DNA of 64,000 nt, taken from NCBI GenBank assembly GCA_963402885.1, contig OY727100.1:5505501-5569500 (forward strand). The letters run 5' to 3'. This document shows, one piece after another, positions 1 to 64,000 of this stretch. Under the pieces are notes generated by a model. The model was not told the origin of the DNA and searched no databases. It was given only the letters and a program-made list of their open reading frames with translations. Numbering within the stretch: the stretch's first letter is position 1; every line of letters starts with the position of its first letter. The position numbers and the translations under genes are program-made. The stretch is from Antedon bifida. Taxonomy: Eukaryota > Echinodermata > Crinoidea > Comatulida > Antedonidae.

Positions 1-1174
1 ATAAAACTTCCTCGCGATCTGTGTGAAAACACCTTCTCAACCGTGACGAGTTGTAAACAATCCTAATTACCATCATGCATAATGTATACTCATGGTTTGA
101 AATCTTTGTTTACTTTTGCTCGCGACGATTTTCCAGACGAAATGTAATCAAATTAATTAACTGTTAATTACGTAAAATGTTTGTTTTTGGCTCAAATTTT
201 CGACTTAAAGTGAATAACTTTAATATTACTTTGATATGGCCAATTTAAATTTAGAATATTTTGACCTTCATTTTTTTGTGTTTCAAGGGACAATACATCT
301 TTAAATAACAAATATTATTTGTATTTAAAAAACATGAAAAATGAATAATAATTAAAAAAAAGACTTTTTTTAGATCCAATTTTTTGAAAAACTATTATGT
401 GACATTAAAATGGCATATTAAAAAAACATTTAAAAAATTATTTTTTCAGGGGGACAATATCTTTATATTAAAAAATTTAGTTACAGCTGTAAAATACACT
501 CTATACATGATGAGGTGTGAAGCTCCACAAATCGAAATAATGGATTATCAAAAGAAAAACAAGGTTCAATAATTCAATCATATTACACCCACAAACAATA
601 ATTGAATGCGCCCGGTAATGTGATTTAAGTGAATGTCATCTTAAAAATGAATGAATAAATTATAAAATAATAAGACCTATGCATTATACTAGTGAGCTTT
701 TCAAAAACTAACGGCTTATTTCTATTACCGACTTAATACGTATGTAAGAAGATGTTTATCTTTAAAGACGCAAGAATATTAGTACTAGGCCTAGTACTAG
801 AACTATTGCCATTCTGTCTCACAAATAAAGCCAGACCTGGTATGTATTAAATGCATTTAAAATTTAGAACTAAGTGACTGCTTAAACATTAACTATCATA
901 TCTAAGTAGGCCTGTGTCTTAATAATCATGGGCAATGTTAGATATTTTAGATACTATTATCTGTTCTGGGACTGTCTTCTCACAGTAGGTTGGTGATCAT
1001 GGACATTCATCTTTTCTGCATTCTTATAATAACTATATCTTTTGTTCATATGTTATGTTGGGTCATTTTTTTTCTAATACTGTACATTGTAAAACATAGA
1101 TGTTTCGGTTTTTGCCGATTGTTCTCAGGTTTTGTGAAATTGTCAAAACTTTATACGGATAAACCGCATCTCAA
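1..1174. other. AT-rich noncoding stretch
   Basis: No coding exon, RNA gene or clear element was recognised. The part from about 280 to 470 contains GGGACAAT-type phrases and a run reading TGACATTAAAATG. Similar phrases recur around 25090-25170 (inverted), 30650-30740 and 37130-37250, so an old dispersed repeat is possible. Short ORFs here are low-complexity. Confidence 0.5.
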
Positions 1175-1313
1175 GGTATTCAATCTTGTTTCAAAGTGTT
1201 TTTCTGTTAGTTTTCAAATGTCCACGATACAACAGTGTTGAAAACACGTAACATTTTTTTTAGTGTTTGGTTCTGTTAGTGTTCAAGTTTCCACCATACA
1301 ACAGTGTTTTGTT
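1175..1313 (+). repeat. Diverged copies of a 68-bp satellite
   Basis: About two degenerate copies of the unit that is well preserved at 3106-3450. Shared phrases are TTCTGTTAGT, CCACCATACAACAGTG and GAAAACACGTA. Another piece lies at 1489-1521, on the far side of an inserted SINE, so the array was once continuous. Confidence 0.75.
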
Positions 1314-1488
1314 TATCCATCCAGCAATTGCTGTTCATTAGGGACCCTCAGAGGTTCACAAGACAAACATATACACAAGATGCTCTACATAAACAAAGTC
1401 TTATTACAATTTTTTTAGTGGAGTTGTAATTTTGATCCTGACATGTGACGGGACTTGAACCCAGGACCCTTGGAGTGGCAGCCAAGCA
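1314..1488 (-). mobile_element. tRNA-derived SINE, 5' truncated
   Basis: Read on the minus strand this copy carries a tRNA-like B box (GGTTCAAGTCC) and then the same body and tail as the copy at 22301-22523, ending in a GCTGGATGGAT-type 3' tail. It is bracketed by 68-bp satellite sequence on both sides. The A-box part is missing. The partner LINE is not known. Confidence 0.7.
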
Positions 1489-1521
1489 TTTTGTTAGTGT
1501 TTTGTTCTGTTAGTGTCCATT

Positions 1522-2322
1522 TTATTTTTTCATTTCTTTATTCGACAACAAGCGGTCCAGGGGTTGCGACAGCAACAGAGCGCCATAACACATTTGTGTC
1601 CGCAACCCCTGTAACATACAACATAATACAAGGTAAAAATGTAAACAACAGAATATTTAAAAAAAATTTAATTAATTTGTATTACTGTGTTACACAATTT
1701 TAAATACACCTATACAATTAAAATAAAGTTAGCGTTTATCAAGCAGATATTTTTTCAATTTCGACAGGAAATTTTTCAAAGGAAGAGTAACTGTTTGATC
1801 TTTGATTATGGGGGGTAGTGATGACCATATAACAGGAAAATTGTTGATAGACGAATATTTTAAAGTATCGGTACGTGCAAAAGGGTGGACAAATGTGAGT
1901 AATTCAGGATGGCGTTGATTGATATGGATATTATTATTTACAGTACTACAAAAAGTTACATTATAAAAACAACGAAATATAAAGGAAATTAAAATCATTA
2001 AATGTCTATCACGTAAAGATAACCAACCCAAAGTTATTAAACGTTCGTCGTATGATATAGGTTCGCAGTGGGTCACAGAATACGTCTAGAGGCCCGTCGC
2101 TGAACCTGTTCGAGGCGTTCTATGTGTCCTCCATTTCTGGGGCCCCACGCCGGCCAACCATACTCTAGAATAGGCAGCACCAAAGTTTTGTACAGACACG
2201 AAATCGCGTCTGGAGAACAATTTCCGGCTACAGAAAAAATAAAGCCTAACATTCGATTAGCTTTAGATATTAGATTATTGATATGTGTAACAGGTTCGTA
2301 CTACTAGCGTCGTAGCTTTATC
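1522..2322 (-). mobile_element. LINE 3' fragment (RT C-terminus and 3' UTR)
   Basis: The minus strand encodes the C-terminal part of a non-LTR retrotransposon polyprotein. The stretch from 2322 to 2077 contains the typical LEYGWPAWGP and RLEQVQRRASR signatures. The frame then breaks at about 2077, and a 115-residue tail (2076-1729) follows with YDERLITLGWLSLRDRH and a WSSLPPIIK-like motif. Downstream lies a 3' UTR with a strong hairpin (1559-1610) and an A-rich end near 1525-1545. The copy is 5' truncated and frameshifted, so it is dead. It ends inside 68-bp satellite sequence. Confidence 0.85.
1559..1610 (-). other. Hairpin in LINE 3' UTR
   Basis: A 10-bp perfect stem (AGGGGTTGCG paired with CGCAACCCCT) closes a loop of about 32 bases, just before the A-rich 3' end of the LINE. 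Stem-loops at this position are known to be bound by the element's own RT in some LINEs. That role is inferred here. Confidence 0.6.
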
Positions 2323-3105
2323 GCGTAGTATTTTCCGGAGCTGCAGCACTGGCACAAACACAATAAAATCATCCACAAAGACAGTTCTTGATTTGGAAAA
2401 GTTAAATTCTTTTATTGAAGCTAGTAACCAGTCGGAAGGAGATATAATAAAAACAGTGTTACTATATTTAAAATAACATATCAGTGATCGATCGATCAAT
2501 CGTATCATTAACGACAGTATAGGCTACTATTGCGTTGTGTCTAGTATAACAATCAAATAACTAATCAACTATATTAACTTAAAACAATTCTAAAATTAAG
2601 AGAGATAAAAATATAGATGCTTACCTAGTAACCAGTCGGAAGGAGATGAAAACCTTCACTTTGGGCTAGGCACTAGTAAGTGTCATCCATTCCCAGTTAG
2701 GTACTATGACAATTTTTAACCGATGGTATATACATTTACCATAACGTTATTTCGTAGTTTACAGACCGATTGTATTGTAACTCGAGTCATACACATGTAA
2801 TTATCAATTTAAAGTTCGGTTATACAAAAAAAGAAACTATTAAAAATGCAAATCAATTGACAAAATCCCTTGTCCATTTATGAACTGACCCATACTGAAA
2901 CATTATACACTAAATATTCATGACCATTTTCCCGCCACTTGGATGAGGTGACTCATCTATTTATAGCATGGTCACTTATCATTCCAGGTTTTACTTTAAT
3001 GGGTCCCACAAGGTTTCTCAGATTCAAGTCAGATTCAGCAGATAAATCATTCAAGTATTTGGGTATAAACTATAAGCATACCTGTTACATATGAACATTC
3101 CAATT
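2323..3105. other. Noncoding, with a 23-bp direct repeat
   Basis: No gene recognised. The identical 23-bp word beginning CTAGTAACCAGTCGG occurs at 2421-2443 and 2625-2647. Upstream exons of the receptor gene (signal peptide, possible LDLa modules) were looked for here and not found. Confidence 0.5.
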
Positions 3106-3450
3106 GAAAACACGTAGCATTTTGTTAGCGTTTGGTTCTTTTAATGTCCATGTTTCCACAATACAACAGTCTTGAAAACACGTAGCATTTTGTTAGTGTT
3201 TTGTTCTGTTAGTGTCCATGTTTCCACCATACAACAGTGTTGAAAACACGTAGCATTTTGTTAGTGTTTTGCTCTGTTAGTGTCCATGTTTCCACCATAC
3301 AACAGTGTTGAAAACATGTAGCATTTTGTTAGTGTTTTGCTCTGTTAGTGTCCATGTTTCCACCATACAACAGTGTTGAATACACGATCAGGTTTTTGCA
3401 TCGTGTTTGGTTCTGTCAGTGTCCATGTTTCCACCATACATCAGTGTAAC
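3106..3450 (+). repeat. 68-bp tandem satellite, about five units
   Basis: Units start at 3106, 3174, 3242, 3310 and 3378, an exact 68-bp period. Units 2 to 4 are nearly identical. The first and last are more diverged, as expected at array edges. The core phrase is TTAGTGTTTTGCTCTGTTAG. Confidence 0.95.
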
Positions 3451-3806
3451 ATTAATCTGTATCCTGTGGTATACAGCCGCAATAACGTATCACTGTGTGC
3501 GTGTATGGCGATGTCTATACGGTACCGGACACAGTCGAATACCTTTGTTTTAAAGACAATCTTATTTTGGAACTTATTAAATTAATATTATATAACAAGG
3601 CCATATGCATGGCTGCAGTCGCGTGCTCAAGTTAGTGTTTACCAACCAACCGATTATTTTAAAAGTTGTATTCATGTAAATATAATATTTGATTTATGCA
3701 TACCTACTGTACAAATTAATTTTTGACTAATGTTTTTTTTTATTGGTGAACATCGACGAATAGTTCTGTATAGACTTCACAAACAAAATGTTCAGTTTAT
3801 CCACAG
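3451..3806. other. Noncoding upstream of first visible receptor exon
   Basis: Contains a short relative (near 3596-3630) of the AAGGCCA...GTCGCGTGCT repeat seen at 18200 and 40310. It ends in a polypyrimidine-poor acceptor reading TTTATCCACAG at 3806. Confidence 0.4.
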
Positions 3807-3919
3807 GGTTGCTATGACCGCAAGATTGCTTTACCTACTGGTGTAGGTTGTTCGCCATGGAACATGAATACAGTTGCAGAACTCATTAAGTATAATAAAC
3901 AAAGCACCATATTATCATT
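3807..3919 (+). CDS. Exon: N-terminal cap of the LRR ectodomain
   Basis: 113 bp, entering in phase 0 and leaving in phase 2. The frame opens with GCYDRK and closes with KQSTILSL, the last leucine completed by the first base of the next exon. It contains two cysteines and looks like an LRR N-terminal cap. The donor is GTAAGT. A 1.9-kb intron follows in which no further exon was recognised. Confidence 0.6.
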
Positions 3920-6900
3920 GTAAGTATTGCAGTGTACATGCGGTTGCTTTTAAGTAAATACAGAATTTACTTTTTTTGGTGATAAACGCTAACTTTGTTT
4001 ATTTCTCAATGTAGAGGGTATTGCTAAACCGAAAACCTTAAAAAAACATAGCAAACCCCATCGAACCAACATAAAAAAGTAGAATTTATTTCGTCACTTT
4101 GACAAATTGTAGGTGATCATTGTGATAAAAAAATATCTATATATAAATTTACGTAAGGGCAAAATTCGGTAAATCGCGCCTTACTTTTAGAATTTGTACT
4201 CGATGGTATATAAAGTTGGTTCGTACTTTCGGTACTGATTTTAACCACCTGATGTAACCCTGTTTACTAATTAAATTAAGTTAGATAATTAGTTATTGAC
4301 GATTAAAACGAATTTAGGTTCAACGATTTGCCCCAAATAGGGGTGTTTTCCGATCGTGGTATACACTGTCTAATGGATGTCCATCTTGAAAAATACCCGC
4401 CAAAGAAATGCGAGGAGGCTTCGCATTTTCCTATCTCCTCCTACGATAATTGTTTTTAATAGCTGAAAACCGGTTGAACAGCTAGAGTACAGCATCATAA
4501 TTTCTTTAAAAAATACTATTTTGATAGATTTAATATACGATTATACAAATGTATTGATTTGCGTTGAATGGAACATCCCAATCTCTCAGTCTGCCAGAGT
4601 TTGGTTTATCACAAGTAGGTAAATTTATGAGCCCTTGGTTTAACACATACGGAAGGTAAATATATGGGCCCTTTGAGAATAAACTTGCAATACTTTGACA
4701 ATACTGTAAATACCTATTAACTATTGTTGGTCCTTATTTGAATCGAACATTTCTTACTGTGAATGTTCGTACTGTTAGATGTAATATAAAAATATACACA
4801 AATAAACTTTATTACTGAGATTGTGGATAGGCTCTACTGTTAGATATATAAACACATTATTATATACAAATAAACTTTCTACTGACAGTTCCTTCTCAAC
4901 GTTTGTATTAATTAATAATTACCAAAAATATAAACGTCGTAGTGGTGTATCGTGACATGTACTTTAATATTTCAATCGATTATGACAGTGACAGTTTTAA
5001 CAAAGTATTAAATCGCAAATGTTTTACTGTATTTATAGGTATATTATTTATAGGCCTATAAAACATGAAAAAAATATTTCGTTACTGAGTGGATAAAGAA
5101 TATATTTAAAAATTGTTCCTCTTTGTACCTATCCGCTTTCCCATCCCTCAACCCTAATGTTACATACAAAACACAAATTGGGTTTCTTTAAATGACTCCA
5201 AATCAAAAATGTGGACTCATTTTGTGATAATTTTCTCCTTCGGAAGTAATTCCCAGGACTAGGGTGCTAATTTTAGTTGACTACATAAATCATCGTGTCT
5301 ATTTATTCGTTTCTGTAAACGACAATGCATTATAGTCATGCGGTACGGTAAGTACATTTGAAATCGCCAGTTTTGTTACGCTGAAATTACTGTGTATTCG
5401 AGAACCATCTAGTATTAAAATATGAGCGCAAAGCGTTGTAGTGCTGCTGAGTTGTGCCTATTGTGTAGTCATAGAATATATAAGGTATAATTATAATATA
5501 CACGGGTCCCGTATATGTTTTAATGGCATGATGACGTTATCCAAATCAAAGAAAGAAAATTACAGAATTGTAAATCGTCCAAGATAGACAATGATTTATT
5601 ACTGATATTTTTTCAAAAACACGGGTGAAATGGACTGATACTGCTAAGAGAGAGAAATGCCTAATAAAGTCTACTTTAGTTTTAAAATAAGAAAAAAAAA
5701 AGCATTGTATTTTGTAATTCTCACACTCTAGGCCCTTAACGTTTATTTCTGTTTGTTTTTATATTTCTTTAATGAATAATTAAACTTTCTTTTACATTTC
5801 ACAACTTTAAAGAGGTTTGTACAGCAATAACATTAGTACATTGACAGAGAATGCATTCGCTGGTTTGGAATCATTGGAAGGACTGTAAGTGACGTTGTTT
5901 ATGTGTACATACCTATGACGTTACTGCACAAATATACACATTATTATTTAAAAACAATACTGTAATTTAAAACTAGTAGTAGTACATAAATATATAGGCC
6001 AAATGCTTATTTGTGTCATATTTTAAATTAAATTCTTCATTCTTCCGTTGCAAAATGTAAATTAAATGGTGAGTTTATGTGCTGATAAGCACAAACGGAT
6101 GTATAAAAGTATTATTGTCAGAAATCTTAATAAATGTGATAATTCATTTCAAAAAATCCACATCAATTTATATTTATTCATTTGAAAAAAATGTTGATTG
6201 TTTTTGAATTGTTTAATGAATTATTTAGCAGTATTAGTATGCATAATTAATAAAACTATATCTTTTACATTTCACAACTTTTAAGGGATTTGCACAACAA
6301 TCAAATTAGTACATTGACAGAGAATGCATTCGCTGGTTTGGAATCATTGGAATGGCTGTAAGTGACGTTGATTATGTTTACATACCTATAAAGTTAATCC
6401 TAATGTTATTTACTGCACAAACACACCTTTAAAAACAATATTTTAAAACTAGTACATAAATATAGGCCAGTGCTTATTGTGTCATATTCAAAATTAAATT
6501 CCTCAATATTAAACTGTATGAAAGCAAACTTGAGCCTGAAACTGTAAAGGCTTTCCGTTACAAAATGTAAATTAAATGGCGAGTTTAGCAATTATTTGCT
6601 GATATGCTCACAATGATTGTATAAATGTGTTATTGTCAGAAATATTAATAAAGGTGATAACTGATTGCAAAGCATTAACATCATCCTATATTTATTTATT
6701 TGAATAATTTAAAAAAATTTTGATTGTCTTTTAATTGTTTAATGAATTATTTAGCAGTATAATATGGTATAATTAATCAAACTTTCATATTTCACAACTT
6801 TGAAGGGGGTTGCACAACAATCAAATTAGAACATTGACAGAGAATGCATTCGCTGGTTTGGAATCATTGGAATGGCTGTAAGTGACGTTGATTATGTTTA

Positions 6901-9900
6901 CATACCTATGACGTTACTGCACAATATACACAAATTTAAAAACAATATTTTAAAACTAGTACATTATAGGCCAATGTTTATTGTGTCATATTCAAAAGTA
7001 AATTCTTCAATATTAAACTGTATGAAAGCAAACTTGAGCCTGAAACTATAAAGGCTTTCCGTTTCAAAATGTAAAACTAAATGGTGAGTTTAGCAATTAT
7101 TTGCTGATATGCTCACAATGATTGTAAAAATGTGTTATTGTCAGAAATCTTAATAAATGTGATAATTCATTGCAAAGCATCCACATCAGCCTATATTTAT
7201 TTATTTGAATAATTTAAAAAAAATGTTGATTGTCTTTTAATTGTTTAATGAATTATTTAGCAGCATAGTGTGGTATAATTAATTAAACTATATCTTTTAC
7301 ATTTAACAACTTTTAAGGACTTTGCATAACAATCAAATTAGTACATTGACAGCCAATGCATTCGCTGGTTTGAAATCATTGAAAGAACTGTAAGTGACGT
7401 TGATTATGTTTACATACCTATGACGTTAATCTTAATGTTATTTACTGCACAATATATACACATTTAAAAACAATATATTAAAACCAGTACATAAATATAG
7501 GCCAATGCTTATTGTGTCATATTCAAAAGTAAATTCTTCAATATTAAACTGTATGAAAGCAAACTTGAGCCTGAAACTATAAAGGCTTTCCGTTGCAAAA
7601 TGTAAAATTAAATGGTGAGTTTAGCAATTATTTGCTGATATGCTCACAATAATGTATAAATGTGTTATTGTCAGAAATCTTAATAAAGTTGATAATTCAT
7701 TGCAAAAAATCCACATCAGTCTATATTTATTCATTTGAATAATTAAACAAAATGTTGATTGTCTTTTAATTGTTTAATAAATTATTTAGCAGCATAATAT
7801 GGTATAATAATAAAACTATATCTTTTACATTTAACAACTTTTAAGGTGGTTGTACGACAATCAAATTAGTACATTGACAGAGAATGCATTCGCTGGTTTG
7901 GAATCATTGTATAGCCTGTAAGTGACGTTGATTATGTTTATATACCTATGACGTTAATCCTAATGTTATTTAGCACAATAATAGGCTATATACACATATT
8001 TAAAAACAATATTTTAAAACTAGTACATAAATATAGGCCAATGCTTATTGTGTCATATTCAAAATGAAATTCCTCAATATGGTGATATTAAACTGTATGA
8101 AAACAAACTTGAGCCTGAAACTGTAAAGGCTTTCCGTTGCAAAATGTAAATTATTTTGCTGATAAGCACACAATGATGTTAATAAGTGTTATTGTAAGAA
8201 ATCTTAATAAATGTGATAATTCATTGCAAAAAATCCACAATATTTATATTTCAATAATCTAAAAATGGTTCATTGTTATATTTAATAGCATAGTAAGCCT
8301 GTGGTGTAATGAATAAAACAACAATATACACAATATGTATACATAGATATATGATGTGTGCTTTTTTAATTAAATCAAATCATTCAATCAAATAACAGGA
8401 AATATTCAGGTGTTATATAGTATGGTATAATTAATAAAACTATCTTTTACATTTCATTATTTTTAAGGTTGTTGCAAAGGAATCAAATTAGTACATTGAC
8501 AGAGAATGCATTCACTGGTTTGGAATCATTGCAAGACCTGTAAGTGTTATTACATCATATCCACATACGTACCTCCATACTGTATATCATGTTTTATACA
8601 CATTGTACATACATCGTAACCTTATTTGGTTACTTTTGTCGACATGGATTATTTTCATAATAATTCATTATTGAGTAAATCAAAATTATAGTATTTATTA
8701 GTTTGTTACCAATATTAGGTAACGGTGACGTTGTTTATGTTTACATACCTATGACGTTAATCTTAATGTTATTTACTGCACAATATACACATATTTAAAA
8801 ACAATATTTTAAAACTAGTACATAAATATAGGCCAATGCTTATTGTGTCATATTCAAAAGTAAATTCTTCAATATTAAACTGTATGAAAGCAAACTTGAG
8901 CCTGAAACTATAAAGGCTTTCCGTTGCAAAATGTAAAATTAAATGGTGAGTTTAGCAATTATTTGCTGATATGCTCACAATGATGTATAAAAGTGTTATT
9001 GTCAGAAATCTTAATAAAGTTGATAATTCATTGCAAAAAATCCACATCAGTCTATATTTATTCATTTGAATAATTAAAAAAATGTTGATTGTCTTTTAAT
9101 TGTTTAATAAATTATTTAGCAGCATAATATGGTATAATAATTAAACTATATATTTTGCATTTAACAACTTTTAAGGTGGTTGTACGACAATCAAATTAGT
9201 ACATTGACAGCCAATGCATTCGCTGGTTTGGAATCATTAAGAAGACTGTAAGTGACGTTGTTTATGTTTACATACCTATGACGTTAATCTTAATGTTATT
9301 TACTGCACAATATATACACATTTAAAAACAATATTTTAAAACTAGTACATAAATATAGGCCAGTGCTTGTTGTGTCATATTCAAAATGAAATTCGTCAAT
9401 ATTAAACTGTATGAAAGCAAACTTGAGCCTGAAACTATAAAGGCTTTCCGTTGCAAAATGTAAAATTAAATGGTGAGTTTAGCATTTATTTGCTGATATG
9501 CTCATAATGATGTATAAAAGTGTTATTGTCAGAAATCTTAATAAAGTTGATAATTCATTGCAAAAAATCCACATCAGTCTATATTTATTCATTTGAATAA
9601 TTAAAAAAAATGTTAATTGTCTTTTAATTGTTTAATAAATTATTTAGCAGCATAATATGGTATAATAATTAAACTATATCTTTTGCATTTAACAACTTTT
9701 AAGGTGGTTGTACGACAATCAAATTAGTATATTGACAACCAATGCATTCGCTGGTTTGGAATCATTAAGAAGACTGTAAGTGACGTTGTTTATGTTTACA
9801 TACCTATGACGTTAATCCTAATGTTATTTACTGCATAATATACACATATTTAAAAACAATATTTAAAAACTAGTACATAAATATAGGCCTATGCTTATTG

Positions 9901-12900
9901 TGTCATATTCTAAATTAAATTCCTCAATATTAAACTGTATGAAAGTAAACTTGAGCCTGAAACTATAAAGGCTTTCCGTTGCAAAATGTAAAATTAAATG
10001 GTGAGTTTAGCAATTATTTGCTGATATGCTCACAATGATGTATAAATGTGTTATTGTCAGAAATCTTAATAAATGTGATAATTCATTGCAAAGCATCCAC
10101 ATCAGCCTATATTTATTTATTTGAATAATTTAAAAAAAATGTTGATTGTCTTTTAATTGTTTAATGAATTATTTAGCAGTGTAATATGGTATAATTAATA
10201 AAACTATATCTTTTACATTTAACAACTTCTAAGGTGGTTGTACGACAATCAAATTAGTACATTGACAGCCAATGCATTTGCTGGTTTGGAATCATTAAGA
10301 AGACTGTAAGTGACGTTGTTTATGTTTACCTATGACGTTAATCATATTGTTATTTACTGCACAATATATACACATTTAAAAACAATATTTTAAAACTAGT
10401 ACATACATATAGGCCAATGCTTATTGTGTCATATTCTAAATGAAATTCCTCAATACTGTATGAAAGAAAACTTGAGCCTGAAACTGTAAGGCTTTACTAA
10501 ATGTGATAATTCATTGCTAAAAATCCACATCAGTCTATATTTATTCATTTGAATAATTAAAAAAGAATGTTGATTGTCTTTTAATTGTTTAATGAATTAT
10601 TTAGCAATATAGTATGTAGTATGGTATCATGAATACAACTTTTTGTTTATATTTCACAACTTTGAAGGTACTTGGAAAACAATCAAATTAGTACATTGAC
10701 AGATAATGCATTCGCTGGTTTGGAATCATTGAAAGTACTGTAAGTGACGTTGTTTATGTTTACATACGTTAATCATAATGTTATTTACTGCACAATATAC
10801 ACATATACACATATTTAAAAACAATATGTTAAAACTAGCACATTAATATAGGCCTATGCTTATTGTGTCATATTCAAAATGAAATTCGTCAATATTAAAC
10901 TGTATGAAAGCAAACTTGAGCCTGAAACTGTAAAGGCTTTCCGTTGCAAAATGTAAATTAAATGGCGAGTTTAGCAATTATTTTCTGTTAATCACACAAT
11001 GATGTATAAATGTGTTATTGTGAGAAATCTTAATAAAGGTGATAATTCATCAGTCAGTAATCCACATCAGTCTATATTTAATTTATATTTCAATAATCTA
11101 AAAATGGTTCATTGTTATATTAAATAAGTATTTAGCAGCATAGTAGGCCTGTGGTGTAATGAATAAAACAACAATATACACAATATGTATACATAGATAT
11201 ATGGTGTGTGCTTTTTTAATGAAATCATATCTTTCAATCAAATAACAGGAAATATTCAGGTGTTATATAGTATGGTATAATTAATAAAAACTATCTTTTA
11301 CATTTCATAATTTTGAAGGTGGTTGCAAAGGAATCAAATTAGTACATTGGCAGCCAATGCATTTGCTGGTTTGGAATCATTGAAAGACCTGTAAGTGTTA
11401 TTACATCATATCCACATACGTACCTCCATACTGTATATCATGTTTTATACACATTGTACATACATCGTAACCTTATTTGGTTACTTTTGTCGACATGGAT
11501 TATTTTCATAATAATTCATTATTGAGTAAATCAAAATTATAGTATTTATTAGTTTGTTACCAATATTAGGAATATTTAGCATTGTTATAGCCTGTGAATC
11601 AAATTTAAGTTAGTAAGCTATAAGATTTAAAAAGACATTTTTAATTTTATTCGTATTTATTCATTCATTTTGACACACCAGCCCTGGTTTTTATTCTTAC
11701 AAAGTTATTACAATTTAATCTCACTCTTATTTGTTGTGACGAAATACCTCTCCTCAAAGAATTGACCAATATACATTAACTATTAGCTTAATTAAACAGG
11801 TATTTACAGGACAACAATATAACTACTATTGATCAAGGCGCCTTCTCTGTTTTTGCCTCATCACTTGGAAAACTGTAAGTAATTTATTCTGAAATTCATA
11901 TGCAGTTTCTCGAAATAATTAATCACTTCAATTAGGTACTTTTCTTATGCTATAAACATGTTATCCAAGAAATAACGGTATCAACAGGATAGGTTTACAT
12001 ACATTTTTTAAACATGGGTAAATTTTTACAAGTTAATCTAACAAGTAGAACAAACAACTTTTTATATAATTAAACATATAAGTAGAAGGATTATCTTAAG
12101 TGCCGACGGTGATAAAAATATTATTTTGAGACTACATTGCATCAGTTAGACACTAAATTGATTGTGGTATACCTTCATGAATACGATATCACTAAAACGA
12201 CATCGGTGCTATCCAAATGAGACATACTCGTAGATATTTAGTTACATGTGAGCTACACTCATTGACACTGATTTGAAATTTGTTTCCATATTTATTTATT
12301 TTTACAGAGACATCAGACGCAACAATTTACAAGTTTACAGAGAAAGTACTTTTGAAGAATTGAAATATATAACAGAATTGTAAGTATGATGTCGGATTTA
12401 GAAATTCTTTATATTCATTAAATGATATTTTTATTTTGTTTTAACACAGTTACCAATTCCACATGCATGCCGACAGTGGCCCAACAAAATTGTTTATGTA
12501 GGCCTACAGCTTTTAGGTTATTTTAAATTTCTCCTTCACTTCTATCTTTTAAATTGGTCGTACACGTCATACTTTTGCTATACGAGTAGATTTGATTGGC
12601 TGTAAAGCAGTCGTTATTCCACCTGTTATAAACTTAAAACCATTATAAACATTGTTATAGTAGGCTACTACTGTATTTAACAACTTCCATTAAATTCAAT
12701 TGTTTTTTTAACATAGATATTCAGATTTGTTTCGTCTCTGTTGCGTTGTTGGAGAAATTGAAGTATGTGAGCCTACTGATGCTTTTGCGTCCTGCACTGA
12801 CTTACTAAAGAGAGAAATTCTTAGGATATTGATGATAGTTATTGGACTGTCATCTTTTATCGGTAACTTGATTGTCATCATATCGCGAAGGATAAACAAA

Positions 12901-13701
12901 GAAAATAGGTCTACAGTTGATTCTATTCTACTCACTAATCTTGCCGCATCTGACCTCCTGATGGCAATTTATTTGCTGATCATCGCAGGTGCGGATATAC
13001 ACTACAGAGGAAGATACGCGAAGGTTGCCAGCGAATGGAAAAACAGCTTTCTCTGCTCGTTTTCCGGTGCTATTTCAACACTGTCTGGCCAGTGTTCAGT
13101 GTCAACCTTGATGCTTATGAGTATTAACCGTGCTATAAACATCGTCTATCCATTCAGCACCAAGCGGCTCAAACGTACGAAATGCAAAATTATCATCGGT
13201 ATTGCTTGGCTAGTATGGCTTTGTATTAGTTTCCTTCCACTGGTAGCTAACAAGTCACATGTCGCCATACCGTATTTTGGCGAGAACTACTACGGAAAAC
13301 AAAGTGTGTGTCTCGCGTTGCCACTAACACGACATCGATTACCAGGCTGGGAGTACGCCACTGCCATATTCATCGCATTCAATGGCTTGGGTTTTTTTGT
13401 TATCGCAGCAAGTTATTTGACGATTTTCCTCTCCGTTAAACGATCTGCAATTACGGCTAACAGAAGGCAGAGACGAGAAGAGGAAATCAAAATGGCCGTG
13501 AAACTAGGGTTTATTGTTTTCACCGATTTCTGTTGCTGGTTTCCCATCATAGTAATGGGAATTTGTTCAGAGATGGAGTGGTGGAGAATTCCTGATGATA
13601 TATACGTTTGGGCAGCAACATTTATTATTCCCATTAACTCATCAGTAAACCCATATCTTTACACAATTATCTATATGTGTAAAAGCGAGCGCAGGCCATA
13701 A
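3807..13701 (+). CDS. Relaxin-receptor-like LRR G-protein-coupled receptor (5' end missing)
   Basis: A cell-surface receptor with a leucine-rich-repeat ectodomain and a rhodopsin-type seven-helix module, closest in layout to RXFP1/2-type LGRs and molluscan GRL101. Exons read from the sequence: 3807-3919, then eleven 72-bp LRR exons (first 5813-5884, last 11319-11390), 11800-11874, 12308-12379 and the terminal exon 12717-13701. All internal LRR junctions are phase 2 with GTAAG donors, so any exon can be dropped without a frameshift. Family hallmarks are the loop motif FGENYYGKQSVC, the TM6 motif FTDFCCWFPI and the TM7 motif NPYLY. The signal peptide and any LDLa modules must lie upstream and were not found. 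Ligand unknown; a relaxin/insulin-like peptide is the family expectation. Confidence 0.85.
3920..5812 (+). other. Long first visible intron of the receptor gene
   Basis: AT-rich, with no LRR-like or other coding exon recognised. It is unlike the later short introns, so it predates the exon amplification. Confidence 0.45.
5813..5884 (+). CDS. LRR exon 1 of the tandem array
   Basis: 72 bp, phase 2 to phase 2. Reads GLYSNNISTL then TENAFAGLESLEG. Exposed strand residues are G, Y, S at the start and E, G at the end. Confidence 0.85.
6286..6357 (+). CDS. LRR exon 2 of the tandem array
   Basis: 72 bp. Reads DLHNNQISTL then TENAFAGLESLEW. The flanking intron is nearly the same as those of the other copies. 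Confidence 0.85.
6806..6877 (+). CDS. LRR exon 3 of the tandem array
   Basis: 72 bp. Reads GLHNNQIRTL then TENAFAGLESLEW. It has a single serine-to-arginine change outside the strand. Confidence 0.85.
7318..7389 (+). CDS. LRR exon 4 of the tandem array
   Basis: 72 bp. Reads TLHNNQISTL then TANAFAGLKSLKE. Same splice phases and GTAAGTGACG donor. Confidence 0.85.
7846..7917 (+). CDS. LRR exon 5 of the tandem array
   Basis: 72 bp. Reads WLYDNQISTL then TENAFAGLESLYS. Confidence 0.85.
8468..8539 (+). CDS. LRR exon 6 of the tandem array
   Basis: 72 bp. Reads LLQRNQISTL then TENAFTGLESLQD. The introns on both sides match those around exon 11 rather than those of its neighbours, up to a break near 8718. 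Confidence 0.85.
9176..9247 (+). CDS. LRR exon 7 of the tandem array
   Basis: 72 bp. Reads WLYDNQISTL then TANAFAGLESLRR. Near-identical to exons 8 and 9. Confidence 0.85.
9704..9775 (+). CDS. LRR exon 8 of the tandem array
   Basis: 72 bp. Reads WLYDNQISIL then TTNAFAGLESLRR. Confidence 0.85.
10234..10305 (+). CDS. LRR exon 9 of the tandem array
   Basis: 72 bp. Reads WLYDNQISTL then TANAFAGLESLRR, the same protein as exon 7. The following intron is shortened by a deletion. Confidence 0.85.
10668..10739 (+). CDS. LRR exon 10 of the tandem array
   Basis: 72 bp. Reads YLENNQISTL then TDNAFAGLESLKV. Confidence 0.85.
11319..11390 (+). CDS. LRR exon 11 of the tandem array
   Basis: 72 bp. Reads WLQRNQISTL then AANAFAGLESLKD. 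Paralogue of exon 6, judging from the shared intron sequence on both sides. Confidence 0.85.
11800..11874 (+). CDS. Diverged LRR exon 12
   Basis: 75 bp, phase 2 to phase 2. Reads YLQDNNITTIDQGAF then SVFASSLGK. It fits the LRR consensus but is not part of the recent array; one extra codon and an unrelated intron set it apart. Confidence 0.8.
12308..12379 (+). CDS. Diverged LRR exon 13
   Basis: 72 bp, phase 2 to phase 2. Reads DIRRNNLQVYREST then FEELKYITE. Last LRR before the membrane module; its donor GTAAGT is clear. Confidence 0.8.
12717..13701 (+). CDS. Terminal exon: LRR C-cap and seven-transmembrane domain
   Basis: Enters in phase 2 after an ACATAG acceptor and ends at TAA 13699-13701. 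It starts with a cysteine cap (FRLCCVVGEIEVCEP). TM1 is ILMIVIGLSSFIGNLIVIIS, TM2 holds NLAASDLL, TM3 ends MSINRAINIVYPF, TM6 holds FTDFCCWFPI and TM7 NPYLY. The DRY-type triplet at the end of TM3 reads NRA. The cytoplasmic tail is only about a dozen residues (MCKSERRP at the end), much shorter than in vertebrate RXFPs. All seven helices in one exon and the sequence similarity place it with relaxin-type LGRs. Confidence 0.9.
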
Positions 13702-15512
13702 AGCGCTGACATTCCCCGTGCTTTCTCAGTTTATTTATTTACTACATTTATTTATTCAATTTTGATTCACAAGGGTAGCTCTAACAGGTGTACTAGTACA
13801 ACTGTCTTGAAGAGGACCTTTTGAAAACATTATACAATTATACAAAAAGACATTCAAATATCAAATTACAAGTAGATTCATAAAGCCTGTCATTACAATT
13901 TGTTTTATGTATCCAAAAATCCGGGCGATTTCCGCTAAACGGCACAAAATCACCAAAAAACAGCTATTTTTTGGAGGTTTTTTCAATGTAAGTTTGTTAT
14001 TAATTGACCGATTTTTATGGCTGTTTCGACATTGTAATGCCTAATTAAGTACCTACAATGTCATGTTATTTTTAATTTTAAAAAAACTTAAAACGTCGTC
14101 GTCGGCATTGATTTTTAAAGTTAGACGATTTGAAAATTGCCCTGTGTTAAAGAATAGGCTTGTTTTGCCAATTTGTTGAGATTTTTACAAAAACGTTTGT
14201 TCTAGTTATCCAATGATATTGGCTGTTCCACCATGCAAAAGCTAATCAATCAAGCTTTCTAATGACCTAAAGTAAAATGTGATTGGTTCAGATACTTCGT
14301 CGGCACAGCCCCTTTTTTGAAGCAGTGTTTTGGTTTGTCAGTGACCGGCTAGTGTTAAAGGATAGGCAAAAACCTTTCCTGAGCAGTCAGAACGTAACGT
14401 TAAAACTAAAATTACAGTTGCTGAAAAACTACTTATTCAAAACGCTTTATTTTTTCACGAAAGTTAAGAGTTATTATCCCTTATTTGTAATATGTAAAAT
14501 GTATTTAAGATTAGGGTACAGGATATTTTATATAAGTAGTATTAAAACACTTGGTTTATTTGAAAACCACCAGCGTGGTTTTGCCGTATTGGCGGACTCG
14601 TCTATTTTACTAATAGGAAAAGGATTGTAGCACATATATAAAACGTTGAATTTGACCCTATATGGTTTCCATTTCTGTTTTCTAATGTAAAATTAATTAT
14701 ATATTATTAGTATCTCTATGTAATATATAATATATTCATATTGTACTAGTTAGCATCTACATGCCGTTATGCTGCACTTTGTTTTGGTGATTTTTCAATG
14801 AATTGTATACACAGTGAGTTGGTATACCATTGGTTCTACTAAAATTATTATTACTTTTATTTGTTTGTGCAATATTTGAAGATTGCTAAAAAATAGAAAT
14901 AATTTAAATATAATGTATTTAACAGATTAAGTGTACGCACTATGCCTATGGAACAGATTACCTATCGAGCGTAGTTCAGTATGAAACATCTGATAATTCT
15001 ATTATTACCCTGTATCAGCCTCCGCCCTTTTGGGCTTTTTTCTCCTATACAATACTTATTGTTAATGCACCATAGTTATTTTAAGGGGAGTAGTCTCCTA
15101 ATAAATAGTTCTTAGCACTCTAACATTGTTCTTTTGTATCTATTGTATTGTTTTGTTTTCTTTCATTAAAAACTTTTGTTAACTGTCTGAAAGTTACCTC
15201 CTAGCAAAGTGGGACGACCCAACATGGTTCATTAACCACCACTGTGTTAGGGAGCAGATTGAGATCAAGTGATAAGAGCCCAACGCACTAAAATTAAATA
15301 GGCCCAAAAAACAAAACAAATTATTGTAATGTTTCCTGTCGATCGTTAAGTTGCGTTGAGTTGCGCTAAGTTGCGTTGAGTTGACATATTCAACGATTTG
15401 ACAGGAAAAGGGGGTAAAAAATTAACGTTACAAGTCGTTAAAGTCTGAAATCATAAATTTACAAGTAGATTCATAAAGTTAAAATTCAGGTTTTTAAAAA
15501 GTTAAAACATTA
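13702..15512. other. Noncoding 3' flank of the receptor gene
   Basis: Contains the presumed 3' UTR, but no clear cleavage site was settled on. The 115-codon open frame at 14283-14630 has a low-complexity, hydrophobic translation and no recognisable domain, so it was not called. Confidence 0.4.
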
Positions 15513-15521
15513 CAAGTTAAA

Positions 15522-18080
15522 GGATCAGGTGCCGTTTTCGGCCACCTCGACTTGTATGGACTATACCATTATAAAAAGATGGGAAAATAGGGGTGTCCCA
15601 TTTATTAATTGAGTGTGTTGATGTGTTAAAATACTGCTAGCTGCTTTTGTTCTTTTGTTTAGTGCATTATGTTTCAGCAACAAAAGGAAAACAACTACGC
15701 CCTGCATGCTGTAGAATTAAATTCAAGTTTTCAAGTTAATACAGTATATTATGGCTCTTTATTTCTATATAATTTTTAGGTATCCTTCCCTAATATATTA
15801 GGTGGATTCCCTAAGGTGGATATTGAATAGTTTTTACGGATTTATAGATACAGAAAATATATAAAGAAAGTTTTTATTCCAGTTACAAATAAAAAATTTT
15901 GTCAATAAATCTGTACCATTTTGTTCCCAGAAAACACAGCGTTTGACATTGCAAGTTTTTAGGTTTGGTTTTTCTAAAACGTTTTAAACACGTTTTTAAA
16001 CGTCTTCTGTGTAGAAATACATGTTCTAATTGAACAACATTTGCATCAAAACGTTATAATAGCGAATGCAAACCGGGGCTGATAATGTCGCCATGAAGAT
16101 CAGGATGATTGGTGTCTTCCAATATAGCATGGAATACATCGGCAAGCCGTTCGCTGTCAGAACGAGTCAAGCATTTGCATAGACAAACCAATTACTCTCC
16201 CCGCTTGTATACTGTCAGATCAATTATGTTTTCGAAAATCAATCCTTATTTCTTTCGTTTTATTTATGTTTAGTTCAAGAAAATTGTAGCCATAATCGGT
16301 AAATCGAATAATATCAGATACAGAGAATAATCGTTGTTTTAAGTCCAACTATAGCAGAGTCGTCGTAAAATAGAAACACATATAATTATGTCTTCAATGA
16401 ATCTGTTACCATTTTGTTTCTGTATCTACAATCGTTTCGTTTCTGTCAATGAATCTTCAATTGTGCTTGTCTAATGATTCCAGGTTCTTGGGTTTAAATC
16501 CATGTTGTTGGGATTTATCCCTTGCAAATAAAAAATATGATTTATCTACCGATAGGATTGGGCCGATTAGAATGCATTTGCCAACATTCTTTTACATATT
16601 TTACAACATTATAGAGTGTAGGTAATTTAACCGATTGTAATGTAGTATTTAGGATATTTTAATATCGATTGTACTGTAGTATTTAGGATGTTTTAATTCC
16701 GATTGTACTGTAGTAACATGTTTTAATTCCGATTGTATTGTAGTATTTAAGATTTTCTAATTTCGAATCCGATTGTACTAAAATTTAAAGTGTTTAAATC
16801 CAGATAGGAAAACATAGGCCTAGTATTTAATTAATATGCTTTAATTTTGATTATACTGTAGTGTTTAGTTTAGTTTTTATATATAATAAGTAAGTATACC
16901 TACTTATATAGTTTTTATTTATTTATTCATAGGAATCACCTTTATATCAGTGTCACACATTTATCAGTTAATGGTGCATCCAATTTACAGACAAAATTAC
17001 AAATAACATAAGCCACAAAGTTCTAAATACTAATACATAACATCAAAAAAAATGTGAACAAATTCATTAATTAGATCTGTATGAAAATACATAATACGTA
17101 AATTGTACAATATATATAGGTCTAACTACAAAAATACAGAATAGGCCTAATAAATAAATAAAACATCCTCATAGAGATGTCTGTAGCTTGTTTACTATAA
17201 TTATTAATCAATTAGTTGAGAGGGGTAATGCTGATAAAATTGTAGATCTAGTAACCCATGCTTTCATGAAATATTTTTTACAATAAAAATCAAAGATTTC
17301 TCCTAATGTTTCATTTTCAGTGAATAAATTGTCTAGCATAAGTGGTGTTTTAATTCCTTAGATCCACAATTAAAATTATCCCAGTACATACTTAAATTAT
17401 TGTCTATGAGGTTGTTCTTAGGATCCAAGTATACATCATTTCTAACAGAGTTTAATGAAGGACATTTAAATAAAAAATGGTTTACTGTTTCTTTTTCGTT
17501 AGTAATACACATCTTACATAATCCTGTGTTATGATTTGACCAGGATTGCCTACGACCCTCAAGATCTAGAGAGTTTGATGTTGCTTTAAATTTTTAAATT
17601 CATACTCGTAAAATTAGTTTTATCTAACAAATATTGTTAAAGGTTTGGAGTTCCTTTATACATAGTATATTCCGTTAACGTTGTTTTGCATTGGGCCTTT
17701 GAAAACCACTCGTTATGATCAACTTGTTTATTATTTTTCCTAAATGGCTTTATCCAGTTAGTAGATGGTTCTTGATTAAATTTGTCTATAAAATTTGTTT
17801 TATTTAAAATATCTTTAGTTAATATAGTAATATTGTTACAAAATCATTTCCTAACACAGTACCTAATAATAACATGCCTTATAAAAAGTACATGCATTGC
17901 TAGTTTTTGATGTTTTGTATTGTTCCTTGTAGTTTGTACTGTAGGTTACATACAGAACAATTGTATTGTCTTCCCATTCAATAGACACCCTCCTCTACAT
18001 AAAACATAATACACCACACCCCTATCATAATAATGGTATAGTCCATATAAGTCGAGGTGGCCGAAAACGGCACCTGATCC
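15522..18080. mobile_element. 2.56-kb DNA element with terminal inverted repeats and 9-bp target duplication
   Basis: The left end begins GGATCAGGTGCCGTTTTCGG, and the right end (18080 backwards) gives the same word. The match runs about 51 bp with one mismatch (left CTTGTATGG, right CTTATATGG). CAAGTTAAA lies directly outside both ends (15513-15521 and 18081-18089), a 9-bp target duplication. Length of duplication and the long TIRs suggest a Mutator-like element, though a hAT with an 8-bp duplication is not excluded. No transposase was recognised inside. The right half carries a decayed LINE, so this copy is non-autonomous. Confidence 0.8.
17310..17850 (-). pseudogene. Decayed LINE C-terminal region inside the DNA element
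   Basis: On the minus strand the readable pieces include WIKPFRKNNKQVDHNEWFSK, and then a zinc-binding tail of the form C-x2-C...ETVNHFLFKCPSLNSVR. The latter is typical of the region after the RT in many animal LINEs. Several stops and frameshifts break it. It is an older insertion or a captured fragment. Confidence 0.6.
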
Positions 18081-18146
18081 CAAGTTAAAATATTAAATTT
18101 TATTTATTTAATTTTTTATTTTATTTATTTTTATTTTAACCATATT

Positions 18147-18196
18147 TAATGAGGGTGATCCATCCAGCATTTGCTGATCATTTGGGACCCTCAGAA
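18147..18196 (-). repeat. SINE 3' tail fragment
   Basis: Matches the tails of the SINE copies at 1314 and 22301 (GATCCATCCAGCA and GGGACCCTCAGA). It runs directly into the GACCGACAG repeat. Confidence 0.65.
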
Positions 18197-18199
18197 CAG

Positions 18200-18303
18200 A
18201 TACAATATACAACAAGGCCAACAGCCATTAAGTCGCGTGCTACAATGCATAGTGATACCGGACCGACAGACAGACCGACAGACCGACCGACATAGTGAAC
18301 TAT
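18200..18303 (+). repeat. GACCGACAG-rich dispersed repeat, copy 1
   Basis: Contains AAGGCCAACAGCCATTAAGT and then a CATAGTGATACCGGACCGAC run made of GACCGACAG steps, ending ACATAGTGAACTA. The same module is at 18838-18893, and inverted at 40201-40330. Confidence 0.85.
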
Positions 18304-18837
18304 ACTGACCGAAATTACTGAACATGTTTAAAAATGTTGAAATGTTTAAAAACATTTATATTTTTTTAATTTACACGTGCGTAGCCTGTCACTTTTGACG
18401 TGCTCGTATAACGTAATTTCTAGTTGAAAAGTAAGTCAAGAAAACAGAAATCGGGCAAAAAGAGTGCGCAATAACATTTAACGCACTCATGGCAATTTTG
18501 TAAACGCTTAAAATTGCCTGAAACGTACTTTTATTTCATCGAAAATAAATTTTGAAAATTTTAAGCGCGCGTACGCATGCGTTACATGCGCTACGCACGT
18601 AATTGTTTTGCCCTATGATGATTTATGCCCTGAAATTTATGAGTACCAAATTTTATTTAATTGTGAAGATATGACTACAAACGTGATTTCGTTAAATCGT
18701 GCGTAGACCGAGTAATTTTTTATTGCGCACCGTGAAAACATAACCACATCGATTCCTGGCCATAAGGAATATACTGTGAAAAATTGACTTAGCTAGATTA
18801 AACTGATATCAAGATAAGGTCAGAAAGCGATAAAACG
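18304..18837. other. Spacer between two direct GACCGACAG copies
   Basis: About 530 bp, no gene seen. Because it is flanked by direct copies of the same module, it may be the body of one dispersed element. Confidence 0.4.
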
Positions 18838-18893
18838 CATAGTGATACCGGACCGACAGACAGACCGACAGACCGACCGACATAGTGAACTAA
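18838..18893 (+). repeat. GACCGACAG-rich dispersed repeat, copy 2
   Basis: Direct repeat of the last part of copy 1, including GCATAGTGATACCGGACCGA and ACATAGTGAACTA. Confidence 0.85.
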
Positions 18894-19449
18894 AAAACAA
18901 CAAGAAAAGAAAAGTAAAAGAAAAACCAAAAAAATAAAATTAATTACATAAGACTAAAAATCCGAATAAGAAAATTTGAAAAATAGAAAATAACTGAAAT
19001 GTTAAATTAAGCAAAATATAAAAAATATATATATAAATAAAAATTTAGATCTACTATTTTACAATTAAAATCTGGAAAAGGATTACATAGTTTTGAGAAA
19101 AGTCATAAGTCATAAGAAACTTTACGGAGTAATTTATTTTTGCAAACTACTCCATCAAGAAACTAAAAGAAAATTACTACATTTGAGTTTTGATACTAAA
19201 TGTATATACGAATATGATAATTTATTTTTGTATTTTTACAAATAAATTTATGTAGTATTTTTAATTATAAAAAATAATTCTTTTTTTGGATTTATTTATT
19301 ATTTTGTGTGACAGAGGTTCATTTCGGCTGCCATAGTTAACCAATTAAAAACACATCCCTCTGGGTGACAATGGTTAGTAAAGCCGCCCTAACCCTTGTA
19401 CTCAATAAGATGTATTAAGTTATGAAAGTAAGAGTTCATAAACCGGGGG
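18894..19449. other. AT-rich noncoding stretch
   Basis: No gene or element recognised; mostly A-rich simple sequence. Confidence 0.5.
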
Positions 19450-19640
19450 AAAAATAATAATAATCCTGGATTTATATAGCGCCTAATGTTGTGAAACCTC
19501 TAAGCGTTGAACATTATTACCCCAGTCATTTTTTCCTGATCAAACACGTATGGAAACATACTACCATAATGCAGCTAGTAATCAGCGCAAAGTTGTGTCT
19601 TGATCTAACATATACATGGTGGAGAGAGACCAACCTTATT
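19450..19640 (-). repeat. Dispersed repeat with a LINE-like AATAAT/GCGC tail
   Basis: Begins with (AAT)n, then ATTTATATAGCGCC, then CATTATTACCCCAGTCATTT and CTAGTAATCAGCGCAA. A second copy is at 40331-40500. The first 60 bases resemble the 3' end of the minus-strand LINE at 49420-49510, which suggests a SINE or a truncated relative using that LINE's machinery. Orientation is inferred from that tail. Confidence 0.6.
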
Positions 19641-19973
19641 TTGAACATCACTCTTCCAGGAGTTGGTGTAGAATACAAGAACTCTTCAGTTTCTCGATTA
19701 AAAGAAATGTAGACCATTTTCGAGTTCGCTCCATATCAAAAGATCCTTCGAAATAAGTGTTTTTTTATACCTGAAACAAATTTGTTATACAGAATAAAAA
19801 CATTACTTTATGTTTATGTTTTATTTTTATTCAATTTGACTTTATTTTATATTAAAAGGTGTACCTATTTGTCGCTAAACTTTTGACCTAAAGTTTCCTT
19901 TTAATCGAAATGCTGCCTTGTTGTTGGGGATGGAATCATCCAGGAAATACAATGTTTGTCATCTTGTTATTAC

Positions 19974-20092
19974 CTGAAAAATGTCCATGTCAGAAAAAAA
20001 CAGAGCCCGCTTCAACGTATACAACTTTTCTTGACTCCCCATCAAAATCAACCGATTGTATAGCACCAGACGATATATCAGCAAAGTACAGT
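19974..20092 (-). pseudogene. YWTD exon I with apparent frameshift
   Basis: Starts in phase 2 after CTTTAAG and reads [20 protein letters not shown] and [11 protein letters not shown]. It then meets an in-frame TGA just after a run of seven T. One T fewer would keep the frame open to a GTAATA donor at 19973 in phase 0, the phase used by the equivalent exon C. Sequencing error and real loss of function are both possible. Confidence 0.6.
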
Positions 20093-23000
20093 CTTAAAGC
20101 AAGAATGTTTTAAATGCGTAAACGTGTGGAGGTTGTTGTTGGAATTAGATGTCAAAAGATTATAGAAGTGGAAGTCGTCGTCCTAAAAATGATTATACTC
20201 ATCTATTTACCGTTAGAAATATTCTATTCTACCTTTGTGATTTGAAATCCAAAGTCATTCCACTTGCTTTACCCAGTTGGGAGTTCACAATAATTTTCCT
20301 TTCACTTCCATCAAGTCTAGCACGCTCAATATGTGAATATATTCCAAGCTCTATCCAAAATATATATCTACCAAAGGACATAGATTTTGTTTTATTAAAA
20401 TTAATTTGCTCTCTTAATTTTATTTATGCTTTAAAATGTGACACTAAATTAATAATAATACTTGTTTTGTAACAATTACCGGTGAATTGGGTCAACTTCA
20501 ATACTCGTTGGCTGCACTGTATGAATCACAACATGACGATACTGTCCATCATACAATGACATCATGACATGATTATTAGTAAAATCAGTCCAGTACAGTG
20601 TTTTAGATAGATAGTCGATAGCAATACCTAAGAAAATTAATATAACATTACAATAAAACAAATAAATAGTTACACGGAACCAGAAGGTATTATGATTTAT
20701 ACAGCAAATATACCTCTCACTGAACCCAAATTTGTAGAAATCAGCCTTGGTTTAGCAGCTATCTTTAAATCTAAGCTGAAGATTGATTTAACATTTTCAT
20801 CCGAAAAGAACAAAATTTGTCGTGTGACGTCTGCTTCTAATGCAATTATAAGATGTTGGTTGTATAGCAATTCGTCAATAGCATCGTTTGGTGAGAGAGC
20901 ATACGGAAAGTTTTCGAGTTTTCGGATAGACGTTTGATTTGAGTATAGTAAAGCTGGCGTGGGGAAGAATCCATCTAGGAAAAAACAACAGCAATTAGCT
21001 TATAGATTAAGACAAAATTAAGCGGACGAGATAAAGAGGCAATTCAATTGTTTTTCTAATACATTTATTCATCTTTATTTAATAACACTTTTCTAGTTAA
21101 AAATACTGTTGCTAACTGTATTATGAAGCAACAAACTGCAAGCTATAACTTTTGTTTTATTGCTGTTGACTCTCTTTAACCTACCACGCTGACATAGTTT
21201 TCCACCAGGCAACAGATAAAATGAGTCTGTACACACGCATCTGTAATCATCATTTTCAGCACTAGTGCAGACATGTAAACAAGGATTGCTCAAACAAGGG
21301 GCTAAAAAGATGAAGAAATTACCAACTTAATAATGCAATCTTAAGATTACTCCTACATAAAATTAGGAAGATGTCAATTATTTGTATGCGTTTGTAATGA
21401 ACCAACAATATATTTTTTTACAATTGCGTTGTTAGAATGTCTTACATACATTGTTGATTTACTTGACTGTCATCTTCGAATAATATTGAAATTCCATATG
21501 GGCGCCAATCCAAATCTACGTAAAAATAGACCTGTTCTGACGGTTTATGAATACCCCATACTTTGTGATTCCAATCAGTTATGTAAACATGTTCCTGAAA
21601 AATATTGAGAACGTAAGTCTGACTCTTTTAAAACAAAAGCAGCAAACGTTATCTTTTTAAAAATTTACCTGTAAGTTAGTAATAGTAATATGCTATTTAA
21701 ACTATTCATTAACTAAGCCATCTAAATTTTACTCTGCATTATTACCTTATGTACTTTTAACTTAAAAAACTCAGATGTAAACCTGGGCTTTCTGAAATGA
21801 ATGCGTCGATATGATCCATTAAGGTCACATGACTCAACCTTAGAATACTCATCATCAACGTCTGTCCAATAAAGTCTAAACATCGAAGCAGCAAAGTGAG
21901 CCAACATGTTCATTTTATAAAAGTAAACATATATATATATATCCGATAGGTTATCGACACAATTGCAATTTGTTTTGTTGTTAGTATAAGTTACCTGTTG
22001 TCGGCATTAGGCGAGGTTATACCAGTGGTGATAAAATCTGTTCTGTTTGTTCCATCGAGATTTGCTTTTTCTATTTTCGGCACTTTTCCACAATCACTCC
22101 AAAATAAAAGTCTGTAAAAGAAAGAATTTATATGGCCATAAACACAGATGTTCCTGGTTTTTTTTTATAAATACACATTCAATAAGACATTTTTAGAAAA
22201 TAATTATTATTTGCTCAACTCCTACTCTTGAGATTTATTACCCGCCGTTTATTATTTCTTCCTTTTTCAAGTTCTTGCTAACTTTTTTTTAAAAACAATA
22301 TTTAATGAGGGTGATCCATCCAGCAATCGCTGATCATTAGGGACCCTCAGAGGTTCACAAGACAAACATATACGCAAGATGCTCTACATAAACAAAGTCG
22401 TAATTATTACAAATCTTTGGGAGTGGAGTTGTAATTTTGTCCTTAGAAAAAATCCTGACATGTGACGCAGGACCCCTGGAGTGGTAGCCAAGCATCATAA
22501 CCACCAAGCCACAACAACCGGGTTTTACATTGTTTTAGTAGAGAAAAGAAGGTGACATGTACTTCAAAATTAAATGTACAGTATATATTTATTGCTAATA
22601 ATTTCTTGTCAAAGTAACCTTAAATAATAAATTGCTATAAATAATATTTAAAAAATACTGTTATATCACCCTTTGACTGGATGAACTGCTATTCCACGTG
22701 GCTTGTCTAATCCTTCTCTCACCAAAATAACATAGCGTCGATTGTCCCTATAATTGATTAGAAAAATCCAGTTGTATGTCTGGTCAATAATGTACAGAGT
22801 TTTTGCCAGCCAGTCGACAGCAATTCCTTCAACACTTTTGGAGGTTTTATCGATTACTACACTAACACTCTCATTTGCAATCAATTTTGTTTTGTATACC
22901 GACGTGCGCAAGCTAGCACTGAAAAATACCGTCTGATCGGTATTGTCAGTGTCTAAAGCAACAAACTTCCCTGGTTCAACAGTAAATGTTAACGTTTTTT

Positions 23001-23117
23001 CCACATCTGTCTTTGTGCCTGCTTCATATTTCGATAGATTTGCAGACATAGTTACAATTTTTACAGCCGGTACCGATGGGTTTCTTGTGTCCACTTCTGT
23101 CCATATCAACCGATCGT
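19974..23117 (-). CDS. LRP-like gene: YWTD beta-propeller, EGF, second propeller (partial)
   Basis: Nine minus-strand exons with matching splice phases: 23117-22670, 22111-21995, 21875-21746, 21594-21450, 21301-21185 (EGF), 20974-20714, 20627-20480, 20367-20233 and 20092-19974. The order of LDLR class B (LY) repeats, one EGF module and then a new propeller follows LRP5/6-type and other LDLR-family ectodomains. LY signatures are [37 protein letters not shown] and YIFWIEL. The last visible exon carries an apparent frameshift (see findings). Upstream and downstream exons were not recognised. The repeats are divergent, so orthology to a particular LRP is not claimed. Confidence 0.75.
20233..20367 (-). 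CDS. YWTD exon H
   Basis: 135 bp, phase 2 to 2. Reads [20 protein letters not shown] and then [12 protein letters not shown], ending DFKSQR. It lies antisense to a longer open frame on the plus strand at 20149-20472; the splice phases and LY consensus favour the minus strand. Confidence 0.8.
20480..20627 (-). CDS. YWTD exon G
   Basis: 148 bp, phase 1 to 2. Reads [20 protein letters not shown] and ends IEVDPIHR. It has the best-preserved YWTD motif of the gene. Confidence 0.85.
20714..20974 (-). CDS. Exon F: start of second propeller
   Basis: 261 bp, phase 1 to 1. Reads [15 protein letters not shown] and later [20 protein letters not shown], the normal opening of an LRP propeller (LLxSNxxxIRxL). 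Confidence 0.8.
21185..21301 (-). CDS. EGF-like exon E
   Basis: 117 bp, phase 1 to 1. Reads [19 protein letters not shown] and then [18 protein letters not shown]. The six-cysteine EGF pattern is complete, the type that closes YWTD propellers. Confidence 0.85.
21450..21594 (-). CDS. YWTD exon D
   Basis: 145 bp, phase 0 to 1. Reads [18 protein letters not shown] and ends [12 protein letters not shown], the usual last blade before an EGF module. An alternative GTAAGA donor five bases further on would break the EGF frame, so the GTATGT donor was chosen. Confidence 0.8.
21746..21875 (-). CDS. YWTD exon C
   Basis: 130 bp, phase 2 to 0. Reads [20 protein letters not shown] and ends KLKVHK. The acceptor is GTTTAG, the donor GTAATA. 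Confidence 0.8.
21995..22111 (-). CDS. YWTD exon B
   Basis: 117 bp, phase 2 to 2. Reads [20 protein letters not shown] and then [19 protein letters not shown]. Family repeats usually have a PNGLxxD segment before the next LYW; here it is shortened to PNADNR, a probable small in-frame deletion. Confidence 0.8.
22301..22523 (-). mobile_element. tRNA-derived SINE in an intron of the LRP-like gene
   Basis: Read on the minus strand it opens with a TGGCTTGGTGG A-box-like word, followed by the body shared with 1314-1488, and ends GCTGGATGGATCACCCTCAT. The B box is damaged in this copy but intact at 1455. It lies in the intron between exons A and B and ends in an A/T tail. Confidence 0.75.
22670..23117 (-). 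CDS. YWTD exon A (first propeller blades)
   Basis: Reads from [10 protein letters not shown] to [10 protein letters not shown], covering about three LY blades. The CAG before DDRL can serve as acceptor. The open frame continues upstream through a hydrophobic, signal-peptide-like stretch (IVLFSSLLVLVTSSSA), but no ATG precedes it before an in-frame stop. The true 5' boundary is therefore open. Ends in phase 2. Confidence 0.75.
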
Positions 23118-23281
23118 CTGCTGATGAAGAAGTTACTAAAACAAGCAAACTTGAAAACAAGACAATTTGAGAATAAAAAATTGTTTCAACCTGTTCAAAC
23201 TAATCACATAAAAAAGACATATTTGTACAATAATATAATTCAAACAATAATAATAATAATAATACAAATAATAATAATGCA

Positions 23282-23795
23282 AACAAAACAAAGTATTAAA
23301 TCATGGAGAAAAGATCTCAGCAAGATCGAGGAAATCCGAAAAGGAAACATGAGATTAAAACACAAAGAAAACAATAGATTGAATAGAAAATACAGCCTCG
23401 AAGAGAAAGGCAAGTTTCAGACATATTAAAGCAGAAAATCAAGGCAGGAGGAATTAAGGTTAGGAGATATGATGAAAGATGTCAACAGTTCAAACAGAAC
23501 CGCCAATTTAGAACAAACCAGAAACGGTTTTTATCAAACTCTGGATGAAAAGGGAAAAGAAGAGCTAGATAAACCTGACCTTGTCCAGGGATACTGGTTT
23601 TAAAATGTGTCTGTATTACACCTGAATGACTATATGTCCCAAGGAAATGTGCCTGAGTGGATGGTAAAAGGAAGAACAGTATTAATTCCCAAAAAAAATC
23701 CTGCAAAGGGCACTCAGGCAAATAACTCGTCCTATTGCCTGTCTGCCAATAATGTGGAAACTACTCACAGGAATGTAAATGTAAATGTGGGAATA
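23282..23795 (+). mobile_element. LINE RT N-terminal fragment with internal deletion
   Basis: The plus-strand frame fragments read KQSIKSWRKDLSKIEEI, then (other frame) RRYDERCQQFKQNRQFRTNQ and KRFYQTLDEKGK, then VPEWMVKGRTVLIPK and KGTQANN. These are the standard region just before and into the RT of a common marine-invertebrate LINE family. The core between the linker and DLVQGYW is deleted, and frames are broken. Dead copy, upstream of or within the 5' part of the LRP-like gene on the other strand. Confidence 0.8.
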
Positions 23796-25946
23796 ACCTG
23801 CGACTCGCAGCCTACTGGGCTGAATTACGCACATGTGTGGACAACACATACCACAACTCTCTACTCCACCTAAGGGTCCCTTCGTATCAAGTGCTGCCAC
23901 CAAACGGCGCCTGTTCGTCTGTCCACAACGACAGGGGCTGAATGGACCAGTACACCGGGGTAACCCCCTACTTTTCCGAAAGACTTACTGGGTTATTTAA
24001 AGTGCACACGAGCCAGATGTGTACACTGGACCTCCAGTTTTAAGTCATTATCCGAGAAGACTTGTTCTACCACCAGAACAATGGTCGAGAAGTGAAAATT
24101 ACCAAGATCTGGCTTTTGAAATCAATAGAATCCACAGAGCAAAAGTTATTGTGGTTCCAATCGTAATTTCAAAAAATTCAAATACATGCATGAACATTTA
24201 AATGTACCGGCTCCGTAGGGAGCGCACACATGTCGGCCATCTTGGGAACAGCACACATATTAAGAAAGTGTTATCGCAGTTGATACATGACCAACAACCC
24301 AGAAGAACACTGGAGATAACCGATAAATAATATTCATAATATTAATAAGGAAATCTTATATTACGCCGGTTTCCATCACAAATTAGATGCTCATGGCGCA
24401 TTGACACAACAATACAATGAATGAAATCATGAAGTACAGTCAAAGTCCGAGATGATGATAAAGGTCTTAAAAGGTTAAAAGCTTTGATTTAAAGAAGTTA
24501 AAATAATTATTACTTACAGAATGCATTGTATTGGTTCCATCACGCTCTTTTGTAATTGAAACGTAGCCCTACATTAAATACTGACTATGAAACAAGAATT
24601 TATATACAGTAGTAAAAGGAAGTTCATGTCTTTCCAAAATTGTTACATGATACGATGTAGTCTTTGAGCATGCTATTGAACTTTTTTTCCCGGAACTAGC
24701 AATTATGAAATTGCCTATTCACATGATCGAAAAAGAACGTGACATTGTGACATGCTGGCTACAACTTTATACAGGCCTACTTTAGCACTCCGAATAGACA
24801 CTTTTTCTGTATGATGTATACAGAAAATCTAATTATGTGTATAAACAAGTTTATAAATAACGTTTATCCGCATTGAATGTGATGTCCTACATTAAAATTG
24901 ACGGTTATAACTTTTTAAATATTTCTATTCTCATAAACTCTGAGAAAGAGAAAATTCATCTGTAATTTGTTTACAGGTTTTTCTCGTAAAAAACATATTC
25001 ATATTTGTAACTTTACATATATATATATATGTGTGTATTTTAACAGGTTGTTTGTAGTATAACATTCGTTTTTGAAAATTAAACTACAATCTCCATATTG
25101 TCCCTCTGGAAAATATTTTTTATTTCAAATTTGTTTTTTAATGTGTCATTTTATTGTCACATAATAGTAATTTTACCTGAAAAAATGTAATTTAAAGCAA
25201 AAAATACTTAACTTGTCTGTCAGACAATGGTTTTTGGATTATAATTAAACGTTTCTTTTCTCTTTTTATACGTGAATGAATATTATTTTTTTGTTACAGA
25301 AGTGAATAACTTTGATATGAAACACAGACTCAATTTCTGTCACTTTAGTTTATTTCGGGGGTTTAAGTCTGGGGGTCACTTCATCACGCCTAGATACTTC
25401 AAGTGTGAAGTATCCTATTACAAACAAAAACTTTAATGGACTGTTTTGATAATAATTAAATGATTATCTGACAGCGAATTACAGTATTATATTTTTTGGT
25501 CAAATGGAACTCATAAATACCAGAAATGCTTTGGGATTCGTAATTTTATCATGACGTGTCCTAATAGACTCTCTTTTTTGGATCCAGCAGCTGGGAACTA
25601 TAAATTATAGTCGAGTTTCCATTTTAGCAAAAACGTCAGTACTATAACTGCTGCTTGCTTTCAGCTTATAAATGAGTCATCTCTTGTGACGTAGCGGGCT
25701 AGAGCAGCAGCGTGAAAATCCAGCTCTATAGCTTTGAGGACATGTCCCTGTTTTATACCCATGCCAAATCCCAGCTCAATACTACAACGAATAAGGGAGA
25801 AATTAGTAGTACTTTATAAATCCGATTTTTTTCGATTGGTACAGTGTTTATGACGTCATAATTCTGAATCCGGTTGAAGTACGAAAATGTTCTCTCTATA
25901 GCTTTGTTCACTTATTACCCTTTAGTATATGCATGCTATGTTTCAG
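23796..25946. other. Noncoding stretch
   Basis: No gene settled on. Contains a short hairpin near 25387-25412 (ATACTTC / GAAGTAT), an (AT)n run at about 25016-25030, and a piece near 25090-25180 that resembles in inverse the sequence at 370-470. The frames at 23607-23873 and 24019-24201 have no family match. Confidence 0.4.
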
Positions 25947-26087
25947 AGCCGTCAGACGACGCGTAAAGAACTAGTAGGACTTGAAAGTTGGCTCAATAGT
26001 GTCCAGATGGAAGAAGAAGAGGAAGAGGAGAAGATGAGCGAGTCCTTTACTCTGGAGAAATTCAATTCAACTTTAGCTGCAAATTGA
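25947..26087 (+). CDS. Candidate terminal coding exon, unknown protein
   Basis: After a GCTATGTTTCAG acceptor, a 47-codon frame (including stop) reads SRQTTRKELVGLESWLNSVQ, then an acidic run of seven Glu, and ends KFNSTLAAN before TGA. The composition looks like protein rather than noise, but no upstream exon or family was recognised. It could equally be part of a pseudogene. Confidence 0.3.
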   Translation, partial: SRQTTRKELVGLESWLNSVQMEEEEEEEKMSESFTLEKFNSTLAAN

Positions 26088-26511
26088 GAGGGGTATACAT
26101 AGCTATGATAGGCATAATAATGGTTTGATAACATTTGATAATATGACATGTACGTTGAAAAAGCAGTCGGATTTACTGATTACATTTTCTACTGACTCAT
26201 AGCTTGATGGTCTAAATAACATTACAGGTATCTTTTTGAATTATATGTGCTTCCGGGTGATCTAAACTGAACGTGAAATTTTCACGACAAAACGACGAAT
26301 TTCGTTTCTATTTCGCTAGGCTACACGATTACACCTAACACCCACGACAGATATCTACCCAGCGGAACAGACAACGACATAGGCACTGCTTTTTGTTATC
26401 TTAGCGTCTTTTGTCTAACTGTCAGTGTATTGTTCTAACGTGTGCTGCTTAGCAACCGGACTCACTACATACCTGTAGCCTTTGTTTCTTTTTTGACCAA
26501 ACGAGAGTGAC

Positions 26512-27687
26512 ATGGCGAATGCAACTCAAACCAAAGATAAGTACACAAAATGTTCTACAGCCTCAGGAAAGATCTGCATCTCAACGTGTTCTCTCAAAGG
26601 GAGCGCCAACAAGGGCAATACCATTCGATGTTGCATATGTGGCCACTGGTATCACGAAAGCTGCCTGAAGTTGAGTGAGGTGGAGTCAACTGGCGTTTGG
26701 CCATGTTTCAGTTGCAGACATATGTCATCTGATGTATCCGAAATACTTGTTCTTGTAAAGACTCTCATAGATACAACTAATAACCATTCGAAAGTTATTC
26801 GGGAGCAATCTGACAGGATACTGCAATTGGAAGAACTACATATGAAGCAGACGGATACGATAGAAGGTCTTAGTGCTACTATCAAAAAGCTAAACAACGA
26901 GACGCTTACTCATAATGAAGATGTAAATTCACCTGAAACTATAGATCAGAGGGTGCAAAAAAACCTGCTAATTGGAGATTCACTTGTAAAAAACATTGTC
27001 TCTTTGAAGGATGACTTGATTGTTCATTCAATAAAAGGAGCATGTATCAGCGACATAAAATCGTATTTTGATGATCCGAATACTGGTACATTCAAAGATA
27101 TTACAATAGTCTGCGGCACAAATAACCTTGCTTCGAATAACTCTGCTGATGAAATCGCAAGTGAATATACAGATTTAATCACGCAGGCAAAGTCCAAATC
27201 CGAACAATTGACTGTGTCCAGCATCCCTCCCCGCGTTGACAACAGGGTTGAACCTAATGTGATCTTGGATTTAAACGCAATATTGAAAACTGTCTCCGAA
27301 GAAAGTGACATTACTTTCGTTGACAACGATAGCAACTTTCGATACAAAGATGATTGCCCAGACAAATCCCTTCTTTGTACAGATGGTCTTCATTTATCAG
27401 AAGCGGGAGTAAATCGCCTTCTACAAAATGTGTCTCTAAGCGAAAGCGCCATCTTTCGAGATGGGAGAAGAAACTCAAATCAGCGTTCCAAAAGGCAGTC
27501 TCATCGGAAGGCTTACAAACCAACCCGGCGGCAGCATTACTCTACACTCAACGCGAACAGCAACAGATCATCAGACCGACGTAGACCAGTTACGTGCTAC
27601 AACTGCAGGCAACAAGGTCACAAGCAACAACACTGCCCATACGAACAATATCAACCAAACAACTGGTATCACGACGGACCGTTTTAA
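26512..27687 (+). CDS. LINE ORF1: PHD finger, coiled coil, SGNH esterase, zinc knuckle
   Basis: 391 aa, uninterrupted. Residues about 23-68 form a PHD-type zinc finger (C-C, then CCICGHWYHESC, then PCFSC). Residues 75-130 are coiled-coil-like. Residues 150-308 match an SGNH/GDSL hydrolase, with IGDSLV at 154-159, GTNN at 202-205 and the catalytic DGLHLS at 291-296. The C-terminus has a CX2CX4HX4C zinc knuckle (C362, C365, H370, C375). ORF1 of this kind is known from CR1/L2 elements; its roles are RNA binding and an esterase activity of unclear purpose. The start ATG sits after a long upstream leader. Confidence 0.9.
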   Translation: MANATQTKDKYTKCSTASGKICISTCSLKGSANKGNTIRCCICGHWYHESCLKLSEVESTGVWPCFSCRHMSSDVSEILVLVKTLIDTTNNHSKVIREQSDRILQLEELHMKQTDTIEGLSATIKKLNNETLTHNEDVNSPETIDQRVQKNLLIGDSLVKNIVSLKDDLIVHSIKGACISDIKSYFDDPNTGTFKDITIVCGTNNLASNNSADEIASEYTDLITQAKSKSEQLTVSSIPPRVDNRVEPNVILDLNAILKTVSEESDITFVDNDSNFRYKDDCPDKSLLCTDGLHLSEAGVNRLLQNVSLSESAIFRDGRRNSNQRSKRQSHRKAYKPTRRQHYSTLNANSNRSSDRRRPVTCYNCRQQGHKQQHCPYEQYQPNNWYHDGPF

Positions 27688-28718
27688 CTGTCTCAAAAAT
27701 AAAGGTTTACATCTTGTACACCTAAACACACGTTCATTGATACCAAAGATGTCGGAACTTCGCGGACTCGCATTAAAGTCAAACGCAGCTGTCATATCTA
27801 TCACAGAATCGTGGCTTGACGATTCTGTTCCCGACCAAGAAATCAAGATTGATGGCTATTCAACTCTACGCAACGACAGATCAAGATCAGGTGGAGGTGT
27901 ATGTGTATATATACGTAATGACATTGCTTTTAATACAAGATTTGATCTACACAACGATCAAATTGAATCAGTATTTTTTGAAATTTTACTCCCCAAAACA
28001 AAACCAATTTTAATTGGAAATATTTAACGACCCCCGAATGACAATGGTTTCCTCGACAACTTTGAAAACACTCTGTCGAATATTCAACCAGATTACGAAT
28101 TCATTATTCTGGGTGATCTAAATATTAATTTTAAAGATAAAACCTCGGCTCTTCTCAACAAATTGTTAAATCTTTTAAGGTTGTTCAATTGTCAACAACT
28201 TATTAATACGCCAACGAGAGCTACAAGTAAAACAAGTACGATAATTATAGATCACGTAATTTGTAACAACCCTGATAGGATATCTCAGTTTGGCACTATA
28301 GATCTTGGAATAAGTGTCCATGTTCTTATTTATTGTACACGGAAAATTTTGCGAAGTTCTATTAATAAACACAATAATGTAAAAATTAGGTCTCTAAGGA
28401 AATACACTACCACCGCGTTTATATCTAAGCTATCAGATATTGATTGGTCAAGTATATAATTATAATCTTAATGATGTTAATCTTGCTTGGTTAAATTTTA
28501 AGTCAATAATGAATAATGCTATTGATGAGATTGCCCCTTTAAAAGAGGTAAGACTAAAAAATAGAACCGAACCATGGATAGACGATACAATCCTACAAAA
28601 TATTCGTCACCGTGACTCATTATTGAGGAAGGTTAAAAGACATAGAAATGACGAAAAAATATATTCTGATTTCTGTAATCATGTATTGTATGTTGATTTT
28701 GACCGAATAAATGAATGA
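27461..28718 (+). pseudogene. LINE ORF2 endonuclease remnant
   Basis: The APE-type endonuclease core begins near 27706 (GLHLVHLNTRSLIPKMSELR) and includes ITESWLDDSVPD and LGDLNINF. An in-frame TAA at 28025-28027 replaces the tyrosine of the usual YRPP motif. The usual SDH catalytic motif reads SVH. A frameshift near 28458 precedes the final PWIDDTILQNIRHRD section. The active site is therefore lost and no RT follows. Confidence 0.85.
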
Positions 28719-28733
28719 ATGAATGAATGAAAG

Positions 28734-29600
28734 TACGTTGTGTAAATGAATAGGTGTCATATTGGCTGATAATTAAAATATCTTATTTTGATACCGCGGT
28801 CCCCAGCCTTCTTTTTTCTCTCACCATCACAGCAGCCACAATCAACAAACCTTAACTTCTCCCCTGGAAAGTTCAAATGTAGTAACTTTTCCTAGTACAA
28901 TTTCAATCATAAAGGCTACTTCATTACGCCAGTATGTTCGCTCTTCCAAACACACCCCAGATACTGGGTGATGTGTTTAAGACGGTTCCAGTACAAATTA
29001 TGTTAGCCACTCCCAACCCATAATCCCTCAGTGGCAGTTTTCAAATGTAGTTTAAAACATTCCCAATAAAGTTTCAGTCATGGTGATAGGCCTACATCCC
29101 CACCCCAAACTCCCATCCCCTTCCCAAGGATAATTAAAATACTTTAACGTTTTCCAACCACAATTCTGGTCAATTTGATAGCCTACTACCCCTAGCCTTA
29201 GCAAATCCCCACTATCCCCTGAACCCCAACTCCCACACCCTATCTCCCAACCCCCTTCCAACAAAATCCCTGGACTTTTTAAAATGTAGTTTTAAACCTT
29301 CCCAGTACAATTGCGATCATTTTGATACCCTTTATCTATGGTTACATGCAGAAACAGAAATTTGTATAACGAACAAACATCGAAAGTGGGGAAAATTGGG
29401 CAATTTTGACCACATTTTGGCCCCTAACTTGGATCCCAGATGGCGGATGATGTTCAAATAGTTTAGAACTTCCCGGTACAATTGCGGTCATTTTGATACC
29501 CCATATGTAAGGTTACGTGCAGTAACAACAATTTGTATAACGAACAAACAAACAAACAAACGTACAAACTCTCTCACTTATAAAATAGATAAACGACGAT
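28734..29600 (+). repeat. Degenerate tandem repeat with CCAGTACAATTGCGATCA motif
   Basis: A phrase of the form TTCCCAGTACAATTGCGATC, preceded by CAAATGTAGTTT and followed by TTTGATACC, recurs near 28890, 28985, 29060, 29150, 29310 and 29480. Spacing is irregular (about 90-170 bp). The last two units also share GTATAACGAACAAAC. Confidence 0.7.
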
Positions 29601-29779
29601 TTTAATATTAGACCCTATAAAAGATCTCATAAATGCAAGATTTTTGGTCATCATTGATAATTATGAATGACCACATTCCACCGATTTCTGTACACCTTTC
29701 CATTGCCTTCATGTAATTCTAGGCGAATCTGTCTGTATTAGAACGGTCAACAGCTAATGTTGTAACAAAAATTGCCTCC
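29601..29779. other. Short noncoding spacer
   Basis: Nothing recognised between the degenerate repeat and the foldback element, except an imperfect extra CAGCTAATGTTG word at 29749. Confidence 0.4.
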
Positions 29780-30495
29780 CAGCTAATGTAGTTACTATCG
29801 CCAGCTAATGTAGAAAATATTATATATTTAACAAACCTATGTCTAAATTATTTGCAAATGCATCTCTTTACTTAGGTATCTCGTAAACAACCGACTTTCA
29901 AAACGCGGCCATCTCGTAAGCGACCATACATCGTAAGCAACCACCCTCGTTAGCGACCACCTCTATTGAGTGGTCGTTCAATAGAGGTGGTCACTTACGA
30001 GAGGTGTGGTCGTTATATTACGGGAGGTTGTCGATTATGAGAAGCGGACCCTTAAGAGAGGTGGTTGCTTACGATGTATGGTTGTTTTAGGGAGGTGGTC
30101 GCTTACGAGATGGTCGCTTGTTGAAAGTTGGTCGCTTAAGAGAGGTGGATAGATTGATTGATAAGTAAAGAGAGAGGTGGTGGTCCTTTAAAAGAGGTGG
30201 ACACTTACGAGAGGTGTGGTCTTAAGAAAGGTTATCGATTATGAGAAGCGTTCCCTTAACAGAGATGGTGGTCGTTCAACAGAGGTTGTCGCTAACGAGG
30301 GTGGTTGCATATGATGTACGGTCTGTTTTTTGGGAGGTGGTCACTTACGAAATGTCCACCTTTTTGATAGTCGGTCGCTTACGAGAGGTGGATATAGACT
30401 GATAGCTCTAATTGTAAAGAGATTCATTTGCACCTGATTTTAGACAAATATATAATATTTTCTACATTAGCTGGCGTTTTCTACATTAGCGGTTG
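29780..30495. mobile_element. Foldback element with internal GGTCGCTTACGAG repeat array
   Basis: The left end (29780-29872) and right end (30412-30495) are inverted copies: both carry GCTAATGTAG twice, then AAAATATTATATATTT and GCAAATG-ATCTCTTTAC. Between them lie some twenty copies of a roughly 20-bp word of the form GAGAGGTGGTCGCTTACGAG. The first few are inverted (TCGTAAGCGACCA) and the rest direct. No ORF. Short subterminal repeats of this type are known from hAT-like DNA transposons, where they bind transposase. That assignment is an inference. Confidence 0.75.
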
Positions 30496-32470
30496 TAACA
30501 GGCCTATTCATTTTCGTAGGGGAAAACAACAAAAATAATGATTTCGCTTTAAAAAGACAAAATAAACTAAACCAGAAAACCATTGCCTTCCAGACAATTG
30601 GTTTCCAATTGATTTGATTTTTTTTTTCAATTATAACTGCTTTATCAGATAAACATTTTTTTAAATTCGAATTTTTTGTGACATTAGTATAATGTTAAAA
30701 TGACCTATTCAACAAAAGAATCAGCGGGACAATCCAAAGACCTGGCAAACATGTTATAAAAACTCGACACAAATAAAACACTAAAAATATATCATATATA
30801 TGTATATCAAAGTTTATTCAATGTACGGTGGTGTAGCTAAAATAGTATGCTCGTGGCGGCAAGCAGTAGGTTTGACTCGTTATGGAATCTTTGGCAGGCT
30901 TCAGTCTAGACTGACAACTTCTCAAACGCACTCCGTTCAAACTCAAGACGAAGCTGGTCAGAAATTTGCATAAAATCACAGTAAATGAATGCAGCAGACA
31001 GGTCGGCTTAATGATACATTTTTTGATGTTATTTACTTAATTCAGGTTGTAAAAAGTTAAAATCGATGGCACAAAAATCACCCAATACTCTTGATGAAAA
31101 CGGTAAAAAGCCATAAGGTCATCATTTTGCTAAATGCTTTGGTATTTGTAAAGCAAAGCAATGCTGTAACAGACTACTAATAGAGCACTGTTTTTTTTTG
31201 CTGATGTTTTTGCAACAGTGTTTTAACAGTTGCTAAACTAAAATTGTCAGATGTTAATAATGGTCTTTATGTATTGTTATCATGGTGCATTTTATTTCCT
31301 AAATGATGTTAGTTAACTGCAACTTTTTAAAACAAAAATGGCAACCAATTACATTTGATTGCAAGATGTTGATTGCAATCAAGGTGTTTCTTTTTGGTAA
31401 ATTAAACTTCTCGTTTTTTTTTACCTTTTCAGACACTTTATATTGGTACAGAAATATATAACTAGTTTCCTACTATACATGATATACTATTGGCAACACA
31501 ACGTTGTAGATGTGTGCGACCACTAAGCATACCTAGTTAGCCTTCTACAAAAGACCATGGATACACACTGTATCACTATTGCCAATAGAGGTCTCAAAGT
31601 GCATGCCCACATAAAACCAAGTAACCCACGATCCGACTGCATTCCGAATGCACACATCAATCGCTATTCAATGCCCAATGAGTCTGTATTTGCCATACCA
31701 TGGACAGCCAGAGACTCCTCCGCTTCAAACCTCATTTTGGAATTCACCCGACCCCAAGAACACCACAACTAAAGCCCGATATTGAAATATTTAACCATCA
31801 ACTTTTACCTACACAGTGCATTGCAGTAACACCCTATTTGCAATCCGATTGATCTAATATTGGAACTAATAACCAATGAACTCGCTTTTCTCGCATTGAT
31901 GTTAGAGAACAGCTTGAATGGGAAGTGACAAGGGAACAAACCATTTGAAAATGTTTATGATTATTAACCGCCAGTGGGTAGAAAGTTTGACAGGCTAAAC
32001 AACATGTAGACTTGCCCCAAGTCTGTAATTATTCTGAGGCTTTTCAATGTTTGTCTGTACCTGAAATCGGGCCTGAATCGGGCTCAAGTAAAATATTTAT
32101 CTTTTTACTAATATTAAGATCAAATGACTGTTTTATGAGTTCCTATCTTGGCAAGGTGAGATCAGTGTCCTGTTGTTAGATTGCATTGGTTTAAGAGGTG
32201 CTACAATGTAAAAATATTATTTAAGAACCTAAAGATGTGTTATTTTATATATGAATAATAACAAATGTACAGATTCACATTAAAACATAACTGTTTTCAA
32301 GCAATGGTGAAGGCAACCTAAAGCATTTTAAAAAGTAGTTTTTGATTGGTGGTGAAACCAAAAATTATCAGTTAGATTTAATATCCACTGTACCTGCATT
32401 CTTACTCAGGAGTGAGAATGCAGAATGTCCAGGAAACTTATATTGTAACAATTGACTGATTTATTTATAG
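30496..32470. other. Noncoding stretch
   Basis: No exon recognised. 30640-30740 contains a GTGACATTAGTATAATGTTA region related to the dispersed fragments near 400, 25120 and 37150. The 71-codon frame at 31557 has no family features and was not called. Confidence 0.4.
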
Positions 32471-32624
32471 CCTATTGATGACATCAAAGAGCAACCTACC
32501 ATCAAACCTACTTTCAACACTCCCACAGTTGAACCAATTGGGCGGCCATCACCCACTTTCTCAACTACGACATACGTTGTATCCACTGTCAAAAGTGTTG
32601 AGAATGTACAAGGTGAGAAGAAAG
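32471..32624 (+). CDS. Stray inverted copy of exon 3 of the unknown five-exon gene
   Basis: 154 bp with the acceptor TTTATAG and donor GTATAATG preserved, phase 0 to 1. Reads PIDDIKEQPTIKPTFNTPTV and continues PTFSTTTYVVSTVKSVENVQ. The homologous exon on the minus strand is 36379-36229. Differences include several synonymous changes and one whole inserted codon, with no stop, so the frame has been kept or the copy is young. It belongs to either a partial paralogue or a dead duplicate. Confidence 0.6.
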
Positions 32625-33360
32625 GTATAATGCAAAAAAGGTAAGTTCACAGTGGCAGGGATTGAAATTCTAGCTATAGAGAGCATTGTTTCTCATGTAC
32701 AATGAATGGTAAACGGAAACTAGCTATAGAAGAGTGAGACAAGCTAAAAACAATAACTGAATATGTTGGCATAGACCTGTTAAAAAACAGGAAAGAGCTG
32801 CTGTTGTGGTTGTGATCTTCACTTTGCCCCATTGCCTAAAAAGTAAAATACTTGTTCTAACAAAACTGATAAACTCCTAGTATAGCTTGGTTCAGTGGTG
32901 TAACACAGGGGGGAAGGGCATTACTAAGGGTAGTTGCATTGGGGCTGCTCTTGCTCTGAGGCTCCTTAAGCTCTGTGGATCCTGGGTCTAGCCTGTGATA
33001 ACACATAGCTGTCTGGTTTGGATCCACCACCAGGTTGAGCACATAACTGTGTTGATTTTGCCACTAAAATGTGTTATTACTAAAAATGTCTTTCATATAA
33101 CAAGGTGTATACTTTAAAATCTTAATCATATCAATTTTTTTTATAGAGATAATTATGAGATATCTAATATTATATCTAGATATGCATTATTCAACGTCAA
33201 AAGTTTAATTTAAATTTATTTTGTAAGAGTTTATTTTAATTACATATTTTAGTGTGTAAGCATAACGTAAACGAACCAATCAAATTCTTTATGGAAAAAA
33301 ATAATATTGATCTAATATTTGTTTATTGTAATAATAATCTAAATTATTTTTTTTTTACAG

Positions 33361-33470
33361 TATTAGTGAACCTAGTTTTTTTGACATATGAGGAAAAATG
33401 CACTCTCAAATACCGACCAGGGTGCGAACATAAAACGCGTCATCTAATAATGGGACAAGACAATATTTAA
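33361..33470 (+). CDS. Possible terminal exon after the stray exon copy
   Basis: A very strong acceptor (T-run followed by ACAG at 33360) opens a frame that fits the phase-1 end of the exon at 32471-32624. It reads VLVNLVFLTYEEKCTLKY and ends MGQDNI before TAA. There is no similarity to the last exons of the minus-strand gene. Speculative. Confidence 0.2.
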
Positions 33471-35050
33471 TTGGGCCATTATTCTAAAGTGGAAATTTTA
33501 CCAGGTAGGCTATTTGAGCGTGTACACTATTGTATGTCCTGATAAACTTTCTACTTTTTTAGGTTAAAAATCATTCACTTTTTCTTAGTATTTGTTTACC
33601 TGTTGTACCTTTCACTCATACATCAATGAGAGAATAGTAAGATTACATCACAATTGGTAATTGTTCAAAATATTTAACCAATCAGAGAACACATAAGGTG
33701 AAATTACCATGCAGAAGTAAGCGCAAGTCAAAGACAAAATGAATCAATATCGGGCACGAGTTGCAGCATTTTTTTACCGACAAATGCTACTTACATAACA
33801 TAGGCAACACTTGCAGGCTTTACGAATGCATCTCACGAGCCAAACAAATCCATGAGATTCAAAACGAAGACTCCTCTAACCGACCACGACACAGCAAACG
33901 AGCTCATTTGAACATTGATAAGCGTAGACATACGCACTCGGAACGCAATCGCATAATGCGCCACTCGGATAAATATAGGCATGCACATTGACAACCCCAT
34001 TGACCTTTGAACTATAGTCAGTAATTTGTGGAAAAATACATCCTATAGAAAACAATAGTTTGCAAATTGTCCATTGTAGACAATTACAAATAACAGTGTG
34101 TTATTCTTTACCTGTACCAAATAGTGCCTGTACATTAAATTAACAGAGAAGTTGTTGTATAGGTTTATCGTTGCCAAAATGTATCTTGTCAAACATCAAT
34201 TTAGTTATAAAAATGCAACCATTATAAATATACTTATACTAGCAATCATTAAAATACTGTTTTGTATTTTTGCAGTACTTCTATATTCCTTTAAATTAAA
34301 AATGTAATTTAGCTACAACAATGATAATAAACCTCTATGTTTGGCAAAATACTGTAAACATTTTCAAGCATCAGGATTAATTAATGCAACCAATTAAAAC
34401 TCTCCAAAACCTTACTGTAAAAAAAACCCCCAAAATAACCGATCAGTCATACCACAAAACAAATAACACAACCCATGCTCATAACTTCACAACAACTCAA
34501 GAGATATGTAAAGAGATTTGAAAGAAAGAGTCATAGACAGGTTTCGCCATCCACCTACCATAAGAAAAACACACTCCTCTCCCCTACAAACTTACCGCCA
34601 TTGAGCTACACCAAAACAATTCCTGAAAAAAAAAAAGGAGAAACATAGTAAATATAGGCTGTGAACTATTTTGAATAGCTTTAGGCTGTAAACTATTTTT
34701 AATAGCTTTATTAATATATTTAAATTAATTTTTGGTGATAGTACATCTCGTATTGCAATCATATTATTTAAATGGCTTTTTTTTAAATCAATTATATCTT
34801 GAAGATAGTGGTGGCAAGAAAACCATTAGCAAATAATTTTAAAAACCATGCTGTATTATCTTTACAACAGTTTGGAAACAAAAACTAAACTAATTATAAT
34901 TTCATACTTAATCATAACTATTAAGCAACGGTTAGAGGCGTATCCAGGAATGGACGCGCACTCCTCCCAAAGTATGATTTGCTATAAAAAAAAAACTGAT
35001 GTTAGTTAGAACAATGAAGGATGTGGTTTAAACGACTGCTTACCTTACAC
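33471..35050. other. Noncoding stretch
   Basis: No exon accepted. The 76-codon frame at 33761 is rich in His and Arg and lacks family features. The part next to 35050 is the presumed 3' UTR of the minus-strand gene. Confidence 0.4.
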
Positions 35051-35200
35051 TTAATAGGGCATGACCATTCCAGGGAGGATTACATCCTCGTCTGGAATGA
35101 TGCCCGACGAAATATGGATTACGTTTAAGTTGGAGTTGTAATCACGTTCAAAATCACCGGGCAAGTCATCCGGTTCTTTGGGCTCATCTTCGAAGGAGGG
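35051..35200 (-). CDS. Common exon 5 (last)
   Basis: 150 bp, phase 0, with acceptor TTTTACAG and stop TAA. Reads PSFEDEPKEPDDLPGDFERD and ends DEDVILPGMVMPY. It is acidic, then hydrophobic. Confidence 0.75.
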   Translation of the reverse strand, partial: PSFEDEPKEPDDLPGDFERDYNSNLNVIHISSGIIPDEDVILPGMVMPY

Positions 35201-38200
35201 CTGTAAAACAAATTAAAATTATCTAATAATTTTCTTTTTTTTAAAAGTACTCTTGATATAAAGTACTCTAGTGTATTAATTTTTTTTTTTATAGAAATTA
35301 TAATAAAATGAATGTTAAAATCTATTATACATAGCCATAATACATTTGTATAGAAAAAAAAACAATTTCACCAAAACCAACCATCCTATATGTAATATAA
35401 TATTATATGTATTTATAATTACAACCAAAGTTATACACCTATGTCCATATTGTACTTTTTTTTTCTTTTACATTCAACCAAATCCACCACAAACAAACAC
35501 CACAAAAGACAAGATACTTACAGATGCACTACCGGATGACCTTCCGGATCGGCGTCTTAGTCTGAGAAACATCTTCCTTAAGTTGAAACGTTCTTTAAGG
35601 ACGTCAATCCAGCTTTTCTCAGTGGGCACATCGGGAAAAGCAGCCTTAGTTTCTGGTGGAAATTCACACTTTTCGATCGAACCACTTGGGGAATCCCGAT
35701 CTACCACTGGGGCGGCACTTGGTTCAACTTCGCTGGTAGGAGGTTCGGGTGTGGTGGGTTGTGCTGGAGAGGTTCTATCTAAAAATTAATGATAAAATAA
35801 TATTATTCATTTCTAATTATAACTATTATTTTTTGAAAATAATTTTTTGCCCAGTATGTATGCTCTTTTAAATTAGGTCAATGCTGTTGTGTTATAAATT
35901 GATTGATTTCTATTTTTTAAATTTTGGATTGTTTTTTCAAGTATCCTTTGTTTAATTTTATTTATTTTGTCTTTTATTTATACATTTGAATATTTTTAAT
36001 TTTATTTTTCATTAATTTTGATTAATTTAAAGAAATTAATTTAATTGTGTATTCCATTATGTGTATTACACACAACATGTTATTTTGCTCAGTTTCTTAG
36101 TAGCTTATTAACTTATTATTTACTGTTATCGTTAGCTTAATTGTGTTATAATATACTTTTTACTTGAATATTTTGTTTATTATACTATGATGGGTAAATC
36201 ATTGTTGAGTTAGCTTTTTGCATTATACCTTTCTCCTCAACTTGTATACTCTCAACACTTCCAACAGTGGATACAACGTATGTTGTGGTTGAGAAAGTGG
36301 GCGAAGGGCGCCCACTTGGATCCACTGTGGGAGTGTTGAAAGTTGGTTTGATGGTAGGTTCCTCTTTGTCATCAATAGGCTATAAATAAATCAATCAGTC
36401 AATTGTTACAATATCATAATACAAAATTACTATTCTACTTACTTACTAATTACTACTAACCCTTTTTATTATCTGTCTGTAATTACCTCCGCCAGAATGG
36501 CGAGAGGTTATGTAGTCGATTGAGTGTGTTTCTATATTTTTTCATTAGTTAGCAGGATTACTCATAAAGTTATTGCCAGACCTTTACCAAATTGAAACCA
36601 CAGATATGTGGTCATGAATAATAAATAATAATAATTAATAATAATTACAAAATAGTAATAAAAATAAAAAAAGAACCATAGATCTCAACGGTGAGAGGCT
36701 GGATACATAACCACACAAAACTCACAAAGCTACTCTCTCTAATTCTTCTCCTCCGCCTACTCCTTATCCACGAAAGGAATACATGCTGGTTTTCTGATAA
36801 TGTGGGGTCATCAGCGGTCGCTGCTGATGTAGCAGCAGCAGCATCAGCGGCGGCAGCATTAGCTGCGGCAGCCGGTCCAATGGTATCTAATACCTAAACA
36901 GCAATAAAAACTATTAGTATTGCAATCATTTCTTAACATCACATTTTGTTGTTTTAATAAAATTATAATTTATCTTTATAAAATGTAAACAGGTCTTTCG
37001 ATAGACAGAAAAATTAAATTACGATCATTGACATTTTACAATAATTTTAGTCAGTGCAAAGTTATATTTTTATCTCAAACAAATATATCCATGCAAGTTG
37101 AAACCCCTCAAATAATACTAAATTGAAAGATTGTCCCCCGAAAAAATTTGTTTTTATACAATTGTTTGTCATATAATGGTTATTCACTTTTCACTAATTT
37201 TAATTTTTTATGTTTTGGGGACATCTTTAAAGTCTTTTTGTGACTTTTTGTGAAACCAAATAATTCTGGTCATTATTCTGGAGGTTTATTACCTCCGCCA
37301 AGGAGGTTATATTTTCACCCCTGTATGTTTGTGTTTATACTATTATGTTTTAATTGATAGTAACTTTTTCAAAAAAATAATAACACAAACAATAAAACAA
37401 ACTATGAAAAATTTTGATGAATCACAAATTATTAAAAAAAATCAACATTAAGTATTTCAAATGTTATTGTTAAATGTTAGTTATTATTAGTAACATTAAC
37501 AATCATTTAAAGCAAATCAGTCAATAATTGAAAACTTTAATAACAACAAATATATAATATATATTATTTAATATTACAGTTAATAACAATAACAAAAATA
37601 ATTTAATAACACATTTTAAATAAAAAGAAATGTATTATCTTTATTTGAATTGTTTAAAAAATAAATTTTAAAATTGATTAAAATTAAAATTACATGTAAT
37701 TCTTAAATTTTTCAGTTATTAATTTAATTAATATTTAATAACCCCTAATGATTGGAAAATTTAATCAATACATTATTATATAGGGCTAGTATAAAATAAC
37801 AATGATCTATAGTAAAATTTTAATTTCCATTTCTTGAGGAAAGTTAAATAAAAACATAATATAAATTAAAATAATTTTAAATAAATCAAAATAGGTATAG
37901 GCCTATAAGTATTACAATTTTAAATTATGAATATGAGCTATAAAATTATTTTAAATTAAGTAATTATTTTTTGAAATAAAGTTCAAGTTCATATTTAATT
38001 AATAGAATATAAAATATTCATATTTGAAATAATAATATCTAATAACATTAACTAGAAAATAAAATTATAAAATATTAAATTAAATCATTGTATTAATAAA
38101 TCATTTAAATTGTTACAAAGTTTTATAAAAACGGAAAATACAGAAATACAAATATATTAAATGAGGATACAAACAAATAAACACACAGTGACATAAAATT

Positions 38201-39938
38201 ATTCACATATTTTATTTACCAATAATTCTGCTTATCCCTTGGATAAAAAGTAGGCATCTAAAGAAAGGCTGATTATTAAATACAAGAATACATTAGCACA
38301 GAAAACTAATTAACTAACTATGTAGGTAGACTAGGCCTATTCTATTCAATTCAAAGTGACATTTATTTACTTCAAAAAAGAGATAAAAACCGATAACATA
38401 AAAAAAAGCAGAATGCTTGTGGAAGACAAGAAGTATAGACAAATAATAAGATTATATTAAACAGACAGATAAAAATAAAATTTAAAAAAATATCATTTAA
38501 AAATTAATAATATTTATAGGCCCCTAATAGCCTAGGCCTACTATATAATAATAATTAAAATATACTTTTTAAGTCTGAAAGAAAGCTTTTCTTAGATACC
38601 TAAAACTAATAATAGGCCATACACACTGTTGTTGGATTGGATTGGTAATTCTTAGAGAGCACCTAGACTAGCTAGGCCTAGCCAATTATTTTTTATTTGA
38701 TAAAAAGAAATAAAACAATTTATATTATACATTATTACTAGGCTAGAGGCCTAGCTAGGCCTAGCTAGTTAGGCCTGGCATAGCCGTAGGGACTAATTAA
38801 AATTTCTCTTTCTCTAATAATTAAATGCCCAAAGTTAGCCTGGCTAGGCCTATATACTTGGATGTGTATTTTTGATGCGCTAGCTAGCTCTCCTTGAACG
38901 TACCTTTTTTCGATCCTCCTCACGAGACGTGCGTGCGCGCAAACACACACACCAAAGGTATACGTACGTACAAACGCTCGTTTTTCCAGCAGGCCTAGTC
39001 TCCTGCTTGCTACTAACTAACTATCCTAGTCTAGCCCTAGGCTCCTAGCTAAAATTGAATAAGATCAAACTTTACCTGGACTCTTGAGGAATTGGTTTTG
39101 CAACAGCATAGAGTAGATAACATTTTTATTTTAGTACGATTTATGTTAAAGAAACCGTATGTAACTTTGTATTTTATTATTTTTGTAGTACGCGTACGTA
39201 GTTAATGGTTACCATGCGCACAACTGTGAGACTATTAATTGCATATGCGCACATACCAAATCATGATGGTGTAGCCTCATATTATTATACACACTAAAAA
39301 CAGGCTCTCCTCCGCAGATGCTGGCCGGCCTTGTGTGTTTCTTCCATCCTCGCGCGCACCAGCAGCAAGGCTCAATTTAGCAGGCGCGCTTAGCTAGGAG
39401 GAGGAGGAGAGGCCAAGCAAACTGTCCAATTTTTGCATTAATTCATTGTTTATTTAAAATTGTACTTCCCAATTTGTATAGTGTTATAAAACTTTACCTC
39501 GATTCTTGAGGTATTGTTCTTACAACAGCATAGAAAAGATAACATTTGTTTTAGGTTTTCTGAACGATTACGATACAAAAGAAATGAATGTAACAACTTT
39601 GCATTATAGGTTATGTACGCGTACGTAGTAATGGTAACCATGCGCACATATTGTGAGCCTATTTGCACATGCGCGCGGCACAAACGAATCATGATGGTGT
39701 AGCCTAGAATTTTGGAAAGCACCATGTTTCTTTGATTCTCATGCGCCGCGCACCTTCTAACGCTCGATTCAGCATGCGGCGCGGCCTAGGCTAGAAGCCC
39801 TAGAAAAATGTCAACTTTTCCAAGTTTTTTATTGATTTTTTCAAATTGTCTAACCCCCATACAAACAATTTTATAGTTATTAAACTTTACCTGGACTGTA
39901 GAAGTATTGTTTCCGCAACAGCAAAGTAAAGAAGGCAT
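35051..39938 (-). CDS. Five-exon gene of unknown family with alternative first exons (about 257 aa)
   Basis: Exons on the minus strand: one of three first exons (39938-39891, 39545-39498 or 39123-39076), then 36893-36726, 36379-36229, 35778-35522 and 35200-35051. Phases (0, 0, 1, 0) agree at every junction and the frame ends in TAA. The protein has a short cysteine-rich N-terminus (LCCC), an Ala-rich second segment, a Pro/Thr/Ser-rich middle, a basic patch (LRKMFLRLRRRSGR) and an acidic C-terminus ending ILPGMVMPY. The triple cysteine close to the start suggests palmitoylation and membrane attachment. No family was recognised, so no function is given. Confidence 0.7.
35522..35778 (-). CDS. 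Common exon 4
   Basis: 257 bp, phase 1 to 0, GTAAGT donor. Reads DRTSPAQPTTPEPPTSEVEP, later SWIDVLKERFNLRKM and LRRRSGRSSGSAS. Confidence 0.75.
36229..36379 (-). CDS. Common exon 3
   Basis: 151 bp, phase 0 to 1. Reads PIDDKEEPTIKPTFNTPTVD, Pro/Thr/Ser-rich, likely disordered. It has an inverted paralogue at 32471-32624 that includes flanking intron sequence. Confidence 0.75.
36478..36640 (+). repeat. TTACCTCCGCC dispersed repeat, copy 1
   Basis: Starts AATTACCTCCGCCAGAATGG and holds CAGGATTACTCATAAAGTTA, the usual text of a dispersed repeat common in invertebrate genomes. Lies in the intron between exons 2 and 3 of the unknown gene. Confidence 0.6.
36726..36893 (-). CDS. Common exon 2, alanine-rich
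   Basis: 168 bp, phase 0 to 0, strong GTGAGT donor. Reads VLDTIGPAAAANAAAADAAA and goes on to DDPTLSENQHVFLSWIRSRR. The end is strongly basic. The weaker GTATTC donor nearer the Ala run would also keep phase 0. Confidence 0.6.
37288..37345 (+). repeat. TTACCTCCGCC dispersed repeat, copy 2
   Basis: Begins TTACCTCCGCCAAGGAGGTT, with an inverted CCTCCGCCAAGGAGG core, then TTTTCACCC. Truncated. Confidence 0.6.
37346..38880. other. Very AT-rich intron
   Basis: Long A/T simple-like sequence in the first intron of the unknown gene, with no coding exon. A cluster of GGCCTA words occurs near 38520-38850. Confidence 0.5.
39076..39123 (-). CDS. Alternative first exon a (MLSTLCCC)
   Basis: 48 bp, MLSTLCCCKTNSSRVQ, donor GTAAAG. 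Closest to the common exons. Confidence 0.65.
39124..39290 (-). promoter_or_regulatory. Promoter-like block upstream of first exon a
   Basis: Contains TACGCGTACGTAGTTAATGG, then TTACCATGCGCACA, then CATATGCGCACA and ATCATGATGGTGTAGCC in the same order as the block of exon b. No TATA box was evident. Confidence 0.45.
39498..39545 (-). CDS. Alternative first exon b (MLSFLCCC)
   Basis: 48 bp, MLSFLCCCKNNTSRIE, donor GTAAAG. A tandem copy of exons a and c; start-to-start distances are 393 and 422 bp. Confidence 0.65.
39546..39710 (-). promoter_or_regulatory. Promoter-like block upstream of first exon b
   Basis: Shares TACGCGTACGTAGTAATGG, the palindrome ATGGTAACCAT followed by GCGCACA, CACATGCGCGC and ATCATGATGGTGTAGCC with the neighbouring copy. 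Two ATGCGC words about 30-40 bp apart recall NRF-1-type sites; factor identity is inferred. Confidence 0.45.
39891..39938 (-). CDS. Alternative first exon c (MPSLLCCC)
   Basis: 48-bp coding part reading MPSLLCCCGNNTSTVQ, followed by the donor GTAAAG. Ends in phase 0 like the other two. It is the farthest from the body of the gene and has its own upstream block. Confidence 0.65.
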
Positions 39939-40080
39939 TTTAATTTTAGGTTTTCCGAGTATGCGATGAATGAACAAGTATGTATACTATATGTACGTAC
40001 GTAGTTATGGTAACCACACGCACATCAATGTGATAGCATCTTTTGCACATGCGCAAAACATAGATGATGTAACCATTGTT
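39939..40080 (-). promoter_or_regulatory. Promoter-like block upstream of first exon c
   Basis: Shares GTACGTAGTTATGGTAACCA, GCGCACATC and CACATGCGCAAAAC with the other two blocks, more diverged at its far end. Confidence 0.4.
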
Positions 40081-40200
40081 GTTTGCGCATGCTCATATGT
40101 GACGTTGTATTAAGTATTCTGATAAAATTCAATCTAAAGTACTTTATCTATTTTATCACAAAACAACAATAAATAAAAAATGATAATACTCATTTTTAGT

Positions 40201-40330
40201 CGCGTGGACGCGACTCTATAGTTCACTATGTCGGTCGGTTGGTCGGTCGGTCTGTCTGTCGGTCTGTCTGTCGGTCCGGTATCACTATGCATTGTAGCAC
40301 GCGACTTAATGGCTGTTGGCCTTGTTATAT
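40201..40330 (-). repeat. GACCGACAG-rich dispersed repeat, inverted copy
   Basis: Inverse of 18200-18303: TTCACTATGTCGGTCGGTTG and then CTGTCGGTCCGGTATCACTA. It opens with a hairpin, AGTCGCGT-GG-ACGCGACT (about 40198-40215), which is lost in the other copies. Confidence 0.85.
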
Positions 40331-40560
40331 AGAGCTTTGCACAAAGGTTCTAAGCGCTTCACATTATTACCCCGGTCATTTTTTGGATCAAACATGCCGG
40401 ACACATACTACCATAAAAAATGCAGCTAGTAAAATCAGCGCAATTGTGTTTTGACTTTACCATGTACCCATTTGTGCCCCTGGGTGGAGAGAGGCAAACC
40501 AACATGTCTTAGAGGGATGATCCTTGTCCACCGTAACATCGTCCATGACATTGCGCCACG
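40331..40560 (-). repeat. Dispersed repeat with GCGC tail, copy 2
   Basis: Matches 19460-19640 (CATTATTACCCCGGTCATTT and GCAGCTAGTAAAATCAGCGC). It is longer on the right, with CCCCTGGGTGGAGAGAGGCA. It directly follows the GACCGACAG module. Confidence 0.7.
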
Positions 40561-41697
40561 CACCCTTCTCCGCGGCTTTTTGAAATTACTACTTTTAAGC
40601 AAAAAAATCGTTTTCTTATAGTTACAACATGAGAAAGATAACGATACATATCTGTCCATGGAGGTATAAAATTAGATACCTCCATGATCTGTCTATTAAT
40701 CAAATTGTATTTAATATGATATTTATCAAAGACAGCATAAATGGTTATTGTATAGTTCTAAAATGAAAACTTTTCAATTTCGTTTGTTTTATGCAAGATA
40801 CATATTTATCTATTTATCGATGATCGTTACATGGGCCTTTTATACAGATTCAATTTACTATAAAATGGCATAAATTCAAATAAGCCTACATTTGCTTAAA
40901 TTTTAAAATGGATATAAAATAAATCAAAAAGATAAATACAGAGCTATAGACTATAAAAATATTTCCTGGCCACAACGAGAATATGAATCAAGTTGAGTCA
41001 ATCAATCAATGAATCAATCAATTCAAATAATATTTACCAAAAGTTAGCCAGCTTTATATATAAAATAAATAGAATAGTAAAATATGTTTCGTTTTATATA
41101 TTAATGTGAACATTGACTGATTTATTTTTTCAGCAAATGTATATACTGCCATATTATAATATAGACTTGTTTAATAAATAAAAACAAAATAAACGATTTA
41201 AAATGATATGTGTACCATTCTTTGCGTTGAGTCAAACTACTTATAAAATGCAGTCAACACAACAGCACCATCAAAATAGTAATTCAATACGAATGGAAAT
41301 ATCGGCATGCAGATTTTATTTAAAAAAAACACAAACAAATCAAAGCAGTAATTGAATAAAAAGAAAGTATTTCTTTGTAATGACGCTTTGATTTCATTCA
41401 TTATAGAAACAATACATCACATGATAAATGGTCATTGACTTTGAGGCGCATTGATTTAATGCATAGGCTTATAATAAAAGAAAAAACACATAAGACAAAG
41501 CATAATGTTCGGTTGCTTTTCGTAAACCAAAAAGTCGGATGATGCGTAAATCATAATTTTTTGTCAATACTAAAAAATGTCCTTTGTGAAAGCAACACAA
41601 AAGTTGAGCAAATAATAATTGTCTCCTCTGTACAAAATAGGGATGCAAGTACGTACATGCTCACTTTTAATCTTATTTATCTTTGACTGCAACAAAA
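40561..41697. other. AT-rich noncoding stretch
   Basis: No exon or element recognised. Confidence 0.5.
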
Positions 41698-41860
41698 ATG
41701 AACGTCTGTATCCAGTGTAGAGAACCTGTTAATCATCGCCAGGAGGCTGTTTTTTTTTTTGCGAGGAGTGCCAATGATGGCAACATCGAACTTGCGGTAC
41801 TGGAATAACACGTGCTGCCTATCTTGCTGGTATCCACGACGGCTACATTGATTATTTATT
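41698..41860 (+). pseudogene. Zinc-finger segment of a transposon protein, decayed
   Basis: Reads MNVCIQCREPVNHRQEAV, then a T-run, then CEECQ, a TGA stop, and WQHRTCGTGITRAAYLAG. The Cys/His layout (C-x2-C, C-x2-C, W-x-HRTC-x-TGI) is that of a zinc finger that precedes MULE/FLYWCH-type transposase regions in invertebrate genomes. No transposase follows. Confidence 0.4.
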
Positions 41861-42273
41861 TTGTTTTATTTAATTTAATCAGTTAGTTAATTTGTAACTT
41901 AAAATTAAAATTGAAACTGAAATAATAGTTTAAAATAAAAATAAAATATAATCTTAACATTTTTGTAAATTGATTTAATTTTTGTTGATTATGAATTTTT
42001 ATATAATTGTTGCTATTCAATAAAATAAAATATTTACTTAAAGTTGTTTATATTATAAGTATTTTTGTTTGTTGTCCATTAGGCTATGACTTGATACCAC
42101 TATAACTACTAATCTATTAATCTGGAAAAAAAAAAGAAAAATTAATTGTTCAAAAGTTAATTAATGAATGTATTCATTTATTAATTTGTGTAGAAATAGT
42201 GCGTATGCATTACATTTCCGCAAACACATTACAGTATTACTTACAGTATTCACAACACTACAGTGTTACTTAA
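41861..42273. other. AT-rich spacer
   Basis: Nothing recognised. Confidence 0.4.
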
Positions 42274-42835
42274 GCCCCTTTCTCACAGATGTGCCTGCAA
42301 TATACCGGTACAGTGCTGGCGTCGTGCCGGTATCGTTACCTATGGAACGCCATCGCTGCCTCTGGCAGCAAACTTTAATTCTATTCGGCTCTTTTACCAT
42401 TACGTTCGGCTCTTTTAGCATTCGGCGCATTTCTATTCGGCCCATTTACCATTACGTTCGGCTCTTTCAGCATTCGGCGCATTTCTATTTGGCCCATTTA
42501 CCATTACGTTCGGCTCTTTCAGCATTCGTCTCTTTTTTATTCGGCCCATTTACCATTACGTTCGGCTCTTTCAGCATTCGTCTCTTTTTTATTCGGCCCA
42601 TTTACCATTACGTTCGGCTCTTTTTGATTCGGCCCTTTTTTATTCGGCTCTTTCTGCATTACGTTGGGCTCTTTTTAATCGGCATTTTTTTATATGGCGC
42701 AATTAAAATCTAACCTTTGACATGGGGGCCGGAGGCAGCGATGGCGTTCCATAGTTACCGGCATATACCCATTCTCATCGGACTATCGTGCCGGAAATAT
42801 AACCGGTATATACTGGCTTTCTGTGAGAAAGGAGT
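42274..42835. mobile_element. Foldback element carrying a 52-bp tandem array
   Basis: The left end reads CCCCTTTCTCACAGA and the right end is its inverse (TCTGTGAGAAAGGAG). Further in, ATATACCGGT and TATGGAACGCCATCGCTGCC occur inverted at both sides. The middle is a tandem array (about 42390-42660). The continuous 181-codon frame over it is a by-product of the repeat. No target duplication could be settled. Confidence 0.7.
42390..42660 (+). repeat. 52-bp tandem array
   Basis: About five units, each with ACCATTACGTTCGGCTCTTT and then CAGCATTCG. The word starts at 42396 and again at 42448, giving a 52-bp period. Within units a half-length TTCGGC-CTTTT rhythm is visible. Confidence 0.85.
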
Positions 42836-43149
42836 CGGACATATTCGGCCAATAAAAAGTCTCTGACAAAATAATTATTGAGGGCGTCCTTTATTGTTAT
42901 TATTTTTGTCTAGCGATATATCGCGGCGAAAGTTAAGTTACAGATTATTATTATATTATTATTATTATTATTACCCTTTTTTAGTTTATCCTTGGCCTAC
43001 TTTAGGCTAGAGGAGAATACTTTTGTTTATGTATAGTTGTTGCTAAAAAGAGTAAATAAACTCTCAAAGATAATATTTAGGTACAATACATTAATTATAC
43101 TTAGCCTCTAGGCAACGTATAAACTGCACATCATATGCCCTATAACGGA

Positions 43150-43326
43150 AAATTGAAAATCAGACAATTAAGGAATTTATTTACAAAGACAACGAAATTG
43201 TCGGGTGGGTCTGAACGACGAACACCAACAAAACGTGCGATATGGCTATTGGAGAAAATGAAGTTCATGATACTTTTAGAGAAGATGCTGAAAACACTCC
43301 AGCGTCCCCAGTTCGTACACGGTGTC
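43150..43326 (-). pseudogene. Harbinger transposase fragment, second part
   Basis: The minus strand reads a TGDAGVFSASSLK-like motif, which in Harbinger (HARBI1/DDE_Tnp_4) transposases follows VDIGA. A stop and frame loss follow. It is separated from the first part by the foldback insertion. Confidence 0.5.
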
Positions 43327-44034
43327 TGATCATTTCGGCCGCCAGTCATTTCGGCCGCTGGTTATGGAATTGCCAAATTCATGAAACGCCAAAAAGGACA
43401 AAATATGTATTGTTCATTTCGGCCGCCAGAATTGTAATTTTTCTTGAATATGTATGACACGCCATGTGTGTTAAAATGTTAATATTTTACTAAAGACTGT
43501 ATTAAAGCCCAATCGTCGGTCTTCAATTCCAGAAACAGCAGCGATATTTATGGCGTGCACATTGCCATCACGAATATTAATGATATTTCTTTAATAAGAA
43601 GAGGTGATGCTGAAGTTTTTTTATGTGCCAGTCAAAAACACTTTTATTCGTATGTTTTACATTTATTATATTCATAAAGAAACACATTTTTACAAAGCAC
43701 ACACATCTTCGAGACCTGTAATATAAAAAATCAATATTCATTTTGACCAAAATATTCAGACGGTAATACCGTAATATAACTTTAAATCTACGGCAAAAAC
43801 AAAATGTATTTAGCCCATTGCACAACTGATCTCTGGTTTAAATGACCATAGTTCTCTGTGGCGTTCCATAGACTTGCTAAAGTTATTTTTTTCACTGTAA
43901 TACTGTACAGTTATTTCTGGCTATTTCAATTTGGTGCGCCATACCTGGCGGCCGAAATGATCATGCCATATTTTGTCCTTTTTGGAGTTTCATGAATTTG
44001 GTCGTTCCATAACCGGCGGCCGAAATGACTGGCT
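43327..44034. mobile_element. MITE inserted in the Harbinger transposase
   Basis: Terminal inverted repeats of about 90 bp: left (43343-43431) CAGTCATTTCGGCCGCTGGT and AATTCATGAAACGCCAAAAA, right (43943-44034) the inverse. The words CATTTCGGCCGCCAG occur at both inner ends too. No ORF of its own. Confidence 0.75.
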
Positions 44035-44232
44035 GCTATGTCTACATAAAGAAATTTATAATTTATAAGTGCTAGTAAAAGGACGCTAAAAATGTTTGTA
44101 ATTGAAAAATTTGGATCCACTGTTCTCTGTTTAACAGCAATATGTTTGCAATCTATAGCTCCCATACAGCATGGATAGTTCCAAGATGTGTTGAAGTTAC
44201 CTGCTACGTCCTTCCATTCAGCTTCAGTGTTT
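44035..44232 (-). pseudogene. Harbinger transposase fragment, first part
   Basis: Reads EAEWKDVAGNF, YPCCMGAIDCKHIAVKQ and SVLLLALINYKFLYVDIAA on the minus strand. GAIDCKH contains the first catalytic Asp (family consensus GxxDGKH). The frame is cut exactly where the MITE begins. Confidence 0.75.
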
Positions 44233-44280
44233 GAAAATATAGTAAATTGTTATGTTATTAACTTTTGTTCTTTTAGACAC

Positions 44281-44561
44281 CTCACGACGACATACTTCTT
44301 GATGAAAGTATGAATGAAAAAGATGACGACATTGTAGGGGATGACGCTGGTGAAGGTGAACCTGAACTACCCACTAATAATATCGACAAAAGCCCCAACC
44401 AAGAAAAGAAAAATTCCCGTCGTAAACAAAGAAAAGATCGGGAAATGGAAATACTGGTGGGATTAGCCTCAGCGATTTCCATGCGAAAGAGTGAGAAGAA
44501 AGATAGTAGCATGGATGAGGTTGTTATGCTACATACAATAGCTCTTCACTACGTACATTAG
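44281..44561 (+). CDS. Candidate exon of a transposon-linked Myb/MADF-type protein
   Basis: After a TTTTAG acceptor the frame reads TPHDDILLDESMNEKDDD, a charged middle and REMEILVGLASAISMRKSEK to a stop. Harbinger elements usually carry such a second DNA-binding protein. The resemblance is to its acidic C-terminal part only and is weak. Confidence 0.3.
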
Positions 44562-44737
44562 ATCCACAGACACGATATTTGGCACAACATCAAATAAACA
44601 AAATTTTGTTTCGTGTACAAACTGGCACAACACCACCCTACATGCCTCATTTTACCAGTGCTCAATTCATTCCTTAGACGATGTAATCAATGTTCAATAA
44701 ATGTGTTGTTTTTAAACCTCATTCATGCTACAATTTT

Positions 44738-45245
44738 TTTTATGGTAACACTATAAACTTTTCGCATTTTCTTAATGCATTTGGTGACATTGTATTTGTT
44801 ATAATAAGGAAAGTTTAAAAAAATGTATTTTTGAATAAAAATTAAAATGTATATATTGTGGTTCATTTAAATTTATTTTATAATATAAAATTTTGTATTT
44901 AATATTGCTATAATGAAATTTATAAAATCATTATATTAACCTTCAAATATACTGTATATCTTTCAAGAAAACCGAAAAAGATGAGACTACTATCTGTGTT
45001 CTCACTCTTTCAAGGCTAATCCCTCCAGTATTAGTCCTTGTATTATTGTTTATGGTAACAGTATAAACTTTTCTGATTTTCTCAATTCATTTGGTGACAC
45101 TGTATTTGTTATTAATGAAAGTTAAAATGTTTTGTTGAACAAAAATGAAAATGTTTACATATACGATGTACAATAGTATGTGTTTCATTTAAATTTATAT
45201 TATTTAACATTTTGTATGACATTTATAAAATCATTCTACCTCAAG
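44738..45245 (+). repeat. Direct duplication, about 200 bp twice, 310 bp apart
   Basis: 44738-44940 and 45048-45245 share ATGGTAACA-TATAAACTTTT, CATTTGGTGACA-TGTATTTG, TTCATTTAAATTTAT and ATTTATAAAATCATT in order. Both copies are AT-rich and noncoding. Confidence 0.75.
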
Positions 45246-46017
45246 ACAATTGTCAGGGCTTCAGTCGTCTCATAAATAATATTTGACACTGTTCTTTCTC
45301 CAATTCTATACTGATATGAAAGGCTTTTGAAAGTTTCACCTAAAATCCCAATAAAACAATTAAAATTAACTTAAATTAAAGATATTGTCTTCCTGAATAA
45401 TTAATAGGCCTATATATATATGTTTGATGATGATGTAGATTTGACAAGATAATAAGATATGCCGATATTTCAGACCATATTATGGCCTATCATTAATTAT
45501 TTCACCATCTCCTACCAAAGTCAGGTAGGCTACTTTACGTACCTGAAGAGTTATTAATAGTCTCTCCTAGCATTAATAGATGGGCGCATATGCGTGTCTC
45601 GTTTACTTATCAACAGACTAACCATTGATAAAATGACATTAAACAGGTGTCTGTCCATACGATGGAAGGCCTCCAGTAAGGCTAGGCCTCGGCTAGTCTG
45701 CTGCTGCAAAATCAGCACTGTGGTCATGTTGCAAGTGTTGTCAAAACAATATAGATTATCTGATAAAAATCATAGAAAGTAGGAAACCTTTTGTCATTTT
45801 TCCCCTGACTGTATAGTTTTTCACGATTTTTTACATACGTATAATTCCCATTACTCTTCTTATTGCTACAAATGTAGCTTGAGCCCTTAGTTTATTTGAT
45901 ATATCTATCGATTGGTGAGATTTTGTGAGATTGTCTTTGCTAGGCCTAGGGTAGTGAAAGCAGTAGGTCATGGCTTCTAAAGTAAAGATCAAGGTGTCAG
46001 GCCTAAGCCTAGATCAT
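45246..46017. other. Noncoding stretch
   Basis: No accepted gene. The 62-codon frame at 45594 has no family features. Confidence 0.4.
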
Positions 46018-46160
46018 GTAATGCAGGAGGCACAGTTGATAAAACGATAGTAGATATCGAAGGTGAAGATGAATGTGGTTCATGTGGTGGCCATTTTTTG
46101 TCAGGTGGTAAATCTGTTTCATGTAGTCTATGCAAGCTGTGGTTCCACATAGATTGTTAA
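46018..46160 (+). pseudogene. PHD-type zinc finger fragment
   Basis: Reads GEDECGSCGGHFLSGGKS and VSCSLCKLWFHIDC, followed at once by TAA. This is the start of a PHD finger as in LINE ORF1 proteins. It joins directly to a gypsy RT fragment in another frame. Confidence 0.55.
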
Positions 46161-46515
46161 TACACAGGAGAATACCATTTCATGTTCGAGAGCTGAAGCG
46201 ATTATTAGAACTTGACGTCATAGAGAAAATTGAAGGACCAACACCGTGGGTCAGTCCAATTGTTGAGGTACCGAAGAAAAATGGAGTTCGTGTATGCGTT
46301 GATATGCGTGAAGCGAACCAAGCTATCAAGAGAGAAAAACACCCAATACCAACGTTAGATGAAATTGTATCTGATTTGAATGGTGCATCAGTGTTTAGCA
46401 CATTAGATTTGTCATCTGAATATCATCAATTTTCACTCCATCCTGAAAGCAGATATATTACAACGTTTAGCACACACTGGATCGTTATAGAACGATCGCT
46501 TGTATTACGCATGCG
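46155..46515 (+). pseudogene. Ty3/gypsy reverse transcriptase N-terminal fragment
   Basis: Reads RRIPFHVRELKRLLELDVIE, GPTPWVSPIVEVPKKNG, VDMREANQAIKREKHPIPT and FSTLDLSSEYHQFSLHPESR. The first catalytic block (LDLS..YHQ) is present. The sequence leaves the family right after TTFSTH, so the YVDD block is missing. Confidence 0.85.
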
Positions 46516-47117
46516 TAGAAAGGAAGAAACATTTGCATAATTAAAAAATGCTTTACGTTAGTTGCAGCAAGTCATACGATAGGCGAAAGGTCGTCACTAG
46601 AAGGGTGATAGACAGCTATAATGTATAGTAATTTTAGCTATAAAATGCAGTAAATGTATATGAATAAGGGAAGCTAAATATCCTGCCAAAGAAGTGAGTC
46701 TAATTATGTTAGTAGAGTTTTAAGTGTGATTTTATTAAGCCGAGCTAGTAGGCTAGCCTCGATCATACTTCATAAGCTACATCGCGAGTAGGCTCATACT
46801 GTGATTAACGCTTTGTTGTGCGTTGACGATTAGACATGCGGCGTTGCATGTATTAGGGAGCGATAATTATGTAAGTTAATTGTTTGATTGACGCTGAGGG
46901 CGTTTATAGTTTGTTGCATGATTCGCTAGAGTTGAGGGCGTACGTTAAAATTGTTATTATTGTTGTTCTGAATACATTTTGTATGGATTATTTCTGTTTA
47001 CTTACAGATTGAATAAATACACAAAGCTTATAAAAAGCTTTATATACAATTAGCAGGAGTTGTTGTTTTCTTACGCATTGAGTTTCCCTGACGCACCAAC
47101 AATTCAATTTCTTCGGG
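46516..47117 (+). mobile_element. Probable 5' LTR and leader of a BEL/Pao element
   Basis: Noncoding, directly upstream of the gag frame, with poly(A)-signal-like AATAAATAC at 47013. Exact LTR ends could not be fixed because no second LTR is in the window. Confidence 0.4.
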
Positions 47118-49280
47118 ATGGCCGAGGAAAACGAACGACAACTAAAAAGACAAAGACGCAATGCCAAAGCTAAATTCACAAGGTTATCAAACGCAATGGG
47201 AACCCTGATAGAAAGGAATCGCCCAAAAAATGAAATAAACGAAGCCTTCTTAAAAATAAGTGAAGCATACGAATCTACACAAACGAAACACGATCAGCTG
47301 ATGGATGTCATCGAAGATGATGAAGACTGTGAAAGGCAAGAGAAGTGGATGTTAGAATGCCAAGATAATTTCCTAGAACTTTCCATTCGAAATAAGGAAT
47401 ACCATCCTATTGGTGATGATGTTGACGAAGAACAAGAAGCTGATCAACAAGATGAGCAAAACGACCAGATCAGGAAGTATCAGAACAACAAGTTGGAGCT
47501 CAAGGAGCCGAAGAAAACCTAGAGGCAAATCAAGTAATAGTTGATGGCAAAGCTGATAGAGGTCAAGCGATCGATGGAAATAATGAAAATGTTGCTCAAG
47601 GTCAAATTGTTATAAAATTAGATGAAAATGATGCAGCCAATACTCAAATGATGCCAAGCAACCCATCCTCAAGAAAAAATTATTTATTTAAAATTGAAAG
47701 GCCAAAGCTACCTAAGTTTTCAGGGGATGTAAGAGACTACTACATCTTTCGTGCCGACTTCCGACAGTTTATAGAGTCAAGATATAGTAATAGAGAGGCA
47801 GTAACCATTCTGAGATCCAGTCTGCAAGGAAAACCACTGGAATTGATTAGAGGCTTAGGTGAAGATTACCGAGCAGCCTGGAGCTATCTGGATAATGTAT
47901 ATGGTGACCCAAGGTTTATAGCAGATGCAATTGCTCAAGATATAAACAAATTCAAGCCACTTAAGGAAGGTGAAGAGAGCAGATTTTGTGAATTAACACA
48001 TTTAATAAACAGAAGTTATAACACATTAAAGGAAGCTGGCAGACCGAATGAACGGAATGGACAACAATCACGTGTTAGCCATGATAGAGCAGAAATTAAG
48101 CATTGAAGACAAAAAAGTTTGGTTTCGTCATCTAGATGATAAGGAAGCAACTTTAAACGAGCTGATCAACTGGATAATGGGAGAAATGAAATCACGAATG
48201 AGGGCTACTGCTCAAGTTAGATCCAACAGTAATACGAAAGTATCTCAAGTAAATCAAGTAGCCGCAACAAAAAGATACAAGTGCTGGATTTGCAGTTCGG
48301 ACAGTCACTGGACGGATAAATGTAACAAGCTTAAAGAGAAAACACCGCAAGAAAGATTAAATGAGATGAAAGCTGGCAAGGCATGCTTTGGATGTCTAAA
48401 AAAAGGTCATGGCATGAGTGTCTGTAATAGAAGAAGACAGTGTTCACAAGTAGTGAAAGGGGCACAATGCAAGTATTTTCATCACCCTCTACTGCACACA
48501 CCAGAAGGAAGCCAAGCAGTAACTACAACCTCTATAGGAAATTCATCAATATTGCCAGTATTAGTAGTAGAAATATTGGGTAGAAAAGACACACGCTGTC
48601 AAGCAAATGTGCTTTTGGATTCAGGCGCTCAAATCAGTTTAATAAGAAGTCCACTTGCAGAACAATTACATCTTAAAGGAAAGGAAGTGGTAACTACAAT
48701 AAAGAAAGTAGGCGGAGAAGAAGAACAGTTGTTTACGAAGATATATGAAACCCGTATTCGACCAATGAGAAGCAAACAAGAGTTTATTATTAAGGCTATT
48801 GGTATTCCGTCTATAAGTGACGACGTGGCTGATATAGCGAGACGTTTCAAAATTGATACCAAGGATATTTATTGAGGACATGGTGATGTAGATTTGTTAA
48901 TTGGAATTAACCACCCAAACATACACATTGGTGAAACTAGAGAGGCAGGCAACCTAATTGCTCGACACTGATCACCATTAGGCTGGGTGATTTTTGGGGC
49001 AGTGACAGAAGGTCGACCGTCAAACAATGTATTACATGTAAAGTTTTCACAACCAGTTTACTTAAGAATCCTGAGCATGCAAAAGCTTATAAGAACCAAA
49101 TCAAAGAGATGGTAGACATGAAATTCGCTAGAAAGTTATCAGACAAAGAGTTATCATCATACGACGGTCCGGTACATTACATCTCTCATCACGGAGTGTT
49201 GCGCCCAGATAATAAAAGTACGCCACTTCGAATCACTCTGACTTATAGGTCTGCATCTAACTTAAAAAAGCACTGAGGCC
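47118..49280 (+). mobile_element. BEL/Pao LTR retrotransposon, gag to protease, 3' truncated
   Basis: The gag N-terminus (47118-47522) is charged, MAEENERQLKRQRRNA. The Pao gag domain follows (47648-48106) with RPKLPKFSGDVRDYYIFRAD and YLDNVYGDPRFIADAI. After a frameshift near 48060 the frame 48048-48875 has zinc knuckles (CWICSSDSHWTDKC, CFGCLKKGHGMSVC) and the aspartic protease LLDSGAQISLI. After the stop at 48873-48875 further pieces (DVDLLIGINHPNIHIGE, SYDGPVHYISHHGVLRP) show the linker and start of RT, where the copy ends. Several stops; inactive. Confidence 0.85.
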
Positions 49281-49513
49281 AAGCATTGAGTAGATCAGAG
49301 GCTGTCAAATATTTCATTCAACATATCCCAGTAAGTATTACATGCACAATTAATTTCCTAATACAGGAGTATCAAAACTCATTGCTTTAAGACACATTCA
49401 AATGGGAAAATAATACTTAAGGCTAATAATAATAAATAACATTTATAAAGCGCAAGAGACAAAGGTTTCAAAGCGCTGTGTTTTCCAAGATCTGTGCAAG
49501 TAGTAGCGTATGA

Positions 49514-50884
49514 TTATGCTTCTCTGAAGAGATGAGTTTTGAGTTTAGTTTTAAATGTGATTACAGATTTTGATGAGCGTATTTCGAGGGGTAGAGTGTT
49601 CCAGAGTTTTGGGGCTGCGACAGCGAAAGCACGATCACCGTAAAACCGAGTTCTGGAACGGGGTCCAGGTTTTAGAAGAAGTCTGCAGGATGAACGAAGC
49701 GAAGAGTTGGTTGACGGAGTAATGATGTCACATATGTAGGCTGGAGCACATCCGTTGATGGCCTTATATGTCAGCAACAGGATTTTAAAACGAATGCGCT
49801 GAACTACAGGCAACCAGTGTAAGTCACGAAAAACGGGAGAAATATGTTCATGTCGTTTAGTGCCAGTGATAAGTCTTGCGGCGGAATTTTGGATTCGTTG
49901 AAGAGGAGACAGATAAGAAGTTGGTAGGCCGTACAGAAGCGAGTTATGACAGTCCAGACGGGATGAAACAAAAGCATGAACAAGACGTTCAGTTGATGTT
50001 TTGTCAAGGTACTTACGAATCTGGCCGATCTGGTAAATTCCAAAGGAAGCACCACGACAAACATTACGAATGTGTTCTTTTAAACCGAGGCTGTTGTCTA
50101 GTTGGACGCCAAGATTTCTGGCTGAGCTGGAGGTAGAGACACAAGTATCTCCGATATGGACCAAAGGAAATGATGATGCCTCACGGAACTTTGAATGAAA
50201 ATGGATCATTTCAGTCTTGGAGTCGTTGAACATGAGTTTATTTTGAATGGCCCATGAGCGAACATCTGCGATGCATGATTCAAGGCTGTTAACAGATTCA
50301 GAATGATGTGTAGGTTTCATGATTAAATATAGTTGAGTGTCATCTGCATAGATCATATGACGAACTTCCGGGTGGGAATCAATGATGTTGCTGAGTGGTC
50401 CAGTGTATAAGATGAAATCAAGTGGACCTTTTATGGATCCCTGCGGTACACCCCAGGGTAGAGCGAACTCATCAGACATCGAATCACCCACAATGATTGC
50501 TTGTCTACGATTCTCAAAATATGAAATAAACCATTTCAATGCGGTTCCACTTATGCCGTATCTTTTCTGAAGACGTTGAAATAATAAATCATGATTGATA
50601 GTGTCAAATGCGGCGGAGTAGTCGAGTAGAATAAGTACCGCTTCATTACCTTTGTCTAAAGCAAGTAGTAGATCGTTTGTAACACGTAATAAAGCGGTTT
50701 CAGTTGAGTGGAAGCGGCGGTAGGCTGATTGGACTTTTGAAAACAGGAAATGTTCATCCATATATGCTTTTATCTGAGCAGTTGCAATTCTTTCCAAGAC
50801 TTTGAAAAGGAAGGGAAGATTTGCTATTGGTCTATAATTTTGTAGGACGTTGGAGTCGAGATTTTGCTTTTTCAACAGTGGCAT
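49514..50884 (-). CDS. LINE reverse transcriptase (456 aa open frame)
   Basis: RT blocks in order: NYRPIANLPFLFKVLERI (16-33), LLDYSAAFDTINHDLL (86-101), GVPQGS (145-150) and the catalytic YADD (179-182). The thumb and C-terminal region follow with RLDCHNSLLYGLP, RIQNSAARLI and LHWLPVVQRIRFKIL. Block D after PQGS reads IKGPLDFILY, where a hydrophobic residue is normal in place of Asp. The frame is otherwise intact. The N-terminal part sits in another frame upstream (50872-51330). Confidence 0.9.
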   Translation of the reverse strand: MPLLKKQNLDSNVLQNYRPIANLPFLFKVLERIATAQIKAYMDEHFLFSKVQSAYRRFHSTETALLRVTNDLLLALDKGNEAVLILLDYSAAFDTINHDLLFQRLQKRYGISGTALKWFISYFENRRQAIIVGDSMSDEFALPWGVPQGSIKGPLDFILYTGPLSNIIDSHPEVRHMIYADDTQLYLIMKPTHHSESVNSLESCIADVRSWAIQNKLMFNDSKTEMIHFHSKFREASSFPLVHIGDTCVSTSSSARNLGVQLDNSLGLKEHIRNVCRGASFGIYQIGQIRKYLDKTSTERLVHAFVSSRLDCHNSLLYGLPTSYLSPLQRIQNSAARLITGTKRHEHISPVFRDLHWLPVVQRIRFKILLLTYKAINGCAPAYICDIITPSTNSSLRSSCRLLLKPGPRSRTRFYGDRAFAVAAPKLWNTLPLEIRSSKSVITFKTKLKTHLFREA

Positions 50885-51330
50885 AACGATGACAGCGACA
50901 TGTTGACGATTTTAGTGATATGCGGTAGTAGAGCGTCAATGCAGTTTTTTAGTAACCATGTTGGAATTGGGTCAAGTCTACTGGACTTAGATGCGCTTTC
51001 AGCGATGACTTTGCGTACCGTATCTTCTGATGTTTGCTCGAATTCAGCGAAACTACTATTACATGAATCGTCGACGTTGACAGTTATTAGTGGAGTGTTT
51101 ATGGAGTTAAGTTTCTTGCAAATCTTCAGAATCTTTTCATTAAAGAAACAGCCAAACTGGTTTGCGAGATCCATTGAAGATGTGTGTTTTGGCAGAACAG
51201 GCGAAGAATCGACCGAGTACAGTTTACTTATGATGCGGAAAAGGTTCTTGTCATCCGCATTAGCGATTTCATTGCGATGATAATTGCATTTTGCTAGATC
51301 TAGCATATCTTTATATGCTTTGCATTCCAA
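50872..51330 (-). pseudogene. LINE ORF2 linker region before the RT
   Basis: Reads KNLFRIISKLYSVDSSPVLP, LANQFGCFFNEKILKI and KSSRLDPIPTWLLKNCIDAL, the usual pre-RT segment with the DPIPTWLLK motif. Its frame runs out just where the RT frame starts. Confidence 0.85.
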
Positions 51331-51834
51331 CTTTGTTAATTAATACTTTGTTAAAGACAAAGCGGTACAAAACAGACAGCCCTATTTATTGGCTATCGGA
51401 CCACCAGCACGCCCAAACTAGTACTTTCTCATCTTAGACCAGCGTTTTCGAGATATAAGGGGTAAAAGTTCAAAATTGACCTATTACAATAATGTTTTAT
51501 GTATATGTATCTATATATAAATTATGGTTAATTCCGACATAGGCGAGCACAATGGAAAAACTTCGGTATAAATCTCCGCCTTGGAAACCTACCTTATCTA
51601 TCTTAGATGTACTGTGAAACGTAGATTTGATAACATTAGTTTTCAGTACTACGCTATTGTTCCATTTTTGTCTTTTACAATGACAAAATTTAGCGTTACC
51701 TATCGAAATTTGTGGATATCACAGGGTTATTTTAACACACTCGCGCTGTTGTTCAACTGGCTTCCGGGTCCGTCACTTCCGGCAAAATGGCCATTGGTGG
51801 CGACATTCAATATTAAATACAAATATTTTAGTGG
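51331..51834. other. Noncoding spacer
   Basis: Nothing recognised; the 106-codon frame at 51581 has no family features. Confidence 0.4.
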
Positions 51835-52238
51835 TTCAACGTATCGTGAACTACTGCAATTAATTTGTTTTAGATATTCCACTATTCAATTATTATATTG
51901 ATTAAAGGCATTTACTTTACGTGAACTACAATTTGTTTTAGTAATTTAACTATTATTGAAGGCCTTTACTTTTACGTGAACTACAATGTGATTTTAGTGA
52001 TTCAACTGAATCGTGAACTACAATTTATTTGTTTTAGATATTCAACTAATCAATTATAAAGGCCTTTACTTTACGTGAAATACAATTTGTTTTAGTAATT
52101 GGACTAATTATTTATTTATTAATCATTTTATCAAATTTAGACGGGATTCCATGTTACTATAGGAGGCTAATTGAACTAATTATTTATGCTATCTATTAAT
52201 CATTTAATCAAATTTAGGTGCGATTCAATGTTACTATA
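51835..52238 (+). repeat. Short tandem duplications with TTACGTGAACTACAAT and TTACTATA words
   Basis: The words GGCCTTTACTTTACGTGAA and GTGAACTACAATTTGTTTTA repeat several times to about 52095. Then a roughly 71-bp unit (CTAATTATTTAT...ATGTTACTATA) occurs twice, at 52105-52170 and 52171-52238. The second copy holds the insertion site of the element that follows. Confidence 0.8.
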
Positions 52239-54853
52239 TAGTCGGGTCAAAATATAAAAATATAGGGCCTAACCCCAAAAAAATTGCAAGAAAATGTTTT
52301 TTGATGAATTACAATAAAATATGGTCTCAAAAAACATATATCAAAAGTTTACCAAAATCGGACTACCGCAAAGGTTCAAAATTTGACGTTAAAAAAGATG
52401 GCCGCCAATTTTTAAAAATCGGTAACCGCTTGTAGTAGACAGCTGTATTTGGTGTCAAATTGTTCAAAATATATATGTTTATATTTACACTTTTTGAACA
52501 TTTTGTTGAAACATGACCGGAAATTCCAGTTTGTGACCTTTGACATATATGGCATGACGTTTATATATCTACGTAACCGCAAATCACAGAGTCTTGATAT
52601 TGGTGTCAAAATGTTCAGAAGATACATATTTATATTTATCCTTTTTAAACATTTTGTTGAAACATGACCGGAAATTCCATTTTGTGACCTTTGACCCATA
52701 TATGGCATAAAAAAATGTTCATATCTACGTAACTAAAAATCATAGAACCTTGATATTGGTGTCAAAATGTTCAGAACATACATATTTATATTTACTGTTT
52801 TTGAACATTTTGTTGAAAAATAACCGAAAACATAAGGTTTTGACCTTTGACACGATGTCTATGCAGAGCCTGTAATATACATACAGGATCTGGAAGAATT
52901 GCATGTGAAAATGGATTAAAGGAAAGGCAAATGGCAGTGAAAACAATCAAATGCAAACAATGGTAAAGGATCTTGATTGTGTAACTATACAGTTTGAAAA
53001 TAATGTAAAAATAATAGATTCAAGAAAATATCATGATACACACCAAGAAATGTCAACAAAAGGAAGAATTAAAACCATCATAGCACATTGGCCTCTGATA
53101 TGATATCAATCAGTTAAAAGCTGAACAGTTACAGATTAAATCAAACTAATTGGAAGCAATAACAAGGGAGAAGTGAAACAATGCAAACTAGAACGTTTAC
53201 AAGGATTAAAGGAAGGAGGTTAAAGAAGGAGAAAGTTGTAAGAGCTGTGGTGCAATAATGAAAACAAAATATAATGGAATTCTTCTTGAACATGCCTCAA
53301 ATCTTGAGCAAGCAAACTTGAAGAATTGACGAAGAAGTGAAAAAACAGAGTGATGATGAAGACGTAATATGAACGTGGACACTACAATGATAAAATAGTT
53401 AAATTATAGATTTATTAAACAAGAACAACAAAGTATAATGTTGGAGCTAGAAATGCTATAGACTACATGTGTTTCACAACTTGGATCTTGGAGGCAGATC
53501 CGTTATCAAAAATACACATGGATTAGTTGTCATCCTCGCAAGAACTGCTTGACAAATCCAATCATACATTACATCTAGATGGAACGTCTAAAAGAGGAGA
53601 AAACTATGGCACAGTTGGAATTGTCACGATTCGAACATCTACCAAAAGTTATGCGAAACTGGGAACAATGATGGCAAATCAACAGATGAATTAATTATCA
53701 AATTTGAAAGTAATCATTCACCACAACCATTATACAGGCTCTGCTGAAGAATCTACACCGGATCCACTTTCTCTGCAAATAATTTCCAACAAAATCCAAA
53801 TACTGTACAAACCAAAGATGACACAATTTAACTTCTCGCTACAAAATATGGCAACAAGAATCATAAAAACATCTGAACTCTCCATCGAAATGTAAATGTG
53901 CATCAAATATTCCCATTCCAGATTTTTTTGGAAAGTGTGTGGAGCATTTATACGAGGACGAAATTACAAAGGAGCAGAATCTGAGTGGTATGTCGAAACA
54001 AACAATTAAACTGAACGTCCACAAACCTGGCAGTTATTACAAATAAAGATTCCTCTATATTAATCTGTAATCAAGTTAGAAATAAATTAGGTATTTTATA
54101 TTTAAGAATGTTTACAAAACACTACGTTTGAATCTTCAACACGCTGTGTGTCTAAGTGCGTAAAAGCTGATTACAGGCTCTGTATGAAAATATCATTCGC
54201 GTAAAACATGCCTCATATACAGGTATGTGAAAATATTTCATGCCATAAGTATCAAAGGTCAAAACCTTATGTTTTCGGTTATTTTTGTACAAAATGTTCA
54301 AAAACAGTAAATATAAATATGTATGTTCTGAACATTTTGACACCAATATCAAGGTTCTATGATTTTTAGTTACGTAGATATGAACATTTTTTTATGCCAT
54401 ATATGGGTCAAGGGTCACAAAATGGAATTTCCGGTCATGTTTCAACAAAATGTTTAAAAAGGATAAATATAAATATGTATCTTCTGAACATTTTGACACC
54501 AATATCAAGACTCTGTGATTTGCGGTTACGTAGATATATAAACGTCATGCCATATATGTCAAAGGTCACAAACTGGAATTTCCGGTCATGTTTCAACAAA
54601 ATGTTCAAAAAGTGTAAATATAAACATATATATTTTGAACAATTTGACACCAAATACAGCTGTCTACTACAAGCGGTTACCGATTTTTAAAAATTGGCGG
54701 CCATCTTTTTTAACGTCAAATTTTGAACCTTTGCGGTAGTCCGATTTTGGTAAACTTTTGATATATGTTTTTTGAGACCATATTTTATTGTAATTCATCA
54801 AAAAACATTTTCTTGCAATTTTTTTGGGGTAATGAAACAGTTTGACCCGACTA
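52239..54853. mobile_element. 2.6-kb DNA element with ~610-bp terminal inverted repeats
   Basis: Left arm 52239-52850 and right arm 54245-54853 are inverted and almost identical; a 98-codon frame is the same in both. Ends read TAGTCGGGTCA, flanked by TATA on both sides (52235-52238 and 54854-54857). Each arm holds three about 153-bp subrepeats with GGTGTCAAAATGTTCAGAA. The core between the arms carries a broken coding relic. The neighbouring tandem copy shows the unoccupied target, GTTACTATAGGAGG at 52151-52164, so the TATA duplication is well supported. Confidence 0.9.
53390..54050 (+). pseudogene. Relic of a putative transposase in the long-TIR element
   Basis: A readable stretch near 53545-53640 gives SSQELLDKSNHTLHLDGTSK and RGENYGTVGIVT. 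Hydrophobic-LDGT-K followed by G-x-Y looks like the first block of an RNase H-fold (DDE) transposase. Multiple stops follow. The family could not be named. Confidence 0.4.
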
Positions 54854-54862
54854 TATAGGAGG

Positions 54863-54880
54863 CCTGGTAGGCCTACCAGG
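54863..54880. other. 18-bp perfect palindrome
   Basis: CCTGGTAGGCCTACCAGG, immediately beyond the long-TIR element. No function known. Confidence 0.8.
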
Positions 54881-54942
54881 GAAACACAGGGCCGTAACCA
54901 GGTTTGACGGCGGGGTGGATCGTTAAGTTCTTTAGTGGAACC

Positions 54943-55266
54943 CAGGGGCGGATCCAGGATATTGAAATAGGGGTGGAGTAGCTTTGCGAGCGAAGCGAGC
55001 AAACATTGGCTGGGGGCCAGGGGGCCGCCAAGGGCCCCCGGTCGGGGTCCAGGGGCCGAGGGCCCCTGGAAATTTTGACGTTCTAGCGCATTGTAAGTCG
55101 TTTAAAACGATTTACAAACATCTCATAATGTCATTTACCAAACACTCTAAAGCTCGCAAATTACGACATGTGGAACATGCAGCTGATACTTACCTAGGGT
55201 ACCAAATGCAAGCTAACAACTTGCCTGTACTTTACGCCCCATACGCCCCCGCTAGATCCGCCACTG
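54943..55266. mobile_element. Small hAT-like MITE
   Basis: Left end CAGGGGCGGATCCAGG and right end the inverse of CAGTGGCGGATCTAGC, about 320 bp apart. GAACC lies directly outside both ends. The interior is GC-rich (GGGGGCCAGGGGGCC) with GCGAGCGAAGCGAGC, then unique sequence. The 104-codon frame inside is not protein-like. Confidence 0.65.
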
Positions 55267-56675
55267 GAACCATACCCTCGATTTTTTTTTCTCTATAGGC
55301 CTATGGCCGCAAATCGCATTTCCGGCTATTCTCTTTTGTTTATGAACTATAAGTTGGTGTAATTACCAGCCCACAAATTTCAATTGCCGACCTTATATTG
55401 TCAGAGGACGGCATTCTCTTGCCGACCGAAATTAGGCTAGATCCCTCCTCCTTTCAAGCCTCCTAGCAACAACATGGTACATTAGGGATCGTATCATTGA
55501 GACTTTAACAGGCATATTCACCATCATGTGGTGTTTAGGTAAAAAACCATGGAATTAAGATGATCTCTGAATTCACTCAACCGTTGCATCTTGCACTTGC
55601 GTGTGAGCTGCATGCTTTCTCTATCAAGCAGCTGGCTGGGCACGTCACACGCACGCGGAGACCTGTGTAGGGGAATACCCTGTTATGTCAAGCAAACAAC
55701 TATGCTGTGTGTACAGCTCGCTAGCTCCAGAACCACGATGTTCAGCAGTTATCAAATAGAACTTATCTTGTAAATTTTAGTGTTAGGTTTTTATATTTTT
55801 ATATATATATTAATTAAATTTATTAATGCTTGACTAGGCCTGTAGTGAACAATCGTCGTGTTGTGTTAGTATGCCCAGCAGTATGCCCAAGCGGAACTCG
55901 CTGTTCAGCGGGGGGGATCGTACGATCCCCCCGATCCCCCCCTGGTTACGGGCCTGGAAACACCTTTACTGTTTATATTATCGATTATTTCTGTTGCTTG
56001 CTCTATTTATAATTATAAATGGTGTCTACTACAACCGATATATAAGTAGGCTACGAAAGTTGTTATTTGATCATTTTGTTCCAAAATTAACAAGATGCAT
56101 CACAAAAAAAACATGCATTACTCATCAGTCATATGCATAGGTGTCACCCGGGCTTCAATTTCTCGAGGCATTGGTCATATGTTCGAGAACCATTCGGGTA
56201 CACCCACTAGAGGGTGCGCTTGAGCGAAGCGAGCGAACCCTCTAGTTATAACAAATTTATTGAAGCACAATTTGGTCTTTTATTAAATTTTTATGATTAT
56301 ATTCAATCACCTTATGAAAAAAAATCCCTTTGTGATTAAGGGTCAAATGTCAATATTGACCAATAATAGAATGTAGCTATAAAACCAAATAAAAACTAAT
56401 ATTTAACAAAAATTTGATGTTTTCTCATCCTGTTAATTAATCATACGTAATGTAAAAGACCGAATACATCATTTCATCAGTTGAAATAAGGTCAATTTCA
56501 TCAGTAGACATAAGGTCAAAGGTCAACATTTCAATATGCATATTAGAATAGTTACCAAATAAATGCAAAGTTGTCCAAACTATGATATCGATGGTTTTAC
56601 ATGTAATCAAATTATTTGATCAGTAAAGTTATGTATTTCAATATAATTTTAATCAATATTATTATAATACTGTAA
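55267..56675. other. Noncoding stretch with two strong hairpins
   Basis: No gene. 55911-55932 is a perfect 22-bp palindrome (GGGGGGATCG-TA-CGATCCCCCC as read through the centre). 56206-56246 is a hairpin with the 10-bp stem ACTAGAGGGT/ACCCTCTAGT around a GAGCGAAGCGAGC loop. Confidence 0.6.
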
Positions 56676-56679
56676 TTAA

Positions 56680-57827
56680 AATGGACCTGAAATGGATTTT
56701 CGATTTTTTTCATTTTAGAATGACGTTTTGGGGGCTATTAGGTGTTGCTAGAACGTATATTGTTACAAAATATAAATTCGCCCTTTTGGGGAAAGCCCCA
56801 TTTGAAAATCAAAAAATTTCGCGGGTGACGTCACTTTGCGAATATATTCCTATCCCTCCAATGGACAATTTGCAGTTTTTTGGCTATAACTCTTGAAATC
56901 TTTGGAGTATTTTCTAAAAAATGCTTGTGCTTTTGCAGAAACATATTTAGAATTTTTTTATATAAAATTATTACCGTATAAACGGTTATTTATCAAGTAA
57001 ATGACGATTTAAAATCTCCAAATCGACGGGTTTTTTCTGGCAATACCGACGTTAGCCTGGCAACGTTGTCCAGGATACAGCGCCGTGTGCATGATGCGTA
57101 TCCATATTTTTCGGTTGTGTATTTTCAAAAATAGAATTTTGTATATCGTTCGTAATTTATACTGCTAAAATAAATGTGTTAGTTTCTTTAGTTTTTAGTT
57201 TAGCAGAATTAAATTAGTAATATGAGATGGTAATTTATTTGTCACGAATAAGGCAGTTCGAAAACGAATTTGATTCATATTTTACTTTGGCTTGACAATG
57301 AGCAGCAAGTTGTTGATATCGCTTTGGATGCACATGAAACGGAGCCTCGCATGGGTGGGTGGAGGATCGACTCCGGGCGCTGGGGCCTAGGCCTAGTAAA
57401 GGTTTGGGAGGTAGGCCTAGGCCTTCTAAATTCGGGTTTTAGTACAAAGTACATTTTAGGGCACTAAATTTCAACAACATTATATATTGAATAAATTAGT
57501 ATTAGTGTCAGCGCTTCGCGTATCTTTCCTGGCCGTCGATCATTCACGGACTATCGGGCGGCATACACGCTCTCGATCATACCTCCATGCTCTCGATCGT
57601 CGTGTGTATATGTGACGTCGTGAATATAGATGCTCCCGACGGCCGTTGAAATAGAATATTGCAATGGCGTGAGTAATTTTCGCTAATTTACCAAGGTATC
57701 TTAAAATTTCGTTTTTTCTCAAAATACTATACATTTTGTTTTTATTTGTATGGGTTTGTGTTAATTTGATACATTTAAATAACATGTGTGAATTTCTTAA
57801 AAATCGAAAGTCCATTTCAGGTCCATT
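56680..57827. mobile_element. 1.15-kb element with TTAA target duplication
   Basis: Left end AATGGACCTGAAATGG, then TTTTCGATTTTT; the right end is its inverse (CCATTTCAGGTCCATT). TTAA lies on both sides (56676-56679 and 57828-57831). TTAA duplication is typical of piggyBac and Kolobok superfamilies. No transposase inside, so it is a non-autonomous copy. Confidence 0.75.
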
Positions 57828-57831
57828 TTAA

Positions 57832-58140
57832 TCAAATCAGACATAAAATGTTACCTTGACCTTGAATAATATAAACGGTTAAAGCACAACTTGTAAAACT
57901 TTTCAAAATTCATAAATAAAGGACGAAAAAAAGATTAAGGAATATATGGAGCTTACATACCTGTCATGATAATATATATTACCGATACACCGCCCTCTAT
58001 GTCTAATAATGATACACAAATAAAAGTACACGGATGTAACCTGGCCAACTAGAAATGAACCACGTTGTTGTGTTTGCTTATCGTAAATTGCCTCCTACCC
58101 TTCCACCCATATGACATGGTGACAGCGACGGGATTATTTT
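57832..58140. other. Spacer / leader of gypsy fragment
   Basis: Noncoding; may be the leader of the gag frame that follows. No LTR identified. Confidence 0.3.
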
Positions 58141-59460
58141 TTGATCATTGACACATATAGAAAGACGGCGAGTATACAGAAAACAAGGCAGTTAGCAGCG
58201 CCAGCCAATTTTAACTTTTCCCAACCGGCGGCATGGCCCGAGTGGCGCCTCCGCTTTGAACGATATCGAACGGCTACAAAGCTACACAAGGAAGACGATA
58301 TACAAGTTAGTACCTTAATATATGCGATGGGGATGGAGGCTGAAACCATTTTCAAATCTTTTACCTTCACCGAAGATGAGGACAAACAAAATTACATTAA
58401 AGTAAGAGATAAATTTAACGAACATTTCATCCCCAAAATAAACGTGATTCACGAGCGGACAAAATTCTTCCAACGACAGCAACATGAGGGAGAAACCATT
58501 GAAGAGTACGTGCATGAACTATAAGATGTGGCTGAAAAATGTGATTTTCAAAGCTCAGTGGTCAAAAGCGAAAACATCAGAGATAGAATTGTCGTTGGTC
58601 TAAAAGACAAAAAGGTTTCAAAGGAACTTCAACTCATGACAAAGCTTACGCTTGAGGGCGTTATACAATTAGCAAGAAATGCTGAACTTGTTGATAAACA
58701 AATGGCAAACCAACTGGATTTTAGTTCATCCAGCAAAGTCGAAGCAGCTAATGCAAGCATAGGACGTGGTAGACAAACCAGCAGATACAGACCTGGGGTA
58801 AGCGAACCTAGAATAAGTAATGACAACACAAACTATAAATATAACCGTACTGGTGGAAGAAACACCCAACAATGTGGCCGGTGCGGATATGTACATCAAA
58901 GTACAACCTGTCCAGCGAAAAGTGCAGAATGCCGTCGCTGCAACAAAAAGGGACACTTTGCAAAATGTTGCCGCGCTAAAGGAGTGGGGAACTATCATTG
59001 ACAGATGAACCTGAGGAGTTGTACTTGTTAGATACTGTCACATGTAATGATAAAGATGAGGAGCCTTGGCTAGTAAATTTGAAAGTTGGAAACACTACGA
59101 TCAAATTCAAAATTGATTCAGGAGCTGATGCTACAATAATATCCTAACATGCATATAATCAGCTAAAGCCAAAACCGAAGTTAACTCCAACACACATTAT
59201 TCTCAAGAGCCTAACAACAAAATTAGTGTCACTAGGCAAGTTTACAGTCAAAACAATGTATAACAATGAAAGTTACACATTTGATATTCATGTGACTAGA
59301 GGAACTATGAGTAATCTATTGAGTCGCAGCACGTCATCAAAGATGGGGCTTATTACCGCTAACATACAGGAGATCAATAGTACCACTATTGGACTGTGGA
59401 AAACTGAACCGGTAAAAATTTGTCTAAAAGGAGCTATCCCGTACCACAATCACATGTTGT
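58141..59460 (+). mobile_element. Ty3/gypsy gag and protease fragment
   Basis: The gag capsid part (58141-58524) has FNFSQPAAWPEWRLRFERYR and the STLIYAMG block. An in-frame TAA at 58522-58524 interrupts it, and the same frame continues to 58999 with two zinc knuckles (CGRCGYVHQSTTC, CRRCNKKGHFAKC). After a frameshift comes the aspartic protease KIDSGADATIIS and a stop, then GLWKTEPVKICLKG. The copy ends before the RT. Its family differs from the RT piece at 46155, so the two are not halves of one insertion. Confidence 0.85.
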
Positions 59461-61400
59461 GACGTCACAAGTGCATACAATATTTGTTTTAATGAGAGAT
59501 GATTTAGCATGCAAAATTTGTATACCATGCAGTTTTTGTTATGTTCTTTTTTTTCATTTTAGGTGTTTTTTGGAATTAAACCACAAAATGGTAAGAAGCG
59601 TGAAAAGAGATACAGAAAGAGTTGCCACCCAAAAGTCGAAAAGTTTTGTGAGAAAGTTTTTGAAGCTGAGTGGTTGTAAATCACTGGAGTTTGTCATACT
59701 GCCAACAAAACTTAAATAAAAATATGATAGTTTTTCTAAATTAACATGCCAAAATGTTACGTTTTTTTAAATTTCTGAACATAGAAATTTACATAAATGT
59801 AAATATGGTAATTTTTGCACATGTTTCAAAAGTGGTTGAAAATATTTGAAACTTTTTCTATTGGGTTGATGTACTTGTACTTGTAATCTTCGCACGTGTA
59901 AATATTTGCAATTAGTACCACCATATTTATAGGTTGTTTTTTTTACGCACTGACATTTTTTATTTTAGTGTATTTTTGCATTGTATTTATTTTTTTGGTA
60001 GTTCGTTTGCATGCGAAGATTAATGTACAAGTTAAGTAAGTGAGTAAAGATGGGTATGCACCTCAAAAATTAAAATCGTTTTATTCCAGAGGTTTTTTCC
60101 AAGAGATGGCCGATTGTGGCTGATTGTAGTTTATATGTGATAAATGCCAGTGAATATGAATGTGAATCCGATTGTGGCTGATTGTAGTTTATATGTGATA
60201 AATGCCAGTGAGTATGAATGTGACTATGAATAAATGAAATACTGATGGAAATCAATGCTGCCTTCATATGATTGTGTCCGACTGATCTCGAGCTACCACA
60301 TCACATATACATGAAATGTATGTAGACATACAGATAACCACTGACTGCTAGAAGTGTTTCTTTACAGATGTTATCTTTATAGAAATATTTCTGTTAATAA
60401 ACAACAGTGTTACCGTTTGTATACAACACATTTTTTGTTATTGTACAACACCAGTGAATGAAACTAATTGACAGCACATTTTGTGTAAATGTACAGATGT
60501 TTTTTTTACAGTGTTGGTTAAAGCAAATAACAGAGTAAGCAAATTAGCTTGTTTTTTTCATGGGAAAGCAGCAAATAAGCCTATCCTACTGCACTGCTAA
60601 AATCAGTCCCACTGTCCATTTGACCAATCCTGCACCTTTCTCTAATAATCATCATGTCGAATGTTTAGACACAACAGCAAGTAAAAATCCTTCTCACCAT
60701 ACGTGCAAATCATGAAATCATATCAATGTTTATCAACTTATCACTCGCAGATTAAATATACATGAGTTTGCCTAGAGGCTAGTTAGTAGTAGGCCTAGAG
60801 TAGTCCTTGGCTAGAGTATTCCAAGCTTAGTAGAGGCTAGGCCTAACTAAAAAGTTAGCCTAGGCTAGGGTCAGGCTATTTTATATGGAGGTAAAAAATA
60901 TTTTTTTACCTAAGATTTTCTTTATACATTAAAAATTAAATTAAATAAAATTCTAGATAAGACATTTATTGATAATTTATTAAATCAGATAATCTGTTTG
61001 TATGGTCAGATCATTAACAATTTGCCTACTAAACAGGCCGAAATACCACAACTAACTAAATTTCTACAATATTTTTTTTATGCCAGGAATTTGGTGTGAA
61101 AAAACGCAACAACAGGTAGTGTATAAACTAAAGGCTCTCAAGGCGCAGTTTTTTTAAAGCAAATAACATAAACAAGACTTCTGGAGAGAGGAGGAACACG
61201 TTTTATGCACATGACCTATGTCATGACATACAGTATGGGGCTACTCTGCACTAGCAACACCAGTCAATTTGTTTAGTTCGATTCAAAACATTGGTAAGTT
61301 GTCTTTTTTCTTGATACATTTTTATCCCACAAAATATTTAAATTACATTTTGATTATTAAACAGTACACAAACTATGTTTTTTTAAAAACTTAAATAGAA
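59461..61400. other. Noncoding stretch
   Basis: No accepted gene. Contains a 58-bp tandem duplication (60111-60226) and a GGCCTA-rich patch near 60790-60870. Confidence 0.4.
60111..60226 (+). repeat. 58-bp unit, two copies
   Basis: CGATTGTGGCTGATTGTAGT starts at 60111 and again at 60169; the copies differ at very few bases. Confidence 0.9.
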
Positions 61401-62110
61401 TCTGTTGAAAAATCCAATGGAGTAGGAGGTGACAGTGCTAATGAAGAAGTAGTAGTTGAAGTAAGGGAACTAATGGTAGAGAACACAGACGAACCAAAAC
61501 CAAGCGTAGAAGAGAACAGAGGAGCCGGAGATGTAATAGTATTTCGAGATGAAAGAGTAATCGGAGATGAAAGAGTAATCGGCCAATGATGGTAAACTTA
61601 TTGTTTCTGAAGAGGATTTCACTAGGATTAGCCATGTCTTTTTAAAATTACATGCTGAAAAGCATGTACCAGCTGAAAAGCATGTACCAGAACGCACAAT
61701 TCACCTTGGCCATGGATTCACAAATTTCTTATTTAAAATCAAAATTGAAGGATAATGGCTTTCCGAAACTACTGTTACAAGTATCATTAATCATTTTTAT
61801 GCAAGTGATTTTTTGAAAGGAGCAATTAATGAAGATGAAGATTTTTTATGATCCTATGAGAAATATGTTTTACAAAAAAACTTCAGGCACATTAGCCCAC
61901 AATCAATTTGTTTGGGTAAAAATAATAATGGTATTACTCTATAGATTATCACTATGCTCCACTGAAAGAAACACTGTCTTAGTCTTCTGAGATACAGTTC
62001 TGTACAAGTTTCAAAGCTATGATTGCCATGATAATTCTGATTCAGATGTGATCAGTGATGGACATCTGCTCACAGAAGCTTACAATCTTCCATGATGCCT
62101 TTGAAATTGT
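61401..62110 (+). pseudogene. Relic of a transposon-associated protein, 5' part
   Basis: After an acceptor-like AAATAG the frame reads ESVEKSNGVGGDSANEEVVV. Later frames give SEEDFTRISHVFLKLHAEKH, HLGHGFTNFLFKIKIEG, YHYAPLKETLS and SDSDVISDGHLLTEAYN. This order is familiar from an uncharacterised protein that is multicopy in fish and marine invertebrates and is thought to be transposon-derived. A duplicated CATGTACCAGCTGAAAAG word and several stops mark decay. It ends near a GTAAGT. Confidence 0.5.
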
Positions 62111-63260
62111 AAGTAAAACAAAGCACAAAATGTTGGTGACGTGTGTATGGAGTGTTGACAAAGTGCGAGGCAAGCGAGGCACGCCAAATATTTGTGCGAG
62201 GCATCATTTTATCATTTCCAAAAGTGCGAGGCATGCGAGGCATATAGTTTACAATTTCAAAAAGGTGCGAGGCATATCTTAACGTGCTATTATGCTATAT
62301 TATAGGCCTAATAATCAATCGATACAAGCGTATCTAAATAGATTCGTGTATACACTCATCATGAACATAGCAGAGTGAAAATAATATTTTGTCACACCCC
62401 TGCGCCTCGATCCGGTAGACCCGAGAGATGGAAAATACCTCTTTACTATTTAGCAGGTAGCGGAATGATTCAGCCCTCAGCTCAGAGGATTGTGGTGCAT
62501 TCCCCTCCTATAGCACGTGGTTTCAGCAGCAACGCACAGACTTCTCTCTGAGCGGCGTGCCAAAGACATTTTTGACATTCCATTCTCTAGGAACAACACG
62601 TGTACCTCTCTCGCAAATAAGGTGAACAGCGATTGCCAGGACAAGTTCAATAACTGGCGGTGAATAAAAGGTAACTGATATGCCGATCAAATAACATGCC
62701 GCAAAGAAAAAAATTGCGACAGAATTCTGGAGCGCGTGTGAAAAAAGACTTACGTCCGACAATTGTAATACTAGGCCTAAAATTAAACTCAATTAAAATC
62801 AACATCACTACCTAGTCTAGACCTAGGACATCCTACTAAGGATATTATGATGAATTTTTCTATTTTATTCTTTAAAAGGTTAACGAAACCGTGTACAGTA
62901 TCAACAGTAACATTTTTCCTTACTGACAGTGACAAAATCTATTGAAATTGTACTTGATTTTCACCAAATAATGCGTTAAATATATGGATTCCACAGAGTT
63001 TTTAGCCCTCTAATTAATTTTGCTCTTTTGGCGTTCCATAGAAACCAAAATATTGAACATTGAGTGTGCGAAATGCGAGAAAAACAACGTCTGTAAAATC
63101 ACCAATTTAATGGATTTATTGTTACTTTTATGTGATTTTTCTTCATTAAAGTAGGCCTACTAATTCTAAGCTATGGTATTCAGGATAAAGTTGGTTAAAA
63201 TACTAGCCTAGCGGGCCTAGGCCTAGGCTACTTCAATTTCGGTGATTTCCTGCCTCGCAG
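62111..63260. other. Intron-like or inserted sequence between two parts of the relic
   Basis: Begins with GTAAGT-type sequence, contains repeated GTGCGAGGCA words (62160-62275) and ends TTTCCTGCCTCGCAG, an acceptor-like end. The middle part of the protein family is missing here. Confidence 0.4.
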
Positions 63261-63575
63261 ATCCTCAATTAATCACATTCAACTTGTCCTTCTTTGTAAT
63301 GAGAAGGATCCTAAACAAGTGAGACATAACAAAATATTTGGACCATTAATAAAGGATCTAAGTGATATTGAGTACAAAGGTATAGATATTGTCATGGGAT
63401 GTATGAAAGGATTTGTTGTTGCATTTTGTGGTGACAATTTGGGTTGTCATTGTGGAAAACTTCAGTACTAACCAGTACTTATGTAGATTTTGTCACATTA
63501 CTCTTGACCAGTTTCATAATGGGGAAAGTTATAAACTTGCTGAGGGACTTACTAAATTGGTAGCCACTTGGGATT
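63261..63575 (+). pseudogene. Relic of the same protein, 3' part
   Basis: Reads SSINHIQLVLLCNEKDPKQV, IFGPLIKDLSDIEYKGIDI and MKGFVVAFCGDNLG. After a frame change it gives CRFCHITLDQFHNGESYKL and ends at TAA. The CGDNLG and CRFC words are conserved in the same multicopy family. Confidence 0.55.
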
Positions 63576-64000
63576 AAATTTTCATCAGTTTTTTGTTGTC
63601 TTACGTGGGTTCATCCAACTTTTATTTCCATAAATACATAATATAATAATTTTACAGTATAGTTCTTTTTGAGTTCATCTTTTTCATTATTATCTTTTTC
63701 ATTATTATCTTTTAACACTTAACTTTTTTTTGTTTGTTTACAGTTAAAGCCCCCTTCCCTACGTTTTTTAGATCTAATTTAAGATCACAAACTATATTTA
63801 ATGTAAAACTAATACTATATGGTCCTATTGCGATAACTTTTTTCGTCTTTAACCGGTTAAAAATGTGAAAAATAAGTCGATTCTAATAATTATAGCGGCC
63901 CGCTATAAATCCCAAAATGCATTGCGCGCGGATTGATATTTTTGTTTTTCACTTGTAATTCGCCCACTTTTCGATCGATCGTGAGGCCAAAACAAATGGA
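63576..64000. other. Window end, possible edge of another dispersed repeat
   Basis: CCCAAAATGCATTGCGCGCG and ACCGGTTAAAAATGTGAAAA have the look of a MITE end running out of the window. No partner is seen, so not called. Confidence 0.3.

Follow-up and report, generated by a model that had tools for sequence, protein, structure and literature searches.

Amplified leucine-rich repeat exons vary at the putative binding face of a predicted GPCR in the crinoid Antedon bifida

The stretch of Antedon bifida DNA analysed here (64,000 nucleotides, hereafter the window) contains one intact predicted gene for a leucine-rich repeat (LRR) G protein-coupled receptor (GPCR), in which an array of eleven 72-bp phase-2 LRR exons (5813-11390) concentrates its variation at five concave-face positions, namely 2, 3, 5, 7 and 8 of LxxLxLxxN. 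We think it probable that this is a large LRR-GPCR family in which exon duplication, exchange and selection have diversified the binding face in the germline while the signalling output stayed conserved. As far as genomic sequence can tell, the predicted gene is complete, the excess divergence is restricted to the face, the seven-transmembrane (7TM) domain is under purifying selection, and repeat number changes between paralogs, with block duplication and signs of mosaicism. This pattern speaks for an evolutionary advantage of many recognition surfaces carried by a single conserved signalling receptor.

Once spliced, the 16-exon frame encodes a predicted product of 711 amino acids with a signal peptide, an N-cap, 13 LRRs and a class A 7TM (Table 1). 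The gene extends beyond the array described by an earlier sequence-only reading, adding the signal-peptide and N-cap exons, two further LRR exons and the 7TM exon. Exon 1 has an intact frame and a GTATGT donor kept in three paralogs on C13, and its junction with exon 2 is in frame as predicted from genomic sequence. A candidate signal peptide near window position 999 was dropped in favour of this exon, which is common to the three C13 paralogs. Alignment of exon 2 with the three paralogs revealed a divergent 5' half and length differences in multiples of three; its donor is GTAAGT.

Table 1 Predicted exons of the LRR-GPCR gene and a shared block, in window positions
Feature	Position	Strand	Content
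Exon 1	752..839	+	start codon and signal-peptide-like sequence MFIFKDARILVLGLVLELLPFCLTN...
Exon 2	3796..3919	+	N-cap-like segment (YPQGCYD...CSPWNMNTVAELIKYNKQSTILS-L)
LRR exon 1	5813..5884	+	GLYSNNISTLTENAFAGLESLEG
LRR exon 2	6286..6357	+	DLHNNQISTLTENAFAGLESLEW
LRR exon 3	6806..6877	+	GLHNNQIRTLTENAFAGLESLEW
LRR exon 4	7318..7389	+	TLHNNQISTLTANAFAGLKSLKE
LRR exon 5	7846..7917	+	WLYDNQISTLTENAFAGLESLYS
LRR exon 6	8468..8539	+	LLQRNQISTLTENAFTGLESLQD; within block common to exon 11 region
LRR exon 7	9176..9247	+	WLYDNQISTLTANAFAGLESLRR
LRR exon 8	9704..9775	+	WLYDNQISILTTNAFAGLESLRR
LRR exon 9	10234..10305	+	WLYDNQISTLTANAFAGLESLRR (as LRR exon 7)
LRR exon 10	10668..10739	+	YLENNQISTLTDNAFAGLESLKV
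LRR exon 11	11319..11390	+	WLQRNQISTLAANAFAGLESLKD
LRR exon 12 (75 bp)	11800..11874	+	YLQDNNITTIDQGAFSVFASSLGK; outside amplified array; counterpart in three C13 paralogs
LRR exon 13	12308..12379	+	DIRRNNLQVYRESTFEELKYITE; final LRR ahead of hinge; counterpart in three C13 paralogs
Hinge and 7TM exon	12717..13702	+	runs to stop codon; class A GPCR, RXFP/LGR-like
Shared block around LRR exon 6	8280..8712	+	same sequence as exon 11 region (about 11130-11570)

All eleven array exons reported by the sequence-only reading are present, flanked by AG acceptors and GTAAGT donors, and not one carries a stop or one of the frameshifts that would mark the array as untranslated. Every splice junction of the array falls within the leucine codon of strand position 4, and skipping any array exon, the 75-bp exon or the last 72-bp LRR exon keeps the frame. 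Such skippable exons could also serve a splicing repertoire, in which different cells use different exon subsets and one gene yields many ectodomains, and frame-preserving LRR exon skipping is documented in human NLRP3 in the available text of PMC6642158. According to the same text, human LRR genes are enriched in frame-preserving LRR-sized exons, so the layout by itself does not argue for regulated splicing; the GTAAGT donors (11/11) moreover lean to constitutive inclusion, and we consider a splicing repertoire quite improbable. Frame symmetry of the exons is the feature that the array would share with Dscam-like alternative exon arrays, which are marked by alternative inclusion of their exons in transcripts. 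Human NLRs including NLRP3 share frame-preserving LRR exons whose boundary sits at a constant point of the beta-sheet (available part of PMC6642158), whereas the exons described here are 72 bp long, near-identical and recently amplified.

Among the eleven exons, nucleotide diversity is 0.493 at the exposed codons of the face and 0.155 in the introns, an excess of 3.2-fold (bootstrap over columns 2.5-3.9); other codons presumed to be exposed reach 0.088 and the remaining exon sites 0.035. Face positions were set by the LRR repeat rule, which also assigned the exposed/structural split of the other codons; intron columns with less than 70% coverage were dropped. None of 20,000 draws of 15 downstream-intron columns matched the diversity of the 15 exposed-codon positions, which is thus not due to chance. 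At exposed codons the nonsynonymous difference reaches 0.514, compared with a synonymous difference of 0.090 in the core of the same exons (bootstrap median of the ratio 5.5, 3.7-14.5, in the window and 3.7, 2.6-5.4, across 24 exons). A tree-free count of minimum changes per site, with a coverage threshold of 90%, gave 1.67 for exposed sites versus 0.72 and 0.82 for introns. Exposed divergence is therefore above both intron and synonymous divergence, the reverse of what the sequence-only reading had named as refuting it. That reading had listed the exposed residues correctly, and its almost fixed core is nearly so, with substitutions in exons 1 (NNISTL), 3 (NQIRTL), 4 (NAFAGLKSL), 6 (NAFTGLESL) and 8 (NQISIL). 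Off the concave strand, the residue at index 11 (counted from 0, of 23 whole residues) is E in five exons, A in four, T in one and D in one. The introns, described as nearly the same, are similar, but their mean pairwise difference is 0.155, the closest pair differs by 2.4%, and the first array unit is 74% identical to unit 7.

The excess recurs in each of the six arrays tested, the exposed/intron ratios of the five further arrays being 2.72, 1.96, 1.96, 1.57 and 2.37, each with a 95% bootstrap interval (over columns) above 1. The six arrays do not include that of paralog B3 (six intact exons). The 24-exon set leaves out the damaged exons B1_5, B1_8 and B1_9 as well as the B3 exons, which are near-copies of those in B1; a 26-exon entropy table still includes B1_5 and B1_8, and the damaged last B2 exon was never counted as a unit. 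A mutational hotspot was ruled out, as the codons adjoining the exposed ones barely vary.

Diversification has not been uniform, as evidenced by exons 7, 8 and 9, which have the same exposed residues (W.YD/RR), with introns of 7 and 8 differing by 6.1%. Identical faces are also found in B1 exons 3 and 4 and in B2 exons 2 and 3. Exposed-site distances do not track downstream-intron distances (Mantel r 0.10 and -0.03), and core, 3' exposed codon and downstream-intron distances are mutually uncorrelated. Distances at the 5' exposed codons correlate with those of the 60 bp of upstream intron next to them (r 0.54, P 0.007) and with those of the 3' exposed codons (r 0.39, P 0.008). The missing downstream tracking, the upstream tracking and the three identical faces together suggest that exchange and retained older variation contribute; steady point-by-point diversification is not supported as the sole account of the array's apparent history. 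The blocks around exons 6 and 11 differ at 9 of 361 aligned flanking bases (gaps excluded), at none of 173 in the downstream part and at 7 of 72 in the exon. Exon 6 has a core like that of other exons and lies inside this block. A PHI-type test for mosaicism within the exon gave P = 0.0002, to which we attach little weight since neighbouring sites within a codon do not vary independently.

When only the exposed codons are considered, pN/pS lies near 1, at 1.42 (0.80-2.93) in the window and 0.95 (0.65-1.44) for the 24 exons. In the 24-exon set, codons for the same residue are more often unlike at exposed sites (56 of 267) than elsewhere (323 of 4409). Together with the upstream-flank tracking, this suggests that some of the excess may be older variation that has been exchanged. 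It could even be that the exposed-site variation is old and effectively neutral throughout, with a core under purifying selection and introns later homogenised by gene conversion. The ratio near 1, the uncorrelated distances, the 5' exposed codons that follow both upstream flank and 3' exposed codons as old linked variation could, and the resemblance of the exon 6 core to other exons despite the shared block are all consistent with this. Yet the synonymous difference of the core (0.090) is not above that of the introns (0.155), so the exons as a whole are not older, and homogenisation would have to skip single codons beside near-invariant ones: of 58 exons (six of them near-copies from B3), 55 have TTG as the leucine codon that separates two exposed codons. 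Other presumably exposed codons vary little (0.088 against 0.493), and the excess is seen in all six arrays tested. Neutral variation of this kind is in our judgement unlikely, if the most serious competitor of a face diversified by exchange and selection.

The 7TM exon was compared with the Protein Data Bank using phmmer, and its nearest match is relaxin receptor 1 (7tmw, 5.5e-48). Bit scores were 167 for RXFP1, 107 for FSHR and 92 for TSHR, which are match scores and not a tree. Pfam detected LRR_8 (1.1e-73) and 7tm_1 (4e-30) in the predicted 711-residue frame, bearing out the claim that the array is part of a GPCR, and the combination of an LRR ectodomain with a class A 7TM in one chain places the gene in the LGR superfamily. 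The 7TM is under purifying selection, judging from dN/dS values of 0.15-0.17 (six pairs of four C13 paralogs). Like relaxin-receptor-type LGRs, the predicted chain combines an LRR ectodomain, a cysteine-rich hinge and a class A 7TM; unlike them, its LRR exons are amplified and near-identical, and no LDLa module was found. A Pfam scan of the predicted protein gave none at E 0.001, a cut-off that a very divergent module could escape, and the LDLa-like cysteine pattern matched once in C13:5485501-5521499 and C13:3705001-3815000, with two internal stops and on the strand opposite to the genes, hence no intact match. The available text of PMC11863921 names LDLa as the distinctive feature of type C (relaxin receptor type) LGRs, a feature that these searches did not find in this gene.

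A search of the genome with the 7TM exon returned 118 matches, of which 67 are stop-free, cover at least 319 of 328 residues and share at least 41% identity. LRR exons were read at seven further places, comprising the three C13 paralogs and four on C12 and C11; those at C12:4.23 and C11:3.27 Mb occur with their 7TM, those at C12:3.97 and 23.90 Mb without one. Paralogs B1 and B3 are 98.7% identical over 5.9 kb, B1 having four extra exon units. A point against the reading that we favour is that 3 of 11 LRR exons in B1, 1 of 6 in B2 and 1 of 7 in B3 are damaged. A cluster of NQISTL-pattern sites at C13:6.21-6.42 Mb was set aside, as the four sites read in two 10-kb stretches are stop-filled repeat and not LRR exons. 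The literature matches listed include no prior report of this LRR-GPCR family, although an earlier one may exist.

The nearest solved relative is relaxin receptor 1, and in starfish RXFP/LGR3-type receptors serve relaxin-type peptides, as stated in the accessible part of PMC11863921. Both would suit an ordinary receptor for a peptide hormone that carries additional LRRs, its faces reflecting coevolution with one hormone or acting as spacers. Against this, the 67 full-length 7TM relatives far exceed the small number of peptide ligands known for LGRs. In contrast to the dozens of related 7TM exons here, Veenstra 2021 (PMC8286064, available text) gives a single ortholog per relaxin/insulin-type LGR for the ambulacrarians covered. 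With the LDLa module also not found, either by Pfam at E 0.001 or by the cysteine pattern in the two C13 regions, a hormone receptor is very improbable.

The variable lymphocyte receptors (VLRs) of lamprey and hagfish have a fixed LRR scaffold with concave-face variation. They are secreted or GPI-anchored LRR proteins without a 7TM, and their germline gene is incomplete and completed from flanking LRR cassettes. The sequence-only reading called the array reminiscent of VLRs, which holds for the pattern; the gene described here is a GPCR with a 7TM and complete in the germline from signal peptide through 7TM, splice sites included, so that nothing requires somatic assembly. Beyond the appearance of the repeats and the face-restricted variation nothing speaks for such assembly, to which we give virtually no credence. 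In plant hvNLRs, hypervariable residues occupy places on the concave sheet such as positions 2, 3, 5, 7 and 8 of the LxxLxLxx motif (PMC8226289, available part), and the excess amino-acid variation found here lies at the same solvent-exposed positions, a resemblance in pattern only. Here, however, the variation is between exon copies and not individuals, in an animal, on an extracellular ectodomain joined to a 7TM with one exon per LRR.

Under the germline diversification that we favour, the gene would belong to a large family of LRR-GPCRs that descends from relaxin-receptor-type LGRs or is close to them. Its 13-LRR ectodomain would form a horseshoe with the concave beta-sheet as recognition surface, and the 7TM would transmit a conserved signal. 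Array length may shift through unequal exchange and block duplication of the phase-symmetric 72-bp exons, which keep the frame as the array grows or shrinks, and short exchanges may recombine parts of exons. Since the junctions lie in the position-4 leucine codon, each strand face is built from two exons, and gain, loss or movement of an exon would make new faces. Selection would favour or keep differences at positions 2, 3, 5, 7 and 8, other residues, buried or exposed, varying little. The binding-specificity diversification proposed by the sequence-only reading is well supported as far as the face is concerned; that the face contacts ligands we infer, the likeliest candidates being diverse proteins of environmental, microbial or conspecific origin, with a role in sensing or defence. 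The gene is presumably expressed and the receptor presumably signals.

Diversification of the binding face of LRR proteins is already known from VLRs. It is also known from plant immune receptors (PMC8226289, available text). Here the setting would be a family of GPCRs whose array LRRs each have a recent, frame-neutral exon to themselves, so that repeat gain, loss, exchange and selection may be read directly against introns in a non-vertebrate animal. A bolder picture, which we hold with low confidence, is a crinoid repertoire built on dozens of LRR-GPCR genes, whose exon arrays would undergo exchange and selection at the face and perhaps also mixing by splicing. Individuals would then differ in their sets of specificities for non-self or conspecific signals, with a G-protein readout instead of an immune kinase or cytidine-deaminase system. 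Should the family sense microbes, gametes or chemicals, echinoderms would have a receptor repertoire that has gone unrecognised. The finding also suggests fast-evolving recognition as a role that relaxin-receptor-like GPCRs can take on.

Reading of the region combined with paralog comparison predicts a single gene, with a signal-peptide exon, an N-cap exon, eleven 72-bp leucine-rich repeat (LRR) exons, two more LRR exons and one exon for the hinge and the seven-transmembrane part (7TM). The predicted exons, joined at GT-AG splice sites, give a 711-aa frame without interruption; the frameshifts by which the sequence-only reading would have recognized an untranslated array are absent. Pfam detects LRR_8 and 7tm_1 in the 711-aa product and yields no LDLa match. 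Among solved structures the 7TM comes closest to relaxin receptor 1 (7tmw, E 5.5e-48), which together with 7tm_1 confirms that the receptor is a GPCR. In alignment with the IGF acid labile subunit the ectodomain stays in repeat register, and LGR4 and LGR5 are among the best ectodomain matches listed. Its chassis is that of the LGRs, although with no LDLa found it would fall outside type C. In TM3 the DRY-type motif is N-R-A (SINRAINIV) here and in the three paralogs on the same contig, C13, and D-R-A in relatives on contigs C11 and C12. In other GPCRs, basal activity rises when this aspartate is lost. Between paralogs, the N-cap exon diverges strongly in its 5' half, where lengths differ by multiples of three, and is conserved in its 3' half.

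Features of the window and of related arrays (contig names mark positions outside the window)
Position	Strand	Feature
752-13702	+	predicted receptor gene
3104-3447		tandem repeat in intron 1, 68 bp x five copies; similar sequence upstream of paralogous arrays
3807-3860		divergent 5' half of N-cap exon
5813-11390	+	eleven LRR exons
13120-13134	+	DRY-type motif of TM3
20476-23199	-	exon-like open stretches, LDL-receptor-like protein; LYWTD in two, related motif in third
26497-28718; 47082-49276; 49514-51339		retrotransposon-gene-like open stretches
52449-52852; 54238-54653		same 156-bp tandem repeats in opposite orientation, ~1.4 kb apart, like mobile-element arms
C13:3718885-3724075		near-identical paralogous array, one of the pair B1/B3
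C13:3783437-3786676		the other array of the pair B1/B3
C12:23901981-23902506		compact array part, three exons at exact 227-bp spacing, two with identical peptides

Exposed positions were set by the LRR rule LxxLxLxxN, in which positions 2, 3, 5, 7 and 8 form the concave side (as stated in PMC8226289); the same positions had already been flagged from the sequence. Across the eleven exons all five exposed codons hold 4 to 7 residues each, whereas among the other 18 codons index 11 has four and the remainder one or two. The structural leucines are invariant (11/11 exons); both the constancy of the leucines and the concentration of variation on the concave face hold as first described. Old LRR proteins in general vary at these exposed positions, so little can be concluded from a comparison with buried residues; the comparison that counts is with neutral sequence. 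The 15 exposed-codon sites have a nucleotide diversity of 0.493 versus 0.155 in the downstream introns, a ratio of 3.19 (2.47-3.89 when columns are bootstrapped). Among 20,000 random draws of 15 downstream-intron columns, none reached the exposed value. The 60 bp upstream of the exons have a diversity of 0.207. Within the same exons, exposed codons show a nonsynonymous difference of 0.514, versus a synonymous difference of 0.090 in the core. Intron and synonymous divergence thus both lie below that of the face; values equal to or above it would have spoken against the sequence-only reading. Exposure alone does not explain the excess, since codons presumably exposed elsewhere on the repeat have a diversity of just 0.088; the remaining exon sites have 0.035. 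Since pairs of copies lack independence and trees are scrambled by exchange, we also used a minimum-change count (states minus one per site), which gave 1.67 changes per exposed site and 0.72 and 0.82 in the introns. In 55 of 58 exons the leucine codon flanked by two exposed codons reads TTG, so variation respects codon borders. A mutation hotspot was rejected, as it would not follow these borders, whereas selection on amino acids would.

The excess recurs in five further arrays of the same genome, where every exposed/intron ratio and its bootstrap interval lie above 1 (lowest bound 1.07). The ratios are 2.72 for B1 (8 exons) and 1.96 for B2 (5 exons), both C13 paralogs, and 1.96, 1.57 and 2.37 for the C12 arrays at 4.23 Mb (9 exons), 3.97 Mb (11) and 23.90 Mb (7). 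B3, a near-copy of B1, was left out of this set, and the C11 locus showed two LRR exons only. Minimum-change counts also exceed those of introns in the pooled 24 intact C13 exons and the three C12 arrays (weakest P = 0.018).

Several observations argue against reading the whole excess as selection on the face. Exons 7, 8 and 9 are identical at all five exposed residues, even though 7 and 8 have introns that are 6.1% different. Among the window's ten Mantel comparisons, two are significant: distances at the 5' exposed codons correlate with those of the upstream flank (r 0.54, P 0.007) and with those at the 3' exposed codons (r 0.39, P 0.008). This pair also emerges from the 24-exon set. In the window, core and downstream intron correlate with nothing, exposed-site distance not tracking downstream-intron distance. 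The link to the upstream flank fits older linked variation. Inside exposed codons only, pN/pS is 1.42 in the window and 0.95 in the 24-exon set, both intervals including 1, with path averaging over multi-base codon differences inflating the synonymous part. In line with such inflation, exposed codons for the same residue differ in 3/41 pairs within the window; but in the 24-exon set they differ in 56/267 versus 323/4409 elsewhere. Some of the excess therefore probably represents older variation that was retained and exchanged. Whether selected or older, the face is the place where diversity is kept.

The window's 7TM exon shares 97.3-97.6% identity with its counterparts in the three C13 paralogs; dN/dS is 0.15-0.17 at dS 0.023-0.085 (six pairs of four genes), indicating that the signalling part is constrained. 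Over 5.9 kb of upstream plus array sequence, B1 and B3 show 98.7% identity, yet they have 11 and seven exon units, respectively; judged from sequence, the difference is a recent change of four repeats. Damaged exons in B1 (3/11), B2 (1/6) and B3 (1/7), with none in the window, point to birth and death of exons. In a block that exon 6 shares with the exon 11 region, the flanks differ at 9/361 aligned bases and the exon at 7/72 (Fisher P = 0.009). Since the differences within the exon affect both face (2) and core (5), and the exon 6 core resembles that of other exons, a short exchange involving exon 6 is likely. The leucine codon at strand position 4 is interrupted by every array junction; one exon thus supplies positions 2 and 3 of a strand, and the following exon supplies 5, 7 and 8. 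With each strand face built from two exons, gain, loss or skipping of an exon would create new faces, keeping the frame and, by inference, the fold.

On the mitochondrial contig, AAA stands at conserved asparagine positions of COX1 and ND1, pointing to the echinoderm and flatworm code. The base composition of a 4.3-kb mitochondrial stretch on the COX1 strand (46.0% T, 25.9% A, 16.1% G, 11.9% C) comes close to that of the complete mitochondrial genome of one crinoid, Poliometra prolixa (44.9% T, 24.0% A, 19.0% G, 12.1% C; PMC10478607); the animal is probably a crinoid. Veenstra (2021; PMC8286064), who had one crinoid genome to work with, describes a single ortholog per relaxin/insulin-type LGR in the ambulacrarians covered; the available part of that paper contains no mention of such an LRR-GPCR family. 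Our 7TM-exon search of the genome (315.6 Mb, 27 contigs; window at C13:5505501-5569500) returned at least 118 matches. At least 67 are stop-free, cover at least 319/328 residues and are at least 41% identical, at least 41 of them at least 69% identical. LRR exons lie beside five full-length 7TMs besides the window's (three C13 paralogs, C12:4.23 Mb and C11:3.27 Mb), the C12:3.97 and 23.90 Mb arrays having been read without their 7TM. The remaining 61 relatives are presumed to carry LRRs too.

Variable lymphocyte receptors (VLRs) show the same concave-face variation, as do hypervariable plant NLRs. The proposed likeness to VLRs therefore stands for the pattern but not for membership, as the window gene is a complete germline gene with a 7TM. 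The receptor combines this known pattern with the LGR chassis. As to its ligand, tissue and signalling, we infer that it most likely recognizes variable proteins or peptides, whether environmental, microbial or conspecific in origin, and that its G-protein output is conserved.
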